DNA of 52,554 nucleotides. It comes from Wenjunlia tyrosinilytica (lineage in GTDB: Bacteria > Actinomycetota > Actinomycetes > Streptomycetales > Streptomycetaceae). The stretch covers positions 297 to 52,850 of the forward strand of contig NZ_BMMS01000040.1 of the NCBI RefSeq assembly GCF_014646055.1, written 5' to 3'. The notes under the pieces are model-generated. The model did no database searches and was not told the origin of the DNA. It worked only from the letters and a program-made list of their open reading frames with translations. Shown piece after piece: positions 1-52,554 of this stretch; the stretch's first letter is position 1; every line of letters begins with the position of its first letter. Position numbers and translations under genes: made by a program.

Positions 1-49
1 CACCGCACACGTCATCCTGAGAAGCAGAGCGGCAGCCATGCGATGGCGG

Positions 50-109
50 CACGGCACGAAAACGGTCCACCGACTCCGTCGGCGGACCGTCACGAAACTT
101 CGAGGCTAA
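50..109 (+). repeat. Solo right end of an IS1380-type element (60-bp copy)
   Basis: These 60 bp are identical to 4126-4185, the right end of the IS1380-like element, and contain a near-perfect stem (arms CGGTCC/CCGAC against GTCGG/GGACCG). Bases upstream of 50 do not match the other copy, so only the end survives. The two copies are in direct orientation about 4 kb apart and flank the sigma-factor operon. The stem could also work as a terminator. Confidence 0.7.
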
Positions 110-250
110 TAGACTCAAGACCCTGAAGCGACAGATGTTCGACCGGGCCGGACTCCCGTTGCTGCGCAAGCGAGTTCTCCTGGCGTGATCCACGTGGCGC
201 TCCGTCACGCTCCACAAGAATCTTGCCTGAACCAAATCCAAATATCGCCA

Positions 251-637
251 TCATCGTCCGCGATGCCACTTCCATGGCCGCCAGCGGAGCGCGCCATGGC
301 CCGGTTCGGTGGAGCTTGCGCCAGTGCCTTCTGGCCAATGCTCGCCTCGCGTCTCGATGAAGTAGGTGTCCTCGTACTCGTCGGTCAGCTGAAGAAGCCC
401 TGTTCGTCGAAGAAGGCGGATGGCGGCATCTACATCGGCTGCGGACAGTCGGTACAGGGACTGGAGTTCTTCTCGAGGAGGTAGGAGTTCCCCCCGCTGA
501 TAGCGGCCTGCCTCGACGCCCTCGCGCACATCTTTGATCAAGTGCTCCGGCGTGGGGAGGGCGATCTCTTCGCGCGCCACGCCGGGCAGGCCGGCTGACT
601 TCGCCCAGGATGGCCTCGGATACCTGCGCTCGGGCAT
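251..637 (-). CDS. Small GntR-like winged-helix protein
   Basis: This 128-residue protein has a predicted GntR-type winged helix over about residues 30-95: a helix around HLIKDVREGVEAGRY, the typical GELLPPREELQ turn, then DVDAAIRLLRRTGLL and a short wing ending in TYFIE. No effector-binding domain follows, so it is a DNA-binding module only, probably a local repressor. The ATG lies 2 bases after the stop of the anti-sigma-like gene, with GGAAGG about 8 bases upstream, so it is the third gene of that operon. It may read the same signal or autoregulate the operon. The family assignment rests on motif shape alone; the C-terminal 30 residues are low in recognisable features. Confidence 0.5.
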   Translation of the reverse strand: MPERRYPRPSWAKSAGLPGVAREEIALPTPEHLIKDVREGVEAGRYQRGELLPPREELQSLYRLSAADVDAAIRLLRRTGLLQLTDEYEDTYFIETRGEHWPEGTGASSTEPGHGALRWRPWKWHRGR

Positions 638-639
638 GT

Positions 640-1722
640 TCAGGGCCTTCCGTCAATTGTGTGTGTGTGGCCGCTGCTGAGGATCTCGCTGACCGCGAGG
701 GTGGCAGGCACGCTCACGTTCAGCTTTCGAGCATTGCCGAACAGGGCATCCTCGCTGCCCATGGGACAGCCGGTGGCGGGATCGAAGAGTACGGAGGCGC
801 GCTGGGTACTGCCGTGCCAGGTCTGGGTCTGGTAGACGGCAATGGCCTTGTGCCCCTGCCACGACGTTGTACCGGCCACACGGACCGACCGGCTGTCGGC
901 CAGCACACGCAGGGCGGCCGCGCGCAGCTGCGGGTGGACCGGGCCGGAGCGTGAGGCGTAGTCCAGCATGGCGGCCACGCCGTTGATGATGTGCCCGCCG
1001 TCCCAGGAGACCTTCTTGAGCTGTTCGGCGAGGCGGGCGGGGTCGGTGGACAGGGGCCCCACTTTGCGCCAGGCGTCGATCTCGGGCTGCCGCGGGAACT
1101 TCCCCGGCCCGTACATGCTGTTCTTGACCCCCTTGCCGGCGATGAGGCCCGCCCGCTCAGCGGCCCGCTTCTGCTTCGCGTCGGGATAGATCGGGTCGCC
1201 GTAGGCGCTGCGCTGACGTCCGGAGCCGTCCGCCTTGACCCATGATTCGGTAACCGTCGGCACGGCCACGCTGGCCACTCCCCCCGGTACATCCCCCGCC
1301 GTGTTGAGCCACCATCCCCATTCCTTCCGGTACAGATACGGCCCATCGGCGGTCTCGGACGGCAACTTCTCCACACGACCGGCGAAGTCCAGCAGCACCT
1401 CGCGTGCCGACCGTCCCGCAAACGGCACGTAGTGCAGAACCGCAGGCGTAAAGGCAGTCGCTCGTGTCCTTGGCTGCGCCGCAGGTCGCAGCTGGTACCC
1501 GGCGACGGTGGCTGCGGCTGCGCCGGTGGCGGCTGCCGCGCTGACCAGGATCCGGCGGCGGGTGACGAGCCCGGGGCGGACCTCACGCACGCAGGCTGCC
1601 GTGCGCCGCAGCGCGTCAAGGTCGTCCTCGGCGCGCGGTGACAGCGCGGCGCCCGCACCGCAGCTCGACGCCGGATCAGCCTGTGCGGGCAGCAGTTCCC
1701 GCACCCGCTCGATGTCTCTCAT
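640..1722 (-). CDS. Membrane-anchored putative anti-sigma protein (CU044_5270-like)
   Basis: The protein has 360 residues. Residues 1-55 form a cytoplasmic N-terminus that could bind a sigma factor, followed by an Arg-Arg-Arg step and one transmembrane segment around residues 58-78 (AAAATGAAAATVAGY). The rest is a large extracytoplasmic domain of the type seen in actinobacterial CU044_5270 proteins. Its start overlaps the stop of the sigma-factor gene by four bases, the usual arrangement for an ECF sigma and its membrane regulator. I infer that it holds the sigma factor at the membrane until an envelope signal arrives. No zinc-type HxxxCxxC anti-sigma motif is visible, so the mechanism is open. 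Confidence 0.65.
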   Translation of the reverse strand: MRDIERVRELLPAQADPASSCGAGAALSPRAEDDLDALRRTAACVREVRPGLVTRRRILVSAAAATGAAAATVAGYQLRPAAQPRTRATAFTPAVLHYVPFAGRSAREVLLDFAGRVEKLPSETADGPYLYRKEWGWWLNTAGDVPGGVASVAVPTVTESWVKADGSGRQRSAYGDPIYPDAKQKRAAERAGLIAGKGVKNSMYGPGKFPRQPEIDAWRKVGPLSTDPARLAEQLKKVSWDGGHIINGVAAMLDYASRSGPVHPQLRAAALRVLADSRSVRVAGTTSWQGHKAIAVYQTQTWHGSTQRASVLFDPATGCPMGSEDALFGNARKLNVSVPATLAVSEILSSGHTHTIDGRP

Positions 1723-2279
1723 CGCCCGACACTCCCATCTGCAGATTCCGACTCCCGCTCAGGCACAGGATCACCGGGATCCGCCAGGGCGCACTCCAGG
1801 TGACGCCGTGCCCGATGCAGCCGCACCAAGAAGGCGCCGCGGCTGCAGCCCAGCACCCCTGCCGCCTGCCCGGCATCGAGCCCGTCCCATGTGACGAGCA
1901 TGAGCACCTCCCGGTCCCGGGCCGAGAGGTGCCCCAGGACGTCCACGGCCCCCAGAGCGGACAGCACCTGCCCATCCACCCCGGGCACCGTCGCAACACC
2001 GCTCCCGCGAAGCCGGCCTTCAAGGCGGGCAGAACGCTCCTGCGCCCTCACGGCGTTCGCGGCCACCCTGCGAGCGATCCCGTACAGCCAGGGCAGCGGG
2101 TCACCGCGCAACGTCCCCCAACGCTCCCAGGCGATCACGAAGACCTCAGAAGCCGCGTCCTCAACGGCCTGCGGAGGCAGTCTTCGCCACAGGAACCGCA
2201 CCACCTGCCGGTAACACCCGCGGAAGGCCTGCTCGAACCGCTCCCACTCATCCACCTGTGCGCACCCAGCCCTCCCCAC
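1719..2279 (-). CDS. ECF-type RNA polymerase sigma factor
   Basis: This 186-residue protein has region 2 at about residues 12-75 (FRGCYRQVVRFLWRR, then DAASEVFVIAWER and PWLYGIARRVAAN) and region 4 at about 108-160 (LSARDREVLMLVTWDGLD, then AGVLGCSRGAFLVRLHRARR). That is the two-domain layout of an ECF sigma factor. It is the first gene of an operon with a membrane anti-sigma-like protein and a GntR-like protein. I used the GTG at 2279; a second GTG at 2255 (before DEWERF) is equally possible because neither has a strong ribosome site. Its target promoters cannot be read from this window. Confidence 0.85.
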   Translation of the reverse strand: MGRAGCAQVDEWERFEQAFRGCYRQVVRFLWRRLPPQAVEDAASEVFVIAWERWGTLRGDPLPWLYGIARRVAANAVRAQERSARLEGRLRGSGVATVPGVDGQVLSALGAVDVLGHLSARDREVLMLVTWDGLDAGQAAGVLGCSRGAFLVRLHRARRHLECALADPGDPVPERESESADGSVGR

Positions 2280-2520
2280 AGCCTGGCATCACCCAGGTTG
2301 TGTCCGACAGCGCCGCGCAATTACGCCCCGAGGCGAAGATCTTCGACCAGCGCGCCGAGATCATTCAGCTGCGGATCCGTAATCGCTTCACCGGCGTGCA
2401 CGATAGAGCGTCCCCACAACCGGACCACTTCCACACCGGAGGCAAGGCCCGCTCGTCATGCTGAGCGGGCCTGCGCGCACCCGCTCTTCGTCGGTGCCGG
2501 CGCGCGCAGGCCGCTGCGGC

Positions 2521-4184
2521 TAGCCTCGCGCTTTCATGCGGTGGCCTGTCCGCAGGCTGATCAGAAACACAGAAAGTGCTCTTGACCTGCAACGACAGGA
2601 CTTGCTGAGGGTCCTGTTGGCTGCGAGGAAAAGAGCACTTTCCGGGTGAGAGAGCCTATCGCGTCGTACCCGCGTGTCCGTGTCCAGGAGACGGCCTCCA
2701 GGTGGTCTCGCAGGCTGGCTCGGTCCTGCTGGTGGAGACGGTCCGTAGAACCGGCCTCGACCAGGCGATATCCGCGGCGCTGGCACCGTGGCGCAAACCC
2801 CGGGCCGTCCATGATCCGGGGAAGATCCTCCTGGACGTCGCACTGGCGGTCGCGTTGGGCGGGGACTGCCTGGCCGATGTCGGCATGCTGCGGGCCGAGC
2901 CCGCCGTGTTCGGGCCGGTCGCCTCCGACCCGACGGTCTCCCGCCTGGTCGACACCCTCGCAGCCTCCGGAGAGAAAGCTCTGCGGGCGATCCGTGCCGC
3001 GCGGGCCGAAGCACGCCAGCGGGCCTGGCAGTTGGCCGACGGGAAAGCGCCCGATGCGGGCAGGGCGGTGACCGTCGATCTCGACGGGGTGCTGGTGACC
3101 GCGCACTCGGACAAGGAGGACGCTGCACCGACGTGGAAGAGAACCTACGGTCACCACCCGCTGATGGGGTTCGTCGACCACGGACCGGGCGGCACCGGTG
3201 AGCCGGTGGCGGCCCTGCTCAGGCCGGGGAACGCGGGCTCGAACACGGCCGCCGACCACATCACCGCCACCCAACCGGCCCTGGCTCAACTGCCGAAGAA
3301 GTACCGGCGCGGACGTCAGACCCTGATACGCACCGACTCCGCGGGCGGCACCCACGACTTCGTCGCCTGGCTCGCCCAGCGAGGACGGTGGCTGTCCTAC
3401 TCGGTCGGCATGGTGATCACGGACACGATCCACCAGCACGTGCTGAAGGTTCCGGCGTCGGCCTGGACGCCCGCCGTCGAGGCCGACGGCGGGATCCGTG
3501 ACGGCGCCTGGGTCGCCGAACTCACCGGCGATGTCCTGGACGGCTGGCCGAAGGGCATGCGGCTGATCGTTCGGAAGGAACGGCCGCACCCTGGAGCTCA
3601 GTTGAGGCTCACGGACGCGGACGGCATGCGGCTGACCTGTTTCGCCACCAACACCCCCGGCCGGCCGATCGCCGAACTCGAGCTCCGTCACCGGCTGCGG
3701 GCCCGCGCCGAGGACCGCATCCGGGCTGCCCGGGCCACCGGCCTGCGGAATCTCCCTTTGCACCGCACCGCCCAGAACCGGATCTGGCTGGAGATCGTGC
3801 AGATCGCACTGGACCTGCTGGCCTGGATGCCGATGCTCGCACTGACCGGCACGGCCAGGCTCCGGGAGCCCCGCCGACTGCGGCTCCGTCTTTTCACCAC
3901 GGCCGGACAACTCGTGACCACCGGCCGTCGGCGGATCCTCCGCCTGGCCCGGCACTGGCCCTGGACCAGCCACATCACCACAGCTCTCGAGCGGCTCGCA
4001 CTCCTGCCGAACCCCGGCTGACCAACGGATTCCCGTCCCTACGACAGCAGCTCAACGCTCGGAGCAGTGGAACCCGGCGCCACCCCGAGGCGACACTCGG
4101 GCCCTGGGCCTGCACAGCCTTCGCCCACGGCACGAAAACGGTCCACCGACTCCGTCGGCGGACCGTCACGAAACTTCGAGGCTA
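2521..4184 (+). mobile_element. IS1380-family insertion sequence
   Basis: One transposase gene lies between imperfect terminal inverted repeats: left TAGCCTCGCGCTTTCATG at 2521-2538, and right, read on the minus strand, TAGCCTCGAAGTTTCGTG ending at 4184 (14 of 18 identical). The right end lies a few bases from the stop codon of the crystallin-like gene at 4190. I see no clear target duplication. A 60-bp copy of the right end is also at 50-109. The transposase reading frame has a probable one-base lesion near its start. Confidence 0.75.
2702..4021 (+). CDS. IS1380-family transposase, probably frameshifted near its start
   Basis: The 439-residue product is a DDE transposase of the IS1380 type. 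DLDGVLVTAHSDKE (first Asp), IRTDSAGGTHDF (second Asp) and the late conserved block ENRI-like NRIWLEIVQIALDLLAW fit the family. The usual family N-terminus (SYPRVRVQ) is visible just upstream at 2664-2687 but in another frame, so a single base was probably lost near 2688-2692. Translation from GTG 2702 would give a protein lacking only about 15-20 residues. Whether it is active is uncertain. It has no neighbours inside the element. Confidence 0.75.
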   Translation: MVSQAGSVLLVETVRRTGLDQAISAALAPWRKPRAVHDPGKILLDVALAVALGGDCLADVGMLRAEPAVFGPVASDPTVSRLVDTLAASGEKALRAIRAARAEARQRAWQLADGKAPDAGRAVTVDLDGVLVTAHSDKEDAAPTWKRTYGHHPLMGFVDHGPGGTGEPVAALLRPGNAGSNTAADHITATQPALAQLPKKYRRGRQTLIRTDSAGGTHDFVAWLAQRGRWLSYSVGMVITDTIHQHVLKVPASAWTPAVEADGGIRDGAWVAELTGDVLDGWPKGMRLIVRKERPHPGAQLRLTDADGMRLTCFATNTPGRPIAELELRHRLRARAEDRIRAARATGLRNLPLHRTAQNRIWLEIVQIALDLLAWMPMLALTGTARLREPRRLRLRLFTTAGQLVTTGRRRILRLARHWPWTSHITTALERLALLPNPG

Positions 4185-4185
4185 A
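4126..4185 (+). repeat. Right end of IS1380-like element, second copy of the 60-bp repeat
   Basis: Identical to 50-109. It contains the inverted terminal repeat of the element plus a hairpin a few bases inside it. The hairpin may terminate transcription leaving the transposase gene and may also shield the transposase from the convergent gene at 4190-4876. Confidence 0.75.
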
Positions 4186-4189
4186 GTGA

Positions 4190-4876
4190 TCACAGGCGGC
4201 AGGCGAAGGCGTGCATTGCCCTGTCGTTCTTCGAATCGCCTACGTAGGCAACCTGGCTCCAGGGGTTCTCCACCCACAGCCGGACAGATGTACTGTAAAC
4301 CTCCACCTTCATACCCCAGTGGTCGATGTTGCGGGTTGTGTTGACCCAGGAACTCGCCTTCCGTGCGAAGCCGTAGTCATCGAACGCGATCGGGTCCTGG
4401 CAATGCGCCCAGTTCCACTGCAGCCGTCGGCCACCGAAGTTCGAGTTCTCATAGAAGCAGTACCAACGGTTGTCATCCCCGCCTGCCGGGCACTTGTGCC
4501 AGTTGACATCAGGCGTGGCGTCGTCAGCCGAGAAGCCCATGAGGTCGCGGGCCGCCGGACTCGCCGCCGGCGCCTGCTCCTGGCCGGGCAGCGGCAGCGT
4601 GAGGATCGGCTCGCCCCCGTTCCATGCAATCTCGTTGGCGCTGATCTGGACGCCACCGGCTGTAGTGCTGAGTGTCTCGTCGACCTGGCTCTGAAGATCT
4701 GCCCGCTGTGCAGCGGTCAAGGTGGTGACGCTTGACCGCGCATCTGTGCTCGCCACAGACGGAAGACCACTCGAGGCGTCAGCCTGCGCGGAACTGTTTG
4801 CAGTGAGCGACGCGCCGAAGAGCAGGGCGATTCCTGCGGCCAACTGAACAACTCGCCTGTGCAATCTCCTGTTCAT
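4190..4876 (-). CDS. Secreted crystallin-like / peptidase inhibitor I36-like protein
   Basis: The ATG at 4876 is preceded by GAGGAGAG, so I prefer it to an upstream start. The product has 228 residues: a signal peptide (RRLHRR, a hydrophobic stretch, then AQA around residue 32), a linker of about 80 residues, and a C-terminal domain of about 100 residues with CPAGGDDNRWYCFYENSNFGG and WVNTTRNIDHWG. This Cys/Trp-rich pattern is the beta/gamma-crystallin-like fold used by Streptomyces protease inhibitors and related secreted proteins. It probably acts outside the cell; calcium or protease binding cannot be decided from sequence. The IS1380-like element ends about six bases beyond its stop codon, so the coding region escaped disruption. 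Confidence 0.7.
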   Translation of the reverse strand: MNRRLHRRVVQLAAGIALLFGASLTANSSAQADASSGLPSVASTDARSSVTTLTAAQRADLQSQVDETLSTTAGGVQISANEIAWNGGEPILTLPLPGQEQAPAASPAARDLMGFSADDATPDVNWHKCPAGGDDNRWYCFYENSNFGGRRLQWNWAHCQDPIAFDDYGFARKASSWVNTTRNIDHWGMKVEVYSTSVRLWVENPWSQVAYVGDSKNDRAMHAFACRL

Positions 4877-5102
4877 CTCTCTCCTCAAATGAGGCGGATG
4901 GGACGCAGGGAAACTAATGCGCGGCGATAAACAAGTGATGAATGGCAGGACCAAAGGGAATTCTGGGGCAGCAGCTAAGCGATAGGTGCATGATGCGGTG
5001 CGCTGCTACCCGAGCCGTCGGCGCAGGTGCACTGGAAGGCCGCCTCACCGCCTGCGAGTCACCTCTTGCATGGTCAGTGCGGGCCGGATCACAGGGGCAG
5101 TG

Positions 5103-5489
5103 TTATCCCCAATTCCTGCATGGCTGAGGAGGGGGGCCGCCTTCGGAGCGTTCGGTCTTGCGGCCCTTGCTGCCTGCGGCCAGGGTGCGTGGGTCGACGG
5201 CTTCGGCCGGGGCGCCGGTGGCGTACAGGCCCTGCGGGTCGCTGTCGCGGTCGTGGGGCAGCAGCCAGAACACGCGGCGGCGGAAGGTGCCGGAGGAGCG
5301 GGAGGGTTTGGCCTGGGGGGCGAGCCGGGCGTAGCCGATCATGCGTCCGTCGCGGTGGTAGGCGGGTTTGCCGCGGCGGGTGGGCAGGCGGTCCAGGCTC
5401 TGGCGCACGTAGTCCAGGTCGGTGGGGTCCTCGAGCCAGACGAGTTGGTCTTCGTGGAGGAGTTCGTCCTCGCTGATCAGGGAGCTCAT
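5103..5489 (-). CDS. Conserved hypothetical protein (HDRDS-motif family)
   Basis: The gene encodes 128 residues, starting at ATG 5489 with AGGA six bases upstream and overlapping the stop of an upstream gene fragment by ATGA. Visible features are an acidic N-terminus (SEDELLHEDQLVWLEDP) and a conserved core DGRMIGYARL...RRRVFWLLPHDRDS followed by AEAVDPRT. The same core occurs at 23430-23600 in a frameshifted copy, so this is a family carried more than once on this replicon. I do not recognise a function. The position next to a truncated partner suggests the tail of an operon cut by insertion of the toxin-antitoxin module. Confidence 0.6.
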   Translation of the reverse strand: MSSLISEDELLHEDQLVWLEDPTDLDYVRQSLDRLPTRRGKPAYHRDGRMIGYARLAPQAKPSRSSGTFRRRVFWLLPHDRDSDPQGLYATGAPAEAVDPRTLAAGSKGRKTERSEGGPPPQPCRNWG

Positions 5490-5668
5490 CTGGTGTCCTG
5501 TTCGTCGGCGAGCAGTCCGATGCCGGGGTAGTACTTGCGCGAGTTGGACAGGATCATCTCCTTGGGCGAGGCCAACCCGGCAAGCTCTCTTGCCCGGGTT
5601 CAGGATCCGCGACCTTCTTCGGTGACGAGGATGTCGGCGAGGTTGTCGATCTTGCGGTCGTCGGGCGC
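5486..5668 (-). pseudogene. 3' fragment of an unknown gene upstream of the HDRDS-family gene
   Basis: On the minus strand two frame-shifted pieces read as one decayed protein end: KIDNLADILVTEEGRG in one frame, then ELAGLASPKEMILSNSRKYY to GLLADEQDTR and stop in the next. The shift lies near 5595-5610. The stop overlaps the ATG of the downstream gene, showing the two were once translationally coupled. The 5' part is missing just where the toxin-antitoxin promoter starts, so that module probably truncated it. The function is not recognisable. Confidence 0.45.
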
Positions 5669-5673
5669 TCAAA

Positions 5674-5703
5674 TTCGATCACTTTTCCTACCTCTGGTAG
5701 GAT
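5674..5703 (+). promoter_or_regulatory. Toxin-antitoxin promoter with overlapping palindrome
   Basis: TTCGAT at 5674-5679 and TAGGAT at 5698-5703 form a plausible -35/-10 pair with an 18-base spacer. A palindrome, TCCTACC-TCT-GGTAGGA at 5686-5702, covers most of the -10. The antitoxin ATG at 5711 is only 7 bases after the -10, so the transcript is probably leaderless. Antitoxins usually bind such a palindrome and repress their own operon. Confidence 0.55.
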
Positions 5704-5710
5704 CAGGACC

Positions 5711-5962
5711 ATGGGCGGTAGCAAAAAGTACTCCATCAGTCTTCCCGAAGACCTCGCCGAAACCGTACGCACCCATGTGGGCCCCGGCGGCTTCTCCGCC
5801 TACGTGGCCGAGGCGCTGGAGCAGCGTGTGGCCATGGACAGGCTTCGTGAGATCGTCGCGGACTTCGAGACCCACAACGACCCGCTGTCCCGGGAGGAGA
5901 TCGAAGCGGCCCGCGCCGTGCTGCGCCACGATCGAGGTGACTCGGGCGGTGCCGCAGCCTGA
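5711..5962 (+). CDS. Antitoxin of a VapBC-like module
   Basis: This 83-residue protein has an N-terminal ribbon-helix-helix-like segment (KKYSISLPEDLAETVRTHV, then SAYVAEALEQRVAMDRL), which would dimerise and bind DNA. The acidic C-terminus (SREEIEAARAVLRHD) would wrap the toxin. The stop and the toxin start overlap in TGATG, so the two are translationally coupled with antitoxin first, as usual. A palindrome overlaps the promoter just upstream. I infer autorepression and neutralisation of the PIN toxin at 5962-6354. The RHH assignment is by pattern only. Confidence 0.75.
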   Translation: MGGSKKYSISLPEDLAETVRTHVGPGGFSAYVAEALEQRVAMDRLREIVADFETHNDPLSREEIEAARAVLRHDRGDSGGAAA

Positions 5963-6354
5963 TGCCCGGCACGCTCCTTCTCGACAGCGAGGGCCTGTCC
6001 AAGCTCTACCTCAAGGACCGCGCCGTCCTGGCCCTCGTCCAGGCAGCCCTGGAAGAGGGCATCCGTGTGGCCACGACCGCCATGACCACCCTCGAGGCGG
6101 ACCACGAACGCATCCACCCCGCCCGCATCCGGTGGGCACTGTCCCGGATCGACGTCCATGACGTCACCAAGGACGTCACCGACCAAGCGGCAGCACTCTT
6201 GCGCGGCCACCACCTCAGCGGCCACACGAACACCATCGATACCGTCCTCGCCGCCGTCGCACGCTCCGCGCCAGGACCGGTGACCGTCCTGGCCTCCGAC
6301 CCCGAGGACATCAGCCTGCTCTGCGGACCGGCCGTCAAGGTCATCAAGGTCTGA
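5962..6354 (+). CDS. PIN-domain toxin (VapC-like ribonuclease)
   Basis: The product has 130 residues, the normal VapC length. The acidic residues of a PIN nuclease are in order: Asp in LLLDSEGLSKL (near 8), Glu in TTLEADHER (near 37), Asp in NTIDTVLAA (near 93) and Asp in ASDPEDISLL (near 111). Such toxins cut tRNA or rRNA using magnesium and arrest growth when the antitoxin is lost. The gene is coupled to the antitoxin by a one-base overlap. On a plasmid it would act as an addiction system. The targeted RNA cannot be predicted. Confidence 0.8.
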   Translation: MPGTLLLDSEGLSKLYLKDRAVLALVQAALEEGIRVATTAMTTLEADHERIHPARIRWALSRIDVHDVTKDVTDQAAALLRGHHLSGHTNTIDTVLAAVARSAPGPVTVLASDPEDISLLCGPAVKVIKV

Positions 6355-6381
6355 CAACCCGGATGCCGGGCCATCGGTCCG

Positions 6382-6645
6382 GCGCTCCTCCGGGAACCAC
6401 CCGCTCTCGACACGGACTCGGTCCACACGGTCCTGGACACCTTCACCCACGCCGACCTGCGCACCGCCGACCTGACCGGCATCGACCTCGGCGCAGTGCA
6501 CTGTTCGCAGCACACGACGCCACGGCCTCCGGCCGTGAACGTCGAAGACCTCAAGGCCCGCTCGGACGAAAGCCCGCCCGGCAGCGGGACCCGGACCGTC
6601 CGGTCCGATACCGCAGCCATCCACGACCACGCCGAACTCGGATGA
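6382..6645 (+). pseudogene. C-terminal gene fragment with pentapeptide-like stretch
   Basis: An open frame without a credible start encodes about 88 residues ending in a natural-looking stop. It contains HADLRTADLTGIDLGAV, which resembles a short run of pentapeptide repeats, and then SPPGSGTRTVRS. Endings of this kind are seen in helix-turn-helix or hypothetical proteins of streptomycetes, but I cannot name a family firmly. The N-terminal part is absent immediately after the toxin gene, so this looks like a remnant left by insertion or deletion. The 250 bases beyond it (6646-6890) hold short open stretches but no gene I can support. Confidence 0.4.
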
Positions 6646-6894
6646 ACTCCCCGCCATCACCCCCAGCAGTCCTCCGGCTTTTGGTCAGCTGTTCCTGCTT
6701 ATTGATCAGAAACTCGAAGGGTTCCATTCGAGGATGTAGCGGACGTGTGGGCCAGCGACGTAGCCGCCGGCGGGGTGTGGCTGACGTTGACGCCGGTGGA
6801 CGGACCTGCGGGTCTCGGCGGCGAGCTGGGCCTGGCCGCCGGGCCCGACTGCGCATCGGAGGGCTTCGCTTAGTACTCCAGTCGCAGTTCGCTA

Positions 6895-7881
6895 TCACTG
6901 CGGGGCAGAGCCGTGTTTCTGAGTGTACTCGGCTGACGCCGCGTCAGTTTGTGGAAGTTCGTGACCTCGGATGCGGCGGCGGTAGTGGCAGCGTCTGGCG
7001 ATGGCCTGGTGGTGCCTGCGCCAGCGCGACCAGTTCAGTTCGTGGCCGGTGCGCCGCAGGTGTGTCACCGGGGGACGGCCAACTGCCAGGAGCCGTCGGA
7101 TTTCTGCCACGGTGAGTGGCGCGAGAGCGCCGGAACCGTTTCTGCCGCCCCCTTTTCGGCTGCCGCTGAGGCCATGGCGGCGAGGAAGGCGTGGGCGAGC
7201 ATGGCCAGTGTGATGTGCCGGTACCAGCCCGGATAGCGGCGGACCTCGTACTGGTCGAGGCCGCACTCGTTCTTCGCGGCCTGGAAGGCTTCCTCGATCG
7301 CCAGCGGCTCCCGGCAACGCGCACGAGTTCGGCGACGGCGGTGCCGTTGGGTGCGTAGGCGAGGTAGTAGGCGACCTCGTCCGGACGGGCCGGGCTGCGG
7401 CGGGCCAGGACCCATCGCTGGTGGGTGGGCTGATCGCCGTCGAAGTCGTCGATGGCGGGCAGCCGGGCCGCGGCCCAGTCGTAGATGCGCGGGCCTTTGG
7501 CGCCGTTGCCGCAGGAGTGGCGCTCCCAGGCATCGTCGGGTGCCTGGGCGATGGCGAAGTCGGTGCGGCCCAGGGCGTGGACATGCTGGGACTTCGGCAC
7601 GGCCAGGACATAGCTGACGCCGGCCTCCTCCAGCATGCGGCGCAACCGCCATTCCTGGCCGTAGGCGGAGTCCGCGGTCACCCGGGCGATGGGCAGTGGT
7701 GAGGCCAGCGCCCGCTTCACCATGGCCTTGGCCAGGTCGCCCTTGGTGGCGAACTCCCGCTCGTCGGGGATCCTCGCTGCCCGGCAGCGATTTCGGTCGG
7801 ACATCCAGGACTTGGGCAGATACAGCTCTCGGTCCACCAGGGCCCGGCCCTTGGCTGAGGCGTAGGCGGCGAAGAGTCGGG
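6895..7881 (-). pseudogene. IS701-family transposase, 5'-truncated and frameshifted
   Basis: The minus strand reads [21 protein letters not shown], the interior of an IS701 transposase, followed by [10 protein letters not shown] with a catalytic Asp. The frame breaks near 7290 (one base lost in the AGSRW(A)IEEAFQ region), continues as [19 protein letters not shown], breaks again near 7130, and resumes as [20 protein letters not shown] to the end. The N-terminal third is missing: upstream sequence at 7882 is the 3' end of a group II intron. The order suggests that the intron had inserted into this transposase gene and the far side was later deleted. It cannot make a working transposase. Confidence 0.75.
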
Positions 7882-7950
7882 TAGGACCGCCGCATTACTG
7901 CGGCGGTCCCCCCTCACGGCCGTGCGGGCTTTCCCCGCAGCTCGGCTCAA
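7882..7950 (-). ncRNA. Group II intron 3' end: domains V and VI
   Basis: On the minus strand, downstream of the maturase fragment, about 7913-7948 folds as a domain V: GAGCCG at the 5' side, then a TGCGGG/CCCGCA stem closed by a GAAA-type loop, then CGGCC. It is followed by a GGACCGCCGC/GCGGCGGTCC hairpin (7883-7910) in the position of domain VI. The intron would end at about 7881/7882, exactly where IS701 transposase coding begins. The 5' half of the intron is missing, so it cannot splice. Domain boundaries are by eye. Confidence 0.6.
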
Positions 7951-7965
7951 GCAAGCCCCAGGGGC

Positions 7966-8965
7966 TCACAGACGTGCAGTGCCACAGGTCGAGTGGATGA
8001 GACGGAGCTGCACCCCGTCCGACGTGTCGACCCCGCGATAGGTGATCTTCCTGGCGGTGATCGCCTGGCGGGTGCCCCGCAGCCATCGCTCCCATTCGGT
8101 GGGGCTGGACGGCGGGTCGTCGACGTGCAGCAGCGGGCCCCGGCAGATCAGACACTGCCCGTTCTGCGCCTGGAGCAGACGCAGGGTGGCGCGGTCGATG
8201 GGCGGTGGTGCGCTGTTGCGGCGCCGTTCGGCCCAGTAGGTGGCCAGAGCAGGATCGTCCGGGGACGCCGAGCCATGGACCATCTGGTGTCGGACGATCT
8301 TCGTCAGGCGAATTTCGGCAGTAGGCGCCGCTGTCGCGGTCGCCGAACACCCACTGGTCCTGCCGGGACTTGTTGAACTTGCCGTAGTACCGGGCGGTGA
8401 CCCAGTGCCGGGGCTTGTTCGGGTGGGCGCGGGTCGCCCACTTGTAGGTGAGCTTCCACATGCAGTCGTCCAGCGCGGTGAAGATCTCGCTGGCGACCAC
8501 ATTCCGGTAGTAGGCGGACCATCCCCGGATGATCGGGTTGAGCCGTTGCAGCACCGCAGCAACATTGGCCCCGGGAAGGGACCGCACTTCGGCGCGCAGC
8601 CTGTTCCGGATCCGTCTGACGGCTTCGCGGCTCGGCTTGATCAGCAGCTTGCCGTGATAGCGGCGGATGGTGAAGCCGAGGAAGTCACAGCCCTCTTCGA
8701 GGTGGACGACGCGCGTCTTGTCCTCGTTGAAGACCAGCCCTCTCGGCTTCAGCCACTCGGCAAGCCGGGCCTTGACCTGTTCGGCCTGTTCCCGTGAATG
8801 GCACAGGGCGACAAGATCGTCGGCGTATCTCACCAGCAGCGGGGAGCCCGGCATGGTGTCACCGCCACGGCGGCCGGTCTGCCGGTACTGGACTCCCGCA
8901 GCCGTCTCCATCCCGTGCAGAGCGATTTTCAAGAGCACCGGGCTGATCACGCCGCCTTGCGGCCG
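7966..8965 (-). pseudogene. Group II intron reverse transcriptase/maturase, 5'-truncated
   Basis: The frame begins abruptly at QGGVISPVLLKIALHGME (RT block 4), then RYADDLVALC (the YADD catalytic motif), GCDFLGFTIRRYHGKL and the maturase region LNPIIRGWSAYYRNVVAS. Near 8300-8325 two bases appear to have been lost, and the protein continues in another frame as TKIVRHQMVHGSASPDD and an HNH-like tail with GQCLICRGPLLH. RT blocks 0-3 are missing. Upstream sequence is an IstA fragment joined within a GCGGCCGC octamer at 8959-8966. It would be non-functional alone. Confidence 0.8.
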
Positions 8966-9683
8966 CATGGTTGGCCTTCTCCACGACACCCTTGCGGTTG
9001 CCGCGACGCGGCGGGCAGATGTCGACGCCGTAGTACTTCGCGACCGCGGCGAAGGAGGCGGTGACCTGTCCGCTGGAGGTGTAGCAGACCGTCGCCATCC
9101 GGTCGAAGCGCCACCGTCTCGCGGTCCCGCCCAGTTTGCGGACCACCCGGTCGAGGGCCTGGACCAGGTGCGGGAAGTCTTCGGACTCTGCCAGCACCGC
9201 TCGCCACCGGCCGGAATGGGCGAGCGCCCCGACCAGCAGGTGCGCGTGCTCACCCACTGCCCAGCTCTGCGGCGGGTCCGGCAGCTCCAGCCAGTCGAAC
9301 TGGATCTGCTCGCCCGGCGGATGCGCGATCACCGAGACGTTCCGGCCGGTCGCCGCATGGCACGGCTCGCAGTGGGGCCGGACCTCAAAGCGGCGAAGCG
9401 CGCGGGTGAACGTCGAGTACCGGCCTTCATAACCCAGTCCCCTGACCTCGTCGAACAGGGTCGAGGCCCACAGATGCGGATCATCGGCCAGCCGCTGCCG
9501 GCAGTACTGCAGGAACGACACAAACGCATCCGGAGTCCGACGGCGCTGCCCCGGGACCTGCTCGCCGTTCAGATAGGCACGGATCGTCTTGCGGTCACGG
9601 CCCAGATGCCGCGCGATCGCCGAGATCGTCCAACCCTGACGACGCAGTGCGTGAGCGTCCACGTCTTCCTCCCACGTGAGCAT
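8960..9683 (-). pseudogene. IS21-family IstA transposase, 3'-truncated
   Basis: ATG 9683 starts a normal IstA N-terminus: a helix-turn-helix (WTISAIARHLGRDRKTIRAY), then QFDWLELPDPP (catalytic Asp), RWRFDRMATVC (second Asp region) and GNRKGVVEKANHAA. At this last conserved motif, just before or at the third catalytic position, the protein stops being IstA and the group II intron reverse transcriptase begins. IstB is absent. The element is therefore the 5' half of an IS21-type element fused to an intron remnant. The original right end probably lies in 9690-9830, but I see no clear terminal repeat. Confidence 0.75.
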
Positions 9684-9827
9684 CCGGGCCCCCGACCAGG
9701 CCGAACTCGTAGCTCACGCAGACTCTCCTCGACCACAGCAACCCATCCCGACACGCCGAGCGAGACCACACGAAGGGTGGGGAGATCAAAAGAGCAGGTT
9801 TGGTCCACCCCAGAGCACCAGGTGGCC

Positions 9828-9847
9828 GAATTCAAAGAGTGTCATCA
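9828..9847. repeat. 20-bp repeat shared with 24556-24575
   Basis: The 20 bases GAATTCAAAGAGTGTCATCA are identical to those at 24556-24575. On the minus strand both could start a short frame with MTLFEF. Both lie at edges of transposon remnants (IS21 here, IS110 there), so it may be an end of an unrecognised element. Confidence 0.6.
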
Positions 9848-9991
9848 ACGCCGGCTTCCTCGGCGCGACGGAGGTCGGCTGGGCTTGTGCCGCGGTCCCC
9901 CAGTGCCGCAACGGCGATGGGATCCGGCAGTTGTCCGCTGGCACCTCTCGGCGATTCGGCGGCCTTTTCGCATGACGGGGAGCGGACACCG

Positions 9992-11758
9992 TCAGGTGGC
10001 GACCATTGGTCGGACAGTGGAAGCCTCCCAGTGGAAGACCCGGTTCCGCGCGGCCTGCAAGACGGCACGTGTCTGCTGGCTCTCGTTCTGTCCCGCGGCC
10101 CGGGCTCGCGTGCGGGCGCTGTCGGCGTGCTGAAGCACGTCGTCGCGTGCCACAGCGGCCGCGTCGAGCTTTGCCCGGCCCGTAAGGCCATGCCCTGCCG
10201 CGTCCATGGCCTGCGTGACGATGTGCCCGAGCGTGCAGGCGTCGGCGCAGGGTCCGCATCGAGCAGGCCCGTGGCGATCGGTTTGGCGGCGGCCGCAGTC
10301 CGGGCAACGAGCGGTCCCCGCGAAGGCGGTTTCATCCCCTGACGAAGAGAGTCTCCTGGATGCCGCAGATGTGGGGGCTTGCGGGCCGGCCTCGGCAGGG
10401 ACCTGTGGGTCGGTCGTCGCACACGGCTCCGTGCTCGACGCAGCGGTGGTCACGTGGTCGGCTCGCTGCGACTGCTCGGCCTTGCGGTGGGCTCGTTCGG
10501 CCAGGCACACCTGGCATGCCTGGCCAGTGGCCCACCGGATGCCTGACTCGCACTTGGGGTCGTAGCAGCCCCAGCGGGGCAGCGCGGCCTTGATGATCCA
10601 GCCGCCCACGTTGCTGATTTGTGCCGGGTCTGTCCTGGCGAGCCGTAGTTGCAACCGTTCGCGCAGCCGTGCGGGCTCGGTCCCCAGGGCGAGCTGGGCA
10701 CCGACTTCGCGGGCGATCTGACGCTGGATGTAGACCGTGGTCCTCGGAATCAGGGACCGGAGGGGTTCGAGGACCCAGGAGATCCTCGGGTTGTACGTGA
10801 GCGGTGGGCCTGTGTATGGACGGCGATGTCCGCCAGGGGCGCTTGGGCGCTTGGTGGGAGTCGGGGTGGGCGGTGCGGCTGCCGCGCGGAGCGCGAGATT
10901 CGCTGAACTCGCGGCGACATGGGGTGTTCGGGCATCGAGCGTGGGGACGTTCCGCCTACTCAACGGGATTTCGCCTGCGGCGGGTGGGCACGGCGCCGCG
11001 GCGTCGTGATCGTGTCGGTCAGTCAGGTGGTCTTCCTTAGTCGCGAGGGATCCGCCACCGGATGGAGAGCCCGATCCGCCACCGGAGGCGGAACCCCGAC
11101 GTGGGTCATCGGTGGCGGTCCGCGGGCCGTTGGGGTCGTCGCCGGTCATGGATGTCTTGGAGGGCGAACCGGTGGGCTGGACGACGGTGAACAGGTGTCG
11201 GCCCTGTCGGCCCGCGCGACGCTGCACGGTGAGCCAGCCGCGGGCCTCGAGGGCGTCGACCGTGCTGCCGGCGCAGGCGGCGCCCACGGGCTGGCCTGCG
11301 CGCGAGCCGCGATGGTGTCGCAGCAGCTCCCCCAGTTCGCTCTCGGACACCTGCATGTTCTGGGCCTGGGCGTAGGCGAGCGCGGCCCAGGCGCGCAGTT
11401 GGCGAGGGTCGAGGTCGTCGGCGGCTGCCACCGGTACCCAGACGAAGCGTTCTGAGGTGTTCATCTTCCGCGGGCTGCGCAGCGCTGTCGTACCTTGCCC
11501 GCCCGGCTTTGTGCGTCGTTGGCTGAGGAGTTCTACGACGCCGTCGTGAGGATCGGGGTTGCTCAAGGCGCTGAGGCCGCGTTCAACCGTGCGCTTGCTC
11601 AGCCGCAGGTAGGCGGCCAGGACGGCGACTCCTGCGGTGCAGGCTTCTGGCCGCATCGCCAGGGCCTTCACTTTGATGTAGACCGCAAGCGCCGAGTCGG
11701 GATAGGCGGCTGAGCTGATGACACGCCACGGAACGCGGACGCGGTCGGTGCGACGCAT
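9992..11758 (-). CDS. Helix-turn-helix/zinc-finger protein, candidate plasmid replication initiator
   Basis: From ATG 11758 the product has 588 residues (a GTG at 11812 is an alternative). Residues 10-75 form a winged-helix/HTH domain of the kind seen in plasmid replication proteins (PWRVISSAAY, then AAYLRLSKRTVERGLSAL). A disordered Ser/Gly/Thr-rich linker follows. The C-terminal half has a Cys cluster WGCYDPKCESG...CQVC and a second finger CPDCGRRQTD...CGPCADAC. It lies upstream of parBA-type genes on the same strand, typical of a replication/partition region. I infer origin binding, but a transcriptional or conjugative role is not excluded. The protein continues past the second finger to a basic, Ala-rich tail. 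Confidence 0.45.
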   Translation of the reverse strand: MRRTDRVRVPWRVISSAAYPDSALAVYIKVKALAMRPEACTAGVAVLAAYLRLSKRTVERGLSALSNPDPHDGVVELLSQRRTKPGGQGTTALRSPRKMNTSERFVWVPVAAADDLDPRQLRAWAALAYAQAQNMQVSESELGELLRHHRGSRAGQPVGAACAGSTVDALEARGWLTVQRRAGRQGRHLFTVVQPTGSPSKTSMTGDDPNGPRTATDDPRRGSASGGGSGSPSGGGSLATKEDHLTDRHDHDAAAPCPPAAGEIPLSRRNVPTLDARTPHVAASSANLALRAAAAPPTPTPTKRPSAPGGHRRPYTGPPLTYNPRISWVLEPLRSLIPRTTVYIQRQIAREVGAQLALGTEPARLRERLQLRLARTDPAQISNVGGWIIKAALPRWGCYDPKCESGIRWATGQACQVCLAERAHRKAEQSQRADHVTTAASSTEPCATTDPQVPAEAGPQAPTSAASRRLSSSGDETAFAGTARCPDCGRRQTDRHGPARCGPCADACTLGHIVTQAMDAAGHGLTGRAKLDAAAVARDDVLQHADSARTRARAAGQNESQQTRAVLQAARNRVFHWEASTVRPMVAT

Positions 11759-12034
11759 TGGTGGGTGAACGGGTGCGTTTGGGGCGGGGCGGGTGCCGGT
11801 TGGAGGCAGCACGAGACCTACCCCCGGAGTGGCAGCTATGATGTGCTCCAGGAGCTAGTGACCGGGAAAGAGGCAGACAAGAACTAGCCGCTCGGCGTCG
11901 TAGCTGTGGCAGAGCGGTTTAGTCGCAGGGTTGTTCAGCTGTGTCTGGCACCTCTCCTCTCAGGTCAGGGCGTTGGAGGACGCCTGGCTGCTGTTGTGAG
12001 AAGTCGGGGGTGGTGCCCCGGCTCCTCGATGCGC

Positions 12035-12093
12035 CGCTGGGCGGCGTGGTGGACAGCAAAGTTCGCAGTTGCTATCCACCACGCCGCCCAGCG
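12035..12093. repeat. Large perfect inverted repeat (19-bp arms)
   Basis: Arms 12035-12053 and 12075-12093 are perfectly complementary (they begin CGCTGGGCGG and end CCGCCCAGCG). A further 5-base inner stem, AGCAA/TTGCT, sits inside the loop. No T-tract follows on the minus strand. It lies between the end of the 12131-12604 gene and the candidate replication gene, so it is a terminator, an attenuating leader hairpin or an origin element. The stretch 11759-12130 has no other gene. Confidence 0.75.
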
Positions 12094-12130
12094 AGGTTTT
12101 GGGGATGCCCGAGCCAGGGGTTCTGGGTGT

Positions 12131-12604
12131 TCATGCTGCCGGTGCGTCTGTCTTGCTCGAGCGGCGGATACGGGGCTTGGGGAGCTTCGCGAGGGCTTCG
12201 GGGAGCTGGGTGATCCACAGGCCGATGGGGATGCGGAAGGCGGGCCGCCCGGAGAGCACGTCCAGCTCGAGCGCCGCTCGTTCGCCGGGTGTGGTGGCGG
12301 TGTGAACGCCGTCGGGGAGGACCCACATCGCGGTCTCGTGCGTCGTGGAGTGGCTGGATAGCGCCTCGCGTGCGGTGTGGACCGCGAGTTCCTGCCAGAG
12401 CTCGAGCTGCTGCTTGGCGCTTCTGGGGCGCTTCTCGCCCGGCCAGGCGATCTGGGAGACGCATGCGTACACCCGCAGGGCGATCACGTCGTCCTCCGAG
12501 TGGGGCTCGTGGATCACACCGGCGTTGAGGGCCTTCCATCCCCAGTGCTCGCTGACGCCTGCGGCGACGTGGAGTGCGTGTGTGGTCAGGGTCGCGCGCG
12601 ACAT
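12131..12604 (-). CDS. Conserved hypothetical plasmid protein
   Basis: ATG 12604 has AAGGAAGG six bases upstream, which decides the start. The 157-residue product has no membrane segment or signal peptide. Recognisable stretches are HVAAGVSEHWGWKALNAGV, IALRVYACVSQIAWPGEKRP and a C-terminal FRIPIGLWITQLPEALAKL, ending in a basic tail. I do not recognise a family. It sits between a candidate replication gene and parBA on the same strand, so a maintenance or copy-control role is plausible but not shown. Two direct copies of CCGCGTGTC upstream (near 12672 and 12692) may be an operator. Confidence 0.6.
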   Translation of the reverse strand: MSRATLTTHALHVAAGVSEHWGWKALNAGVIHEPHSEDDVIALRVYACVSQIAWPGEKRPRSAKQQLELWQELAVHTAREALSSHSTTHETAMWVLPDGVHTATTPGERAALELDVLSGRPAFRIPIGLWITQLPEALAKLPKPRIRRSSKTDAPAA

Positions 12605-12894
12605 CTGCACCCTTCCTTCTCGGTGACGGGCGTGTGTGCTGATCGAAACCTACCGCAGCTCGGCACCTTTCCGCGTGTCACAAGGACATCCGCGTGTCTC
12701 TTTGGGCGGCATTCCCGTCAAAAGGCCAGCCAGGACAGTGTGTTCGATAGCTGCACTCGTTTGGGAGTTCGGGTGTCACATGGATGGTTTGCCTGGCCGT
12801 GCGTACGTGGGCACGTAGGGGGGATCGATGGCTAGCTGGATCGTTAGAGGGAATGTTGTAGCGATGCGGCATACGGGATAGAGAAGAAGACAAT

Positions 12895-12934
12895 GAAGGG
12901 TGCACTGGCCGGGATATCGGCCGGTACACCCTTC
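12895..12934 (-). terminator. Terminator after parB
   Basis: A hairpin with 17-base arms (GAAGGGTG...GGCCG; two wobble or mismatch pairs) is followed on the minus strand by a T-rich run (TTGTCTTCTTCTC). It lies 30 bases past the parB stop. Confidence 0.75.
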
Positions 12935-12965
12935 GGTATATGTGCTGTTCAGTGCGGCGATGCGG

Positions 12966-13976
12966 TCAAGCAGGCGGCGGAGCCGGCCTTTGCAGCTCCC
13001 CCTCGGCCTCCATCGCCCGCAGCAGCTCGGTGATGACCGCGGAGATGACGTAGAGGCCTTTGCGTCCGTGGTTCGCCTCCTGGAGCGCGAGGTTGAGCTC
13101 CGAGGCATAGGCCCGCGCGTCGGGGCCGATACGGTACGTGGACTGCAGGCCGGCGTCGACGAAGCCCATGCGTTCAGCCAGGAACGCCTGGGCGCAGGCC
13201 ACTTGGTCGTCGATGTTCTGAGGAGCGTGCCGCAGTGCGGCATCGATGTAGTGCCCCAGTGCGAGCTGAGTGTTGCCCGAGGAGCGCTTGTCGCGGGCCA
13301 GGCGCTTCTTGAGGCCGGCCAGCACGTCCGGAAGGATCCGAAATCCGTGCATGCCCCACGTGTTGGAGGCGATCTTGGCGTCGGCGAAGCTCTCCCGCAC
13401 AGCCTGGTGCGCCCACTCCCCCCGACGCGTGTTCCGCCTGCGTGGCGCGTAGGCCACGCCGGTCCTGGCGAGGGGGGTTGACGCCGACTGGCTGCTGTCG
13501 CTGCTCGGTTGCGTGTGCTCGCGCGTCGCCGCGGCCGCGCTCTCGGCCGACTGCGACTGCTGACGGCCGGAGTCGGCACCCGATCGCGGCTGCGGCGCCT
13601 GGTCCCCGTCGACCTCGGGAACAACGGTACTTGGGGGCGCAGCGCCATGAACGTGTACCGGCGTCTGGTTGGGGGCGGGCGGCACCACCGATGGTCCGCC
13701 GGGTGCGTGCCCGGGCGCGGCGGGAGGCATCGGAGCGACTTGGGTGGGAAGGGATGCGTGGCTCTCGCCACCGGGAAGGGTGAAGGGGGCCGCGGCGGCG
13801 TCCGCGGGGGCGGCCCCGGCCGCGAAGGCGTTGGCGGCGATCTGGTCCGCACCGGCGATGACGCTGTCGAACACTCCGGCGGTCTTGGGCGGCTTGCGGG
13901 CCGGGAAGGCCCGGGCGGCCTTCTTCGCCGGCTTCTTGCGTCCGCTTTGTGGTGCGTCGGTCTCGTGGTCAGACAC
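12966..13976 (-). CDS. parB: ParB-like plasmid partition protein
   Basis: I take GTG 13976, which overlaps the parA stop by 8 bases; an in-frame ATG at 13991 is the alternative. The product is 336 residues: a Lys/Ala-rich N-terminus (GRKKPAKKAARAFP) that could stimulate ParA, a long Pro/Ala/Gln-rich disordered middle (about 60-180), and a C-terminal domain (about 185-330) with WGMHGFRILPDVLAGLKKRLARDK and LALGHYIDAALRHAPQ, resembling a ribbon-helix-helix DNA-binding module. Position directly after parA identifies it as the centromere-binding partner. It is not a classical Spo0J/ParB with a CTP domain, so the gene symbol is by context. Confidence 0.65.
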   Translation of the reverse strand: MSDHETDAPQSGRKKPAKKAARAFPARKPPKTAGVFDSVIAGADQIAANAFAAGAAPADAAAAPFTLPGGESHASLPTQVAPMPPAAPGHAPGGPSVVPPAPNQTPVHVHGAAPPSTVVPEVDGDQAPQPRSGADSGRQQSQSAESAAAATREHTQPSSDSSQSASTPLARTGVAYAPRRRNTRRGEWAHQAVRESFADAKIASNTWGMHGFRILPDVLAGLKKRLARDKRSSGNTQLALGHYIDAALRHAPQNIDDQVACAQAFLAERMGFVDAGLQSTYRIGPDARAYASELNLALQEANHGRKGLYVISAVITELLRAMEAEGELQRPAPPPA

Positions 13977-14850
13977 TGGTTGGCTCCACATCGATCACGG
14001 GCGCGGTCTCCCAGGTGCTTGGAGGAGTGTCCATGCGGGTCATGACTTCGTTGAGGAGCGCCGCGTAGAGCTTGCCCGGCGGGTGGTTGGCGTGACGGAT
14101 GACGGCCGGCATCCCCACGCCGAACGCGGAAGAGATCCGCCGGTCTGTTCGGATGTCGGTAAGGAAAGGCAGCAATCCGGCGGAGACCATGCCATTGCGG
14201 ACTTCCACCTCTTCACCGCTCCACTGCGATGGCGGGTTGGACTTGTCCAGCACTGCGCCCAGGTACTGGGGGGTGCACTCCCCCTGGGTGCGTTCGGACA
14301 CGAATCTCACCGATCCCCGCAGGGTCACAGCGCCCTTGACGGTGGCGTACTCCGGGTTGCACACGGTGAGAACCCAGTCCCCGGAGGCCCATCCCACCGT
14401 CGACAGGCCCTGAATGGCCGGAGGGGTGTCGACGACGACGTAGTCGTAGTCGTCGGCCACTGTCATGAGCATGCGCCGCAGGATGGGCGTCGCCTTGTAG
14501 CCGCCGGCGACCACGAGGTTCTGAGCGTTGCTCATGGTGGACTCTTCCGAGGCGAGCAGATGAAGAGATCCGTCGCAGTCCCACCCGTCCAGCAGCTCGG
14601 TCCGGTCGAATCGCAGGGCACGCAGGTCGGGCATCGCTCCCTGCGCTGCCATCTGCAGGCCCAGACCGAGCGATCGCTGGATTTCGTCGTTGGTGATCCT
14701 CAGGCCCAAGGCCTCACCGGCCTGCGCCTGAGGCTCGAGGTCGACCACCAGGACCCGAAGGCCAGAGAGCGCGAGGCTCGCCGCGAGATTGACTGTCGTG
14801 GTCGTCTTGCCCACTCCACCCTTCTGGCTCGCCACCACCAGCACCTGCAT
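13969..14850 (-). CDS. parA: ParA-family partition ATPase
   Basis: From ATG 14850 the product has 293 residues. It begins MQVLVVASQKGGVGKTTTTV with the deviant Walker A (KGGVGKT), then RVLVVDLEPQAQ (A'), and DDYDYVVVDTPPA (Walker B). It moves plasmid copies by ATP-dependent binding to nucleoid DNA, partnered by the DNA-binding protein of the next gene. A TTG farther upstream (14877) would add nine residues, but the conserved start of the domain favours 14850. A 12-bp perfect palindrome (14872-14883) just upstream could be an operator or centromere site. Confidence 0.9.
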   Translation of the reverse strand: MQVLVVASQKGGVGKTTTTVNLAASLALSGLRVLVVDLEPQAQAGEALGLRITNDEIQRSLGLGLQMAAQGAMPDLRALRFDRTELLDGWDCDGSLHLLASEESTMSNAQNLVVAGGYKATPILRRMLMTVADDYDYVVVDTPPAIQGLSTVGWASGDWVLTVCNPEYATVKGAVTLRGSVRFVSERTQGECTPQYLGAVLDKSNPPSQWSGEEVEVRNGMVSAGLLPFLTDIRTDRRISSAFGVGMPAVIRHANHPPGKLYAALLNEVMTRMDTPPSTWETAPVIDVEPTSV

Positions 14851-14871
14851 GCTCTTCGCCGCCCCTTCATG

Positions 14872-14883
14872 TCCCAATTGGGA
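14872..14883. promoter_or_regulatory. Palindrome upstream of parA
   Basis: TCCCAATTGGGA is a perfect 12-bp palindrome 22 bases before the parA start. It is AT-rich at the centre, unlike surrounding DNA. It could bind the ParB-like protein or autoregulate the operon. Confidence 0.4.
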
Positions 14884-16178
14884 TTCTTAGCTGCTTTGAT
14901 GCCACGTGACACGGGGTGTTGAGATGTCGAATTGTCCAGTATCTGCTGATCATCGACGTTGCCCCCCCGTGCTTAGGCTCGTGTCACAGGATCTTTGAGG
15001 CACGACGATAACAGCAGGCATGGCCTTGAGTGCCGCAGACGCGCGCGAGAGCTTAGGCGGGTGGGCGATTTCCGATGAAGATCGCCCGGCAGCACGCGAA
15101 GTGGCGCGCGCGGCAGCCGATCCGGTCGCTACCGGACGGGTCTGACGGTCAGCTCGCTGGACAGCGGAGAGCCGAGCCTGCTCGGTAGAGCCGCCGCTCG
15201 TCGGCGGCAGCGTTCGTGGGACAGGAACCGCAGCAGCGACGGCGGCCGCTTGTCCGTCCGGTCGGCAAGAAGCGAGAGAGCGCATCGGCAAGGTAGGTCG
15301 ATCCAAAGCTCGTTACTGCGTCGGCGCGCGAGGAGGTACGCAAGCTTGCACGCTAACAAGGGCGCTGTGTAGGTAGCACAGTAAGGCGACCCATCGCACG
15401 TTCGGACGCTAACGCAATGCGTCGCAAAGGCGGTCGGAAGCTGACACGTCAGTCAAGGCACTGACTGACTCAGCAGGTCGGAGGCAAGGCCGCAGGCAAG
15501 CAAGTCGGGTGGGACGTCAGCTGAGTGTCTAGTACGCGAGTACCCAAGCAAGCACACAAGGTTGCAGGGTAGCAGGTACGCAAGGAAGCTGACCAGTGGG
15601 CAAGTAAGGCATGAAGTAAGCAAGTAACGTAGCTAGCTAGCTCGCTAGTTATAGAGCAACATGCATCAACATTGAGCACGTTAGATGTATGAGGCTGTTT
15701 TACGTTGTGATACTCCATCTATATATAGATGCAGAGAAGCACCTATTGGTAGTTGCATGTGACGCAACTTTGTAAAGTATATCTCACGCAATATGCATCG
15801 TTATATCTTGCAGCTCAGACTGCCTGTAGCTTCAGCGTCTCGACCAGGGATCGGGGTGAGAGTCGGGCCGGAACGCGTGATCAAGTCGCTGCCCCGGCAG
15901 CCCTCGTCAGCCGTGACAAGCACCGTGGTGTCGCAAGCAGCATGGGGCAGGCAACGGAAGCAAACGGCGGCATCCCGATGGCCACAGACCGCACCAGGAG
16001 AGCGACACCGCTCCACCCACGCGCCATGAAGGACGACGAGCGACCATCGCCTCGACTTGGCAGGGGCGACGGCAACGAGGAGCACAGCAGGCGCCTGATC
16101 GACGCAGACCGGTTCGTCACTGGATCAAGCCGTAGCCTACAGAGCGCAGTACTCCCTCCCCTTCAGGAAGGCGTCCGC
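14884..16178. other. Long non-coding, partly AT-rich region with short repeats
   Basis: I find no supportable gene here. About 15330-15790 is strikingly lower in GC and is built from recurring short words: AAG(C/T)AAG at 15498, 15546, 15602, 15614 and 15618; two ACGCTAAC; two GTACGCAAG; two GGAAGCTGAC; a CTAG-rich run near 15630; and ATATATAGAT near 15720. It lies just upstream of parA. A centromere (parS-type) or replication origin is the obvious guess; a long leader for the gene at 16179 is an alternative. Confidence 0.55.
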
Positions 16179-16793
16179 ATGGCCGACGTGATCCAGCGGG
16201 TGACCGGCCCGGTGTTCGCCCAGTACCACCAGTTCCTCATCCGGGAGGACGACCAGGTGGTGGGCCCGCACCTGCCTGTCCACTCCAACGGCCTGGTCGA
16301 GATCGAGGACGACCGTGCCACCGTGGACACCGGCGTCCACACCGCGGACGTGGAAGTCACCCTCAGCCTCCACCGCGGCGAACCCGCCCCCGACCTGCGC
16401 CACTGGCAGGAGGTGGTCGAGGTCTCCCTGCACTCGACCACCGGCGAACTCCAGCTGCGCGCGATGGGAGTCGACCTCGAGTGCGACTTCCCGCTGCTGT
16501 CCTTCGCCGGCCCGGGGGACTACCGGATCAGAGTGCACGCGAGAGGACGCGACACCGCGGTCGACGGTGCACCGGAGGAGATTGTCGAGTGGTATCTGAT
16601 CCAGGCCTGGCCGGCACCCGCCGCCCCCGCCACGGTCCTGGCCGCCGACGACGACTACGGCGAAGAATGGCGCGCCACCATCCCCGGCCCGCACGAGACG
16701 ATCATGGGCACGACGACGCGCATGCCGTATGACGACCCCGCGGGGATCCGGGAGCGCGAAGCCCGGCTCCGCAATTCAGGCAACGACGACTAG
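16179..16793 (+). CDS. Hypothetical protein, founder of a local three-copy family
   Basis: ATG 16179 with AGGAAGG upstream gives 204 residues. The core runs from VEVTLSLHRGEPAPDLRHW through EVSLHSTTGELQLRAMG and GPGDYRIRVHARGRDT to EEIVEWYLIQAWPA, reading as a beta-rich domain of alternating strands. A C-terminal tail of about 50 charged residues follows. No signal peptide is seen. A near-identical but broken copy lies at 19888-20367 and a diverged homologue on the opposite strand at 19307-19780. The function is unknown; the spread of copies on a plasmid suggests immunity-like or inhibitor-like roles, but that is only a guess. A strong terminator follows. Confidence 0.7.
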   Translation: MADVIQRVTGPVFAQYHQFLIREDDQVVGPHLPVHSNGLVEIEDDRATVDTGVHTADVEVTLSLHRGEPAPDLRHWQEVVEVSLHSTTGELQLRAMGVDLECDFPLLSFAGPGDYRIRVHARGRDTAVDGAPEEIVEWYLIQAWPAPAAPATVLAADDDYGEEWRATIPGPHETIMGTTTRMPYDDPAGIREREARLRNSGNDD

Positions 16794-16807
16794 CAGGCTC
16801 AGCACAA

Positions 16808-16848
16808 GGCGAAGGCGCGTGTTGCCCTGGGCGACACGCGCCTTCGCC
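16808..16848 (+). terminator. Terminator after the 16179 gene
   Basis: A perfect 15-base stem (GGCGAAGGCGCGTGT with its complement, loop of 11) is followed by a short CCCCCTTTT run. It lies 15 bases past the stop codon. A strongly eroded version follows the damaged paralogue near 20370-20415. Confidence 0.85.
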
Positions 16849-16859
16849 GTACCCCCTTT

Positions 16860-17408
16860 TCAGGTGGGCTCTTGACGGACTGGCCACCGCTGCGAGTCGG
16901 CGAGCAGGTGCTTGGCCAGGCTGGGTGCCTCGATGTCGAGCAGCGGATGGCCCAACTGCTTCGGCAGGTGCCCCTGCGGGTCGTAGTCGATCAAAAGGGT
17001 GCGGTGCTCGGACTCCGCGAGGGCCTGCGCGGTGCTGGGCCTTCTGGTTCCCGAAGACGATCCGTCGGGCCCCGGTGACCCGCGGGGCCTTCGGCCGGGG
17101 GACGGGTTGCTGTCGAGCCACAGGCGGACCGACCGGGCGATGCCCTGGCTGTACGAGACATTCCTGGCCTTGCAGTCCTTCTTGACGCTGCCGTAGAGCC
17201 CGGCCGGCAGATAGGTCGCGAACGAGGCCCCGCCGCTGGTGTCGACCACAGGGCGGTCCTTCGCCTTCCGCCAGCTTCCACGCCTTCCGTCACGGCGTCC
17301 TGGATGTCCCTGCCCAACTCGCGGCCCGGACCTTGAGTTCCTTGCACAGCTCAGCGGGCAGCTTCGCTACCACCTTTCCCGATCACTCGGGTCGTATGGC
17401 GCGGTCAT
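16860..17408 (-). pseudogene. Decayed second parA
   Basis: Reading on the minus strand from ATG 17408, MTAPYDPSDRE is followed by a one-base deletion near 17370, then VVAKLPAELCKELKVRAA, RDIQDAVTEGVEA, VDTSGGASFATYLPAGLYG and SYSQGIARSVRLWLDSNPSP, all in shifting frames. The ParA domain then appears as RRIVFGNQK, but the P-loop (GGVGKT and following residues) is deleted, and it resumes as ALAESEHRTLLIDYDPQGH and stops soon after. So the ATPase has at least two frameshifts, an internal deletion over the nucleotide site and loss of the C-terminus. It documents a second replicon once fused to this one. Confidence 0.75.
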
Positions 17409-17466
17409 GGCGGTACCTTACTCACCCCGATGCTCTCGGAGACCCCACAGGAGGCATGTCGCCCCA

Positions 17467-17490
17467 GCTTGTTGTCCGCGGACAACAAGC
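17467..17490. promoter_or_regulatory. 24-bp perfect palindrome upstream of the decayed parA
   Basis: Two uninterrupted 12-base arms (left arm GCTTGTTGTCCG) make a perfect palindrome 58 bases upstream of the old parA start. That position suits an operator or a centromere of the lost partition system. The rest of 17409-17848 has no supportable gene. Confidence 0.6.
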
Positions 17491-17848
17491 ACACGGAGAG
17501 GAGGAACTCACCGCACCACCCCACCCCTTCGCCACCCTGTGCTTCCCACGAGCACAAGGCCACGCCCCCAACAGTGGCTTCGCGGCCCGCAGGACCCGAC
17601 ACTTCGGCGGGGGAGTGGCCCACCAAACCGAGGGCCGTCAGGTCGCCCGTACGGCTTCTCGGCCAGCGGCGCGTGCACCTCGGCCCTATGTGTGCGGACA
17701 GCCGCACGGGCAAGAGGTTCGCCTCGGCCAAAAGCTACGGGCGATTCGGGCAAACGTTCGTATCGCCGTTCAGGTGAAGGTGCCAGGCCGGTTGCATGAG
17801 GGCTGCCGGGGCGCGCATGCACTCCGGTTGTTCTCTTCGAGGGGGTCC

Positions 17849-19245
17849 GTGAAGTATCAGATTTGCGGCCGGGTGAAGGTGGTGGCGCTGGCAGCGGTCG
17901 CCGCGCTGATACCGCTGATGCCGACGGCGCAAGCAAGTACCGGTACGGGCGCTGGGGAGGGGCTTCGGGTGGAGTCCTTCATGCGGCCTGCAGGGGCGCG
18001 GTTGCCGTCGCTGGAGGATCTGCAGGCCGAGGGCGGGTACGAGGCCTTCAAGCGCGAGGTCGCCGGGGACCCGGACAGGGACGCGGTGGGGCCGATGGAG
18101 ACGGTCGGTCCGGCTGCCCGGTACGGGCGGCTGTCCTCCCGTCCTTCCGCGTCGGAGCCTGTGCCGCAGCTTGTGCGCGGGCCGTCGGGGGTCAGCTGGC
18201 CCGAGCCGTCGCACACGATGACAGCGGCCGAGTGCAGGAAGGGCCTCGGCAGCGACAAGAAGTTCTTCTCCAAGTCCCGGTTCACGATGTGCTCGGGCGC
18301 ATCCTTCACCCAGATCTGGCTCAAGGACAACGAGCCGGTGGGGGAGAGCCAGTTCGTCATGCTGTCCGTGGGCACGGTCGCCAAGAGCAGCCGGACGATG
18401 AAGGTGCAGCACTACTTCACCGATCTGACCAAGACCAGCGAGACCGTCACCAGCGGCCTGATGATCACCCGAAGATCACGATTCCGCAGAAGTGGCCGGC
18501 CGCAGCTAAGTACCACGAGGGCGGCAGCATTCCAGGGGCGCAGAGCTTCGATGAGATCAAGAGCCAGCATCCGGCCACCTTCCAGCACACCGTGGTCTTC
18601 AATCCCAAGCAGGGCTCGGGCCGGGACGACCTGGTGTTCGCGATCTACCAGCCCGAGGTCAAGGTGACGCCGCCGCCCGGCCACGTCCTGGGCGGGGACC
18701 CAGGCGGCAAACTGTTCTTCCTCGCACCCCGTTGGGACAAGGCGCAGTACCTCGCGGCCAAGCAGAAGGGGGCTGCGGGCTTTCTCCCTCGTGGCGACAC
18801 TGCGGTACCGCTCCAAGAAGGGCGCTCCGGAAAAGGCCGTGGCCGACCACATCAAGAAGGCCTACGCCCATCCGGGCACGACCAAGCCGGTCAACAGCAA
18901 GAAGCACGTGCCCGGCGCAGACCTCAAATACCCGCTGCACCTCCTGTACCACGACGAGAAGCGCAGGGACGACAACCGCAAGGAAGCCATCAAGGTCTGC
19001 AAGAAGTACTGGGGCAGCAACTGTCCCCAGGGCGGCAAGGAGTGCGATGAGTTTCCGTTCGCTGTCACCTACGAAGGGTGCGCGCAGCACGCCTACGAGC
19101 CGTCAGCGCCGAAGGACACTTCTCGGCGATGCCCCTGGCCGGCAAGGACAACGGTGCCGCAGGGGCACTTCTCTCGAGCTTCTACGGCAAGACCAGGATC
19201 GTCGACGGGAAGGACAACGACGCCTTCATCGTGATCATCAAGTAG
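17849..19245 (+). pseudogene. Secreted NucA/NucB-type nuclease gene with three frameshifts
   Basis: GTG 17849 follows GAGGGGG and starts a signal peptide (a basic start, hydrophobic VVALAAVAALIPLM, cleavage after AQA). A long N-terminal region of about 200 residues continues to GLMIT. The frame shifts near 18465 (resuming KITIPQKWPAAAKYH), again near 18785 (resuming TLRYRSKKGAPEKAV) and near 19115 (resuming MPLAGKDNGAAG to VIIK and stop). The C-terminal 120 residues match NucA/NucB nucleases, with CPQGGKECDEFPFAVTYEGC. Joined, the protein would be about 465 residues, a secreted DNase. Three lesions indicate decay unless they are sequencing errors. Confidence 0.7.
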
Positions 19246-19271
19246 AAGCGATCATCAAGGAGAAGCGGAAG

Positions 19272-19305
19272 GCGGGGTGCGGTCCCGCTCGGGACCGTAC
19301 CCCGC
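19272..19305. terminator. Bidirectional terminator
   Basis: A stem of about 15 bases (GCGGGGTGCGGTCCC with its complement, one G-T pair, 4-base loop) sits between the convergent nuclease pseudogene and the minus-strand gene ending at 19307. Confidence 0.75.
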
Positions 19306-19306
19306 G

Positions 19307-19780
19307 TCAGGCACCGAGGGGCCAGAACTGCACCAGGTACTGTTCCACCCCCCGGGGCACATCCAGCTGAGCCTCCCAGTGTACATTTTCACGTCCGGCG
19401 CAGTGCACCCGAACTCCCCACCGTCTGCCCGGGGTACCCAGGTGCAGCACCTTCTGCATCGGGCGGGTAAGCCCACTCAACGTCAACTCCCCCGATGGGC
19501 AGAAGATCTCCGCCTCGGCCTGCGCCTCCCAGAGCGTGCTCACATCCGGATCAGGTTGGGCGTCCCAGATCTCGGCTTCCACCCGCGCCGTATGCGTGTG
19601 GCCGCCGCTGACGATGTCCAGCCTGCACTCCCGGGCAGTCAGGAACGGGCCGCCGCCGCCCACACCTTCCCAGTCATCCGGCCACGGCACAGGCACCAGC
19701 TCGTCATCTGCCTCCTCCAGGCACAGCGCGTAGTAGTCGACGGACACGTCCACTCCCAGCCTGCTCCGCACCGATGGCAT
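19307..19780 (-). CDS. Hypothetical protein, diverged paralogue of the 16179 protein
   Basis: ATG 19780 has GAGGAG upstream. The 157-residue protein aligns in order with the 16179 family: ARVEAEIWDAQPDPDVSTLW, ...SGELTLSGL..., RWGVRVHCAGRENVHWEA and VEQYLVQFWP match VEVTLSLHRGEPAPDLRHW, TGELQLRAMG, DYRIRVHARGRDT and VEWYLIQAWP. Identity is low but the spacing is conserved. No signal peptide or membrane segment. It is transcribed divergently from the damaged paralogue at 19888. The function is unknown; the family seems to be diversifying by local duplication. Confidence 0.65.
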   Translation of the reverse strand: MPSVRSRLGVDVSVDYYALCLEEADDELVPVPWPDDWEGVGGGGPFLTARECRLDIVSGGHTHTARVEAEIWDAQPDPDVSTLWEAQAEAEIFCPSGELTLSGLTRPMQKVLHLGTPGRRWGVRVHCAGRENVHWEAQLDVPRGVEQYLVQFWPLGA

Positions 19781-19887
19781 CGCCAACTCCTCACCCCGCC
19801 TGCCCACTCAGCTCGCCCCAACTCTCCCAGCGCCTCGCCCACCACACCAACCCCACCGCCAGCGGCAGACGGGATCCACACCCTCCC

Positions 19888-20367
19888 TGCCGACGTGATC
19901 CAGCAGATCGAGGACGACCGTGCCACCGTCTACACCGGCGTCCACACCGCGGATGTGGAAGTCACCCTCAGCCTCCACCGCGGCGAACCCGCCCCCGACC
20001 TGCGCCACTGGCAGGAGGTGGTCGAGGTCTCCCTGCACTTCACCACCGGCGAACTCCAGCTACGCGCGATGGGCGCCGACCTGGAGCGCGACTTCCCGCC
20101 GCTGTCCTTCAACGGCCCGGGGGACTACCGGATCAGAGTGCGCGCGAGAGGACGCGACACCGCGGTCGACGGCGCACCGGACGACATCGTCGAGTGGTAC
20201 CTGATCCTGGCCTGGCCGCCGACGACGACTACGGCGAAGAACTGCGCGCCGCCACCCCCGGCCCACACGAGACGACCATGGGCACGACGACGCGCAGGCC
20301 GCATGACGACGCGGCGGGGATCCGGGAGCGCGAAGCCCGGCTCCGCAATTCAGGCAACAACGACTAG
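19888..20367 (+). pseudogene. Damaged near-identical copy of the 16179 gene
   Basis: From GCCGACGTGATCCAGC onward this follows 16179-16793 closely, but with two deletions. About 100 bases are lost after the first 16 shared bases, removing the start region. A second deletion of exactly 31 bases has collapsed two CCTGGCCG repeats (16606-16613 and 16637-16644 in the intact gene) into one at 20211-20218, shifting the frame for the last 50 codons. The original stop region is still recognisable at 20365-20367. Confidence 0.8.
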
Positions 20368-20835
20368 CAGGGCCGGCACGCATGTGCCTCGGCAGTGCGC
20401 GCCTTCGGTGTCACCTTCTGCGACCGCTTCGCCCCGTGGTGCCCGGCGGGCCCGGCCTGGTCCGCCGACTACCTCGAGCTCTTCCTGGTCCGCTGGCTGG
20501 CGCGCCCCTTGATGTCACCGGCTGGATGCCCGACCAACTGCTCGAGGGGGGCGCGGCTCTGTGCAGAGACGGGTCGGTAGGGGGCCGATGGGCGGACGCT
20601 GTACGGATCGAAGGAGCGAAGACCGGCGACCGGTTCGACTGGCAGGCAGACACTCCCTGTGGACCGCTCGACCGGCGGGCGGAGGCGGGTGCGTCGTCGC
20701 GCAGCATTTGCACGCTGTCTCCGGGGACCGCGTGACGGGGGGAGGAGTGTAACGGTTCGGTGTTTTCCTCCCGCCCGGCGGGAGGCGCCGCCGTTGGCGG
20801 CCTTCGACGGGGCATGGGAGGTGTCTGCTGGGCGG
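20368..20835. other. Non-coding region upstream of the relaxase, candidate oriT
   Basis: I see no supportable gene in these 468 bases. Just before the relaxase is a perfect inverted repeat CCTCCCGCC-C-GGCGGGAGG (20767-20785), then GGCGCCGCC/GGCGGCC. A transfer origin often lies next to a MobF relaxase gene, so this is a candidate, but no nick motif can be recognised. Confidence 0.3.
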
Positions 20836-22575
20836 GTGATCAGTATTGCGAAGGTGGCTGCGGGTGCGGGGTGGCGGTACTACTTCCGCGGGGTGATGGC
20901 CGGTGACGGTCCCCGTCCGGCGGGCAAGGCGCTGCGCGCCGCGCAGGAGGAGGCCGGTGTGCCGCCCGGGCGCTGGACGGGGCGGGGCCCGGCCGCGCTC
21001 GGGCTGGCGTCCGGCGAGACCGTGACCGAGCGGCAGGCCGAGCTGCTGCTGGGGGAGGGCCGGCACCCGGACGCGGACCGGATCGAGCGTGAGCTCCAGG
21101 CAGCAGGAGCGGACCCGGCGGCTGTGCGGCGGGCGACCGTGCTGGCGCGGCCGATCGAGCACATCGACTCCCCGGTGCTGGCGGTGGACCTGGTGTTCCG
21201 GGCGCCGCCGACCGCCCATGCGCTGTGGGCGCTGGCCGATGACGCCACCCGCCGCGTGCTGGAGGAATGCCACGAGATCGCCCGGGACGGAACGCTCGCC
21301 CGGTTGGAGGAGTCGGTGGCCCGGGTGCGGTGGGGCAGCGGCGGCGGCCACCAGGCGCCGGTCAAGGACGGGCTGGTCGTCGCCGTGTTCCGCCACCACG
21401 AATCCCGGTCCGGACGGCCGCTCCTTCACGATCACGCCGTGCTGTCCGTCAAAGTCCGCCGCCCGGACGGGACCTGGGGCAACCTCGCGACTGCCGACCT
21501 TTTCGAGAATGTCGTCGCGGCCGACGCCTTGTACACCCTGCTGTTCATGGAGGAGGTCTCCGCCCGGCTCGGGGTGGCGTGGGAGCCGCGCGAGGTCACC
21601 CCCGGCAAGCGCCCGGTCATGGAGATCGCCGGTGTCCCACATGAGCTGATCGGCTGGCAGTCCACCCGCCGCCAGCAGATCGAGCACGCCTACGAGGACC
21701 AGCTCCAGCAGTACCGGAGCGACCACGGGCACGAGCCGGGGGAGCGTGCCCGCTACAAGCTGGCCCTGATCGCCGCGGACAGGACCCGGCCGCCCAAAGG
21801 GATCCCGCGCACGCTGCCGGAGCTGCGGGAGCGGTGGCGCAGGTCCGCCGTCCACGCGGTGGGCGCCGACGTCGTCGACCGGCTTCTGGAGACGGCGCGG
21901 GCGGCGGCCACCGCCGTGTGGGCCCGGGTCCGGCCGGTGGTCGACCTGGCCCTGGCCGCCGTCGAGACCGTGGCCGTGGTGTACGTGATGCGCGGGGCGT
22001 TCCAGCACCGGCACCTGCTCGCCGAGGCCCGTCGGCACCTCACGTACGTGCTGCGAGGCCGCCGCCATGAACCGGGCCTGGACGAAGCGATCGTGCGGGC
22101 CGCCGTCGACGGCTGCACCCGCCCCGTCGGCAGGGCGCTCACCGCCGACTTCCGCTACCTGTACCCGCGCGAGAGTGACGGCCGGGCCGTCGTGCGCCCG
22201 CTGACCCGGCACCGCACGGCCTCCCGCTACGAGCGCGCCCGGCTCGCCGGTGACGCCCTCACCACCCGAGTCCGGGCCTCTCGCCGCTCGCGCCGCCTGG
22301 CCAGCCGTTCCCTGCCGCACGCCGTCGCAATTCCCGCCGCCCCGCCGCGCGAAGGATCGCACCACGGCCGGGAGAAGCAGCAGACGACCGACCTTGCCGC
22401 AGCCGAGGACACCCGCCGGTTCATCCTCACTGCCGCCAGACTCCGCGGCGGGGTGAAAGAGCGCGCCGCCTCGGACCCGCCTGCCCGACCCGCTGCCCCG
22501 ACGAAGCCGCCGCACACCCAGCAGTCCCCGGGGCCCGTACCGGGCCGGGGGAGCACACCAGGAAGGACCGTATGA
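20836..22575 (+). CDS. MobF-family conjugative relaxase
   Basis: From GTG 20836 (GGGAGG 14 bases upstream; an in-frame GTG at 20821 is an alternative) the product has 579 residues. The N-terminus VISIAKVAAGAGWRYYF carries the catalytic Tyr pair, and RPLLHDHAVLSVKVRR gives the metal-binding His triad. Between them, the usual helices lead to SARLGVAWEPREVTPGKRPVMEIAGVP. It lacks the SF1 helicase half of TraI/TrwC, ending instead in a Pro/Arg-rich tail. It would nick a plasmid strand at oriT for transfer. It overlaps the next small gene by ATGA. Confidence 0.75.
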   Translation: MISIAKVAAGAGWRYYFRGVMAGDGPRPAGKALRAAQEEAGVPPGRWTGRGPAALGLASGETVTERQAELLLGEGRHPDADRIERELQAAGADPAAVRRATVLARPIEHIDSPVLAVDLVFRAPPTAHALWALADDATRRVLEECHEIARDGTLARLEESVARVRWGSGGGHQAPVKDGLVVAVFRHHESRSGRPLLHDHAVLSVKVRRPDGTWGNLATADLFENVVAADALYTLLFMEEVSARLGVAWEPREVTPGKRPVMEIAGVPHELIGWQSTRRQQIEHAYEDQLQQYRSDHGHEPGERARYKLALIAADRTRPPKGIPRTLPELRERWRRSAVHAVGADVVDRLLETARAAATAVWARVRPVVDLALAAVETVAVVYVMRGAFQHRHLLAEARRHLTYVLRGRRHEPGLDEAIVRAAVDGCTRPVGRALTADFRYLYPRESDGRAVVRPLTRHRTASRYERARLAGDALTTRVRASRRSRRLASRSLPHAVAIPAAPPREGSHHGREKQQTTDLAAAEDTRRFILTAARLRGGVKERAASDPPARPAAPTKPPHTQQSPGPVPGRGSTPGRTV

Positions 22576-22883
22576 CCACGCCGCCGCACGAGCAGAGGAT
22601 CGAGGCCCTCGCCGCCCGGGTGAGGGAGGGCATCCGCGAGCGGGATGCCGCGTTTGGGCCGCGCCCCCAGCCCTCCGAGGGCAAGGCCCAAAAGCCGAAG
22701 GCACAGGCGCAGAAGGAGCTGCGCGAGCAGCGCGACCGGCTCAGGGCGGCAGGGCGCCGCCGTCTGACTTCCGGGCAGTCCCGCCGGCCCCGCCCCCGGC
22801 AGAGCCGCATCGGCAGCGCGGCAGCGCGCCGCGACGCGCGCGCCCTGTCCCGCATGCGCCACTCCACCGCGTGGCTGTGGTGA
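22572..22883 (+). CDS. Small basic protein coupled to the relaxase
   Basis: ATG 22572 overlaps the relaxase stop (ATGA), with AGGAAGG upstream. The 103-residue product is highly charged: HEQRIEALAARVREGIRERD could be a helix or coiled coil, followed by Lys/Gln-rich and then Arg-rich segments (PRPRQSRIGSAAARRDARAL). I do not recognise a family. Translational coupling and the basic tail suggest a DNA-binding accessory factor for transfer. A cluster of GTGCGCAC octamers starts about 40 bases downstream. Confidence 0.6.
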   Translation: MTTPPHEQRIEALAARVREGIRERDAAFGPRPQPSEGKAQKPKAQAQKELREQRDRLRAAGRRRLTSGQSRRPRPRQSRIGSAAARRDARALSRMRHSTAWLW

Positions 22884-22924
22884 ACGACCAGCCGCACCCG
22901 ATGCCCGCGCACCCGCTGCACCCG

Positions 22925-23290
22925 ATGCGCACCGCCCCACGATGCGCCGCATCATCGTGCGCGCCACGGTGGTTGCCCACCAAACCGCATCGCGTCGGTG
23001 CGCACCGCCCGCACCTGTGCACTGAGTGACCGGCCGACCCCTTGACCAGGTTCGCTACCCGGCACGTTTCCCCTGAACCGCCCCGCTGCGCCTGCTGAAC
23101 AGGCCGTGGACAAGAGGGTGTGTGATAGCGGCGCCCGCCCGTATCCGGTGCGCATCCGATGCGGTGGGGTGCGCGGTGCGCTGCATCGTGCGTCGTGGCG
23201 CGCATCGGGTGCGCACCGTCGTCGGCCACGGTGCGCACTACACGGGTGGTGGTGCGCACTGGGTGCGCACCGGCCGGTGCGGGGTGCGCA
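22925..23290. repeat. Cluster of self-complementary GTGCGCAC octamers
   Basis: Exact copies are at 22998, 23209, 23231, 23252 and 23263, and one-mismatch copies at 22925, 23148 and 23284. Spacers vary, so this is neither a CRISPR array nor tandem repeats. The octamer is its own reverse complement. It directly follows the relaxase genes and runs into a decayed gene, which fits a binding region for a transfer, replication or partition protein. Confidence 0.6.
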
Positions 23291-23670
23291 TCGAGGGCCT
23301 GGCCTACTGCGACGGCCGCCGGCTGCTCCAGGACTTTCGCGACGTCCTCGTGGTCGTCGGTGAGGATCTGCGCGGCCAGGCCCTGGACAAGACCAAACGC
23401 CGCAGCACCCGCCCCCCTACGCCCGCGACGGCCGCATGATCGGCTACGCCCTCCTCGACCAGACGGCCGAGCCCGACCCAGACAGCGGCCTGTACAAGCG
23501 GCGCGTGTTCTTCCTCCTGCCCCACGACCGCGACAGCCTCCCCGAGGGCCCTCTACCGCGAAGGCGCCCCCGGCGAAGCCGTCGACCCCCGCACCGTCCA
23601 ACCCCAAAAGCCCGGAACCAAAACACCCCGCTCACAACACGGCCTCGCCACGACCTCCGTCACGCCGTAG
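23284..23670 (+). pseudogene. Frameshifted HDRDS-family gene
   Basis: Pieces in successive frames read RIEGLAYCDGRRLLQDFRDV, then RDGRMIGYALLD and YKRRVFFLLPHDRDSLPEG, then ALYREGAPGEAVDPRTV to a stop at 23668. The middle and end match the intact gene at 5103-5489 (DGRMIGY, LLPHDRDS, AEAVDPRT). At least two frameshifts lie near 23415 and 23548. No clear start is visible because the sequence merges into the octamer cluster. Confidence 0.55.
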
Positions 23671-23883
23671 CCCAGCCTGGCCAGGGGCAGCCCAACGGCC
23701 TCCACTCACGTCGGCATCCCTGGGGTGGGCGGATGGTTGACGGCGGCCCGAGCGGTACCCATCCCGGAGGCGGAGCGCCCCACCACGGCGGGGGAGTCAT
23801 CGCCCATGCCCCCGAGCTCAAGCAGACGCCGGCTTGCAAGAACCCCGCCTGTGGCACAGCAGTCATCTACCAGGCTGTATGTC

Positions 23884-24348
23884 ATGGACGGAGTTACTGG
23901 AAGCACAGTTCTCGCCCTGATCGGTGTTCTCCTCGGGACTGCCGGGACACTCGTAGGGCAGTACCTGGCGACACATGTCGAGGTGCAACGTGATCGGCGG
24001 CAACGCACGGACACAGAACGCGCTGAGCGCAAAGAAGCCATCTTGGCATTCCTCGCTGCCGCGCAACGCGTCGAGTTGATACTGGATCGCCAAGAACTTG
24101 GCCTCCCGACTACTGAAGACCCCGCAGACGAGAAGCTCCACGACCTGTGGCTGGCGAAGAAAGCCGTCGAGTTGACCTGTGCACATGAGACAGCCCAGGC
24201 CGCCCATGACTACACCAGGGCGCTGCACACCCGCATGCGCAACACCGCTGCGTCCGAACAAAGCCCCGCCAAACGCGAATACCGCTACGCCTTCATGGAG
24301 GTGGCACGGAACGCGTTGGAGAGCGGCCGCCCCACGATCAGGCGCTGA
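23884..24348 (+). CDS. Small membrane-anchored coiled-coil protein
   Basis: I chose ATG 23884 because the protein then begins MDGVTGSTVLALIGVLLGTA, an N-terminal transmembrane segment followed by a charged helix (EVQRDRRQRTDTERAERKEA) and a helical body. The product has 154 residues. Proteins with this layout (one membrane helix, then a long cytoplasmic helix of Arg/Glu) are common in actinobacteria and are of unknown function. No operon partner is apparent; upstream is a decayed gene and downstream a transposon remnant. Confidence 0.6.
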   Translation: MDGVTGSTVLALIGVLLGTAGTLVGQYLATHVEVQRDRRQRTDTERAERKEAILAFLAAAQRVELILDRQELGLPTTEDPADEKLHDLWLAKKAVELTCAHETAQAAHDYTRALHTRMRNTAASEQSPAKREYRYAFMEVARNALESGRPTIRR

Positions 24349-24555
24349 CTCCCGGGGCGGCCGGGATTCCCATCATGATCGCGGTCATCAAAAACTGCGG
24401 AAGAGAGCCAAATGCACAGATCGTCATCAGCCGGTCGTGCCCGGGCGTAGGAGGCCTTCCACGCGGGCCCTGTAGCGCGCCAAGGCGTTGACCCGGCCGG
24501 GCAGGAGCAGGGCGAGGGCGGTCTGGAAGGCCGCAGCGGTTGATGAGGCTTCCTG

Positions 24556-24575
24556 GAATTCAAAGAGTGTCATCA
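24556..24575. repeat. 20-bp repeat shared with 9828-9847
   Basis: Second copy of the identical 20-mer. On the minus strand it opens a 48-codon frame (MTLFEFQEASSTAAAFQTAL) of unknown origin that runs to 24430. The stretch 24349-24600 otherwise shows nothing I can support. Confidence 0.6.
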
Positions 24576-24611
24576 GCCGGGTGTCGTAGCGCGTCACCGC
24601 GGCCGCCGCGA

Positions 24612-25114
24612 CTAAATCGGACCGCACCGACGCAGCGTTGCTGGCCGACATCATCCGTATGAATCCCGGGCATCCGGTGCTGCCCGAGACCTCCGACGAG
24701 GCGACCGCGGTGGCGATCCTGGCCCGCGCCCAGCAGGACAGCGCCGAGGACGCCCGCTTGCGGGATCTGTTCGCCGCCCGCCGTCTGCGGCAGCGCCCGG
24801 TCACCGAGGACGCGATGGGGCAGCGCGCACTCACCCACCTCGCCGCGCTCAGCCACGCCTGCACCCACACCGAGCCACTCGCCGAGCAGACCGCACAGGC
24901 CTTCGCCCGCCACCCCCACCACGAGATCTACCGATCCTTTCCGGCCTGCGGCTCCCTGGTCGCGGCACGCCTGTTCGCCGAGATCGGTGACGACCCCGCC
25001 CGCTTCACCGCCCGGGGCCTGCGCGCCTGCGCCGGAACAGCCCCGCTGACCTGGGCCTGGGGAGGCAGTCGCTCGGTCACCCGCCGCCGCGTGTGCACCG
25101 CTGGAACCGGATGA
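24612..25114 (+). pseudogene. Internally deleted IS110-family transposase remnant
   Basis: KSDRTDAALLADIIRMNPGH is the C-terminal part of the DEDD catalytic domain of IS110 transposases. A shortened middle follows (LAALSHACTHTEPLAEQ), and then the second domain, FPACGSLVAARLFAEIGDD and LRACAGTAPLTWAWGGSR, which corresponds to the transposase-20 domain. The N-terminal catalytic Asp and Glu are missing, the coiled-coil middle is shortened, and the end is cut. It is unrelated in detail to the intact IS110 element at 39.6 kb. Confidence 0.7.
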
Positions 25115-25183
25115 CGGCCCGGCGCCGCGCTTCGCGCACCAGTTATGCCGGCGGCGCCAGGAAGCGGACAGTCCAATTCAACG

Positions 25184-25210
25184 GCGGCTGAGTGCGTCGC
25201 GCTCAGCCGC
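25184..25210 (-). terminator. Hairpin at the end of the 25203 gene
   Basis: GCGGCTGAG and CTCAGCCGC form a perfect 9-base stem with a 9-base loop, overlapping the stop codon of the minus-strand gene. No clear T-run follows. Confidence 0.5.
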
Positions 25211-25715
25211 GCTGCAGCCACCAGACGATGCGGGTTCCGCGCTGGTCGAGCACCACCACCTCTTCCGTGGACATGATGATGCCGGGCCGGCGGCTGACGA
25301 GTAGCCAGGCAGCCATCGTGCCGAAGACCGCCGTGTACCCCACGCTGGCGATCTCCACCGCATGATGCTGTCTCACCGTCATGTGGATGCCCGGGTGGCT
25401 GCCGAAGAACACGGCGACGTTAAACAGCACGAGGACCACGAACAGGAGAGTCAGTACGATCAGCCGGGGCTCATCGCGCCAGTCCCGGCGCAGCACGATC
25501 CGCGGCCCGGGTGTGCCTGCGAGTCCTGGACGAGGCGGCGGGGCGTTCCGGCGCCGTCCGCGCTCCTGGAGCAAGTCACGAGAAACCGATGAAACGGGTC
25601 TCGACCAGTGACGAAAGTCCTGGTGGGGCCCGTTTCTCGTTGTCCGGACGGGCGTCGGCCTCGTCTGGGATGCCGCTGAGGGCGTTTTTACGTGAAAGGA
25701 CCCACACCGTGGCAT
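25203..25715 (-). CDS. Small two-helix membrane protein
   Basis: The supportable part is the C-terminal 100 residues: RRDWRDEPRLIVLTLLFVVL and following residues form one membrane helix, VEIASVGYTAVFGTMAAWLL forms a second, and IMSTEEVVVLDQRGTRIVWW is a soluble tail. The only ATG in frame is at 25713-25715, but its ribosome site is poor. The first 50 codons cover a structured inverted repeat (25591-25636, arms GAAACGGG/CCCGTTTC with an inner ACCAG/CTGGT stem), so the true start may be internal or the N-terminus may be a fusion scar. Function unknown. Confidence 0.45.
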   Translation of the reverse strand: MPRCGSFHVKTPSAASQTRPTPVRTTRNGPHQDFRHWSRPVSSVSRDLLQERGRRRNAPPPRPGLAGTPGPRIVLRRDWRDEPRLIVLTLLFVVLVLFNVAVFFGSHPGIHMTVRQHHAVEIASVGYTAVFGTMAAWLLVSRRPGIIMSTEEVVVLDQRGTRIVWWLQRG

Positions 25716-25776
25716 TCATCACGATGCGGGCCCTGATCTTCTGTTGATCTTCAGCTGGTGTGGCTCGCGCTGATCG

Positions 25777-27588
25777 CTAGGCGGTCGGTGCGAGGTAACC
25801 GGTGGGGGTCCACCTGCCCAGCGGCTTGGTTCTGCGCCGGTGATGGGTGCGCTTGCGTGGCCGCTGCCCGTCGAGGGCGAGGGTCTCCACCCATTCCTTG
25901 ATCTTCCGGCGGTTGACATGTGCCAGCTGGAAGGCCAGGAGGATCGTCTGGGCAGCGATGCCGCGGATACGCCGGGAGTCGGCCGCCTCGATGCCCTCGC
26001 CGAGGGGGTTCTTCGCGTAGCCGTTGAAGCCCTCGACGCTGTTCCGGAGCCGGAAGTAGACCTTCTGCCATTCCTCGTCCCCGTACTCGAGCGCCTGCCA
26101 GTCCTTGGCACCGGAGATTGGCGCGAGGGTGACGCTGCCCTGGCGGCAGACCTTGAGGGGGCCTGCGGGGCTCGGCTCGGGGTCCACCAGGGGCAGGTGG
26201 ATACCGCGGCCGAGAGTGTGCGGCTTGATGAGGCACTGTGCTTTCCCGGCCTCTGCCGGGCACATCATGCGCTGGTAGCCGTCGGCGTCCTCGTGCTCCT
26301 TGGGCATGAGGCGGTATGGCTTGCGGGCTTCAATGCGCTGGAGCCAGTTTTCCCGGTCGATGCGCTCGTCGCACAGCTCTTTGGTGGCGTCGATGAGGGG
26401 CTGCGGCATGGAGGGGCAGTACCAGGTGCCCTCGACCATGATCGCGCCGTGTGCCCCGGCCTGTTGGCCGAGCTGGTCGACCCGGTAGTCGTAGACAGGC
26501 TTGTAGCCGAGGGCGCGGACGGGTAGTTGCCACTCGTTGGGCTCGGAGTTGTTGTAGGCGAGGTCCCCGGCAAGATAGCCGGGTTTGTAGCCGCGTTCCC
26601 GCAGCCTGCTGAGGATCTTGAGCCCGTTGTAGGCGGGGCGCTGGCCGGGCTTGTCCAGGGCGACGCCGAGTACGAGAGCGGGCAGGACATCCGGGTTGGG
26701 GGTGTTGTCTTCGAGGAGTACACCGTCATGGCGGGCGTCCCTGGTGACGGCGAAGGCCGCGTCGTAGCCGAAGAGGTACTTTGCCCTCTTCTTGAGCAAG
26801 GGCTTCTTCCGCCGCCCTTTCTTCGGCTTGGGTCCCTTCTTGCCTTTGGCAGCGGGGCGCATGGCCTCGGCTACGGGGACGGTGTCCGGGTCGCGATGGT
26901 CACCTTCGCGGACGTACCAGCCGGCGTCAGGGTCGGTCGAGAGCTCGGGGCCGTTGGTCTTGCGGCCGCGTGCGAAGGTGCGGATCGGGGTGGCGTCCAC
27001 GGCCAGTGAGCCGTCGGACAGCTCGTTCATCAGGCCCCTCAGCGGGCGTACTGATGCATCCAGGACGAACTCCGTGAACAGCGCGAGCCTGTGCTCCCGC
27101 GCGGCCAAGAGCTCTGGGTCCCCATCTGCGGCCAGGCGCTGTGCCTCTTCTCGGGAGAGTCGCTTGTTGGCCGGGAGTGGAGAGGGGTCTATGGCTGCAC
27201 GCATCGCGTGGAAGAGGCGGCGCACGACGGCGTAAGCCGCCTCGAAGCCCTGGTCGTGGTCCGGATAGTCGGGCACGGTCAGGCGCTGGCGCATCTGTGG
27301 GCTGAGACGGAAGAACAGGATGTCCGTGACGAGCTCCAAGATGACCTTTCCTCCCGTGATTTGGGTACTCAGGTACAGGCCGATCAGCAGCGTGCGCGGA
27401 GTGAGTTTCCGGGGGCGGCCGCGGTCCAGGTGCACGAACTCCTGAAGCAGAGCGACGAGGCTGCTGTTGTCCACGTCCTCGATCGCCGGTTCGACCTCCT
27501 CGTCGTTGAGGAGCTTGCGCTCGGCGCGCATAGCGAGCAGCCGCTCGTGTCGGTCCTTGACCGTGCCCGCGGAGGTGTCGGCGCCCAT
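25777..27588 (-). CDS. Large DDE transposase coupled to a recombinase gene
   Basis: The protein has 603 residues. Acidic residues in transposase context are SLAVDATPIRTFARGRKT (near 198), YLAGDLAYNNSE (near 347) and FRLRNSVEGFNGYAKNP (Glu near 520), giving a DDE triad with a long insertion before the Glu. A basic stretch KKGPKPKKGRRKKPLLKKRA lies near 255-275. Its ATG overlaps the stop of the upstream recombinase-like gene (TGATG), so both are made together. The frame is intact, and no terminal repeats are obvious. The family is not named with confidence; it is larger than classical IS4 or IS1182 enzymes. Confidence 0.75.
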   Translation of the reverse strand: MGADTSAGTVKDRHERLLAMRAERKLLNDEEVEPAIEDVDNSSLVALLQEFVHLDRGRPRKLTPRTLLIGLYLSTQITGGKVILELVTDILFFRLSPQMRQRLTVPDYPDHDQGFEAAYAVVRRLFHAMRAAIDPSPLPANKRLSREEAQRLAADGDPELLAAREHRLALFTEFVLDASVRPLRGLMNELSDGSLAVDATPIRTFARGRKTNGPELSTDPDAGWYVREGDHRDPDTVPVAEAMRPAAKGKKGPKPKKGRRKKPLLKKRAKYLFGYDAAFAVTRDARHDGVLLEDNTPNPDVLPALVLGVALDKPGQRPAYNGLKILSRLRERGYKPGYLAGDLAYNNSEPNEWQLPVRALGYKPVYDYRVDQLGQQAGAHGAIMVEGTWYCPSMPQPLIDATKELCDERIDRENWLQRIEARKPYRLMPKEHEDADGYQRMMCPAEAGKAQCLIKPHTLGRGIHLPLVDPEPSPAGPLKVCRQGSVTLAPISGAKDWQALEYGDEEWQKVYFRLRNSVEGFNGYAKNPLGEGIEAADSRRIRGIAAQTILLAFQLAHVNRRKIKEWVETLALDGQRPRKRTHHRRRTKPLGRWTPTGYLAPTA

Positions 27589-28508
27589 CAGTCGCCTCGC
27601 AGGAGTGCAGCTGCTTCGTCGGCCGGAATGCCGCTGAGGAAGGGAAGGATGCGGGAGAGGCCATGGAGGGAGTCGACGCCTGCCGCCGCGACGATCACCG
27701 TGATCGGGACGTGGGACTCAAAGAGGTCGACCAGCCAGGTGGAGCGCAGCCTTCCCATGAGCAGCCGAGGGCTGCCCGGGCTGGGTTTGGTCCGGGCGAG
27801 GAAGTTCGTGACCGTGTTGGTGCCGCGGCTGTGGCAGTTGGGACGGAACAGATAGCTCGCGGCCCCCGGCGTCTCCAGGCGCTCGGCGGCTGAGGCCAGG
27901 ACAGCTTCCCAGGGGCGGCGGCAGAGGATCCTCCGTTGTCTGGGGCCTCGGGTCTTGACGACGACCGGGCCGCGCATGCGTGGGGAGTGCCGGACGTCGT
28001 GTGCGCGCAGGGGGATGACTTCCGGTGAGTCCAGCCCGACACCGGCGCCCAGCGCGAGCAGAGTTTTGCAGCCCCAGCGGAGCTCGTCCGTGGGCTGCCC
28101 GCCGGCCCAACCCCACAGGTCGGCGAGCTCCTTTGGGCCATAGGGTGGGTTCGCGCCGGACGCGGACAGCTCCGCGGGCTTGCCGGTCCGGCACTCGCCG
28201 CCGATGACGAGTTCACGCAGGCGCAGGAGCCGGGAACGGTAGTTCCCGCGGGTCGACTCCTTGACCTGGGGACAGCCGACGGCGATGAACCGCTCGATCA
28301 CCTCGCGCGACAGCCACACGTCAGCAGACGCGGGCAGCCCCTCGCCGTCGCAGAAGAGTGCCAACTGGGCCAGGGCTCCCATGAGTTCGCGGGCCTTCAG
28401 GGTCGTCAGGGGATCGGCCTTCAGGACCACGCGACGCACCTCGTCGCCGACGCGGCTCCACCCCGCGGGGGAACTGTTCGGTCGATACGAGTTGATCCGT
28501 TGAGTCAT
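27588..28508 (-). CDS. Tyrosine-recombinase-like protein, partner of the transposase
   Basis: ATG 28508 gives 306 residues (MTQRINSYRPNSSPAG...). The middle, ESTRGNYRSRLLRLRELVIGG, resembles the core-binding domain of integrases. The C-terminal half, LRWGCKTLLALGAGVGLDSPEVIPL and VVVKTRGPRQRRIL, follows the tyrosine recombinase fold, then RLRSTWLVDLF and a helix ending PFLSGIPADEA. The usual HxxR and nucleophile Tyr are not clearly present, so catalysis is doubtful and it may be a DNA-binding accessory. It is the first gene of a two-gene operon with the DDE transposase. Confidence 0.6.
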   Translation of the reverse strand: MTQRINSYRPNSSPAGWSRVGDEVRRVVLKADPLTTLKARELMGALAQLALFCDGEGLPASADVWLSREVIERFIAVGCPQVKESTRGNYRSRLLRLRELVIGGECRTGKPAELSASGANPPYGPKELADLWGWAGGQPTDELRWGCKTLLALGAGVGLDSPEVIPLRAHDVRHSPRMRGPVVVKTRGPRQRRILCRRPWEAVLASAAERLETPGAASYLFRPNCHSRGTNTVTNFLARTKPSPGSPRLLMGRLRSTWLVDLFESHVPITVIVAAAGVDSLHGLSRILPFLSGIPADEAAALLRGD

Positions 28509-28547
28509 CACATGTCGCCAGACCAGCACCCCAGCAGGCGGGATGCT

Positions 28548-28558
28548 ATTCGAATAAC
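28548..28558. promoter_or_regulatory. ATTCGAATAAC motif between divergent genes
   Basis: ATTCGAATAAC with similar flanks recurs at 51854-51864. Here it lies 40 bases upstream of the recombinase start and about 130 bases upstream of the HTH gene. TAACAT could serve as a -10; ATTCGAAT is palindromic and could be an operator. Confidence 0.45.
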
Positions 28559-28691
28559 ATGTATCTGCAGTGGCGACTGCGTGCGACCGGGGAGGACCGG
28601 ATGGGTCAGACTTCACCTCATGCCTCAAGGAGATGCCCGCCGACTGCCGCCGCGCGCTTACTGCGCCAGCGGCGTGTGGCCTGAGGCCGTC

Positions 28692-28916
28692 ATGGAGGAG
28701 CATCACGGGGCGCGGGTCGCCCAGGCCATGGCTGCCAGGCTCAAGGCCGCGCTTGACGACAAGGGCTGGTCGGTCGCCCAGCTGTCGCGGATCAGCGGCG
28801 TCGCCCGCTACACGATTGCCAAGGCGATCGCTGGGGATGCCTGGCCCGATCTTCTGACCATTGCCAATCTGGAAAAGGCGCTGGACTGTGATCTCTGGCC
28901 CGGACGGGACGTATGA
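28692..28916 (+). CDS. Small XRE-type helix-turn-helix protein
   Basis: From ATG 28692 the product has 74 residues and is almost wholly a lambda-repressor-like HTH: ARLKAALDDKGWSVAQLSRI, SGVARYTIAKAIAGDAWPDL and LLTIANLEKALDCDLWPG. It is divergent from the recombinase-transposase operon and probably represses it. An ATTCGAATAAC palindrome-containing motif in the shared upstream region is a candidate operator. Longer upstream starts would add a region with no domain. Confidence 0.75.
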   Translation: MEEHHGARVAQAMAARLKAALDDKGWSVAQLSRISGVARYTIAKAIAGDAWPDLLTIANLEKALDCDLWPGRDV

Positions 28917-29093
28917 AGCCGGGAGCCAGGAAACGCCGACGGCGGTTGGAATCTGGCTGCGGACTGATTGTTCAAGACTGAACACGCTTAGGTCATCCCT
29001 TCGAGCGAAGGGCGGGACCATATTTCGTCGTGCGCTACCGGCGGCGCTCAGCCGCTCGCCAGTGAGCAAGGGGCGGAACGGTACCGCACAATT

Positions 29094-29171
29094 CCCTGCA
29101 TCCCTGTGCCTGGCTGTACCTGCCAGGACGCAGGGGCGAGGACAGGTACAGCCAGGCACAGGGATGCAGGG
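29094..29171. terminator. 29-bp perfect inverted repeat between convergent genes
   Basis: Arms 29094-29122 and 29143-29171 are perfectly complementary over 29 bases (left arm begins CCCTGCATCCCTG) with a 20-base loop. It lies between the HTH gene and the end of the ABC operon, which converge, so a bidirectional terminator is likely. It is far longer than the other terminators here and could instead be a small mobile-element scar. The rest of 28917-29363 has no gene. Confidence 0.65.
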
Positions 29172-29363
29172 GGGAGGGCTCGATATGGGCGCGCCTGCGA
29201 ACTTCTCTGGTGCAGGGGGCTCCGGCTCCTACCTTCGTGCATCAGTACCGGAGGTAGTCAGTTGCCGCTCAGGGTACCCCCGGGCGGGCGCACAGCCCTG
29301 GCTCCCACACGAGCGAGAGACAGCAGTCGGCTGGGACACATGCCACTCGCGCCTACCTGTCAC

Positions 29364-30941
29364 TCATGCCAGGTAGGGCGTCCCGACGACAGGGCCAGAA
29401 GCGCTGCCACGCAGATCCGGTGCCAGGCGGGTCGAGCCTGCCACGAGTGAAGCGGTGAACTCGTGCCGCGGCGCGGTGAGCACCTGCTGTGCCGGTCCCT
29501 GCTCGATGAGCTCACCGGCGTCCAGTACGGCGATCCGCGCGGCAGTCGCTGCGGTGTCGAGGTCGTGGGTGATCAGGACCAGGGCCAGTTCGGGTCGGTC
29601 ACGCAGCAGGACGGCGAGCGTGTCCAGGAGGCCGCGTCGGGTAACCGTGTCGAGGCCGGAGGTGATCTCGTCGCAGATCAGCACCCTCGGCCGGGCGAGC
29701 AGGGCCCGGGCGAGCGCGGTCCGTTGGAGTTCGCCGCCGGACAGCCGGCCGGGCCTGCGCCGCACCAGCTCCTCCGTGAGGCCGAGGCCGGTCAGGGTGT
29801 TCAGGGCCTCGGCAAGAGCCTCTCGCGGGCCCGTTCCACGCAGCCGCACCGCCGTGCGTGCCACCTGGTCCAGGACCGGTCGGTGTTCGTCGAACGCGGC
29901 CTTCGCGTCCTGGAAGACGTACTGGACCGCGGCCAGTTGTTCACGAGTCCGGGCGCGCAGGCTGCGCGGGAGCGGGGTGCCGTCGAGCAGGACGTCGCCT
30001 GCGTAGTCCCGGTGGAGTCCGGCCAGACAGCGGGCGAGCGTGGTCTTTCCGCTGCCGGAGCGGCCGACGACGGCCAGGCACTCGCCGGCGCGGAGGGTGA
30101 GTTCGGGGATGCGCACCACCTCCTTGATACCGGCGCCGTCGCGGTGCCGCGCGGTGAGGCCACGTACCTGGAGTGCCGTGTGTCCTTCGCGCGTCGGCGG
30201 GCTGTCATACGTCTTCCCGTCCGCTGCCAGGAGTTCGGCGGTCCAGGGATGTCGCGGGGCGAGCCACAGTTGCTCCGCGGGAGCCGCCTCCACCACTTGG
30301 CCGCCGCGCATGACCAGAACCTCGTCGGCCAGGGCCCGGACGACGTCCAGGTCGTGGCTCAGCAGGACCACGGCGATGCCCTGCCGGGCGACCGCAGCCA
30401 GCTGGTCGACGATGCGCCGCTTCGTCAGCGCGTCCTGACCTGTGGTCGGCTCGTCCGCGACCACCACCCTGGCGCCGAGCAGCAGTGCCTGTGCCAGGAC
30501 GGCGCGCTGCTGCTGGCCACCCGAGAGCTGGTGCGGATAGCGCCGAAGCAGGGACTCGCCCTCCGGGAGCTGTGCGGCGGAGAGGGCGTGCAGGATACGC
30601 GTCCGGGCGGCAGCCCGGCGCTCGGGCCTGGGCAGGCTCCGCACCTGGTCGCGGGCGATGTCCCGCAGCAGTGCGCCGACCCGGCGTGCGGGGTTGAGGA
30701 CGGCGCCGGGGTGCTGGGGTACGTATCCCACGAGGCCGTTGGGTATGCGTACGTCGCCGGTCACTCGGGCGCCCGCCGGGTACTCGCCGAGCAGCGCGAG
30801 GCCGGTGGTCGTCTTGCCGCTGCCGGACGCGCCGACGAGTGCCGTGATTTTCCCGGGCCGGACCTGAAGGCTGACCCCGTCGACGATCGGCCGGCCGTCG
30901 ATCTCGACGTGAAGGTCCTTGATCTCAGCGACCGCGTTCAC
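29364..30941 (-). CDS. Dipeptide/nickel-type ABC transporter ATPase (two domains fused)
   Basis: GTG 30941 (GAGGAAG upstream) gives 525 residues with two ABC domains. Domain 1 has GASGSGKTTTG near 37, LSGGQQQR and VVVADEPTTG; domain 2 has GRSGSGKTTLA near 300, LSGGELQR and VLICDEITSG. This is a DppD-DppF type pair joined in one chain, powering import through the permeases encoded upstream. Its start overlaps the permease stop by GTGA. It is the last gene of the ten-gene operon. Inference: it drives uptake of the metal-loaded product of the pathway. Confidence 0.9.
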   Translation of the reverse strand: MNAVAEIKDLHVEIDGRPIVDGVSLQVRPGKITALVGASGSGKTTTGLALLGEYPAGARVTGDVRIPNGLVGYVPQHPGAVLNPARRVGALLRDIARDQVRSLPRPERRAAARTRILHALSAAQLPEGESLLRRYPHQLSGGQQQRAVLAQALLLGARVVVADEPTTGQDALTKRRIVDQLAAVARQGIAVVLLSHDLDVVRALADEVLVMRGGQVVEAAPAEQLWLAPRHPWTAELLAADGKTYDSPPTREGHTALQVRGLTARHRDGAGIKEVVRIPELTLRAGECLAVVGRSGSGKTTLARCLAGLHRDYAGDVLLDGTPLPRSLRARTREQLAAVQYVFQDAKAAFDEHRPVLDQVARTAVRLRGTGPREALAEALNTLTGLGLTEELVRRRPGRLSGGELQRTALARALLARPRVLICDEITSGLDTVTRRGLLDTLAVLLRDRPELALVLITHDLDTAATAARIAVLDAGELIEQGPAQQVLTAPRHEFTASLVAGSTRLAPDLRGSASGPVVGTPYLA

Positions 30942-31747
30942 GTCCGCTTCCTCCGTTGCAGTACCGCGTCGAAGAGCAGGTTGCTCCCCATGGTCAGGGC
31001 GACGATCAGCAGGGCAGGCACCACCACGGCCCAGGGCTGGACGAACAGCCCCGTACGGTTGCGGTCCACCATCACCGCCCAGTCGGCGGCGTCCGGCTCG
31101 ACGCCGACGCCGAGGAACGCCGCCGTGGCCACCAGGTAGAGCACACCTGTGAGCCGTACGCCCGCGTCGGCGGCGAGTGTGCGCGCGATCGACCTGCCGA
31201 CATAGCCGACGGCCATGCGCCACCACGTCTCTCCCTGCATACGCAGCGCCTCGACGGCCGGGCGAGAGGCCGCCTCGGCCGCGGCCGCCCGGACGATCCG
31301 CGCGGCGTCCGGGAAGTTGACCAGGGCCACCAGCAGTGAGAGGCCCACCGCCCCCGGCGAGAAGACGGCGGCCACCAGCAGGATCAACAGCAGCGACGGC
31401 ACGGCGAGCAGCACGTCCACGGGCCGCATCAGCAGCTCTTCGAGCCATGTCCGGTGGGTGAGCGCGCTGATGAGTCCGAGCGGCAGGGCCACCAGGTAGG
31501 CCAGAGCCGTCGCGGCCAGAGCGACGAGGACCACGGACTGCCCACCGAGCAGTACCTGCTGCCATACATCCCGGCCGACGAAGTCGGTGCCGAGCCAATG
31601 TCCGCCGCCGAGCGTGAAGGAGGGCGCTCGTGGCCCGGAGGACCCGCCCGCGAACAGCGGCCCGAGCAGCGCGAGGGCGAGCGGTACGGCAACGATCACC
31701 AGGCCTAGCGTGAAGCGTCCCGGCCGGATGCCTGCGAGCGTTTTCAT
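30938..31747 (-). CDS. Dipeptide/nickel-type ABC permease (DppC-like)
   Basis: ATG 31747 overlaps the preceding permease stop by ATGA. The product has 269 residues with about five to six membrane helices. HWLGTDFVGRDVWQQVLLGG is the characteristic DppC N-terminal signature, and the cytoplasmic loop ALRMQGETWWRMAVGYVGRS is the EAA-type coupling segment. It pairs with the 31744-32697 permease to form the channel. The dipeptide, opine and nickel members of this family cannot be told apart by sequence alone; the operon suggests a chelate or dipeptide. Confidence 0.9.
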   Translation of the reverse strand: MKTLAGIRPGRFTLGLVIVAVPLALALLGPLFAGGSSGPRAPSFTLGGGHWLGTDFVGRDVWQQVLLGGQSVVLVALAATALAYLVALPLGLISALTHRTWLEELLMRPVDVLLAVPSLLLILLVAAVFSPGAVGLSLLVALVNFPDAARIVRAAAAEAASRPAVEALRMQGETWWRMAVGYVGRSIARTLAADAGVRLTGVLYLVATAAFLGVGVEPDAADWAVMVDRNRTGLFVQPWAVVVPALLIVALTMGSNLLFDAVLQRRKRT

Positions 31748-32697
31748 GCCGCCACCCCCGCCCGGGGCGAGAAGCGGTGGACGACCAGGTCGGCGCCCAG
31801 ATTGAGGACGACGGCGGTCAGTCCGAAGACGACCGCGAGGCCCTGCACCACGGGAACGTCCCTTTCCGCGACAGCATTCATCAGCACCGTTCCCAGCCCG
31901 GGGATCACATACAGCGCCTCCACGACGATCACCCCGCACAGCAACCAGTCGATCGTCCGGGCGAGTTGCTGGGCGGCAGGCGCGATGGCGTTGGGCAGTG
32001 CATGCGCGTAACGGATGCGGGCGCCGGAGATTCCGTAGCGGCGGGCCTGGGCGACATACGGCGAAGCCAGCGCATCGATCATGCCGGCTCGCACCAGGCG
32101 GGCCAGTGAGCACACCGGCCGCGACAGTAGGACGAGGACGGGGAGGACCAGCGCCGCGGGGTGGGCGAGCAGATCGGTGCCGTAGCCGACGGCGGTCGGC
32201 GGCAGCCAGCCGAGACGCAGGGCGAACACGGTGATCAGCAGCACGCCGAAGGCGAATTCCGGGACCGCGTACACGCCGAGCGTCACCGAGCTGACGAGTC
32301 GGTCCGCGAGCCGGCCCTCGTGGCGGGCGGCCAGCACCCCGAGGCCGACCCCGGCCGGCACCAGCAGGCCCATTGTGAGCACGGCGAGCAGCACGGTCGG
32401 CCCGAAGCCGTCCGCGATGTACGAGCTGACGGGCCGCCCCGAGGCCAGGGACGTGCCGAAGTCGCCGTGCAGCAGCCCGGCCGCCCAGTCCGCCAGGCGT
32501 TCGTACGCCGGCCGGTCCAGGTGCAGCGCCTCGCGGATGGCCGTGATCCGCTCCGGGTCGGGCTGGTCGCCGGCGAGCGCCACGGCGGCGTCGCCCGGCA
32601 GCGCCTCGGTGAGGGCGAAGACGAGCAGCACGACGGCTGCCGTCTGCGCCACGCCGAGCAGCAGCCGCCGGGCGACCCAGGACCGTAGTCCGATCAC
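31744..32697 (-). CDS. Dipeptide/nickel-type ABC permease (DppB-like)
   Basis: The 317-residue protein starts MIGLRSWVARRLLLGVAQ with a membrane helix, then has PGDAAVALAGDQPDPERI and LHLDRPAYERLADWAAGLLH, GDFGTSL (the DppB signature region), and four to five further helices. The coupling loop is YVAQARRYGISGARIRYAHA. Stop and start codons overlap by four bases with both neighbours. It forms the inner membrane channel together with the DppC-like subunit. Confidence 0.9.
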   Translation of the reverse strand: MIGLRSWVARRLLLGVAQTAAVVLLVFALTEALPGDAAVALAGDQPDPERITAIREALHLDRPAYERLADWAAGLLHGDFGTSLASGRPVSSYIADGFGPTVLLAVLTMGLLVPAGVGLGVLAARHEGRLADRLVSSVTLGVYAVPEFAFGVLLITVFALRLGWLPPTAVGYGTDLLAHPAALVLPVLVLLSRPVCSLARLVRAGMIDALASPYVAQARRYGISGARIRYAHALPNAIAPAAQQLARTIDWLLCGVIVVEALYVIPGLGTVLMNAVAERDVPVVQGLAVVFGLTAVVLNLGADLVVHRFSPRAGVAA

Positions 32698-34286
32698 GCC
32701 AGCCAGACCTTGTCGAAGCGCGCCCAGTCGAGGGAGTTGGCGGGTGCCTTCTGCTCGACGCCCCGGACGCTGCGGGCGGTGCCGAGGATCCAGTCGGCGA
32801 AGCCCCAGATCAGGAAGCCGCCCTCGGCGTGCAGTCGGCGCTGCATGCGCTCGTAGACGGCGGCGCGGTCCTTTTTGTCCTTGGTGGACTGTGCCTGCTG
32901 GTACAGGGCGTCGAAGTTCTTGTGCCTCCAGTGAGTTGCGTTGGTGGTCGAACCGGTGAGCAGGCGCTGGGAGATGTGGGACTCGATGGGCATGGCGCCG
33001 GAGCGGTAGGAGGCCAGGGTCCCGGAGTCGAGGATGTCCTTCCAGTAGCTGTCCTTGCTGCCGGTTTTGATCTCGATTCTCACTCCGGCCTTGGCGGCCT
33101 GGTCGCGGAAGATCGCCGCGGCCTCGGTGAAGCCAGAGGCGACGGGTGAGGTGTCGAGGGTGACCTTGAGCTTCTCGGCGCCGGCCTCCTTCAGCAGCTT
33201 GCGGGCCCGGTCGAGGTCCTGTTCGCGCTGCGGCAGGCTGCCGGCGTAGTACTCGTAGCCCTTGCCGAACAGGTCGTTGCCGATCTCGCCCGCGCCGGAG
33301 AGGGCGCCGTCGACCAGTTCCTTGCGGTCGGCGATCAGGAAGAAGGCTTCGCGGACCCGCTTGTCGTCGAACGGCGGCCGGTCGGTCTTCATGACGAAGC
33401 CCTGCATGGCGCTGTTGCGGAGCCGGACGATCTGGATCTGCCCCTTGTTCTCGTGGGCGCGGGCGGTGGCGGGGTTGAGTTCGTGGGCGTACTCGACCTG
33501 CCCGCCGAGCAGGGCGTTGGCGCGTGCCGATTCCTCGTTGGCGACGACGAACTCCAGCTCGTCGAGGTAGGGAGCACCGTCCCAGTAGGCGTCGTTGCGC
33601 TTGAAGACGGCGGACTTGCCGGGCGCGAAGGACACAAAGCGGAACGGGCCGCTGCCGACCGGCTTCTTGTCGAAGTCCTGAGCGCCTGCGGGGACGATGT
33701 AGGCGCCGAACGCGGCGAGCACGTTGGGGAATTCGGCGGTCGGGCGCTTGAGGACGAACTCGATGGTGCGTTCGTCCAGAGCGCGGCTGGCCTTCAGGTC
33801 GATGGGCTCCAGCGAGGCCTTGGCCCGGAACGCCTTCGCCGGGTCGGCGATGCGGCGATAGCTGTAGAGGACGTCCTGGGCGGTTACCGGCTTGCCGTCG
33901 TGGAAGGCGGCCTTGCGCAGGGTGACCTTCCAGCGGTCCAGGCCCGCGTTCGGCTCCCAGGCCGAGGCGAGCCGGGGCTGTGCGGAGAGGTCGGGTCCGT
34001 AGTCGGCGAGCTTGTCGAAGAGGGCCTTGGCGCGGGCGGCATCGGCGAACAGGTTGGCCAGGTGCGGGTCGAGGGTCTCGCTCGCACCGCCACCGGCGAA
34101 GGCGGCGCGCAGCCGGCCGCCGCGCTTGGGCTTGCCGTCTGCCTTGGCGGGGTCGGCGGCGGTGCCGGAGCCGGCGCAGCCGGCGAGGGCGAGCGCGCCG
34201 AGTCCGGCCGCGCCTCCGGCTGCGGCGAGGAAGCCCCGGCGGCGCAGGCCGGGGAACCGGGAGTCGTTGACGGGGACGTGGTTCAT
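32694..34286 (-). CDS. Family 5 substrate-binding lipoprotein (peptide/nickel/opine type)
   Basis: The 530-residue product has RRRGFLAAAGG and then GALALAGC, a twin-arginine-like start with a lipobox, so it is probably a lipid-anchored extracellular receptor. The mature part has the SBP_bac_5 pattern (LASAWEPNAGLDRWKVTLRK, FHDGKPVTAQDVLYSYRRI, GSGPFRFVSF). Members bind dipeptides, opines or metal-chelates such as nickel-histidine. Its position between permeases and a chelator-type pathway suggests that it captures the metal complex the operon makes. Stop overlaps the permease start by four bases. Confidence 0.9.
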   Translation of the reverse strand: MNHVPVNDSRFPGLRRRGFLAAAGGAAGLGALALAGCAGSGTAADPAKADGKPKRGGRLRAAFAGGGASETLDPHLANLFADAARAKALFDKLADYGPDLSAQPRLASAWEPNAGLDRWKVTLRKAAFHDGKPVTAQDVLYSYRRIADPAKAFRAKASLEPIDLKASRALDERTIEFVLKRPTAEFPNVLAAFGAYIVPAGAQDFDKKPVGSGPFRFVSFAPGKSAVFKRNDAYWDGAPYLDELEFVVANEESARANALLGGQVEYAHELNPATARAHENKGQIQIVRLRNSAMQGFVMKTDRPPFDDKRVREAFFLIADRKELVDGALSGAGEIGNDLFGKGYEYYAGSLPQREQDLDRARKLLKEAGAEKLKVTLDTSPVASGFTEAAAIFRDQAAKAGVRIEIKTGSKDSYWKDILDSGTLASYRSGAMPIESHISQRLLTGSTTNATHWRHKNFDALYQQAQSTKDKKDRAAVYERMQRRLHAEGGFLIWGFADWILGTARSVRGVEQKAPANSLDWARFDKVWLA

Positions 34287-34343
34287 GTGGGTGTCCTTGC
34301 TGTGTGAGCGGATATCGGCGTGGGGGGCGACGGCGTGTGGGTT

Positions 34344-35135
34344 TCAGTGGGCGCGCGTGAGGCGGGCGACGAGATGGAGCCGGTCGGCATCGGCCGTAGC
34401 GCCCGGCAGGTCGCCCTCACGCCACGGCGGCTCCGTACGAGGACCGGGCCCGTCGTACAGGGCGAGCACCTCGAAGCCGTGCACGGCGAGGAGATGGCGC
34501 AGTTCCTGGGGGAAGACCAGCCGCCACGCGGAGCGCTGCTCGACGGGGGGCGAACCGTCGTCGGCGGTCCATACACGGGTGCGGCGCAGCAGTTGCGCGG
34601 CTCGGTCGACGCGCAGGGTGGTGGTGGACCGGTAGGTGATGCCCTGCCAGCTCAATTCGTTGACGGACGTGGTGTCGAGGAGTTCGGTACGGCCCAGGAA
34701 GAAGGCCCCGTTGCGCATCTCCGCGACGAGCAGTCCGCCGGGTGCCAGCGAGTTGCGGCAGGAGGTCAGGAAGCCGTCGAGTTCGTCGTTGGTGTGGCAG
34801 TACAGCAGGGCGCTGTCCAGGCATACCACGGCGTCGAAGGACCGTTCTGCGAGGTCGAATCCGCGCAGGTCTGCCCGGATGTACTCCGGACCGGGATGGT
34901 GCGCGCGAGCGTGCTCCAGCATCGCCTCGGACAGATCCGCGCCGACGACCGTACGGCCGGCCCCGTGCAGATACGCGGCGTCACGGCCGGTGCCGCAGCC
35001 GATGTCCAGGACCCGCGGACCGGCCCCGTACCGCCGCAGACAGTCCTCCGCCCAGCGCCCCGCCAGGCGTACCTCGTCGGGGAAACGGGCCTCGTACAGG
35101 ACCGGGTTGTCGGTCAGCAGGTTTGCGTTTCTCAT
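34344..35135 (-). CDS. SAM-dependent class I methyltransferase
   Basis: ATG 35135 has GAGGAGA upstream. The 263-residue protein has VLDIGCGTGRDAAYL (motif I), TVVGADLSEAMLEHA, and FDAVVCLDSALLY (post-I and motif II), followed by a C-terminal beta-rich domain (STTTLRVDRAAQLL, SAWRLVFPQELRHLL). It would methylate a small metabolite rather than nucleic acid or protein, judging by its length and domain composition. In the operon it stands between the exporter and the receptor gene, so N- or O-methylation of the chelator is a reasonable inference. It has a clear gap of 57 bases to the receptor gene. Confidence 0.85.
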   Translation of the reverse strand: MRNANLLTDNPVLYEARFPDEVRLAGRWAEDCLRRYGAGPRVLDIGCGTGRDAAYLHGAGRTVVGADLSEAMLEHARAHHPGPEYIRADLRGFDLAERSFDAVVCLDSALLYCHTNDELDGFLTSCRNSLAPGGLLVAEMRNGAFFLGRTELLDTTSVNELSWQGITYRSTTTLRVDRAAQLLRRTRVWTADDGSPPVEQRSAWRLVFPQELRHLLAVHGFEVLALYDGPGPRTEPPWREGDLPGATADADRLHLVARLTRAH

Positions 35136-35145
35136 CTCGGTCTCC

Positions 35146-36405
35146 TCACACCGGCACCGGTACGGGCGCCACGTGGGCGGGAAGCACTCGTCGGCGGTGC
35201 AGCCAAGCGACGCTGGCGGCCGAGGCGAGTCCGAAGGCCAGGCAGCATGCCCAGGGCAGCCACTGCGCCCCCGCGCGCTCACCGGCGTCCATCGACCAGC
35301 CGACAACTGTGTTGCCGACGGCCGCGGCGATGCCCGAGACCACGTAGAACAGCCCGAAGTACGTGCCGGTGAGCTCCGGCCGGCCGAAGCGGGGGATCAG
35401 CTCCATCACGAAGGGCTGGGCGATCATGGCGCCCAGGTAGAGCAGCAGCGCCCCGGCCAGGACAGGCAGCGCGCCGAGCACCGTGTTGCCGACACCGCCG
35501 TGCGCTGTCCCGGCCCCCGCCACCGTCATCGGCGGTATGAAGGCCAGCCCCATCAGCATGAGCCCCGCGCCGATCCATCTCGTCCGGGTGCCGCGGCTCT
35601 TCAGCGCCCGCGTGATGCGCAGTTGCAGCCAGAGGTTGGTGAGGGTGCCGACGAGGAAGACGATGCCGGCCGCGCCGTCCCAGCCGGTCGCCCGGCGCGC
35701 GCCGTCCGGCAGCAGCAGATACAGCTGGTTCTCCATGGTGAACATGCCGACCATGGCAATGGCGAACGCCACGAAGCCGCGGTTGCCGATCACCTCTCGC
35801 CAGTCCCCGAGGACGCTGTTCGCGGACGGAGTGACCTGGCGTGCCGGAAGGACCACGGCCTGGGCGATCGTGAGCACCGCGAAGATCCCGGCCGCGGTGA
35901 GCGCGGAGGCGCGGAAATCGACCATCAGCAGGGCGCTGCCGAGCAGCGGCCCTATCAGGGCGCCGGTGGTCGCGAAGACGTTGAACAGGGCGAATGCCTC
36001 GGCCTTGCGCTCCCCTGCCTCCTGGGCGAGATAGGCACGTATGGCCGGGTTGAACAGCGCCCCGGCCAGCCCGCTGAGTACGGACGCGGCCAGCAGCACC
36101 GTCAGTCCGTCGCCGAGGGCGAAGAGCCCGAAGCCGACGGTGCGCAGCGCGCATCCGGCGATGATGACCCCGCGCGCTCCCAGCCGGTCCGATGCCGATC
36201 CGCCGATGAGGAACAGGCCCTGCTGGCTGAGGTTGCGTACGCCGAGCACGATGCCGACGACAGCGGCCGACAGCCCGAGGTCCTCGCTCAGATGCACGGC
36301 GAGGTACGGGATGAGCAGGTAGAAGCCGGTGTTGACGCCAAGCTGGTTGACCAGGAGGAGCCGTATCGCGAGGGGGAAGCCGCGTATCTCGTGCCACGTC
36401 CTCAC
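35146..36405 (-). CDS. MFS transporter, probable exporter
   Basis: GTG 36405 overlaps the epimerase stop. The 419-residue protein has about twelve membrane helices: LAIRLLLVNQLGVNTGFYLL, GIVLGVRNLSQQGLF with GSASDRLGARGVI (the MFS loop 2-3 motif), and a second half with WIGAGLMLMGLAFI and YFGLFYVVSGIAAAVGN. MFS members of this type export small molecules, and metallophore operons usually carry one. Coupling to the biosynthetic genes supports export of the pathway product. Confidence 0.9.
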   Translation of the reverse strand: MRTWHEIRGFPLAIRLLLVNQLGVNTGFYLLIPYLAVHLSEDLGLSAAVVGIVLGVRNLSQQGLFLIGGSASDRLGARGVIIAGCALRTVGFGLFALGDGLTVLLAASVLSGLAGALFNPAIRAYLAQEAGERKAEAFALFNVFATTGALIGPLLGSALLMVDFRASALTAAGIFAVLTIAQAVVLPARQVTPSANSVLGDWREVIGNRGFVAFAIAMVGMFTMENQLYLLLPDGARRATGWDGAAGIVFLVGTLTNLWLQLRITRALKSRGTRTRWIGAGLMLMGLAFIPPMTVAGAGTAHGGVGNTVLGALPVLAGALLLYLGAMIAQPFVMELIPRFGRPELTGTYFGLFYVVSGIAAAVGNTVVGWSMDAGERAGAQWLPWACCLAFGLASAASVAWLHRRRVLPAHVAPVPVPV

Positions 36406-37457
36406 GCGCGTTCACCCTCCGCTTCGGTGCGCGGGCGCACGCCGAGGCCGGGGTGGCGGCTTACCCGTACGGTGCCGTCGGCGCCGCCGATGCCGGTCCA
36501 CGGGTCGTGGGCGAGCAGCAGATGCCCGTCGAGGTCGATCCACCGGGCTCGGTCGGCGAGATGGACGGCGGGGGCGATGCCGAGCGTGCTGGCGGTCAGA
36601 CAGCCGAGCATCAGCTCGGTGCCGGTGCCGGCGATCAGTTCGGCGATCCGCAGGGCCGCGGTGATGCCGCCGCACTTGGCGAGCTTGACGTTGATGCCCT
36701 GCACCCGCCCGGCGAGACGGCGGGCGTCCTCGAATCCGACCGCGTCCTCGTCGGCGATGACCGGCAGCGGCGAGCGTTCAGCGAGGCTCGCTAGCGCCTC
36801 GGGGTCGCCGGGTGCGATCGGCTGCTCCACGGCATCGATTCCCAGCTCCGCGAGGCGGGGCAGCAGCCTCTCCGTCGTGTCAACGGTCCAGGCTCCATTG
36901 GGGTCCAGGAGCAGCCGGGCGTGGGGAGCCGCAGCGCGCACTGCCCGCACGCGTTCCAGGTCGTCGGCGGGGTCCGGGGAACCGGCCTTGATCTTGAGGA
37001 CCGAGAAACCGGCCCGTACCAGGCGGGCGGCCTGGGCTTCGGCTTGCCTCGGCGACGTGATGCCGATGGTGCGGGCAGTCGGGGCGGAAGGCGCGACGGA
37101 GGCGCCGAGCAGTGCGTGGACGGGGATGCCTGCGCGCTTGCCCAAGAGATCGAGCAGAGCGGACTCGACGGCCGCGGTCACGGCTGGCGGAGAGCTCTCC
37201 CGGCCTCCGGTGCGCAGGGCCTCCAAGGCGCTCTCCGGTTCGGCGAAGCGTGCCAGCCACTGGGACTCCGAGTGCAGCAGTCGCCCGAGTGTGTCGGCAT
37301 CGAGGCCGTAGTACACGCTGGTGACAGCTTCTCCGCGGCCGAGCTGGCCTTCGTATTCGATGAACAGCCAGACGGCGTCGCGGGCCGCCATCGTCGAGCG
37401 GGATATGCGCAGCGGCTCGGTGAGTTCGAAGTGCACGGTGCGCTGACTGACCTTCAC
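36402..37457 (-). CDS. Enolase-superfamily dipeptide epimerase
   Basis: GTG 37457 overlaps the PLP enzyme stop. The 351-residue protein is of the muconate-lactonising/dipeptide-epimerase group: VLKIKAGSPD (KxK acid/base pair), LLLDPNGAW, AVEQPI and VIADEDA supply the three metal ligands, and INVKLAKCGG the second catalytic Lys. Near the end, WIDLDGHLLLAHDP has the Asp-x-Asp seen in dipeptide epimerases that bind the substrate amino group. It would epimerise one residue of a dipeptide. With the ATP-grasp ligase in the same operon, that implies a dipeptide intermediate. Specificity (e.g. Ala-Glu) cannot be read off. Confidence 0.85.
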   Translation of the reverse strand: MKVSQRTVHFELTEPLRISRSTMAARDAVWLFIEYEGQLGRGEAVTSVYYGLDADTLGRLLHSESQWLARFAEPESALEALRTGGRESSPPAVTAAVESALLDLLGKRAGIPVHALLGASVAPSAPTARTIGITSPRQAEAQAARLVRAGFSVLKIKAGSPDPADDLERVRAVRAAAPHARLLLDPNGAWTVDTTERLLPRLAELGIDAVEQPIAPGDPEALASLAERSPLPVIADEDAVGFEDARRLAGRVQGINVKLAKCGGITAALRIAELIAGTGTELMLGCLTASTLGIAPAVHLADRARWIDLDGHLLLAHDPWTGIGGADGTVRVSRHPGLGVRPRTEAEGERA

Positions 37458-38545
37458 GGGCTCTCTTCCAGACGTGGGGTTCGGCGCTCCAGCGGGTCGG
37501 TGACGGACCGGCAGCGGGCCCAGCCGGTGGCCTCCACGGCCCGCGGATGGGGGATCTCGACGGGTCGGGTGGCCACGGTGGCCGGGTCGAGCCCGTGGGC
37601 GGCGGCGAAGTCGTCGTCGTAGACGGTGCCGAGGTAGCGGTGCGGCCCGTCGGGGAAGACGGTGGCGACGACGGCTCCTGGGTGGACACGAGCGGCCCAG
37701 GCCGCCACAAGCGCTACGGCTCCGGTGCTCCAGCCGCCGCTGACGAAGTTGCCGACGGCCAGCCGTCGGCAGGCGTCCGCGGCCTCGGCCGGGCCGACCC
37801 AATGGACCTCGTCGAAGGCGTCGTAGGCGACGTTGCGCGGATGGATGCTGCTGCCCAGGCCGCGCATCAGACGCGGTCTGGCTGGCTGGCCGAAGATCGT
37901 CGAGCCGGTGGCGTCCACGCCGATCAGCCGGAGCCCGGGCCAGTGACGGCGCAGCGGTCCGACCACACCGGCGCTGTGGCCGCCGGTACCGACGCTGCAC
38001 ACCAGCACGTCCAGGTGGTCGAGCTGTACGGCCAGCTCGGCGGCGAGGGAGGCGTAACCGGCGATGTTGTCGGGGTTGTTGTACTGATCGGGCCAGTAGG
38101 CCTCCGGCAGCGATGTCAGCAGTTCGCGCAACCGGGCCAGCCGGGCGGCCTGCCATCCGCCCTCGGCCGCCGGGCGGTCGACCAGCTCCAGCCGGGCGCC
38201 GTATGCACGCAGCAGCTGTCGCATCGAGGGCTCCAGCTCCGTGTCGCCGACCAGCACGATCGGATGCCCCAGGGCCTGGCCGGCGAAGGCCAGCCCGATG
38301 CCGAGTGTTCCGGAGGTGGACTCCACCACCGGGGCACCGGGGCGCAGTTCGCCGCGCTCCTTGGCTCCGAGCAGCATGGAGACGGCTGCTCGCGCCTTCA
38401 TGCCGCCGACGCCGAGACCTTCCAGCTTGGCCCAGAAGCCGGGCTGCGGGCAGGGTAGATCGACGGTGACACGGGCGAGGGGTGTCCGGCCGAGCAGGGC
38501 GAGCAGCTCCCGGTTGCCCGCGGGGCTGAGGACGGCTGTGGTCAC
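37454..38545 (-). CDS. Cysteine-synthase-like PLP enzyme (SbnA-like)
   Basis: ATG 38545 overlaps the upstream stop by ATGA. The 363-residue protein has the fold-type II PLP domain: FWAKLEGLGVGGMKARAAVS, where the Lys is the likely Schiff base (usual cysteine synthases have KxEx-NPxGSxKDR), PVVESTSGTLGIGLAFAGQA (phosphate/substrate loop), CSVGTGGHSAGV (PLP phosphate loop). Relatives in siderophore pathways, such as SbnA, join an amino acid to phosphoserine-derived aminoacrylate to build a diamino acid. I infer that it makes an unusual amino acid for the ligase. The altered motif around Lys argues against housekeeping cysteine synthesis. Confidence 0.85.
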   Translation of the reverse strand: MTTAVLSPAGNRELLALLGRTPLARVTVDLPCPQPGFWAKLEGLGVGGMKARAAVSMLLGAKERGELRPGAPVVESTSGTLGIGLAFAGQALGHPIVLVGDTELEPSMRQLLRAYGARLELVDRPAAEGGWQAARLARLRELLTSLPEAYWPDQYNNPDNIAGYASLAAELAVQLDHLDVLVCSVGTGGHSAGVVGPLRRHWPGLRLIGVDATGSTIFGQPARPRLMRGLGSSIHPRNVAYDAFDEVHWVGPAEAADACRRLAVGNFVSGGWSTGAVALVAAWAARVHPGAVVATVFPDGPHRYLGTVYDDDFAAAHGLDPATVATRPVEIPHPRAVEATGWARCRSVTDPLERRTPRLEESP

Positions 38546-39393
38546 AGGGCGGCTCCGGAGCGCTCGCTGCCGCCGTAGCGGTGGACAACTCCGGGCCCGC
38601 CGTCGAGCCAGAAGAAGGGATACGGCTCGGCGGACACCGCGCTGACTCCGGCGCCGATGAGGCGCGGCAGCACCGCGCTGCCGGTCTGGGCGAACATCAC
38701 CAGCGGCTTGCCGTGCCGCAGTGCGTGCTCCCGCAACGGCTCGAAGCTGCCGTTGCCGAGTGTCATGCCCGAGGCGAGGATGGCGTCACAGCGTTCCAGT
38801 TCCGTGAGTGCGTCGGTGCGTACCGGCTCGCCCCACTCCGTTGTGCCGCCCTTGAGGTCGCAGGGTATGTACGCCAGACCGCGTTCGCGCAGCGCCTCCA
38901 GCAGCGAATTGACCACGCCGACGACGAGCACGGTGCCCCCCGGGGGGACATCGAGCAGACCGGTGACGGCCGCGGCTCTCGCCCGGGACTTCTCCAGTGA
39001 GCTCCCGGCGGGGAGCGGACACGGCCATGCGCCGCTCGCGGAACCATGGGGAAGCACGTGCATCAGGTAGGCGTCCAGTGCGGCCACCCGTACCGGCAGC
39101 AGTTCGTGCGCCAGCAGCTGGGCGATGTCCGCGCCGACGCAGTCGTCGACGGCGCTGTCGGGGAGCCCACCGGGCTCGACCGCGCACGAGCCCACGGCTT
39201 CGGCCAGGCGCAGGCTGAGCACTTCGTTCCGGTAGCCGCCGCTGCGCCCGGCATGCTGTACGGCCTGGCGCGTGGTGAACGCCACGGCGATCCGCTGGGT
39301 CTTCGGGTCGGGTCCGAAACCTCCGCGGAGTACGCGGTCGACGAGTTCGTCGTACGAGGCCGCGGTGATGTTCGTGTGGGTGATGGCGGTCAC
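38542..39393 (-). CDS. DUF364/DUF4213-like Rossmann-type protein
   Basis: I chose GTG 39393, giving 283 residues (VTAITHTNITAASYDELVDR). The C-terminal half has GGTVLVVGVVNSLLEALRER, CDLKGGTTEWGEPV, DAILASGMTLGNGSFEPLRE and GKPLVMFAQTGSAVLPRL, matching the DUF364 'heavy-metal chelation' family, which has a Rossmann-like fold of unknown reaction. The N-terminal part (TQRIAVAFTTRQAVQHAGR) fits the DUF4213 domain that usually precedes it. Its stop overlaps the PLP gene start. No enzymatic role is known; in this setting it may modify, sense or hold the metal or chelate. An IS110-family element lies directly upstream. Confidence 0.75.
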   Translation of the reverse strand: MTAITHTNITAASYDELVDRVLRGGFGPDPKTQRIAVAFTTRQAVQHAGRSGGYRNEVLSLRLAEAVGSCAVEPGGLPDSAVDDCVGADIAQLLAHELLPVRVAALDAYLMHVLPHGSASGAWPCPLPAGSSLEKSRARAAAVTGLLDVPPGGTVLVVGVVNSLLEALRERGLAYIPCDLKGGTTEWGEPVRTDALTELERCDAILASGMTLGNGSFEPLREHALRHGKPLVMFAQTGSAVLPRLIGAGVSAVSAEPYPFFWLDGGPGVVHRYGGSERSGAAL

Positions 39394-39419
39394 TGGTCCA
39401 CCATCCTTTCTACGGGCGC

Positions 39420-39626
39420 CAGTTGGGTGCTCGTGGTTAGATGCCGGTGAAAGCCGGGGTGACGGCCCGTGGCGGTCGCCTCGTGAGGGCCCCGATGACA
39501 CTGCCGCCCCCGGCTCTTCCGGAGCTGTCGACCGGCAACAGAGGCACGCGCCGCAGAGCGCCGGTCAGTGACCGCCCGGGAACCAGCTCCGTCACCGGCC
39601 TGTCGCTGATAGGCACGAGGAGAGCT
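39420..39626 (+). ncRNA. Candidate IS110 bridge RNA region
   Basis: This is the non-coding left end of the IS110 element. It is rich in possible stems (CCGGTGAAAGCCGG at 39443-39456; GGCGGTCGCC near 39472; GGGCCCC near 39487). IS110-group transposases are guided by a structured bridge RNA transcribed from this location. I cannot identify the target- and donor-binding loops by eye. Confidence 0.4.
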
Positions 39627-40871
39627 GTGGCACTGCCCGAGAGCGCGTACTACGTCGGGATCGACTGGGGATCGGCCGAGCACGCGGTGTGCGTCCTGAC
39701 CGAAGCCGGCCGCGTGAAGACCGAGTTCGCCGTCACCCACACCGCCGTCGGGTTCGCCGACCTGGTCCGCCGGCTCGCCAGGCTCGGCCAGGCCGAGAAC
39801 ATACCCGTGGCGATCGAACGGCCCGACGGACGGCTCGTCGACCAGTTGCTGGAGGCCGGCCATCCGGTGGTGCCGGTGAAGTCCAACGCCATCAAGGCAT
39901 GGCGGGACGCCGAGGTCCTGTCCGGCGCGAAGTCCGACCCCGGCGACGCCATGGTCATCGCCGAGTACCTGCGGCTGCGCCACCACAAGCTCAGCCCGGC
40001 CCGCCCGTTCACCCCGCAGACCAAGGCCCTGCGCACCGTGGTCCGCAGCCGCGACGACGTGGTGCGGCTGCGGGTCATGGCCACCAACATGCTCGGCTCG
40101 CTGCTGGACGCCTTCTGGCCCGGCGCCAAGGCGCTGTCCGCCGACGTGGAGTCGCCGATCGCCCTGGACTTCCTGACCCGTTACCCGACCCCGGCCTCCG
40201 CCGCCGCACTCGGTGAGAAACGCATGGCCGCGTTCTGCGTCAAGCACTCCTACTGCGGCCGGCGCAGCCCCGCCGACCTGGTCAAACGCCTGCGTTCGGC
40301 CCCTGCCGGCGTCACGGGCGAAGCCGAGACCGAGGCCGACCGTGACGCGGTCGTCGCGCTGGTCACGGTGCTGCGGACCCTCGGCACGGTGAAGAAGGAC
40401 CTCGACCGGTCCGTCGCCGCCCACCTCGGCCAGCATCCCGACGGACGGATCTTCACCTCGCTGCCGCGGGCCGGGCAGGTCAACGCCGCCCAGATCCTGG
40501 CCGAGTGGGGAGACTCCCGCACCGCCTACGACGGCCCGGACGCCGTCGCCGCGTTCGCCGGCGTCGCCCCGGTCACCAAGGCGTCCGGACGCATGCGCGG
40601 GGTGTCCTACCGCTGGGCCTGCAACAAACGCCTCCGCCAGGCGGTGACCACGTTCGCCGACAACAGCCGCCACGAAAGCACGTGGGCGGCGGACATCTAC
40701 CAGCGGGCCCGGGGCCGCGGCATGGACCACCCGCACGCCGTCCGCGTCCTGGCCCGCGCCTGGATACGTGTGATTCACCGCTGCTGGCTCGACCACGAGC
40801 CCTACCAGCCCGACCGGCACGGCGGACTTCAACGTCTCACAACCCCACCACCGAGGCTTCAGGCGGTGTGA
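39627..40871 (+). CDS. IS110-family transposase
   Basis: GTG 39627 after GAGGAGA gives 414 residues. The N-terminal DEDD domain has YYVGIDWGSAEHAV (Asp), PVAIERPDG (Glu) and SGAKSDPGDAMVIAEYLR (two Asp). The C-terminal domain has FTSLPRAGQVNAAQILAEWG, VAAFAGVAPVTKASG and WACNKRLRQAVTTFAD. The family uses a RuvC-like core plus a serine in the second domain and a bridge RNA. The gene is intact and may be active. It is antisense to the operon it sits in. Confidence 0.9.
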   Translation: MALPESAYYVGIDWGSAEHAVCVLTEAGRVKTEFAVTHTAVGFADLVRRLARLGQAENIPVAIERPDGRLVDQLLEAGHPVVPVKSNAIKAWRDAEVLSGAKSDPGDAMVIAEYLRLRHHKLSPARPFTPQTKALRTVVRSRDDVVRLRVMATNMLGSLLDAFWPGAKALSADVESPIALDFLTRYPTPASAAALGEKRMAAFCVKHSYCGRRSPADLVKRLRSAPAGVTGEAETEADRDAVVALVTVLRTLGTVKKDLDRSVAAHLGQHPDGRIFTSLPRAGQVNAAQILAEWGDSRTAYDGPDAVAAFAGVAPVTKASGRMRGVSYRWACNKRLRQAVTTFADNSRHESTWAADIYQRARGRGMDHPHAVRVLARAWIRVIHRCWLDHEPYQPDRHGGLQRLTTPPPRLQAV

Positions 40872-40888
40872 GGTTGACACAGGGGGTG

Positions 40889-42145
40889 TCATCGGCCGAC
40901 CACCTTCGGACAGAGTGCCGAGAGCAGGGTCTCGACCCGGTCGCGGGCCCCGAGGCCCTCGGCGTCGGCGGCCATGACGTGGCCCAGGTACTCGTTGTTG
41001 CTGCCCGCTGCCTTGACGACCTTGCCGGGCTCGGCAAGCTGGAGCTCCAGCAGGCCGGCTGCCGTGCGGACGTCGTCGGCGCCGTCGATGGCCTCGAGTA
41101 CTCCCCCGGTGTCCGGCACCAGGAATCCGATGGCGGCGCTGCGCAGGCCGGTGGCTCGTCGGCGCAGGTCCGGTTCGCGGCCGAGGGCCACGTCGACGCA
41201 GGCGGCGGCGAGGTCGATCCCCGTCACATGACGGATCAGTTCGGTGATGCGGTTACCGGCGGGGCGGGGGTTGACCTCGACCACCCGCGGGCCGTCGGCT
41301 GTCAGTTTGATCTCGGTGTGCGCCACGACCTCGTCCAGTCCGAGGGCCTTCAGTGCCTGAACTGCCGTCTCCGCAGCGGCCAGGGCGTCAGCGGCAGCGA
41401 GTGCCGCGGGGAACATGTGGCCGGTCTCGATGAAGGCCGGCGCCCCGCCGATGCTCTTGTCGGTCACCCCGACCACCTGCGCCGTTCCGGCGAACGACAC
41501 GGTCTCGACGCTGACTTCCGGCCCCCGGAGCAGCTCTTCGAGCAGGACCACGGGCTCGCGGCGCTGGCCTCGCGCGTTGACGGGGAAGTCCGCGAGCGCC
41601 CTGTAGGCGCGGGTCAGCTCCGACTCGTCGTCGACGCGTCGGACGAACATCCCGGCGCACAGGTCCACGGGCTTGAGCACCAGCGGGTAGCCGATCTCCC
41701 GCGCCGCGTCGGCGGCCTCGGCCCAGTCCGCGCAGACCGCGAAGCGCGGCCCCGGCACTGCGGCATCGGCCAGGACACGGCGGGTCGCGTCCTTGCGGCA
41801 GGCGTTCTCGACCGCTGCGGAGGAGGGGCCCGGCAGCCCCAGGCGTCCGGCGATCCGCGCGGCCGTCGGGAGGTAGTAGTCGCAGGAGGTGATCACCCCG
41901 TCGAAACCCAGTGCACCGTGGGCGCGCTCGACGAAGGGCAGCAACGCCTCGATGTCGTTGGTGTCGGCAGACAGCACGTTGTGTGCCGCGAGCAGCGGGT
42001 GCCCGGTGCCCTCAGGGGCGGAGCGCAGGTAGTGGTGCAGATCGCGGGTGAGGAAGGTGAACCCGTGCCCGCCCTCGCGGATCGCTCTTGGCAGCAGCCT
42101 GCTCATCGATCCGACCCAGCTCTCGACCAACAGTAGGTGGGCCAC
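40889..42145 (-). CDS. ATP-grasp amino acid ligase
   Basis: GTG 42145 follows AGAGGAAG. The 418-residue protein has the ATP-grasp core: CRKDATRRVLADAAVPGPRF, YPLVLKPVDLCAGMFVRRVD (ATP-binding Lys loop), PVVLLEELLRGPEVSVETVS, then HTEIKLTADGPRVVEVNPRPAGNRI with the metal-binding Glu/Asn. Such enzymes join carboxylates to amines via acyl phosphate, often forming dipeptides. As first gene of the operon, downstream of a Zur-like palindrome, it probably makes the chelator backbone. An IS110-family element starts just past its stop, so it is physically separated from the other nine genes. Confidence 0.9.
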   Translation of the reverse strand: MAHLLLVESWVGSMSRLLPRAIREGGHGFTFLTRDLHHYLRSAPEGTGHPLLAAHNVLSADTNDIEALLPFVERAHGALGFDGVITSCDYYLPTAARIAGRLGLPGPSSAAVENACRKDATRRVLADAAVPGPRFAVCADWAEAADAAREIGYPLVLKPVDLCAGMFVRRVDDESELTRAYRALADFPVNARGQRREPVVLLEELLRGPEVSVETVSFAGTAQVVGVTDKSIGGAPAFIETGHMFPAALAAADALAAAETAVQALKALGLDEVVAHTEIKLTADGPRVVEVNPRPAGNRITELIRHVTGIDLAAACVDVALGREPDLRRRATGLRSAAIGFLVPDTGGVLEAIDGADDVRTAAGLLELQLAEPGKVVKAAGSNNEYLGHVMAADAEGLGARDRVETLLSALCPKVVGR

Positions 42146-42236
42146 GGCTTCCTCTTCTCAGAACGCGGGTTGGATGCATGACGCGTTGGCGGCACCCGTC
42201 CGGGGATGGTCCGCCTTGACGCGGCCACACGTTATC

Positions 42237-42255
42237 GACAATCGTTTTCATTGTC
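42237..42255. promoter_or_regulatory. Zur-like palindrome, divergent promoter (box 1)
   Basis: GACAATCGTTTTCATTGTC is an imperfect palindrome with perfect outer arms (GACAAT/ATTGTC), in AT-rich DNA between the divergent ATP-grasp and hydrolase genes. On the minus strand it matches box 3 at 14 of 18 positions. It would let one zinc repressor control both directions. The stretch 42146-42291 has no gene. Confidence 0.7.
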
Positions 42256-42291
42256 ATCTGATCCAGTGTCGATTCTCTGAATGCGAGACCC

Positions 42292-43797
42292 GTGACTCCC
42301 GCTGTATGCCACCGGGGCGTGCTCTTCGCCCTCGTGGCCGCCGCCGCCCTGATCCCTGCCGCCCCGGTCCACGCCACCACCACCCCCGATCCATCTCTGC
42401 GTTTTCGTCCCTGCCCGGAGTCCATGCCGGTCCCGGCTGCCCCCGACCGGGTGGAGTGCGGATGGCTGAGCGTCCCGCTCGACCGGGAACACCCGGACGG
42501 CGAGCGCATCAGCATCGCCGTCTCGCGCGTACGCGCTTCGGGGCCACCCGAGGAGCGGCGCGGCATTCTGTTGGTGAACCCGGGCGGGCCTGGTGGCCCT
42601 GGGCTGGCGTACGCCGTCACCAAACGAGCCAAGCTGCCCGAGAGCGTGCGCCGCTCGTACGACGTCATCGGCTTCGACCCGCGCGGCACGGGACAGAGCG
42701 CGCCCGCGGACTGTGGCCCGATGGGCGGCCTTTTCGACAGCCCCGGAGCGGAGCCCGTACCGTCCGGCCACACCGCGGAAAAGGCGTACCTCGACTCATT
42801 GAGGCGTATGGCAGACGACTGCGCGGCCGGCGTCGGCGACGCGCTGGAGCATCTGTCGACCACTCAGACCGCCCGGGACGTGGACGCCATACGCTCCGCA
42901 CTCAGCGAACGGCGAATCGGCTTCCTGGGCGTCTCCTACGGCAGCTACCACGGCGCCGCCTATGCCGCCCTGTTCCCGCAGCACGTGGGGCGCATGGTGC
43001 TCGACAGCGTCGTCGGCCCCGGGGGGTGGTACGACTTCGACCTGAGGCAGAGCCGGGCATTGCTGCGCCAGCGCGAGGTGTTCTTCGCCTGGGTCGCGCA
43101 GTACGACAGGCGCTTCGGCCTCGGCGGCAGCACCGGTCAGGTCCGTTCCGCCTACAGGCGGGCGCGTCAAGGACTCGCAGCCCGCCCCGTGAACGGCTTC
43201 GGTCCTGCCGAGTTCGACCGTGCCGTGTACCGAGCGCTTGGCCGCACGGAACGCTGGGAGGGCCTCGCGGCAGGCATCCGTGCGTACCTGCACGACGGCA
43301 GCACCGAACTCCTGCGCCCCGCCGCTCCCTTCGGCGGCGCTGCGTCACGCACCTATGAGTCCGCGAACCGCGTCGTGAAGTGCGCGGACGGGCCCGGCCC
43401 CAAGCAGCGACGCGTCACGGCCGACCTCCGGCGAATGCGGCGACTCGACCCACAGCCGGTCGTCACCGGAATCGAAGCCTCGGCCTGCGCGTACTGGCAC
43501 CACATACCCGCCCACCGCACCCGGCTCGGCAGCCCCGAGGCGCCCCCGGTGCTGCTGATCGCCTCCGAACGCGACCCCATCACACCCGTCGAGGAAGCCC
43601 GGCAGCTACGGCAGCGGCTGCCCGGCTCGCGCCTGGTCACCCTCCACGACGACTACTCGCACGGCGTGTTCGCCAGCCGGGGCAACGCGTGCGTGGACAG
43701 CGCCGCCGCCGCGTACCTGGTCGACGGGACCGTCCCGGTGACGGATGTGCACTGCGACGGCCCCGGCCTGCCGACACCCCGAGTCCCCAACGAATGA
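42292..43797 (+). CDS. Secreted TAP-like alpha/beta hydrolase (peptidase)
   Basis: GTG 42292 begins a signal peptide (GVLFALVAAAALIPAAPVHA). The 501-residue product has ILLVNPGGPGGPGLAYA and YDVIGFDPRGTGQSA (oxyanion region), the nucleophile motif GFLGVSYGSYHG (Ser near 205), ASERDPITP (Asp) and DDYSHGVFAS (His), with a TAP-like C-terminal domain. Relatives are secreted tripeptidyl aminopeptidases. It starts 37 bases from the Zur-like box, so it is probably zinc-regulated. A role in releasing or recycling the peptide-like product or mobilising protein-bound zinc is inference. Confidence 0.85.
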   Translation: MTPAVCHRGVLFALVAAAALIPAAPVHATTTPDPSLRFRPCPESMPVPAAPDRVECGWLSVPLDREHPDGERISIAVSRVRASGPPEERRGILLVNPGGPGGPGLAYAVTKRAKLPESVRRSYDVIGFDPRGTGQSAPADCGPMGGLFDSPGAEPVPSGHTAEKAYLDSLRRMADDCAAGVGDALEHLSTTQTARDVDAIRSALSERRIGFLGVSYGSYHGAAYAALFPQHVGRMVLDSVVGPGGWYDFDLRQSRALLRQREVFFAWVAQYDRRFGLGGSTGQVRSAYRRARQGLAARPVNGFGPAEFDRAVYRALGRTERWEGLAAGIRAYLHDGSTELLRPAAPFGGAASRTYESANRVVKCADGPGPKQRRVTADLRRMRRLDPQPVVTGIEASACAYWHHIPAHRTRLGSPEAPPVLLIASERDPITPVEEARQLRQRLPGSRLVTLHDDYSHGVFASRGNACVDSAAAAYLVDGTVPVTDVHCDGPGLPTPRVPNE

Positions 43798-43822
43798 GTT
43801 CTCAGCGAAAAGGAGTTACGCG

Positions 43823-44386
43823 ATGACCGACGCCCAGCAGAACCCCCCGCACACCGCGTACACCGTGCGCCCCGCCACGGTCGCCGACATGGAGGGAGCG
43901 CGCCGCGTGATGCTCGATACCTTCTACCGGGAGTTCGGCTACGGCTACGTACCCGAATGGCACCGCGACGTCGTCGACATCGTGGGCACCTACCTGGACG
44001 ACCCCCGGCATCTGCTGCTGGTGGCGGTGCACGGCGGCGAGGTGGTGGCCACGACCGGCGTGCGATCGGTCGGTCCCGCTCATCCGCCGCACCCGCGCTG
44101 GCTCGCCGAGCGCTACCCGCCGGGCACGACCGCGCAGATCGTCCGGGTCTACGTCAAAGCCGAGCACCGGCGGCACGGTCTGGCGCGGACCCTGGTGCGC
44201 AGGGCATGCGACTTCGCCGCCACCACCCCGGGCTACGACAGCATCTATCTGCACACCAATGTCCAGGTGGAGGGAGCCGAAGCCTTCTGGCGGAGCCTGG
44301 CCAAGGAGGTCTTCGACGCCCGGACGACCGGTGAGCACGGTCCCGGTGTCGGCACGGTGCACTTCGAGATCCCGATGCCTCAGTGA
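43823..44386 (+). CDS. GNAT-family acetyltransferase
   Basis: ATG 43823 has AAAAGGAG upstream. The 187-residue protein has the GNAT layout: TVRPATVADMEGARRVML at the start, LLLVAVHGGEVVATTGVRS, the acetyl-CoA loop region IVRVYVKAEHRRHGLARTLV (R/Q-x-x-G-x-G/A) and YDSIYLHTNVQVEGAEAFWR. It would acetylate an amine on a small molecule. It follows the hydrolase by 25 bases and probably shares its transcript. It could modify the pathway product or protect the cell, but neither is shown. Confidence 0.85.
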   Translation: MTDAQQNPPHTAYTVRPATVADMEGARRVMLDTFYREFGYGYVPEWHRDVVDIVGTYLDDPRHLLLVAVHGGEVVATTGVRSVGPAHPPHPRWLAERYPPGTTAQIVRVYVKAEHRRHGLARTLVRRACDFAATTPGYDSIYLHTNVQVEGAEAFWRSLAKEVFDARTTGEHGPGVGTVHFEIPMPQ

Positions 44387-44402
44387 CGCAAAGCCTGCAT
44401 TA

Positions 44403-44420
44403 GAAATGGAATCCATTTTC
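44403..44420. promoter_or_regulatory. Zur-like palindrome upstream of rpmF (box 2)
   Basis: GAAATGGAATCCATTTTC differs at only two positions from box 3. Its core AAATGGA-A-TCCATTT is a perfect palindrome. It lies 40 bases upstream of the L32 start; TAGCGT shortly downstream may be the -10. Confidence 0.8.
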
Positions 44421-44461
44421 ATGTAGCGTCTGCGTCGCGCCGCCCAGAGAGGACCCGAACC

Positions 44462-44632
44462 ATGGCTGTACCCAAGCGGAAGATGTCCCGCAGCAACACC
44501 CGTCACCGCCGCGCTCAGTGGAAGGCGAGCACGCCGCAGCTCGTGCCGATCACGGTCGACGGCGTCGCCTATCTGGTGCCGCAGCGGCTGGCCAAGGCGT
44601 ACGAGCGCGGTCTGCTGCGCCCCGAAGGCTGA
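44462..44632 (+). CDS. rpmF: Ribosomal protein bL32, zinc-free form
   Basis: The 56-residue product begins [20 protein letters not shown], the L32 hallmark, but has no Cys at all, whereas the ordinary form holds zinc with four Cys. Such paralogues replace the zinc form during zinc starvation, freeing zinc. AGAGAGGA precedes the ATG. Downstream is the CobW-type GTPase at 44638. Promoter control by the palindrome at 44403 is expected. Confidence 0.92.
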
Positions 44633-44637
44633 CGGGC

Positions 44638-45807
44638 ATGGCCGAACGACTGCCCGTCACCGTCCTGTCCGGCTTCCTCGGAGCGGGCAAGACCACTCTG
44701 CTCAACCATGTTCTGAGCAACCGCGAGGGCCTGCGTGTCGCGGTCATCGTCAACGACATGAGCGAGATCAACATCGACGCCGCACTGGTGCGCGGCGGCG
44801 AGGCCGCACTGTCGCGGACCGAGGAACGCCTGGTCGAGATGACCAACGGATGCATCTGCTGCACCCTGCGCGACGACCTGCTCGAGGAGGTCGACCGCCT
44901 CGCCCGCGAGGACCGCTTCGACTACCTCCTCATCGAGTCCAGCGGCATCTCCGAACCGTGGCCCGTCGCAGCGACCTTCGCCTTCCCCCGCGACGACGGC
45001 GCCACCCTCGGCGACCTGGCCCGCCTCGACACCATGGTCACGGTCGTCGACGCCGCCAACTTCCTGCCGGAACTGGAAGGCGGGGACGGGCTCGCCGAGC
45101 GCGGACTCGACCAGCACGAGGACGACGAGCGCACCGTCAGCGATCTGTTGATGGACCAGATCGAGTTCGCCGACGTCATCGTCGTCAACAAGCTTGACCT
45201 CGTTGATGCGGAGAGCGCCGACCGGCTGCGCGCAGCCCTGACCCGCCTCAACCCGGTGGCCCGGATCGTGGCCGCCACCAGCGGGCGCGTGGAACTCGGC
45301 GATGTTCTCGGTACCGGGCTGTTCGACCTGGGGCGGGCCCAGCAGGCCCCCGGCTGGGTCATGGAACTCAACGGCGACCACGTCCCGGAGACCGAGGAGT
45401 ATGGCATCTCCAGCACGGTCTTCCGCTCCCAGGTGCCTTTCCACCCGGGCCGCCTGTGGACGTTCGTCACCGAGGGACTCGACAGCGGGACCTTCGGTCA
45501 GATCCTGCGCTCCAAGGGGTTCTTCTGGCTGGCCAGCCGCCCGGGCGTGACCGGCCTGTGGTCACAGGCCGGCTCCGTCGCCCGCTTCGAACCCTCCGGC
45601 GCCCGGGACGCGGACAGCGCACAGGGCCAGGAACTGGTCTTCATCGGTACCGGCCTGCGCACCGAGGCACTTCAGGCCGCCGTTGCCGACTGCCTCATGG
45701 AGGATGGCGAAAGCCTCCAGGCCGCCGATCCGTTCCCCGCGTGGGACACCTACAGCATCGACGACGCCTGCGAGCACGAGCACCCCGAACTCGTACCGCA
45801 AATGTGA
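44638..45807 (+). CDS. CobW/COG0523-family GTPase, zinc chaperone type
   Basis: ATG 44638 is 5 bases after rpmF. The 389-residue protein has the P-loop [14 protein letters not shown], the metal-binding [15 protein letters not shown] (CxCC), [10 protein letters not shown] (NKxD guanine motif), and a C-terminal COG0523 domain with acidic/His end [11 protein letters not shown]. Such proteins load zinc onto target enzymes under scarcity. The intact P-loop contrasts with the paralogue at 49024-50178. It is followed by a strong terminator. Confidence 0.92.
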
Positions 45808-45811
45808 AGCC

Positions 45812-45856
45812 ACCGGGTTGGGCAGTGGTCGCAGCCACGGCACTGCCCAACCCGGT
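45812..45856 (+). terminator. Terminator after the CobW gene
   Basis: A perfect 16-base stem (ACCGGGTTGGGCAGTG and complement, 13-base loop) starts 5 bases past the stop. No long T-run, as is common in high-GC actinobacteria. Confidence 0.85.
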
Positions 45857-45992
45857 ACGCCCACCCGCCCTACGAGCGCGGTGAACCATGCCGGCTCGAC
45901 CGTGTGTCCGACGATGGCGAGCATCAGCCAATCTCCGGGATGAGCGCATCTCGCGGTTATCGTGATGCCTCTCTCAGACGACCGGAGCCGAC

Positions 45993-47036
45993 GTGAACGA
46001 AGCGGACGGGTTGGTGAAAGACCTGCGGGTCGACACCAGCAGACAGCCGGGGACAGGCACCGGCCCGGATCGCCCCGCGCCGACGTCCATCCTTGCCGCA
46101 GGCGCTGCCTCGGCACTGATCATCGGCGGGCTCGCCTGGGTCGCGGGAGCGGCGGATTGGCTGTCTCACCCCGGCTTCCGTGCGTGGCAGACCGTCTGTG
46201 TGGCCATCACCGTTCAGGCCCTTCCGTTCCTCATCCTGGGAACGCTGATCTCCGGAGCGGTCAACGCCTTCGTACCGGCGCATGCGTTCAGTAAGGCGCT
46301 CCCGCGCAACCCCGTCCTCGCGGTGCCGGTGGCGAGCGCGGCCGGGATCGTGCTGCCGGGCTGTGAGTGCGCCTCGGTGCCCGTGGCCGGGAGTCTGATC
46401 CGGCGGGGGGTGACACCGGCTGCCGCGTTTGCGTTCCTCCTGTCCGCTCCGGCCGTGAACCCGATCGTGCTGACCGCGACCGCCGTTGCCTTCCCGGGCA
46501 AGCCGGAGGTGGTGGCTGCCCGGCTCATCGCCTCACTTGCCGTCTCCGCGGCGATGGGCTGGCTGTGGCTGAGGCTCGGGCGTTCGGAGTGGCTGCGGAT
46601 GCCGGCCCGGCACACCGGCCACCAGCAGGGGCACAGCCGGTGGGAGGAGTTCCGGCTCGGCTTCCAGCACGACTTCCTGCACGCCGGCGGGTTCCTCGTA
46701 CTCGGTGCCATGGCCGCTGCCACCTTCAATGTCACCGTGCCACGATCGGTGCTGGACACCTTCTCCGGCTCGCCCTGGATGTCGGTGCTGTTCCTCGCCG
46801 GGCTCGCGGTCGTCCTCGCCGTCTGCTCGGAGGCCGACGCCTTCGTCGCCGCCTCGCTGACCGGCTTCTCGCCCACCGCCCGCCTGACGTTCATGGTCGT
46901 CGGTCCCATGGTCGACGTGAAGCTGATCGCCCTGCAGGCAGGAACGTTCGGCCGGGCCTTCGCCGTCCGGTTCTCGGCGGCCACCACGGTGGTCGCCATC
47001 GTGTGCAGTGCCCTCGTCGGGTGGTGGCTGCTGTGA
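45993..47036 (+). CDS. Permease of the DUF318/UPF0718 family
   Basis: GTG 45993 gives 347 residues with about eight membrane helices. The hallmark PGCECASVPVAGSLIRRG lies near 125-145 and CSEADAFVAASL near 275, both typical of this permease family, which is linked to metal or small-molecule efflux and is often next to TIGR03943 proteins. The next gene starts within the stop codon (GTGA). No Zur-like palindrome is visible upstream, so regulation may differ from its neighbours. Substrate unknown; zinc handling is inferred from context. Confidence 0.85.
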   Translation: MNEADGLVKDLRVDTSRQPGTGTGPDRPAPTSILAAGAASALIIGGLAWVAGAADWLSHPGFRAWQTVCVAITVQALPFLILGTLISGAVNAFVPAHAFSKALPRNPVLAVPVASAAGIVLPGCECASVPVAGSLIRRGVTPAAAFAFLLSAPAVNPIVLTATAVAFPGKPEVVAARLIASLAVSAAMGWLWLRLGRSEWLRMPARHTGHQQGHSRWEEFRLGFQHDFLHAGGFLVLGAMAAATFNVTVPRSVLDTFSGSPWMSVLFLAGLAVVLAVCSEADAFVAASLTGFSPTARLTFMVVGPMVDVKLIALQAGTFGRAFAVRFSAATTVVAIVCSALVGWWLL

Positions 47037-47794
47037 GACGCCCCTTCCAGGCCCTGCTGCTCCTGCTGACCGGCGCCGGGGTCCTGCGCGTATCCCTGTT
47101 CAGCGACATCGGCCTGCGCTACGTAAAAGAAGGGCTGCAACCCTTCCTCGTCGCCTCCGGCCTCGCCCTGTGCGCGCTGGGGCTCATCGGCGTTCGACGC
47201 GATGGTCTGGCTCTTTTCGAACGGGGCCAAGGTCACGACGGGGCCCACAGCGACGCCGTCATCCAGTCATCGCATGGGCACGACCACTCCCATGGCCCTC
47301 GTATCGCCTGGCTTCTCCTACCGCCCGCGCTCGCACTGCTCCTCTTCGCCCCACCGGCCCTGGGCTCCTACACCGCGACACGCAACAACCCGAAAATCGT
47401 GGAGGACTACGACCGCTTCGAGCCACTCCCCGCTCACGGCCCCGCCCCGCTGTCCCTGACCGAATTCATCGCCCGGGCGCAACAGGACGACGAGCAGAGC
47501 CTCAAGGGCCGAACCGTACTCATGCAGGGGTTTGTCACGCCGGGCAAGGACGGGACCTGGGATCTGACCCGGCTCCTTGTGTCCTGCTGTGCGGCCGACT
47601 CGCAGTCGTTGACCGTAAAGATGCACGCTGTGAAGGCACCACCTGCCGACACCTGGGTGAAAGTTACGGGTACCTGGCACCCACGCGGCGCCCTGGGCAC
47701 CACCTCCGCAGCCCTGGCACTGGACGTCGCAACAGTCCAGAGAATCGCTGAGCCGCCCATCCCGTACATCGACAGGGCCCCACCCGTCGACTGA
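47033..47794 (+). CDS. TIGR03943-family membrane protein with a His-rich loop
   Basis: GTG 47033 overlaps the permease stop. The 253-residue protein has N-terminal helices (ALLLLLTGAGVL; FLVASGLALCALGLI), then a His-rich segment SSHGHDHSHGPR near 80-91 that probably binds metal, another helix, and a soluble C-terminal domain (LKGRTVLMQGFVTPG, LLVSCCAADSQSLTVKM). The family is usually paired with this permease, so the two form one system. The His cluster supports a role in metal handling. Confidence 0.85.
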   Translation: MRRPFQALLLLLTGAGVLRVSLFSDIGLRYVKEGLQPFLVASGLALCALGLIGVRRDGLALFERGQGHDGAHSDAVIQSSHGHDHSHGPRIAWLLLPPALALLLFAPPALGSYTATRNNPKIVEDYDRFEPLPAHGPAPLSLTEFIARAQQDDEQSLKGRTVLMQGFVTPGKDGTWDLTRLLVSCCAADSQSLTVKMHAVKAPPADTWVKVTGTWHPRGALGTTSAALALDVATVQRIAEPPIPYIDRAPPVD

Positions 47795-47902
47795 AGGCTC
47801 GTGACGCCCGCCCACACGGACAAGCGACCTGCGGCGACCACCTTCCGCGAGATCTGAACCGTGGCCGGACACGCCCTCATCCACTGCGAGCCGATGGGCT
47901 GG

Positions 47903-47930
47903 TGGCCGTGACTCCGCCGAGTCACGGCCA
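47903..47930. terminator. Bidirectional terminator
   Basis: A perfect 12-base stem (TGGCCGTGACTC with complement, 4-base loop) lies between the convergent TIGR03943-type gene and rpsN. Confidence 0.85.
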
Positions 47931-47963
47931 GCAGCAGCCAATCCCCCCGCCAGGGCGGGACAA

Positions 47964-48269
47964 TCACCACGACGACTTGGTGACTCCGGGGAGGAATCCG
48001 GCGTGGGCCTGCTCGCGCATACGGACGCGAGACAACCCGAACCGCCGCAGGTGTCCCCGCGGCCGGCCGTCCACGCTGTCCCGGTTGCGTACCCGGGTCG
48101 CGCTGGCATCGCGTGGCTGCCGCCGGAGCTCTGCCAGAGCAGCAGCCCGCTCCGGCTCCGGGGTGCGCGGGCGGCGGATGATCTCCTTCAACTCGGCCCG
48201 ACGGGCCGCGTACTGCTCGACCATTGCCTTGCGCTTGTCGTTCTTCGCGATCTTGCTCTGCTTGGCCAT
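47964..48269 (-). CDS. rpsN: Ribosomal protein uS14, zinc-free form
   Basis: ATG 48269 overlaps the rpmB stop by one base (TGATG). The 101-residue product [20 protein letters not shown]...[19 protein letters not shown] has the S14 signature but no CxxC motifs, so it is the long zinc-independent type. It replaces the zinc form in the small subunit under zinc shortage. It is second in a two-gene operon with rpmB, read away from the shared palindrome. Confidence 0.93.
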
Positions 48270-48505
48270 CAGAGCTTCACCCCGCGGGCGCGGATACGGG
48301 CCACGGCCGCCTCGACACCGATGCTGTCGATCGTCTTGATCGCTTTGGCGCTGAGCGTCAGGCGTACATGCCTGCCCTCGCTGGGCAGCCAGTACCGCTT
48401 GCGCTGGATGTTGGGGTCGAAGCGCCGGGAGGTACGCCGGTGCGAGTGGGAGATGTTGTTGCCGAAGCCCGGCTGGGCGCCGGTCAGTTGGCATTGGGCG
48501 GACAA
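48269..48505 (-). CDS. rpmB: Ribosomal protein bL28, zinc-free form
   Basis: I chose TTG 48505, because AGAGGCAGG lies upstream and the product then starts [16 protein letters not shown] as L28 does. The 78-residue protein has [17 protein letters not shown] and [15 protein letters not shown] and lacks the paired CxxC zinc knuckles. It is first gene of a minus-strand operon with rpsN and is divergent from rpmG across a single Zur-like box. Confidence 0.92.
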
Positions 48506-48538
48506 GGTGTTACCTGCCTCTCTTCAAGCGGCTTCCTT

Positions 48539-48566
48539 TTGGAAATGGAAACCATTGTCATATACT
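48539..48566. promoter_or_regulatory. Zur-like box 3 with leaderless rpmG promoter
   Basis: GAAATGGAAACCATTGTC (48542-48559) lies between TTGGAA (48539-48544, possible -35) and TATACT (48561-48566, -10). The rpmG ATG is only 7 bases after the -10, so the transcript should start at or next to the A of ATG, without a leader. Repressor on the palindrome would block both this and the divergent rpmB promoter. Confidence 0.8.
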
Positions 48567-48573
48567 AGCGCCC

Positions 48574-48738
48574 ATGGCTCGCAACGAAGTACGCCCGATC
48601 GTCAAGCTCCGCTCCACCGCCGGGACCGGCTACACGTACGTCACCCGCAAGAACCGGCGGAATGATCCTGACCGCATGGTCCTGCGCAAGTTCGACCCGA
48701 TCGCACGCAAGCACGTCGACTTCCGCGAAGAACGCTGA
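48574..48738 (+). CDS. rpmG: Ribosomal protein bL33, zinc-free form
   Basis: The 54-residue product [20 protein letters not shown] is typical L33 but has no Cys, where the standard form has two CxxC pairs. It is first in an operon rpmG-rpmE-cobW-like-rpsR. The ATG is leaderless by promoter geometry; no ribosome site precedes it. It is a classical zinc-sparing replacement protein. Confidence 0.93.
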
Positions 48739-48769
48739 CCCCATCACCCCTGCCTTGAAGGACCACGCC

Positions 48770-49024
48770 ATGAAGCCCGGAATCCACCCCCCGTACGGCC
48801 CCGTTGTCTTCCGCGACAAAGCCGCCGGCTCCGCCTTCCTCACCCGCTCCACCGCCACCAGCGACAAGACCATCGAGTGGGAGGACGGCAACACGTACCC
48901 CGTCGTCGACGTCGAGATCTCGAACGTGAGCCACCCCTTCTACACAGGCGCCGCCCGCGTCCTGGACACCGCCGGCCGCGTCGAGCGATTCGAGCGCCGC
49001 TACGGCGGACGCGGGGCGAACTGA
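48770..49024 (+). CDS. rpmE2: Ribosomal protein bL31, type B (zinc-free)
   Basis: ATG 48770, 84 residues: [20 protein letters not shown], ending in [20 protein letters not shown] and FERRYGG. This is the type B form, which lacks the CxxC of type A and replaces it when zinc is limiting. Its stop overlaps the start of the CobW-like gene (TGATG), so the two are coupled. Confidence 0.92.
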
Positions 49025-50178
49025 TGCAGAACCAGCCCCGGCTGCCCGTCGTGATCGTCGGCGGGCTCCATTCCGACGCCCGCAAGGAGGTTGTGGACCG
49101 CCTCCTGCGAACCGTCCCCGGCAGCGTCGCCCTCCACCATGACCTGGCCTCAGCGGCCGAAGGCACGTTGCGGCGCCTGGTGCGCGACTCCTCGGGCCAG
49201 CTGTCCTACGGCGATGCCCCGCTCGTCAACGACTGCGCCTGCTGCGCGCTGCGCGAAGACCTGGTCCCAGAGCTGGAGCGCCTGGCCGCCGGCGGTCTGA
49301 CCCGGCTCGCGATCGTCGAGCTGTGGGACTCCGTCGAACCCAAAGCGATGGCAGAGGTCGTCGTCGCGCACGGCGGAGACGCCCTCGATCTCACCAACGT
49401 GATGACCGCCGTCGACCCCGCGCTGGTGCTGCCTTACCTCGCTAACGGCGACGACCTGGCCGAGGTCGGTCTCGCCGCTGCCGCCACCGACCAGCGCACG
49501 GTCGGCGACACCTGGGCCCGTCAGCTGGAGTACGCGCCCGTGCTCGCTCTCGTCGACAGCGATGACGCCGACGACGAGGACCGCGCACTCCTTACCCAGC
49601 TCCACCCGACCGCCCGCCGGGTGCCCGCCGGATCAGGCGAACTCGCCCAACTGGCCTTCGACGGCTTCGACGTGGAAGCGGCGGCCGCCGCCCAGCACCC
49701 GGCCTGCGCCCTGCTGCCCCAAGAGGCAGACGAAGCTGGAGTCGCCACCCTCGTCTGGCACCGCCGCCGCCCCTTCCACCCCGAACGCCTCTACCAGGCA
49801 CTGGAAGACCTCTGCTGCGCCGCCGCCCGCAGCCGCGGCCGGTTCTGGCTCGCCGACCGCCCCGACACCCTGCTCGCCTGGGATGCCGCCGGCGGCGCGC
49901 TGTGCGTGGAGAACGCCGGACCCTGGCTGGCCTCCCTGCCGGACGCCGCCTGGGACATGGTGCCGCCCATGCGCCGAGCCGCTGCCGCCCTGGACTGGCA
50001 CCCCGAGCACGGCGACTGCTGCCAGCACCTCGTCTTCACCTCTCCCGGCCTCGACCGCGACGGCCTGGCACAGCTTCTCGAGTCCTGCCTGCTCACCGAC
50101 GACGAGCACGCCGCGGGCCCCGAGGCGTGGAAGCACCTGGCGGCCGTGTTCGACTCCCTCCTCGACCCCGTCTCGTAG
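49024..50178 (+). CDS. CobW-like protein with a degenerate P-loop
   Basis: ATG 49024 overlaps the rpmE2 stop. The 384-residue protein keeps the COG0523 zinc motif [12 protein letters not shown] and the overall two-domain shape ([37 protein letters not shown] in the C-terminal domain). But where GxxxxGKT should be there is [19 protein letters not shown], so it probably does not bind GTP in the usual way. NKxD is replaced by ALVDSDDAD. It may act as a metal carrier, regulator or partner of the active paralogue at 44638. It is coupled to ribosomal genes on both sides. Confidence 0.85.
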
Positions 50179-50227
50179 CCCTGGCATCAGACACCAAGCC
50201 GAAATCAGAACTGACGAAGGAACACTC

Positions 50228-50473
50228 ATGGCCCGCCGACACGACCCCCGCAAGCCGCTCAAGTCCCGCCCCAACCCCCTCGACGCGGCCGATATCACGT
50301 ACATCGACTACAAGGACACCGACCTGCTGCGGAAGTTCATCTCCGACCGCGGGAAGATCCGCAGTCGGCGGGTCACTGGCGTCACCGCCCAGCAGCAGCG
50401 GCAGATCGCTGCAGCGATCAAGAACGCCCGGGAGATGGCGCTCCTGCCGTACGGTGCCCGCGTCGGCGCGTAG
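50228..50473 (+). CDS. rpsR2: Ribosomal protein bS18, alternative form
   Basis: ATG 50228 follows GAAGGAA. The 81-residue product [20 protein letters not shown] with [19 protein letters not shown] and [11 protein letters not shown] is S18; it has no Cys. It is the fourth gene in the zinc-sparing operon. The extended N-terminus is usual for this actinobacterial paralogue. Confidence 0.93.
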
Positions 50474-50634
50474 TAAGCCGACGGCTGCGCAGCAGGTGGT
50501 CTTGCCGCAGCCCCGGGGGCCCAGGACGGCGGCCAGGAACTGCTGGGGACGGTGAGGCCCCGCGACGAGGCCGGTAGCGATCACGGATTCCTCGGCTGAC
50601 GACCGTGAGCTTCCGGCCACGAACTCGCCTTGGA
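50474..50634 (-). pseudogene. Fragment of a P-loop protein
   Basis: On the minus strand an open stretch encodes GEFVAGSSRSSAEESVIATG and then AAVLGPRGCGKTTCCAAVGL, with a Walker A motif (GPRGCGKTT). No start or the rest of an ATPase is present, as the frame runs antisense into rpsR2. It is on the same strand as, and immediately downstream of, the TniQ-family gene. A transposon ATPase is one possibility, but there is too little to name it. Confidence 0.3.
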
Positions 50635-51717
50635 TCAGTAACGTCGATACGCGCCGACAGTGATCACTCCTAGGCGCACGAGTTCGTCGACGTAGGGATT
50701 CGGGCGGAGTGCCGATCCGTAAGCCCACTCCATGACGTCCAGCCGCCACGGTGATTCTCGGTAGTCGAGGGACCTCATGTCCTCGATTCTCCTGGCCACT
50801 TCGGAAGCCGACGCGTTGGAGCCCAGTAGCCGATTTGCAACGGAGGCTGCCGCGGCAACTCTCAGAGGATTGGTCCACGGGGCGCGTTCCTGTGCCAGGC
50901 CCAGCCCGCAGCGTGACCGGAGATGGCACAGGAGTGCCGGGTCTTCGCCGCGACGCCGCATCATGGCCGGGGTCACGAGCATGATCATCTCGGCAGTGAG
51001 GGAAGCGAACTGCCTCTCGCCAGCCGTCGGACGCCCGTCGAGCCAGGAGTTGATCCTCTCCTGATGGAGGAGCACAGAATCATCGGTGACCGGGAGGGGC
51101 CTGTGGAGGGCGATCGGGTACTCGCAACTCTCCTACGTGTGCCGCCGCTCGTCCACCCTGGCATCGCACACCCGCGGAAGCGTGGAGTGCCGTCCGTAGT
51201 GGACCGGGGAGAGGCATCGAATGCATTCGGTGGCCAGGAAGAGGCGATGCTCGAGGCACGCGAAGGTCCACGGCAGCATCCAGCGCAGTGGCCAGCGGAA
51301 GTCATTCTTGCGCAGGCATGGGGCACACCAGCGTGCTCGGTGATCCGAAAGCCAGGCCGATGAGCTCCACTGCGCGACGGCTGCTGAGTCTGTCCACGGG
51401 GTGAGAGGCAGATGAGGGAGGGCGTTGCCGGCGTAGCGAGCGAGTGTCATCTCGTAGAGGACGGCTTCGCCCACTCCCGTCCTCCTGTGCACCCGGCGAG
51501 CCACCGGCTCGGACAACCGTGTCTGTGCCATGGACAGCGCACCGTCCCGATGGAGATGAAGGTCTCGAAGCAGCGCCGCAGTCTCAACCTCGCGGTGCCT
51601 GGCCATGGCGTTGACCCAGCTGGCCAGCGACTCGCCGTCGAGTGGCTGCAAGACGGCATCCATCACGCGCGGCCCGGGGACGGCCGCGCGTCGCGTCCGT
51701 GAAGGGGTTGCTCCCAT
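50635..51717 (-). pseudogene. TniQ-family gene interrupted by one in-frame TAG
   Basis: From ATG 51717 (or 51663) the frame encodes VMDAVLQPLDGESLASWVNA (the TniQ start), then CAPCLRKNDFRWPLRWMLPW and ACLEHRLFLATECIRC, a zinc-finger pattern typical of TniQ. A TAG lies at 51133-51135 after VDERRHT. The frame then stays open in the same register for another 160 codons, through LHQERINSWLDGRPTAGERQ to the stop at 50635. Without the TAG it would be about 360 residues. It is either a single nonsense mutation or a readthrough site. No tniA or tniB is seen. Confidence 0.7.
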
Positions 51718-51853
51718 GCAGCAGATCTTGGATGCGCCGGCGCTGTCGAATCGCCGATCGGCGCCATACCACCGATGTGAGTGACGGTCGCAATGCCGCC
51801 GTTTACGTACGGCTGCACGCCTCGTGCCACCCGTATGGCACCGACGGGGTGCG

Positions 51854-51864
51854 ATTCGAATAAC
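51854..51864. promoter_or_regulatory. ATTCGAATAAC motif upstream of the NUDIX-like gene
   Basis: Identical core to 28548-28558 with similar flanks (TGC before, GCAG after). TAACTT, overlapping the motif, may be a -10. It lies 19 bases before ATG 51884. Confidence 0.45.
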
Positions 51865-51883
51865 TTATCCGCAGGGTGGACCT

Positions 51884-52339
51884 ATGACGACCGCCCGGCG
51901 CCCCGGACCGTACAACTTCGTATTCCCGGTCATCCTGGACCCGCTGACGGGACGAATCCTGCTGGTGCGGCGCCGGGAGCCGGCGGGCCCCTGCTGGACC
52001 GTACCGAAAGTGCCCATGCGGGCCGGCGCGACGTTTCGCCGTGCCGCGATGCAGTTTCTGCGTCGCCGACGGCAACTGCCCCCGGTTCGTATCGCTCCAG
52101 TGGTTGGGCGGTTGTTCGCCGTCGACGACGTGGACAAACGCGGTTACGTGGTACTCGTACTGCCCGCCGACGGCAGCTGGAAGGACAGGCCCGGCCGGAT
52201 GCTGGGGCCCGAAGCCCGCTGGTGGGCCGTGTCCGAGCTCAGGTCGGAGCGGGCCACGGTCGAGCCGCCCCAGATGCTCGATCTCGTGGACGGGTACTGG
52301 GAGGGGTGGCTGCCCGACGGCGAGGTGTCGCTGGTGTAG
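51884..52339 (+). CDS. NUDIX-like protein with a degenerate Nudix box
   Basis: ATG 51884 (GGTGGA upstream) gives 151 residues. The front half resembles a NUDIX fold: YNFVFPVILDPLTGRILLVR, then PAGPCWTVPKVPMRAGATFR. The catalytic REUXEE box is replaced by RRAAMQFLRRRRQLP, so the metal-binding Glu are missing and hydrolase activity is unlikely. The C-terminal part (GYVVLVLPADGSWKDRP, ARWWAVSELR) keeps the family layout. It may bind a nucleotide-like ligand. It is divergent from the TniQ-like gene, and the shared ATTCGAATAAC motif may control it. Confidence 0.65.
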   Translation: MTTARRPGPYNFVFPVILDPLTGRILLVRRREPAGPCWTVPKVPMRAGATFRRAAMQFLRRRRQLPPVRIAPVVGRLFAVDDVDKRGYVVLVLPADGSWKDRPGRMLGPEARWWAVSELRSERATVEPPQMLDLVDGYWEGWLPDGEVSLV

Positions 52340-52495
52340 GCGAGAGGTGTGTCAGCTCACCAGGCCAAGGTCTATCAGTCGAAACCCGACCGCCAATCGG
52401 AGCGGGCGCCTACATGATGAGCAGAGGCCGGCACGGTTGCCGAATGTGGGACTGTAAATCGTTCGGTGTAGCTCCCGATCATGGAAGATGCATCG

Positions 52496-52554
52496 ATGAC
52501 CAGTGAGAACGTGTCCGAGTCCGAGACCGTCGAGCCCACGAAGGCTGCGTCGGT
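52496..52554 (+). CDS. Start of a gene leaving the window (partial)
   Basis: ATG 52496 with GGAAGA upstream opens MTSENVSESETVEPTKAAS, a Ser/Glu-rich N-terminus that runs off the end of the window. Its family cannot be judged from 19 codons. The preceding 150 bases (52340-52495) have no other supportable gene. Confidence 0.4.
   Translation, partial: MTSENVSESETVEPTKAAS

Follow-up and report, generated by a model that had tools for sequence, protein, structure and literature searches.

The L-Ala-D/L-Glu epimerases of the enolase superfamily act in a recycling context and carry a KxK motif, a KxxK motif, a set of metal ligands and a terminal DxD motif, the last of which holds the ammonium group of the substrate. 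DgcA, an N-acetyl-D-Glu racemase that, going by its name, acts on an N-acetyl amino acid, has the same catalytic and DxD motifs, and its genes adjoin dgcN, annotated as an N-acetyltransferase. Thus, the peptidoglycan recycling to which the first-pass annotation of the present locus had tied dipeptide epimerases is one known context of such enzymes, but not the sole one. As for metallophores, staphyloferrin B depends on the SbnA/SbnB module that yields diaminopropionate, staphylopine contains a D-residue and is exported by an MFS protein, and the opine metallophores, staphylopine included, go together with CntABCDF importers. The aminopolycarboxylate EDHA (ethylenediaminesuccinic acid hydroxyarginine) contains a peptide link. 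As far as reviews and citing passages describe them, EDHA is a Streptomyces siderophore whose 11-kb cluster (scab_5231-5311 of S. scabiei) is devoid of signature NRPS genes and is missed by antiSMASH, and [S,S]-EDDS of Amycolatopsis japonicum is an actinobacterial zinc chelator with genes under Zur control. EDHA and EDDS, compared here by description only, are the strongest known candidates for a described counterpart; what the literature covered offers on zincophores, EDHA and EDDS is limited to reviews, passages that cite the original work and genome reports on other subjects, with most subscription papers outside the coverage.

Within the same coverage, no paper joining the terms 'dipeptide epimerase' and 'metallophore' was found, in agreement with the earlier statement that no metallophore pathway is known to use this enzyme type. 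'Dipeptide epimerase' and 'biosynthetic gene cluster' occur together in two papers (PMC13338154, PMC5808125). The first of these, from 2026, describes an ATP-grasp enzyme and a dipeptide epimerase that were paired by engineering for penicillin precursors and make L-Cys-D-Val in vitro (PMC13338154).

The window analysed here (the whole stretch of 52,554 nucleotides from Wenjunlia tyrosinilytica), of which positions 1-29000 were covered by an ORF list, contains a ten-gene operon that encodes, in this order, an ATP-grasp amino-acid ligase, a DUF364 protein, an SbnA-like PLP enzyme, an epimerase, an MFS exporter, a methyltransferase and a Nik/Cnt-type ABC importer (Table 1). On balance, we think it probable that this operon directs the Zur-repressed, NRPS-free synthesis, export and re-uptake of a small, peptidic and carboxylate-rich zincophore, for which the ligase would make a dipeptide that the epimerase would then invert. 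The range 36402-42145, previously taken as the operon, is too small, as the methyltransferase and importer genes extend the unit to 29364 and the presumed control site lies at 42233-42256; moreover, positions 39441-40871 within it are an IS110 insertion foreign to the ancestral operon.

Table 1. Features of the operon and Zur-type boxes in the window.
Feature	Coordinates	Strand	Basis or remark
Zur-type box TGACAATGAAAACGATTGTCGATA	42233..42256	-	~105 nt upstream of ATP-grasp start
ATP-grasp ligase, L-amino-acid-ligase type (gene 1)	40889..42145	-	Pfam ATP-grasp_4, LAL_C2
IS110-family transposase	39441..40871	+	Pfam DEDD_Tnp_IS110; separates genes 1 and 2
DUF364 protein, 283 aa (gene 2)	38542..39393	-	Pfam PF04016, 27.5 bits; Foldseek best match 3l5o, DUF364
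SbnA-like PLP enzyme (gene 3)	37454..38545	-	TIGR03945, 240 bits, cut-off 350
Dipeptide-epimerase-type enolase superfamily protein (gene 4)	36402..37457	-	Pfam, motifs, PDB matches, tree
MFS transporter, likely exporter (gene 5)	35146..36405	-	Pfam MFS_1
Class I SAM methyltransferase (gene 6)	34344..35306	-	Pfam Methyltransf_25; ORF limits, start uncertain
ABC substrate-binding protein, Nik/Opp type (gene 7)	32694..34286	-	Pfam SBP_bac_5
ABC permease, NikB-like (gene 8)	31744..32697	-	NCBIfam, below cut-off
ABC permease, NikC-like (gene 9)	30938..32113	-	NCBIfam, below cut-off; limits are those of the ORF, gene starts further in
Fused double ABC ATPase, NikDE/CntDF-like (gene 10)	29364..31598	-	Pfam ABC_tran, 2 stretches; limits are those of the ORF, gene starts further in
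Zur-type box before CobW gene	44398..44427	.	Matrix rank three, 1.4 bits; not part of operon
Zur-type box between ribosomal L28 and L33 genes	48540..48563	+	Matrix rank two, 15.6 bits; not part of operon

Widespread in Streptomyces, the operon is carried by 79 of 394 genomes of the family, about one in five. Adjacent genes overlap by a few bases each, genes 1 to 5 stand in constant order at all 80 Streptomyces loci, and all ten are found in order at 75 of them, the sequence of the other five ending 1.2-4.4 kb past the epimerase; importer genes are thus present at every Streptomyces locus whose stretch reaches that far (75/75). The complete set also occurs at five of six more distant loci, the sixth (L181) being short of a NikC match only; the Rhodococcus genes were taken from annotation. 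This kept order shows that the grouping is more than chance. Genes 1 and 2 of relatives overlap (median -4 bases over 77 loci), and at locus L035 the IS110 site is empty. In the window strain the insertion parts these two genes, leaving gene 2 to start with a GTG where it meets the IS, and the pathway may be weakened or abolished as a result.

Judged from its sequence, gene 4 encodes a dipeptide-epimerase-type enolase. The protein of 351 aa, whose reading frame lies within a longer open frame, matches two enolase-superfamily domains (MR_MLE_C, 154.7 bits; MR_MLE_N, 31.1 bits) and has the motifs K155-x-K157, K258-x-x-K261 and D308-x-D310 together with the metal ligands D185, E211 and D236. The KxK, KxxK and terminal DxD reported earlier are therefore confirmed: K155, K157, D185, E211, D236, K258, D308 and D310 are invariant in 85 operon homologues (80 Streptomyces loci, the window, Rhodococcus, L182, L192 and L193), and K261 is found in 83, with E instead in L102 and L193. 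A homologue of the epimerase on plasmid pFRL2 belongs to another kind of cluster, where the annotation shows no ligase up to 12 kb away. Comparison with the PDB, whether by sequence or by predicted fold, puts mainly dipeptide epimerases at the top, some with bound dipeptides; the L-Ala-D/L-Glu epimerases among the top matches (3iji/3ijq, 3rit, 3jva, 1jpm, 1jpd) share the fold at ~27-35% identity in fold alignments. Differently from these, the operon enzyme reads ADED at a place where ADES prevails in the reference rows, and R26, R129 and H312 are absent from the reference dipeptide epimerases, R17 being found in 3rit only. The predicted model is weak at the C-terminus (pLDDT <50 at 288-299 and 311-351). 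Two NCBIfam models for L-Ala-D/L-Glu epimerases give 138 bits (cut-off 343) and 129 bits (cut-off 500), and because these curated cut-offs are missed we do not file the protein as an L-Ala-D/L-Glu epimerase.

The first-pass annotation had named firm placement among muconate cycloisomerases (MLE) or o-succinylbenzoate synthases (OSBS) as the outcome that would speak against it, and the tree places the operon proteins with neither, which rules out both identities. The operon clade (support 97/97) contains no MLE or OSBS reference, another clade (98/99) holds the two MLE rows together with the Deinococcus OSBS/NAAAR row, and E. coli MenC, with its long branch, falls outside. Dipeptide epimerases used as references do not group together: they occur in several clades and at open forks, some of them sharing the clade of the MLE rows; therefore, the tree excludes MLE and OSBS but does not by itself place the operon protein among dipeptide epimerases.

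Since the alignment shows the DxD in DgcA as well, this motif is not exclusive to dipeptide epimerases and is not sufficient proof of a dipeptide substrate. The enolase could be a DgcA-like racemase of N-acyl or N-substituted amino acids, acting on the SbnA-type adduct itself or providing a D-amino acid, still in the service of a zincophore, a reading that we regard as unlikely though worth keeping in mind. DgcA is the best-scoring NCBIfam model (228 bits against the 138 bits given above) and shares KxK and KxxK too; R20 aligns with an arginine of DgcA, 4gfi, E. coli YcjG and the Deinococcus dipeptide epimerase, and R17, R26, R129 and H312 vary little or not at all among the operon enzymes, as if the substrate had more carboxylates than a plain dipeptide. 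However, the DgcA cut-off of 400 bits is missed, the operon clade stands apart from the DgcA/YcjG clade, and the operon has neither the DgcN partner that DgcA loci have alongside nor any other N-acetyltransferase (a GNAT gene occurs within 4 kb upstream at 26 of 69 loci). Moreover, epimerase and ligase are gained or lost together across genomes. It is far less probable still that an enzyme of peptidoglycan recycling or peptide catabolism came to lie here by chance. Its characterised relatives do include L-Ala-D/L-Glu epimerases, and a Deinococcus relative adjoins an NlpC/P60 gene, but the NlpC/P60, amidase or murein genes present at the loci of those relatives have no counterpart among the operon proteins, and for this reason recycling was rejected; the overlapping genes and their constant order argue against it as well. 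Compared with the recycling context of its relatives, that of the operon enzyme appears biosynthetic.

Gene 1 has the L-amino acid ligase BL00235 as its best PDB match, followed by BacD, so that the ATP-grasp ligase noticed in the first reading can be specified as being of the L-amino-acid-ligase type. The DUF364 profile gave no sequence match to solved structures, 3l5o being a match of fold only. For gene 3 the best PDB matches are the S. aureus SbnA structures 5d84-5d87; the serine of wild-type SbnA (5d84) is a glycine in the operon enzyme, as in the variant 5d87, and this residue matters for substrate choice. SbnB, present in 36 of 81 genomes of the family, was not found in the genome of the window at E <= 1e-40, and the SbnA/SbnB route to diaminopropionate was set aside on this ground.

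The link of the operon to zinc has good sequence support. The putative Zur-type box agrees with the published S. coelicolor motif (tGaNNatSatNNtCa) at nine of 11 specified bases, a match that nine other places in the window equal, and 25 of 100 shuffled windows contain a site equally close to TGAAAATGATTATC. In a single sequence such a box is weak evidence; what carries the argument is its conservation, together with a matrix. A box is found ahead of the operon in all 79 promoters, 64 of which have 14 or 15 of 15 consensus bases; among 79 shuffled promoters, 76 gave 7-9 consensus bases and three gave 10-12. A loose Zur consensus with one mismatch hits 93 places per strand genome-wide (17 for a reversed control), is useless alone and was therefore replaced by a matrix built from the operon sites of 77 relatives, the window and L035 being left out. 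Over the 52.5-kb window this matrix scores three places above zero, the next reaching -3.6 bits; the operon box is at the top with 46.3 bits, and the two others both lie at zinc-starvation genes, 2-6 kb from it. The exact pattern derived from the relatives' sites has this operon as its sole match genome-wide, and the Rhodococcus box is weak (9.3 bits). Nearby genes encode two CobW proteins and the cysteine-free ribosomal proteins L33, L31, S14 and S18, as well as L28, which has one cysteine; genes of these kinds are the classical Zur targets according to a review table. Regulation by iron was rejected, the best iron-box matches being no better than those of shuffles. The metal link proposed at first reading is thus supported and sharpened by the box to zinc.

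That the operon would instead acquire nickel or cobalt is improbable. NikA, NikB, NikC, NikD and NikE models are among the NCBIfam matches of the importer, but all fall below curated cut-offs: nickel, peptide and opine models all match gene 7 in this range, and for gene 10 the staphylopine CntD and CntF models score alongside NikD. Likeness of the box also extends to zinc-starvation genes, and zinc is a more probable metal than nickel. The importer belongs to the same ABC superfamily as CntABCDF; unlike staphylopine clusters, the operon proteins gave no nicotianamine-synthase-like or opine-dehydrogenase match in Pfam and NCBIfam scans.

Sister clusters combine DUF364 with a PLP enzyme and usually a GHMP kinase, without ligase and without epimerase. 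Matched genome by genome, the epimerase (E <= 1e-50) is found in 8/8 family genomes with type-1 DUF364 and in 0/7 with type-2 DUF364. Since ligase and epimerase are jointly absent from the sister clusters, these two enzymes probably act together. A Zur-type box precedes ten of 11 sister clusters, eight of which also have a FecCD permease of the siderophore type, and no box was found at the remaining one (L188). These boxes, like that of the operon, and the constant presence of importer genes speak against the operon producing a zinc-regulated dipeptide antimetabolite of the bacilysin or dapdiamide kind, with an ABC system that takes up peptides and not a metal complex. We hold this to be a minor possibility, despite BacD and DdaF models that match the ligase below cut-off, an MFS transporter in the operon and a transporter family (Opp/Nik) that also carries peptides.

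In the zincophore pathway that we favour, Zur would leave its box upon falling zinc and the operon would be transcribed. The SbnA-like enzyme would then place a serine-derived 2-amino-2-carboxyethyl group onto an amino acid; the chelating diamine so formed would be kept because there is no SbnB to cut it to diaminopropionate, and the ligase would form an amide bond between amino-acid units. On the resulting dipeptide, whose free amino end D308 and D310 would grip, K157 and K261 may serve as the acid/base pair, with a metal on D185, E211 and D236, and inversion of the C-terminal residue would lead to an L,D product. The DUF364 protein and the methyltransferase would tailor this product, the MFS protein would export it, and the Nik/Cnt-type ABC system would return its zinc complex.

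More tentatively, and with slightly less than even confidence, the operon and its sister clusters may form a so far overlooked family of NRPS-free zincophore clusters under Zur control, with a core of DUF364 and an SbnA-like enzyme, in which one branch would use ATP-grasp ligase and dipeptide epimerase for an L,D-peptide chelator and the other neither, mostly with a GHMP kinase, and DUF364 would take part in zinc-chelator synthesis. If the favoured pathway is right, the family genomes that carry the operon would have an undescribed NRPS-free route to a zinc chelator, dipeptide epimerases would move from wall recycling into metallophore biosynthesis, and DUF364, whose reaction is otherwise not assigned, would receive a testable function; a Zur-type box with DUF364 and an SbnA-like enzyme would provide a handle for genome mining. 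The pairing of peptide ligase and stand-alone dipeptide epimerase, engineered in the 2026 work, would then be a natural one here. Elsewhere, an ATP-grasp ligase is joined to an enolase domain in a single protein of Streptomyces NBC_01006, and in Vibrio the two occur as an adjacent pair.

Ten consecutive genes on the minus strand of the window, part of contig 40 of an 8.49 Mb genome, were delimited with the ORF list and Pfam/NCBIfam scans (see table). Judged by the named relatives, the family is presumably Streptomycetaceae. They encode, in order, an ATP-grasp ligase, a DUF364 protein, an SbnA-like PLP enzyme, an enolase-superfamily protein (hereafter the epimerase), an MFS transporter, a methyltransferase and the components of a Nik/Opp-type system, namely a binding protein, two permeases and a fused double ATPase. 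The epimerase was detected at E <= 1e-50 in 79 of the 394 genomes of the family and in 6 of its 17 genera. Among the best 80 of the 207 relatives confirmed by scanning named genomes, the first five genes always occur in order, overlapping in relatives with median gaps of -4, -4, -4 and -17 bases, and all ten are found in 75, the remaining five stretches stopping 1.2-4.4 kb past the epimerase. Six more distant operons comprise one on a Rhodococcus plasmid, two from genomes that belong to other families of the class (L181 and L182) and three from divergent members of the family (L192-L194); all ten genes are present in five, and L181 has all except a NikC match.

The metal link proposed for this operon in the first-pass annotation can now be sharpened to zinc, for which the promoter sequences provide good comparative support. 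A conserved, putative Zur-type site is located 61-174 nt 5' of the projected ATP-grasp start in 79 promoters (78 relatives and the window, as two of the 80 loci have no usable upstream stretch). Agreement with the 15-base consensus TGAAAATGATTATCG is 15/15 in 32 promoters, 14 in 32, 13 in nine (including the window's own site), 12 in five and 11 in one, a count that is partly circular because the consensus was derived from the same sequences; among 79 shuffled promoters, 76 gave 7-9 matches and three gave 10-12. Taken alone the window site is unremarkable, an equally good match being present in 25 of 100 shuffled windows, and ten places in the window, the operon site included, reach 9/11 of the published motif tGaNNatSatNNtCa, of which the commonest site form in the relatives matches 10/11. 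As evidence for the box, more weight is carried by scans with a matrix built from the sites of 77 relatives, from which the window and L035, its near twin, were excluded. Across the full window this matrix scores above 0 at three places, the operon (46.3), 48540 (15.6) and 44404 (1.4), the latter two matching in overlapping registers, and the next place scores -3.6. Applied to the 11 sister clusters, which share the DUF364 and PLP genes, the same matrix gives 15.9 to 34.1 in ten (L188 misses at -5.2), and its best scores 5' of gene 1 in the six distant operons are 38.3, 37.4, 27.4, 23.0, 13.4 and, for Rhodococcus, 9.3. No iron-box match above shuffles was obtained.

Genes for ribosomal proteins L28, L31, L33, S14 and S18 and for two CobW proteins are found within 44.5-50.5 kb of the window. 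The translations of L31, L33, S14 and S18 contain no cysteine and that of L28 a single one, and the genome contains a second L33 gene. Such ribosomal-protein and CobW genes are assigned to the Zur regulon of S. coelicolor in a review table, and this stretch is likely a zinc-starvation island; it also carries genes for an ArsP_1-type permease and a DUF1980 protein. In 39 of 69 loci a divergent gene for a TAP-like hydrolase lies within 4 kb of the operon, and in 26 of 69 a gene for a GNAT acetyltransferase falls within the same 4 kb. Since the operon's Zur-type box is situated between hydrolase and ligase, it could serve both.

Coordinates of features in the window and of epimerase or enolase genes elsewhere
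Feature	Sequence	Coordinates	Remark
Ten-gene operon	window, minus strand	42145 -> 29364	
Epimerase (gene 4)	window, minus strand	36402-37457	
IS110 element	window	39441-40871	at gene 1/gene 2 ATGA overlap
Hydrolase/acetyltransferase gene pair	window	42292-43797, 43745-44386	
Putative Zur-type box	window	44398-44427	in front of CobW gene; matrix
Putative Zur-type box	window	48540-48563	between ribosomal L28 and L33 genes; matrix
Likely zinc-starvation island	window	44518-50473	
Epimerase homologue	plasmid pFRL2 (L168)	12001-13032	60% identical
Ligase-enolase fusion	Streptomyces NBC_01006 (L175)	8429-10699	
Adjacent ligase and enolase genes	Vibrio plasmid (L174)	8778-11035	

In L035, which has no insertion, ATGA is common to the ATP-grasp stop and the DUF364 start. 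Because of the IS110 element at this junction in the window, the DUF364 start is now GTG and stands an extra 1.5 kb from the box. The end of the element provides this GTG together with AAAGGA, a ribosome-site-like stretch, and all ten reading frames are still open, although how far genes 2-10 are expressed in this strain is uncertain.

The features by which gene 4 had been read as a dipeptide epimerase, the KxK, KxxK and terminal DxD motifs, are conserved, together with the metal ligands, across 85 operon homologues. In two of these (L102 and L193) the catalytic Lys at position 261 is replaced by Glu, and these proteins may be dead or altered enzymes. The closest solved structures, by sequence and by fold, are mostly dipeptide epimerases; the AlphaFold model has a mean pLDDT of 73.7 and a poor C-terminus. 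A tree of 24 rows groups the proteins of the operon with the Rhodococcus and pFRL2 homologues (97/97). A second clade (98/99) unites both MLE rows, the Deinococcus OSBS/NAAAR row and several dipeptide epimerases (1jpm, 3jva, 3rit, the Bacillus badius enzyme and a haloarchaeal one), a third (99/100) contains DgcA, 4gfi and E. coli YcjG, and E. coli MenC falls outside; the deep branching order is unsure, with 11 of 21 inner branches left open and long branches for four rows. A position of the epimerase inside MLE or OSBS is excluded by this tree, but the reference dipeptide epimerases are scattered over it, and by itself it does not assign the enzyme to them. R17, R20, R26 and H312 occur in 85/85 operon homologues and R129 in 84/85. 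YcjG, DgcA, 4gfi and the Deinococcus epimerase have an Arg at the position aligned with R20, R17 is shared only with 3rit among the reference dipeptide epimerases, and R26, R129 and H312 are absent from them; D238 (84/85) is Ser in most reference rows. We infer a substrate that would be richer in carboxylates than L-Ala-Glu. The pFRL2 homologue belongs to a different cluster, adjoining sulfotransferase and sugar-phosphate isomerase genes.

DUF364 was found in 30 of 394 genomes of the class at E <= 1e-15, ten at E <= 1e-118 and 20 at about 1e-54 to 1e-77. Eight of these 20 regions and three plasmid clusters constitute the sister set (L164, L165, L166, L183-L190), each with DUF364 plus a cysteine-synthase-type PLP enzyme (the two compared share 34% identity with gene 3). 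GHMP kinase (9/11), FecCD-type permease (8/11) and methyltransferase matches (8/11) also occur; Nik-type genes occur in one cluster, L186. Neither ligase nor epimerase was detected in the 11 stretches (tblastn, E <= 1e-8), and among family genomes common to both searches the epimerase (E <= 1e-50) is present in 8/8 with the operon-type DUF364 and 0/7 with the sister type. The ligase and epimerase thus seem to have been gained or lost together. The NBC_01006 protein combines an ATP-grasp ligase with an enolase domain in one chain, and on the Vibrio plasmid an ATP-grasp gene is directly followed by an enolase gene; no ligase is annotated near the pFRL2 homologue, which counts against a linked pairing. 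In the fusion KxxK reads KxxR, and the cluster that holds the Vibrio pair also includes citrate synthase and aconitase.

Staphylococcus aureus SbnA makes 2-amino-2-carboxyethyl glutamate, an adduct that SbnB cuts to diaminopropionate. SbnB has no match in this genome at E <= 1e-40, so the SbnA-type adduct would be expected to stay uncut and act as a chelating group, in the manner of aminopolycarboxylates, and inversion of the C-terminal residue in the ligase product would fall to the epimerase; step order and building blocks are guesses. That a dipeptide epimerase shapes the scaffold of the product, as the first-pass annotation held, finds partial support and is still our best reading, the product now being a presumed zincophore. 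DUF364 proteins have been suggested to act in metal-chelator synthesis from structure and genome neighbourhoods (PMC2954201). The gene 1 ligase is nearest to L-amino acid ligases among PDB matches, and pairing these two enzyme types by engineering yields L-Cys-D-Val at about 80:20 (PMC13338154).
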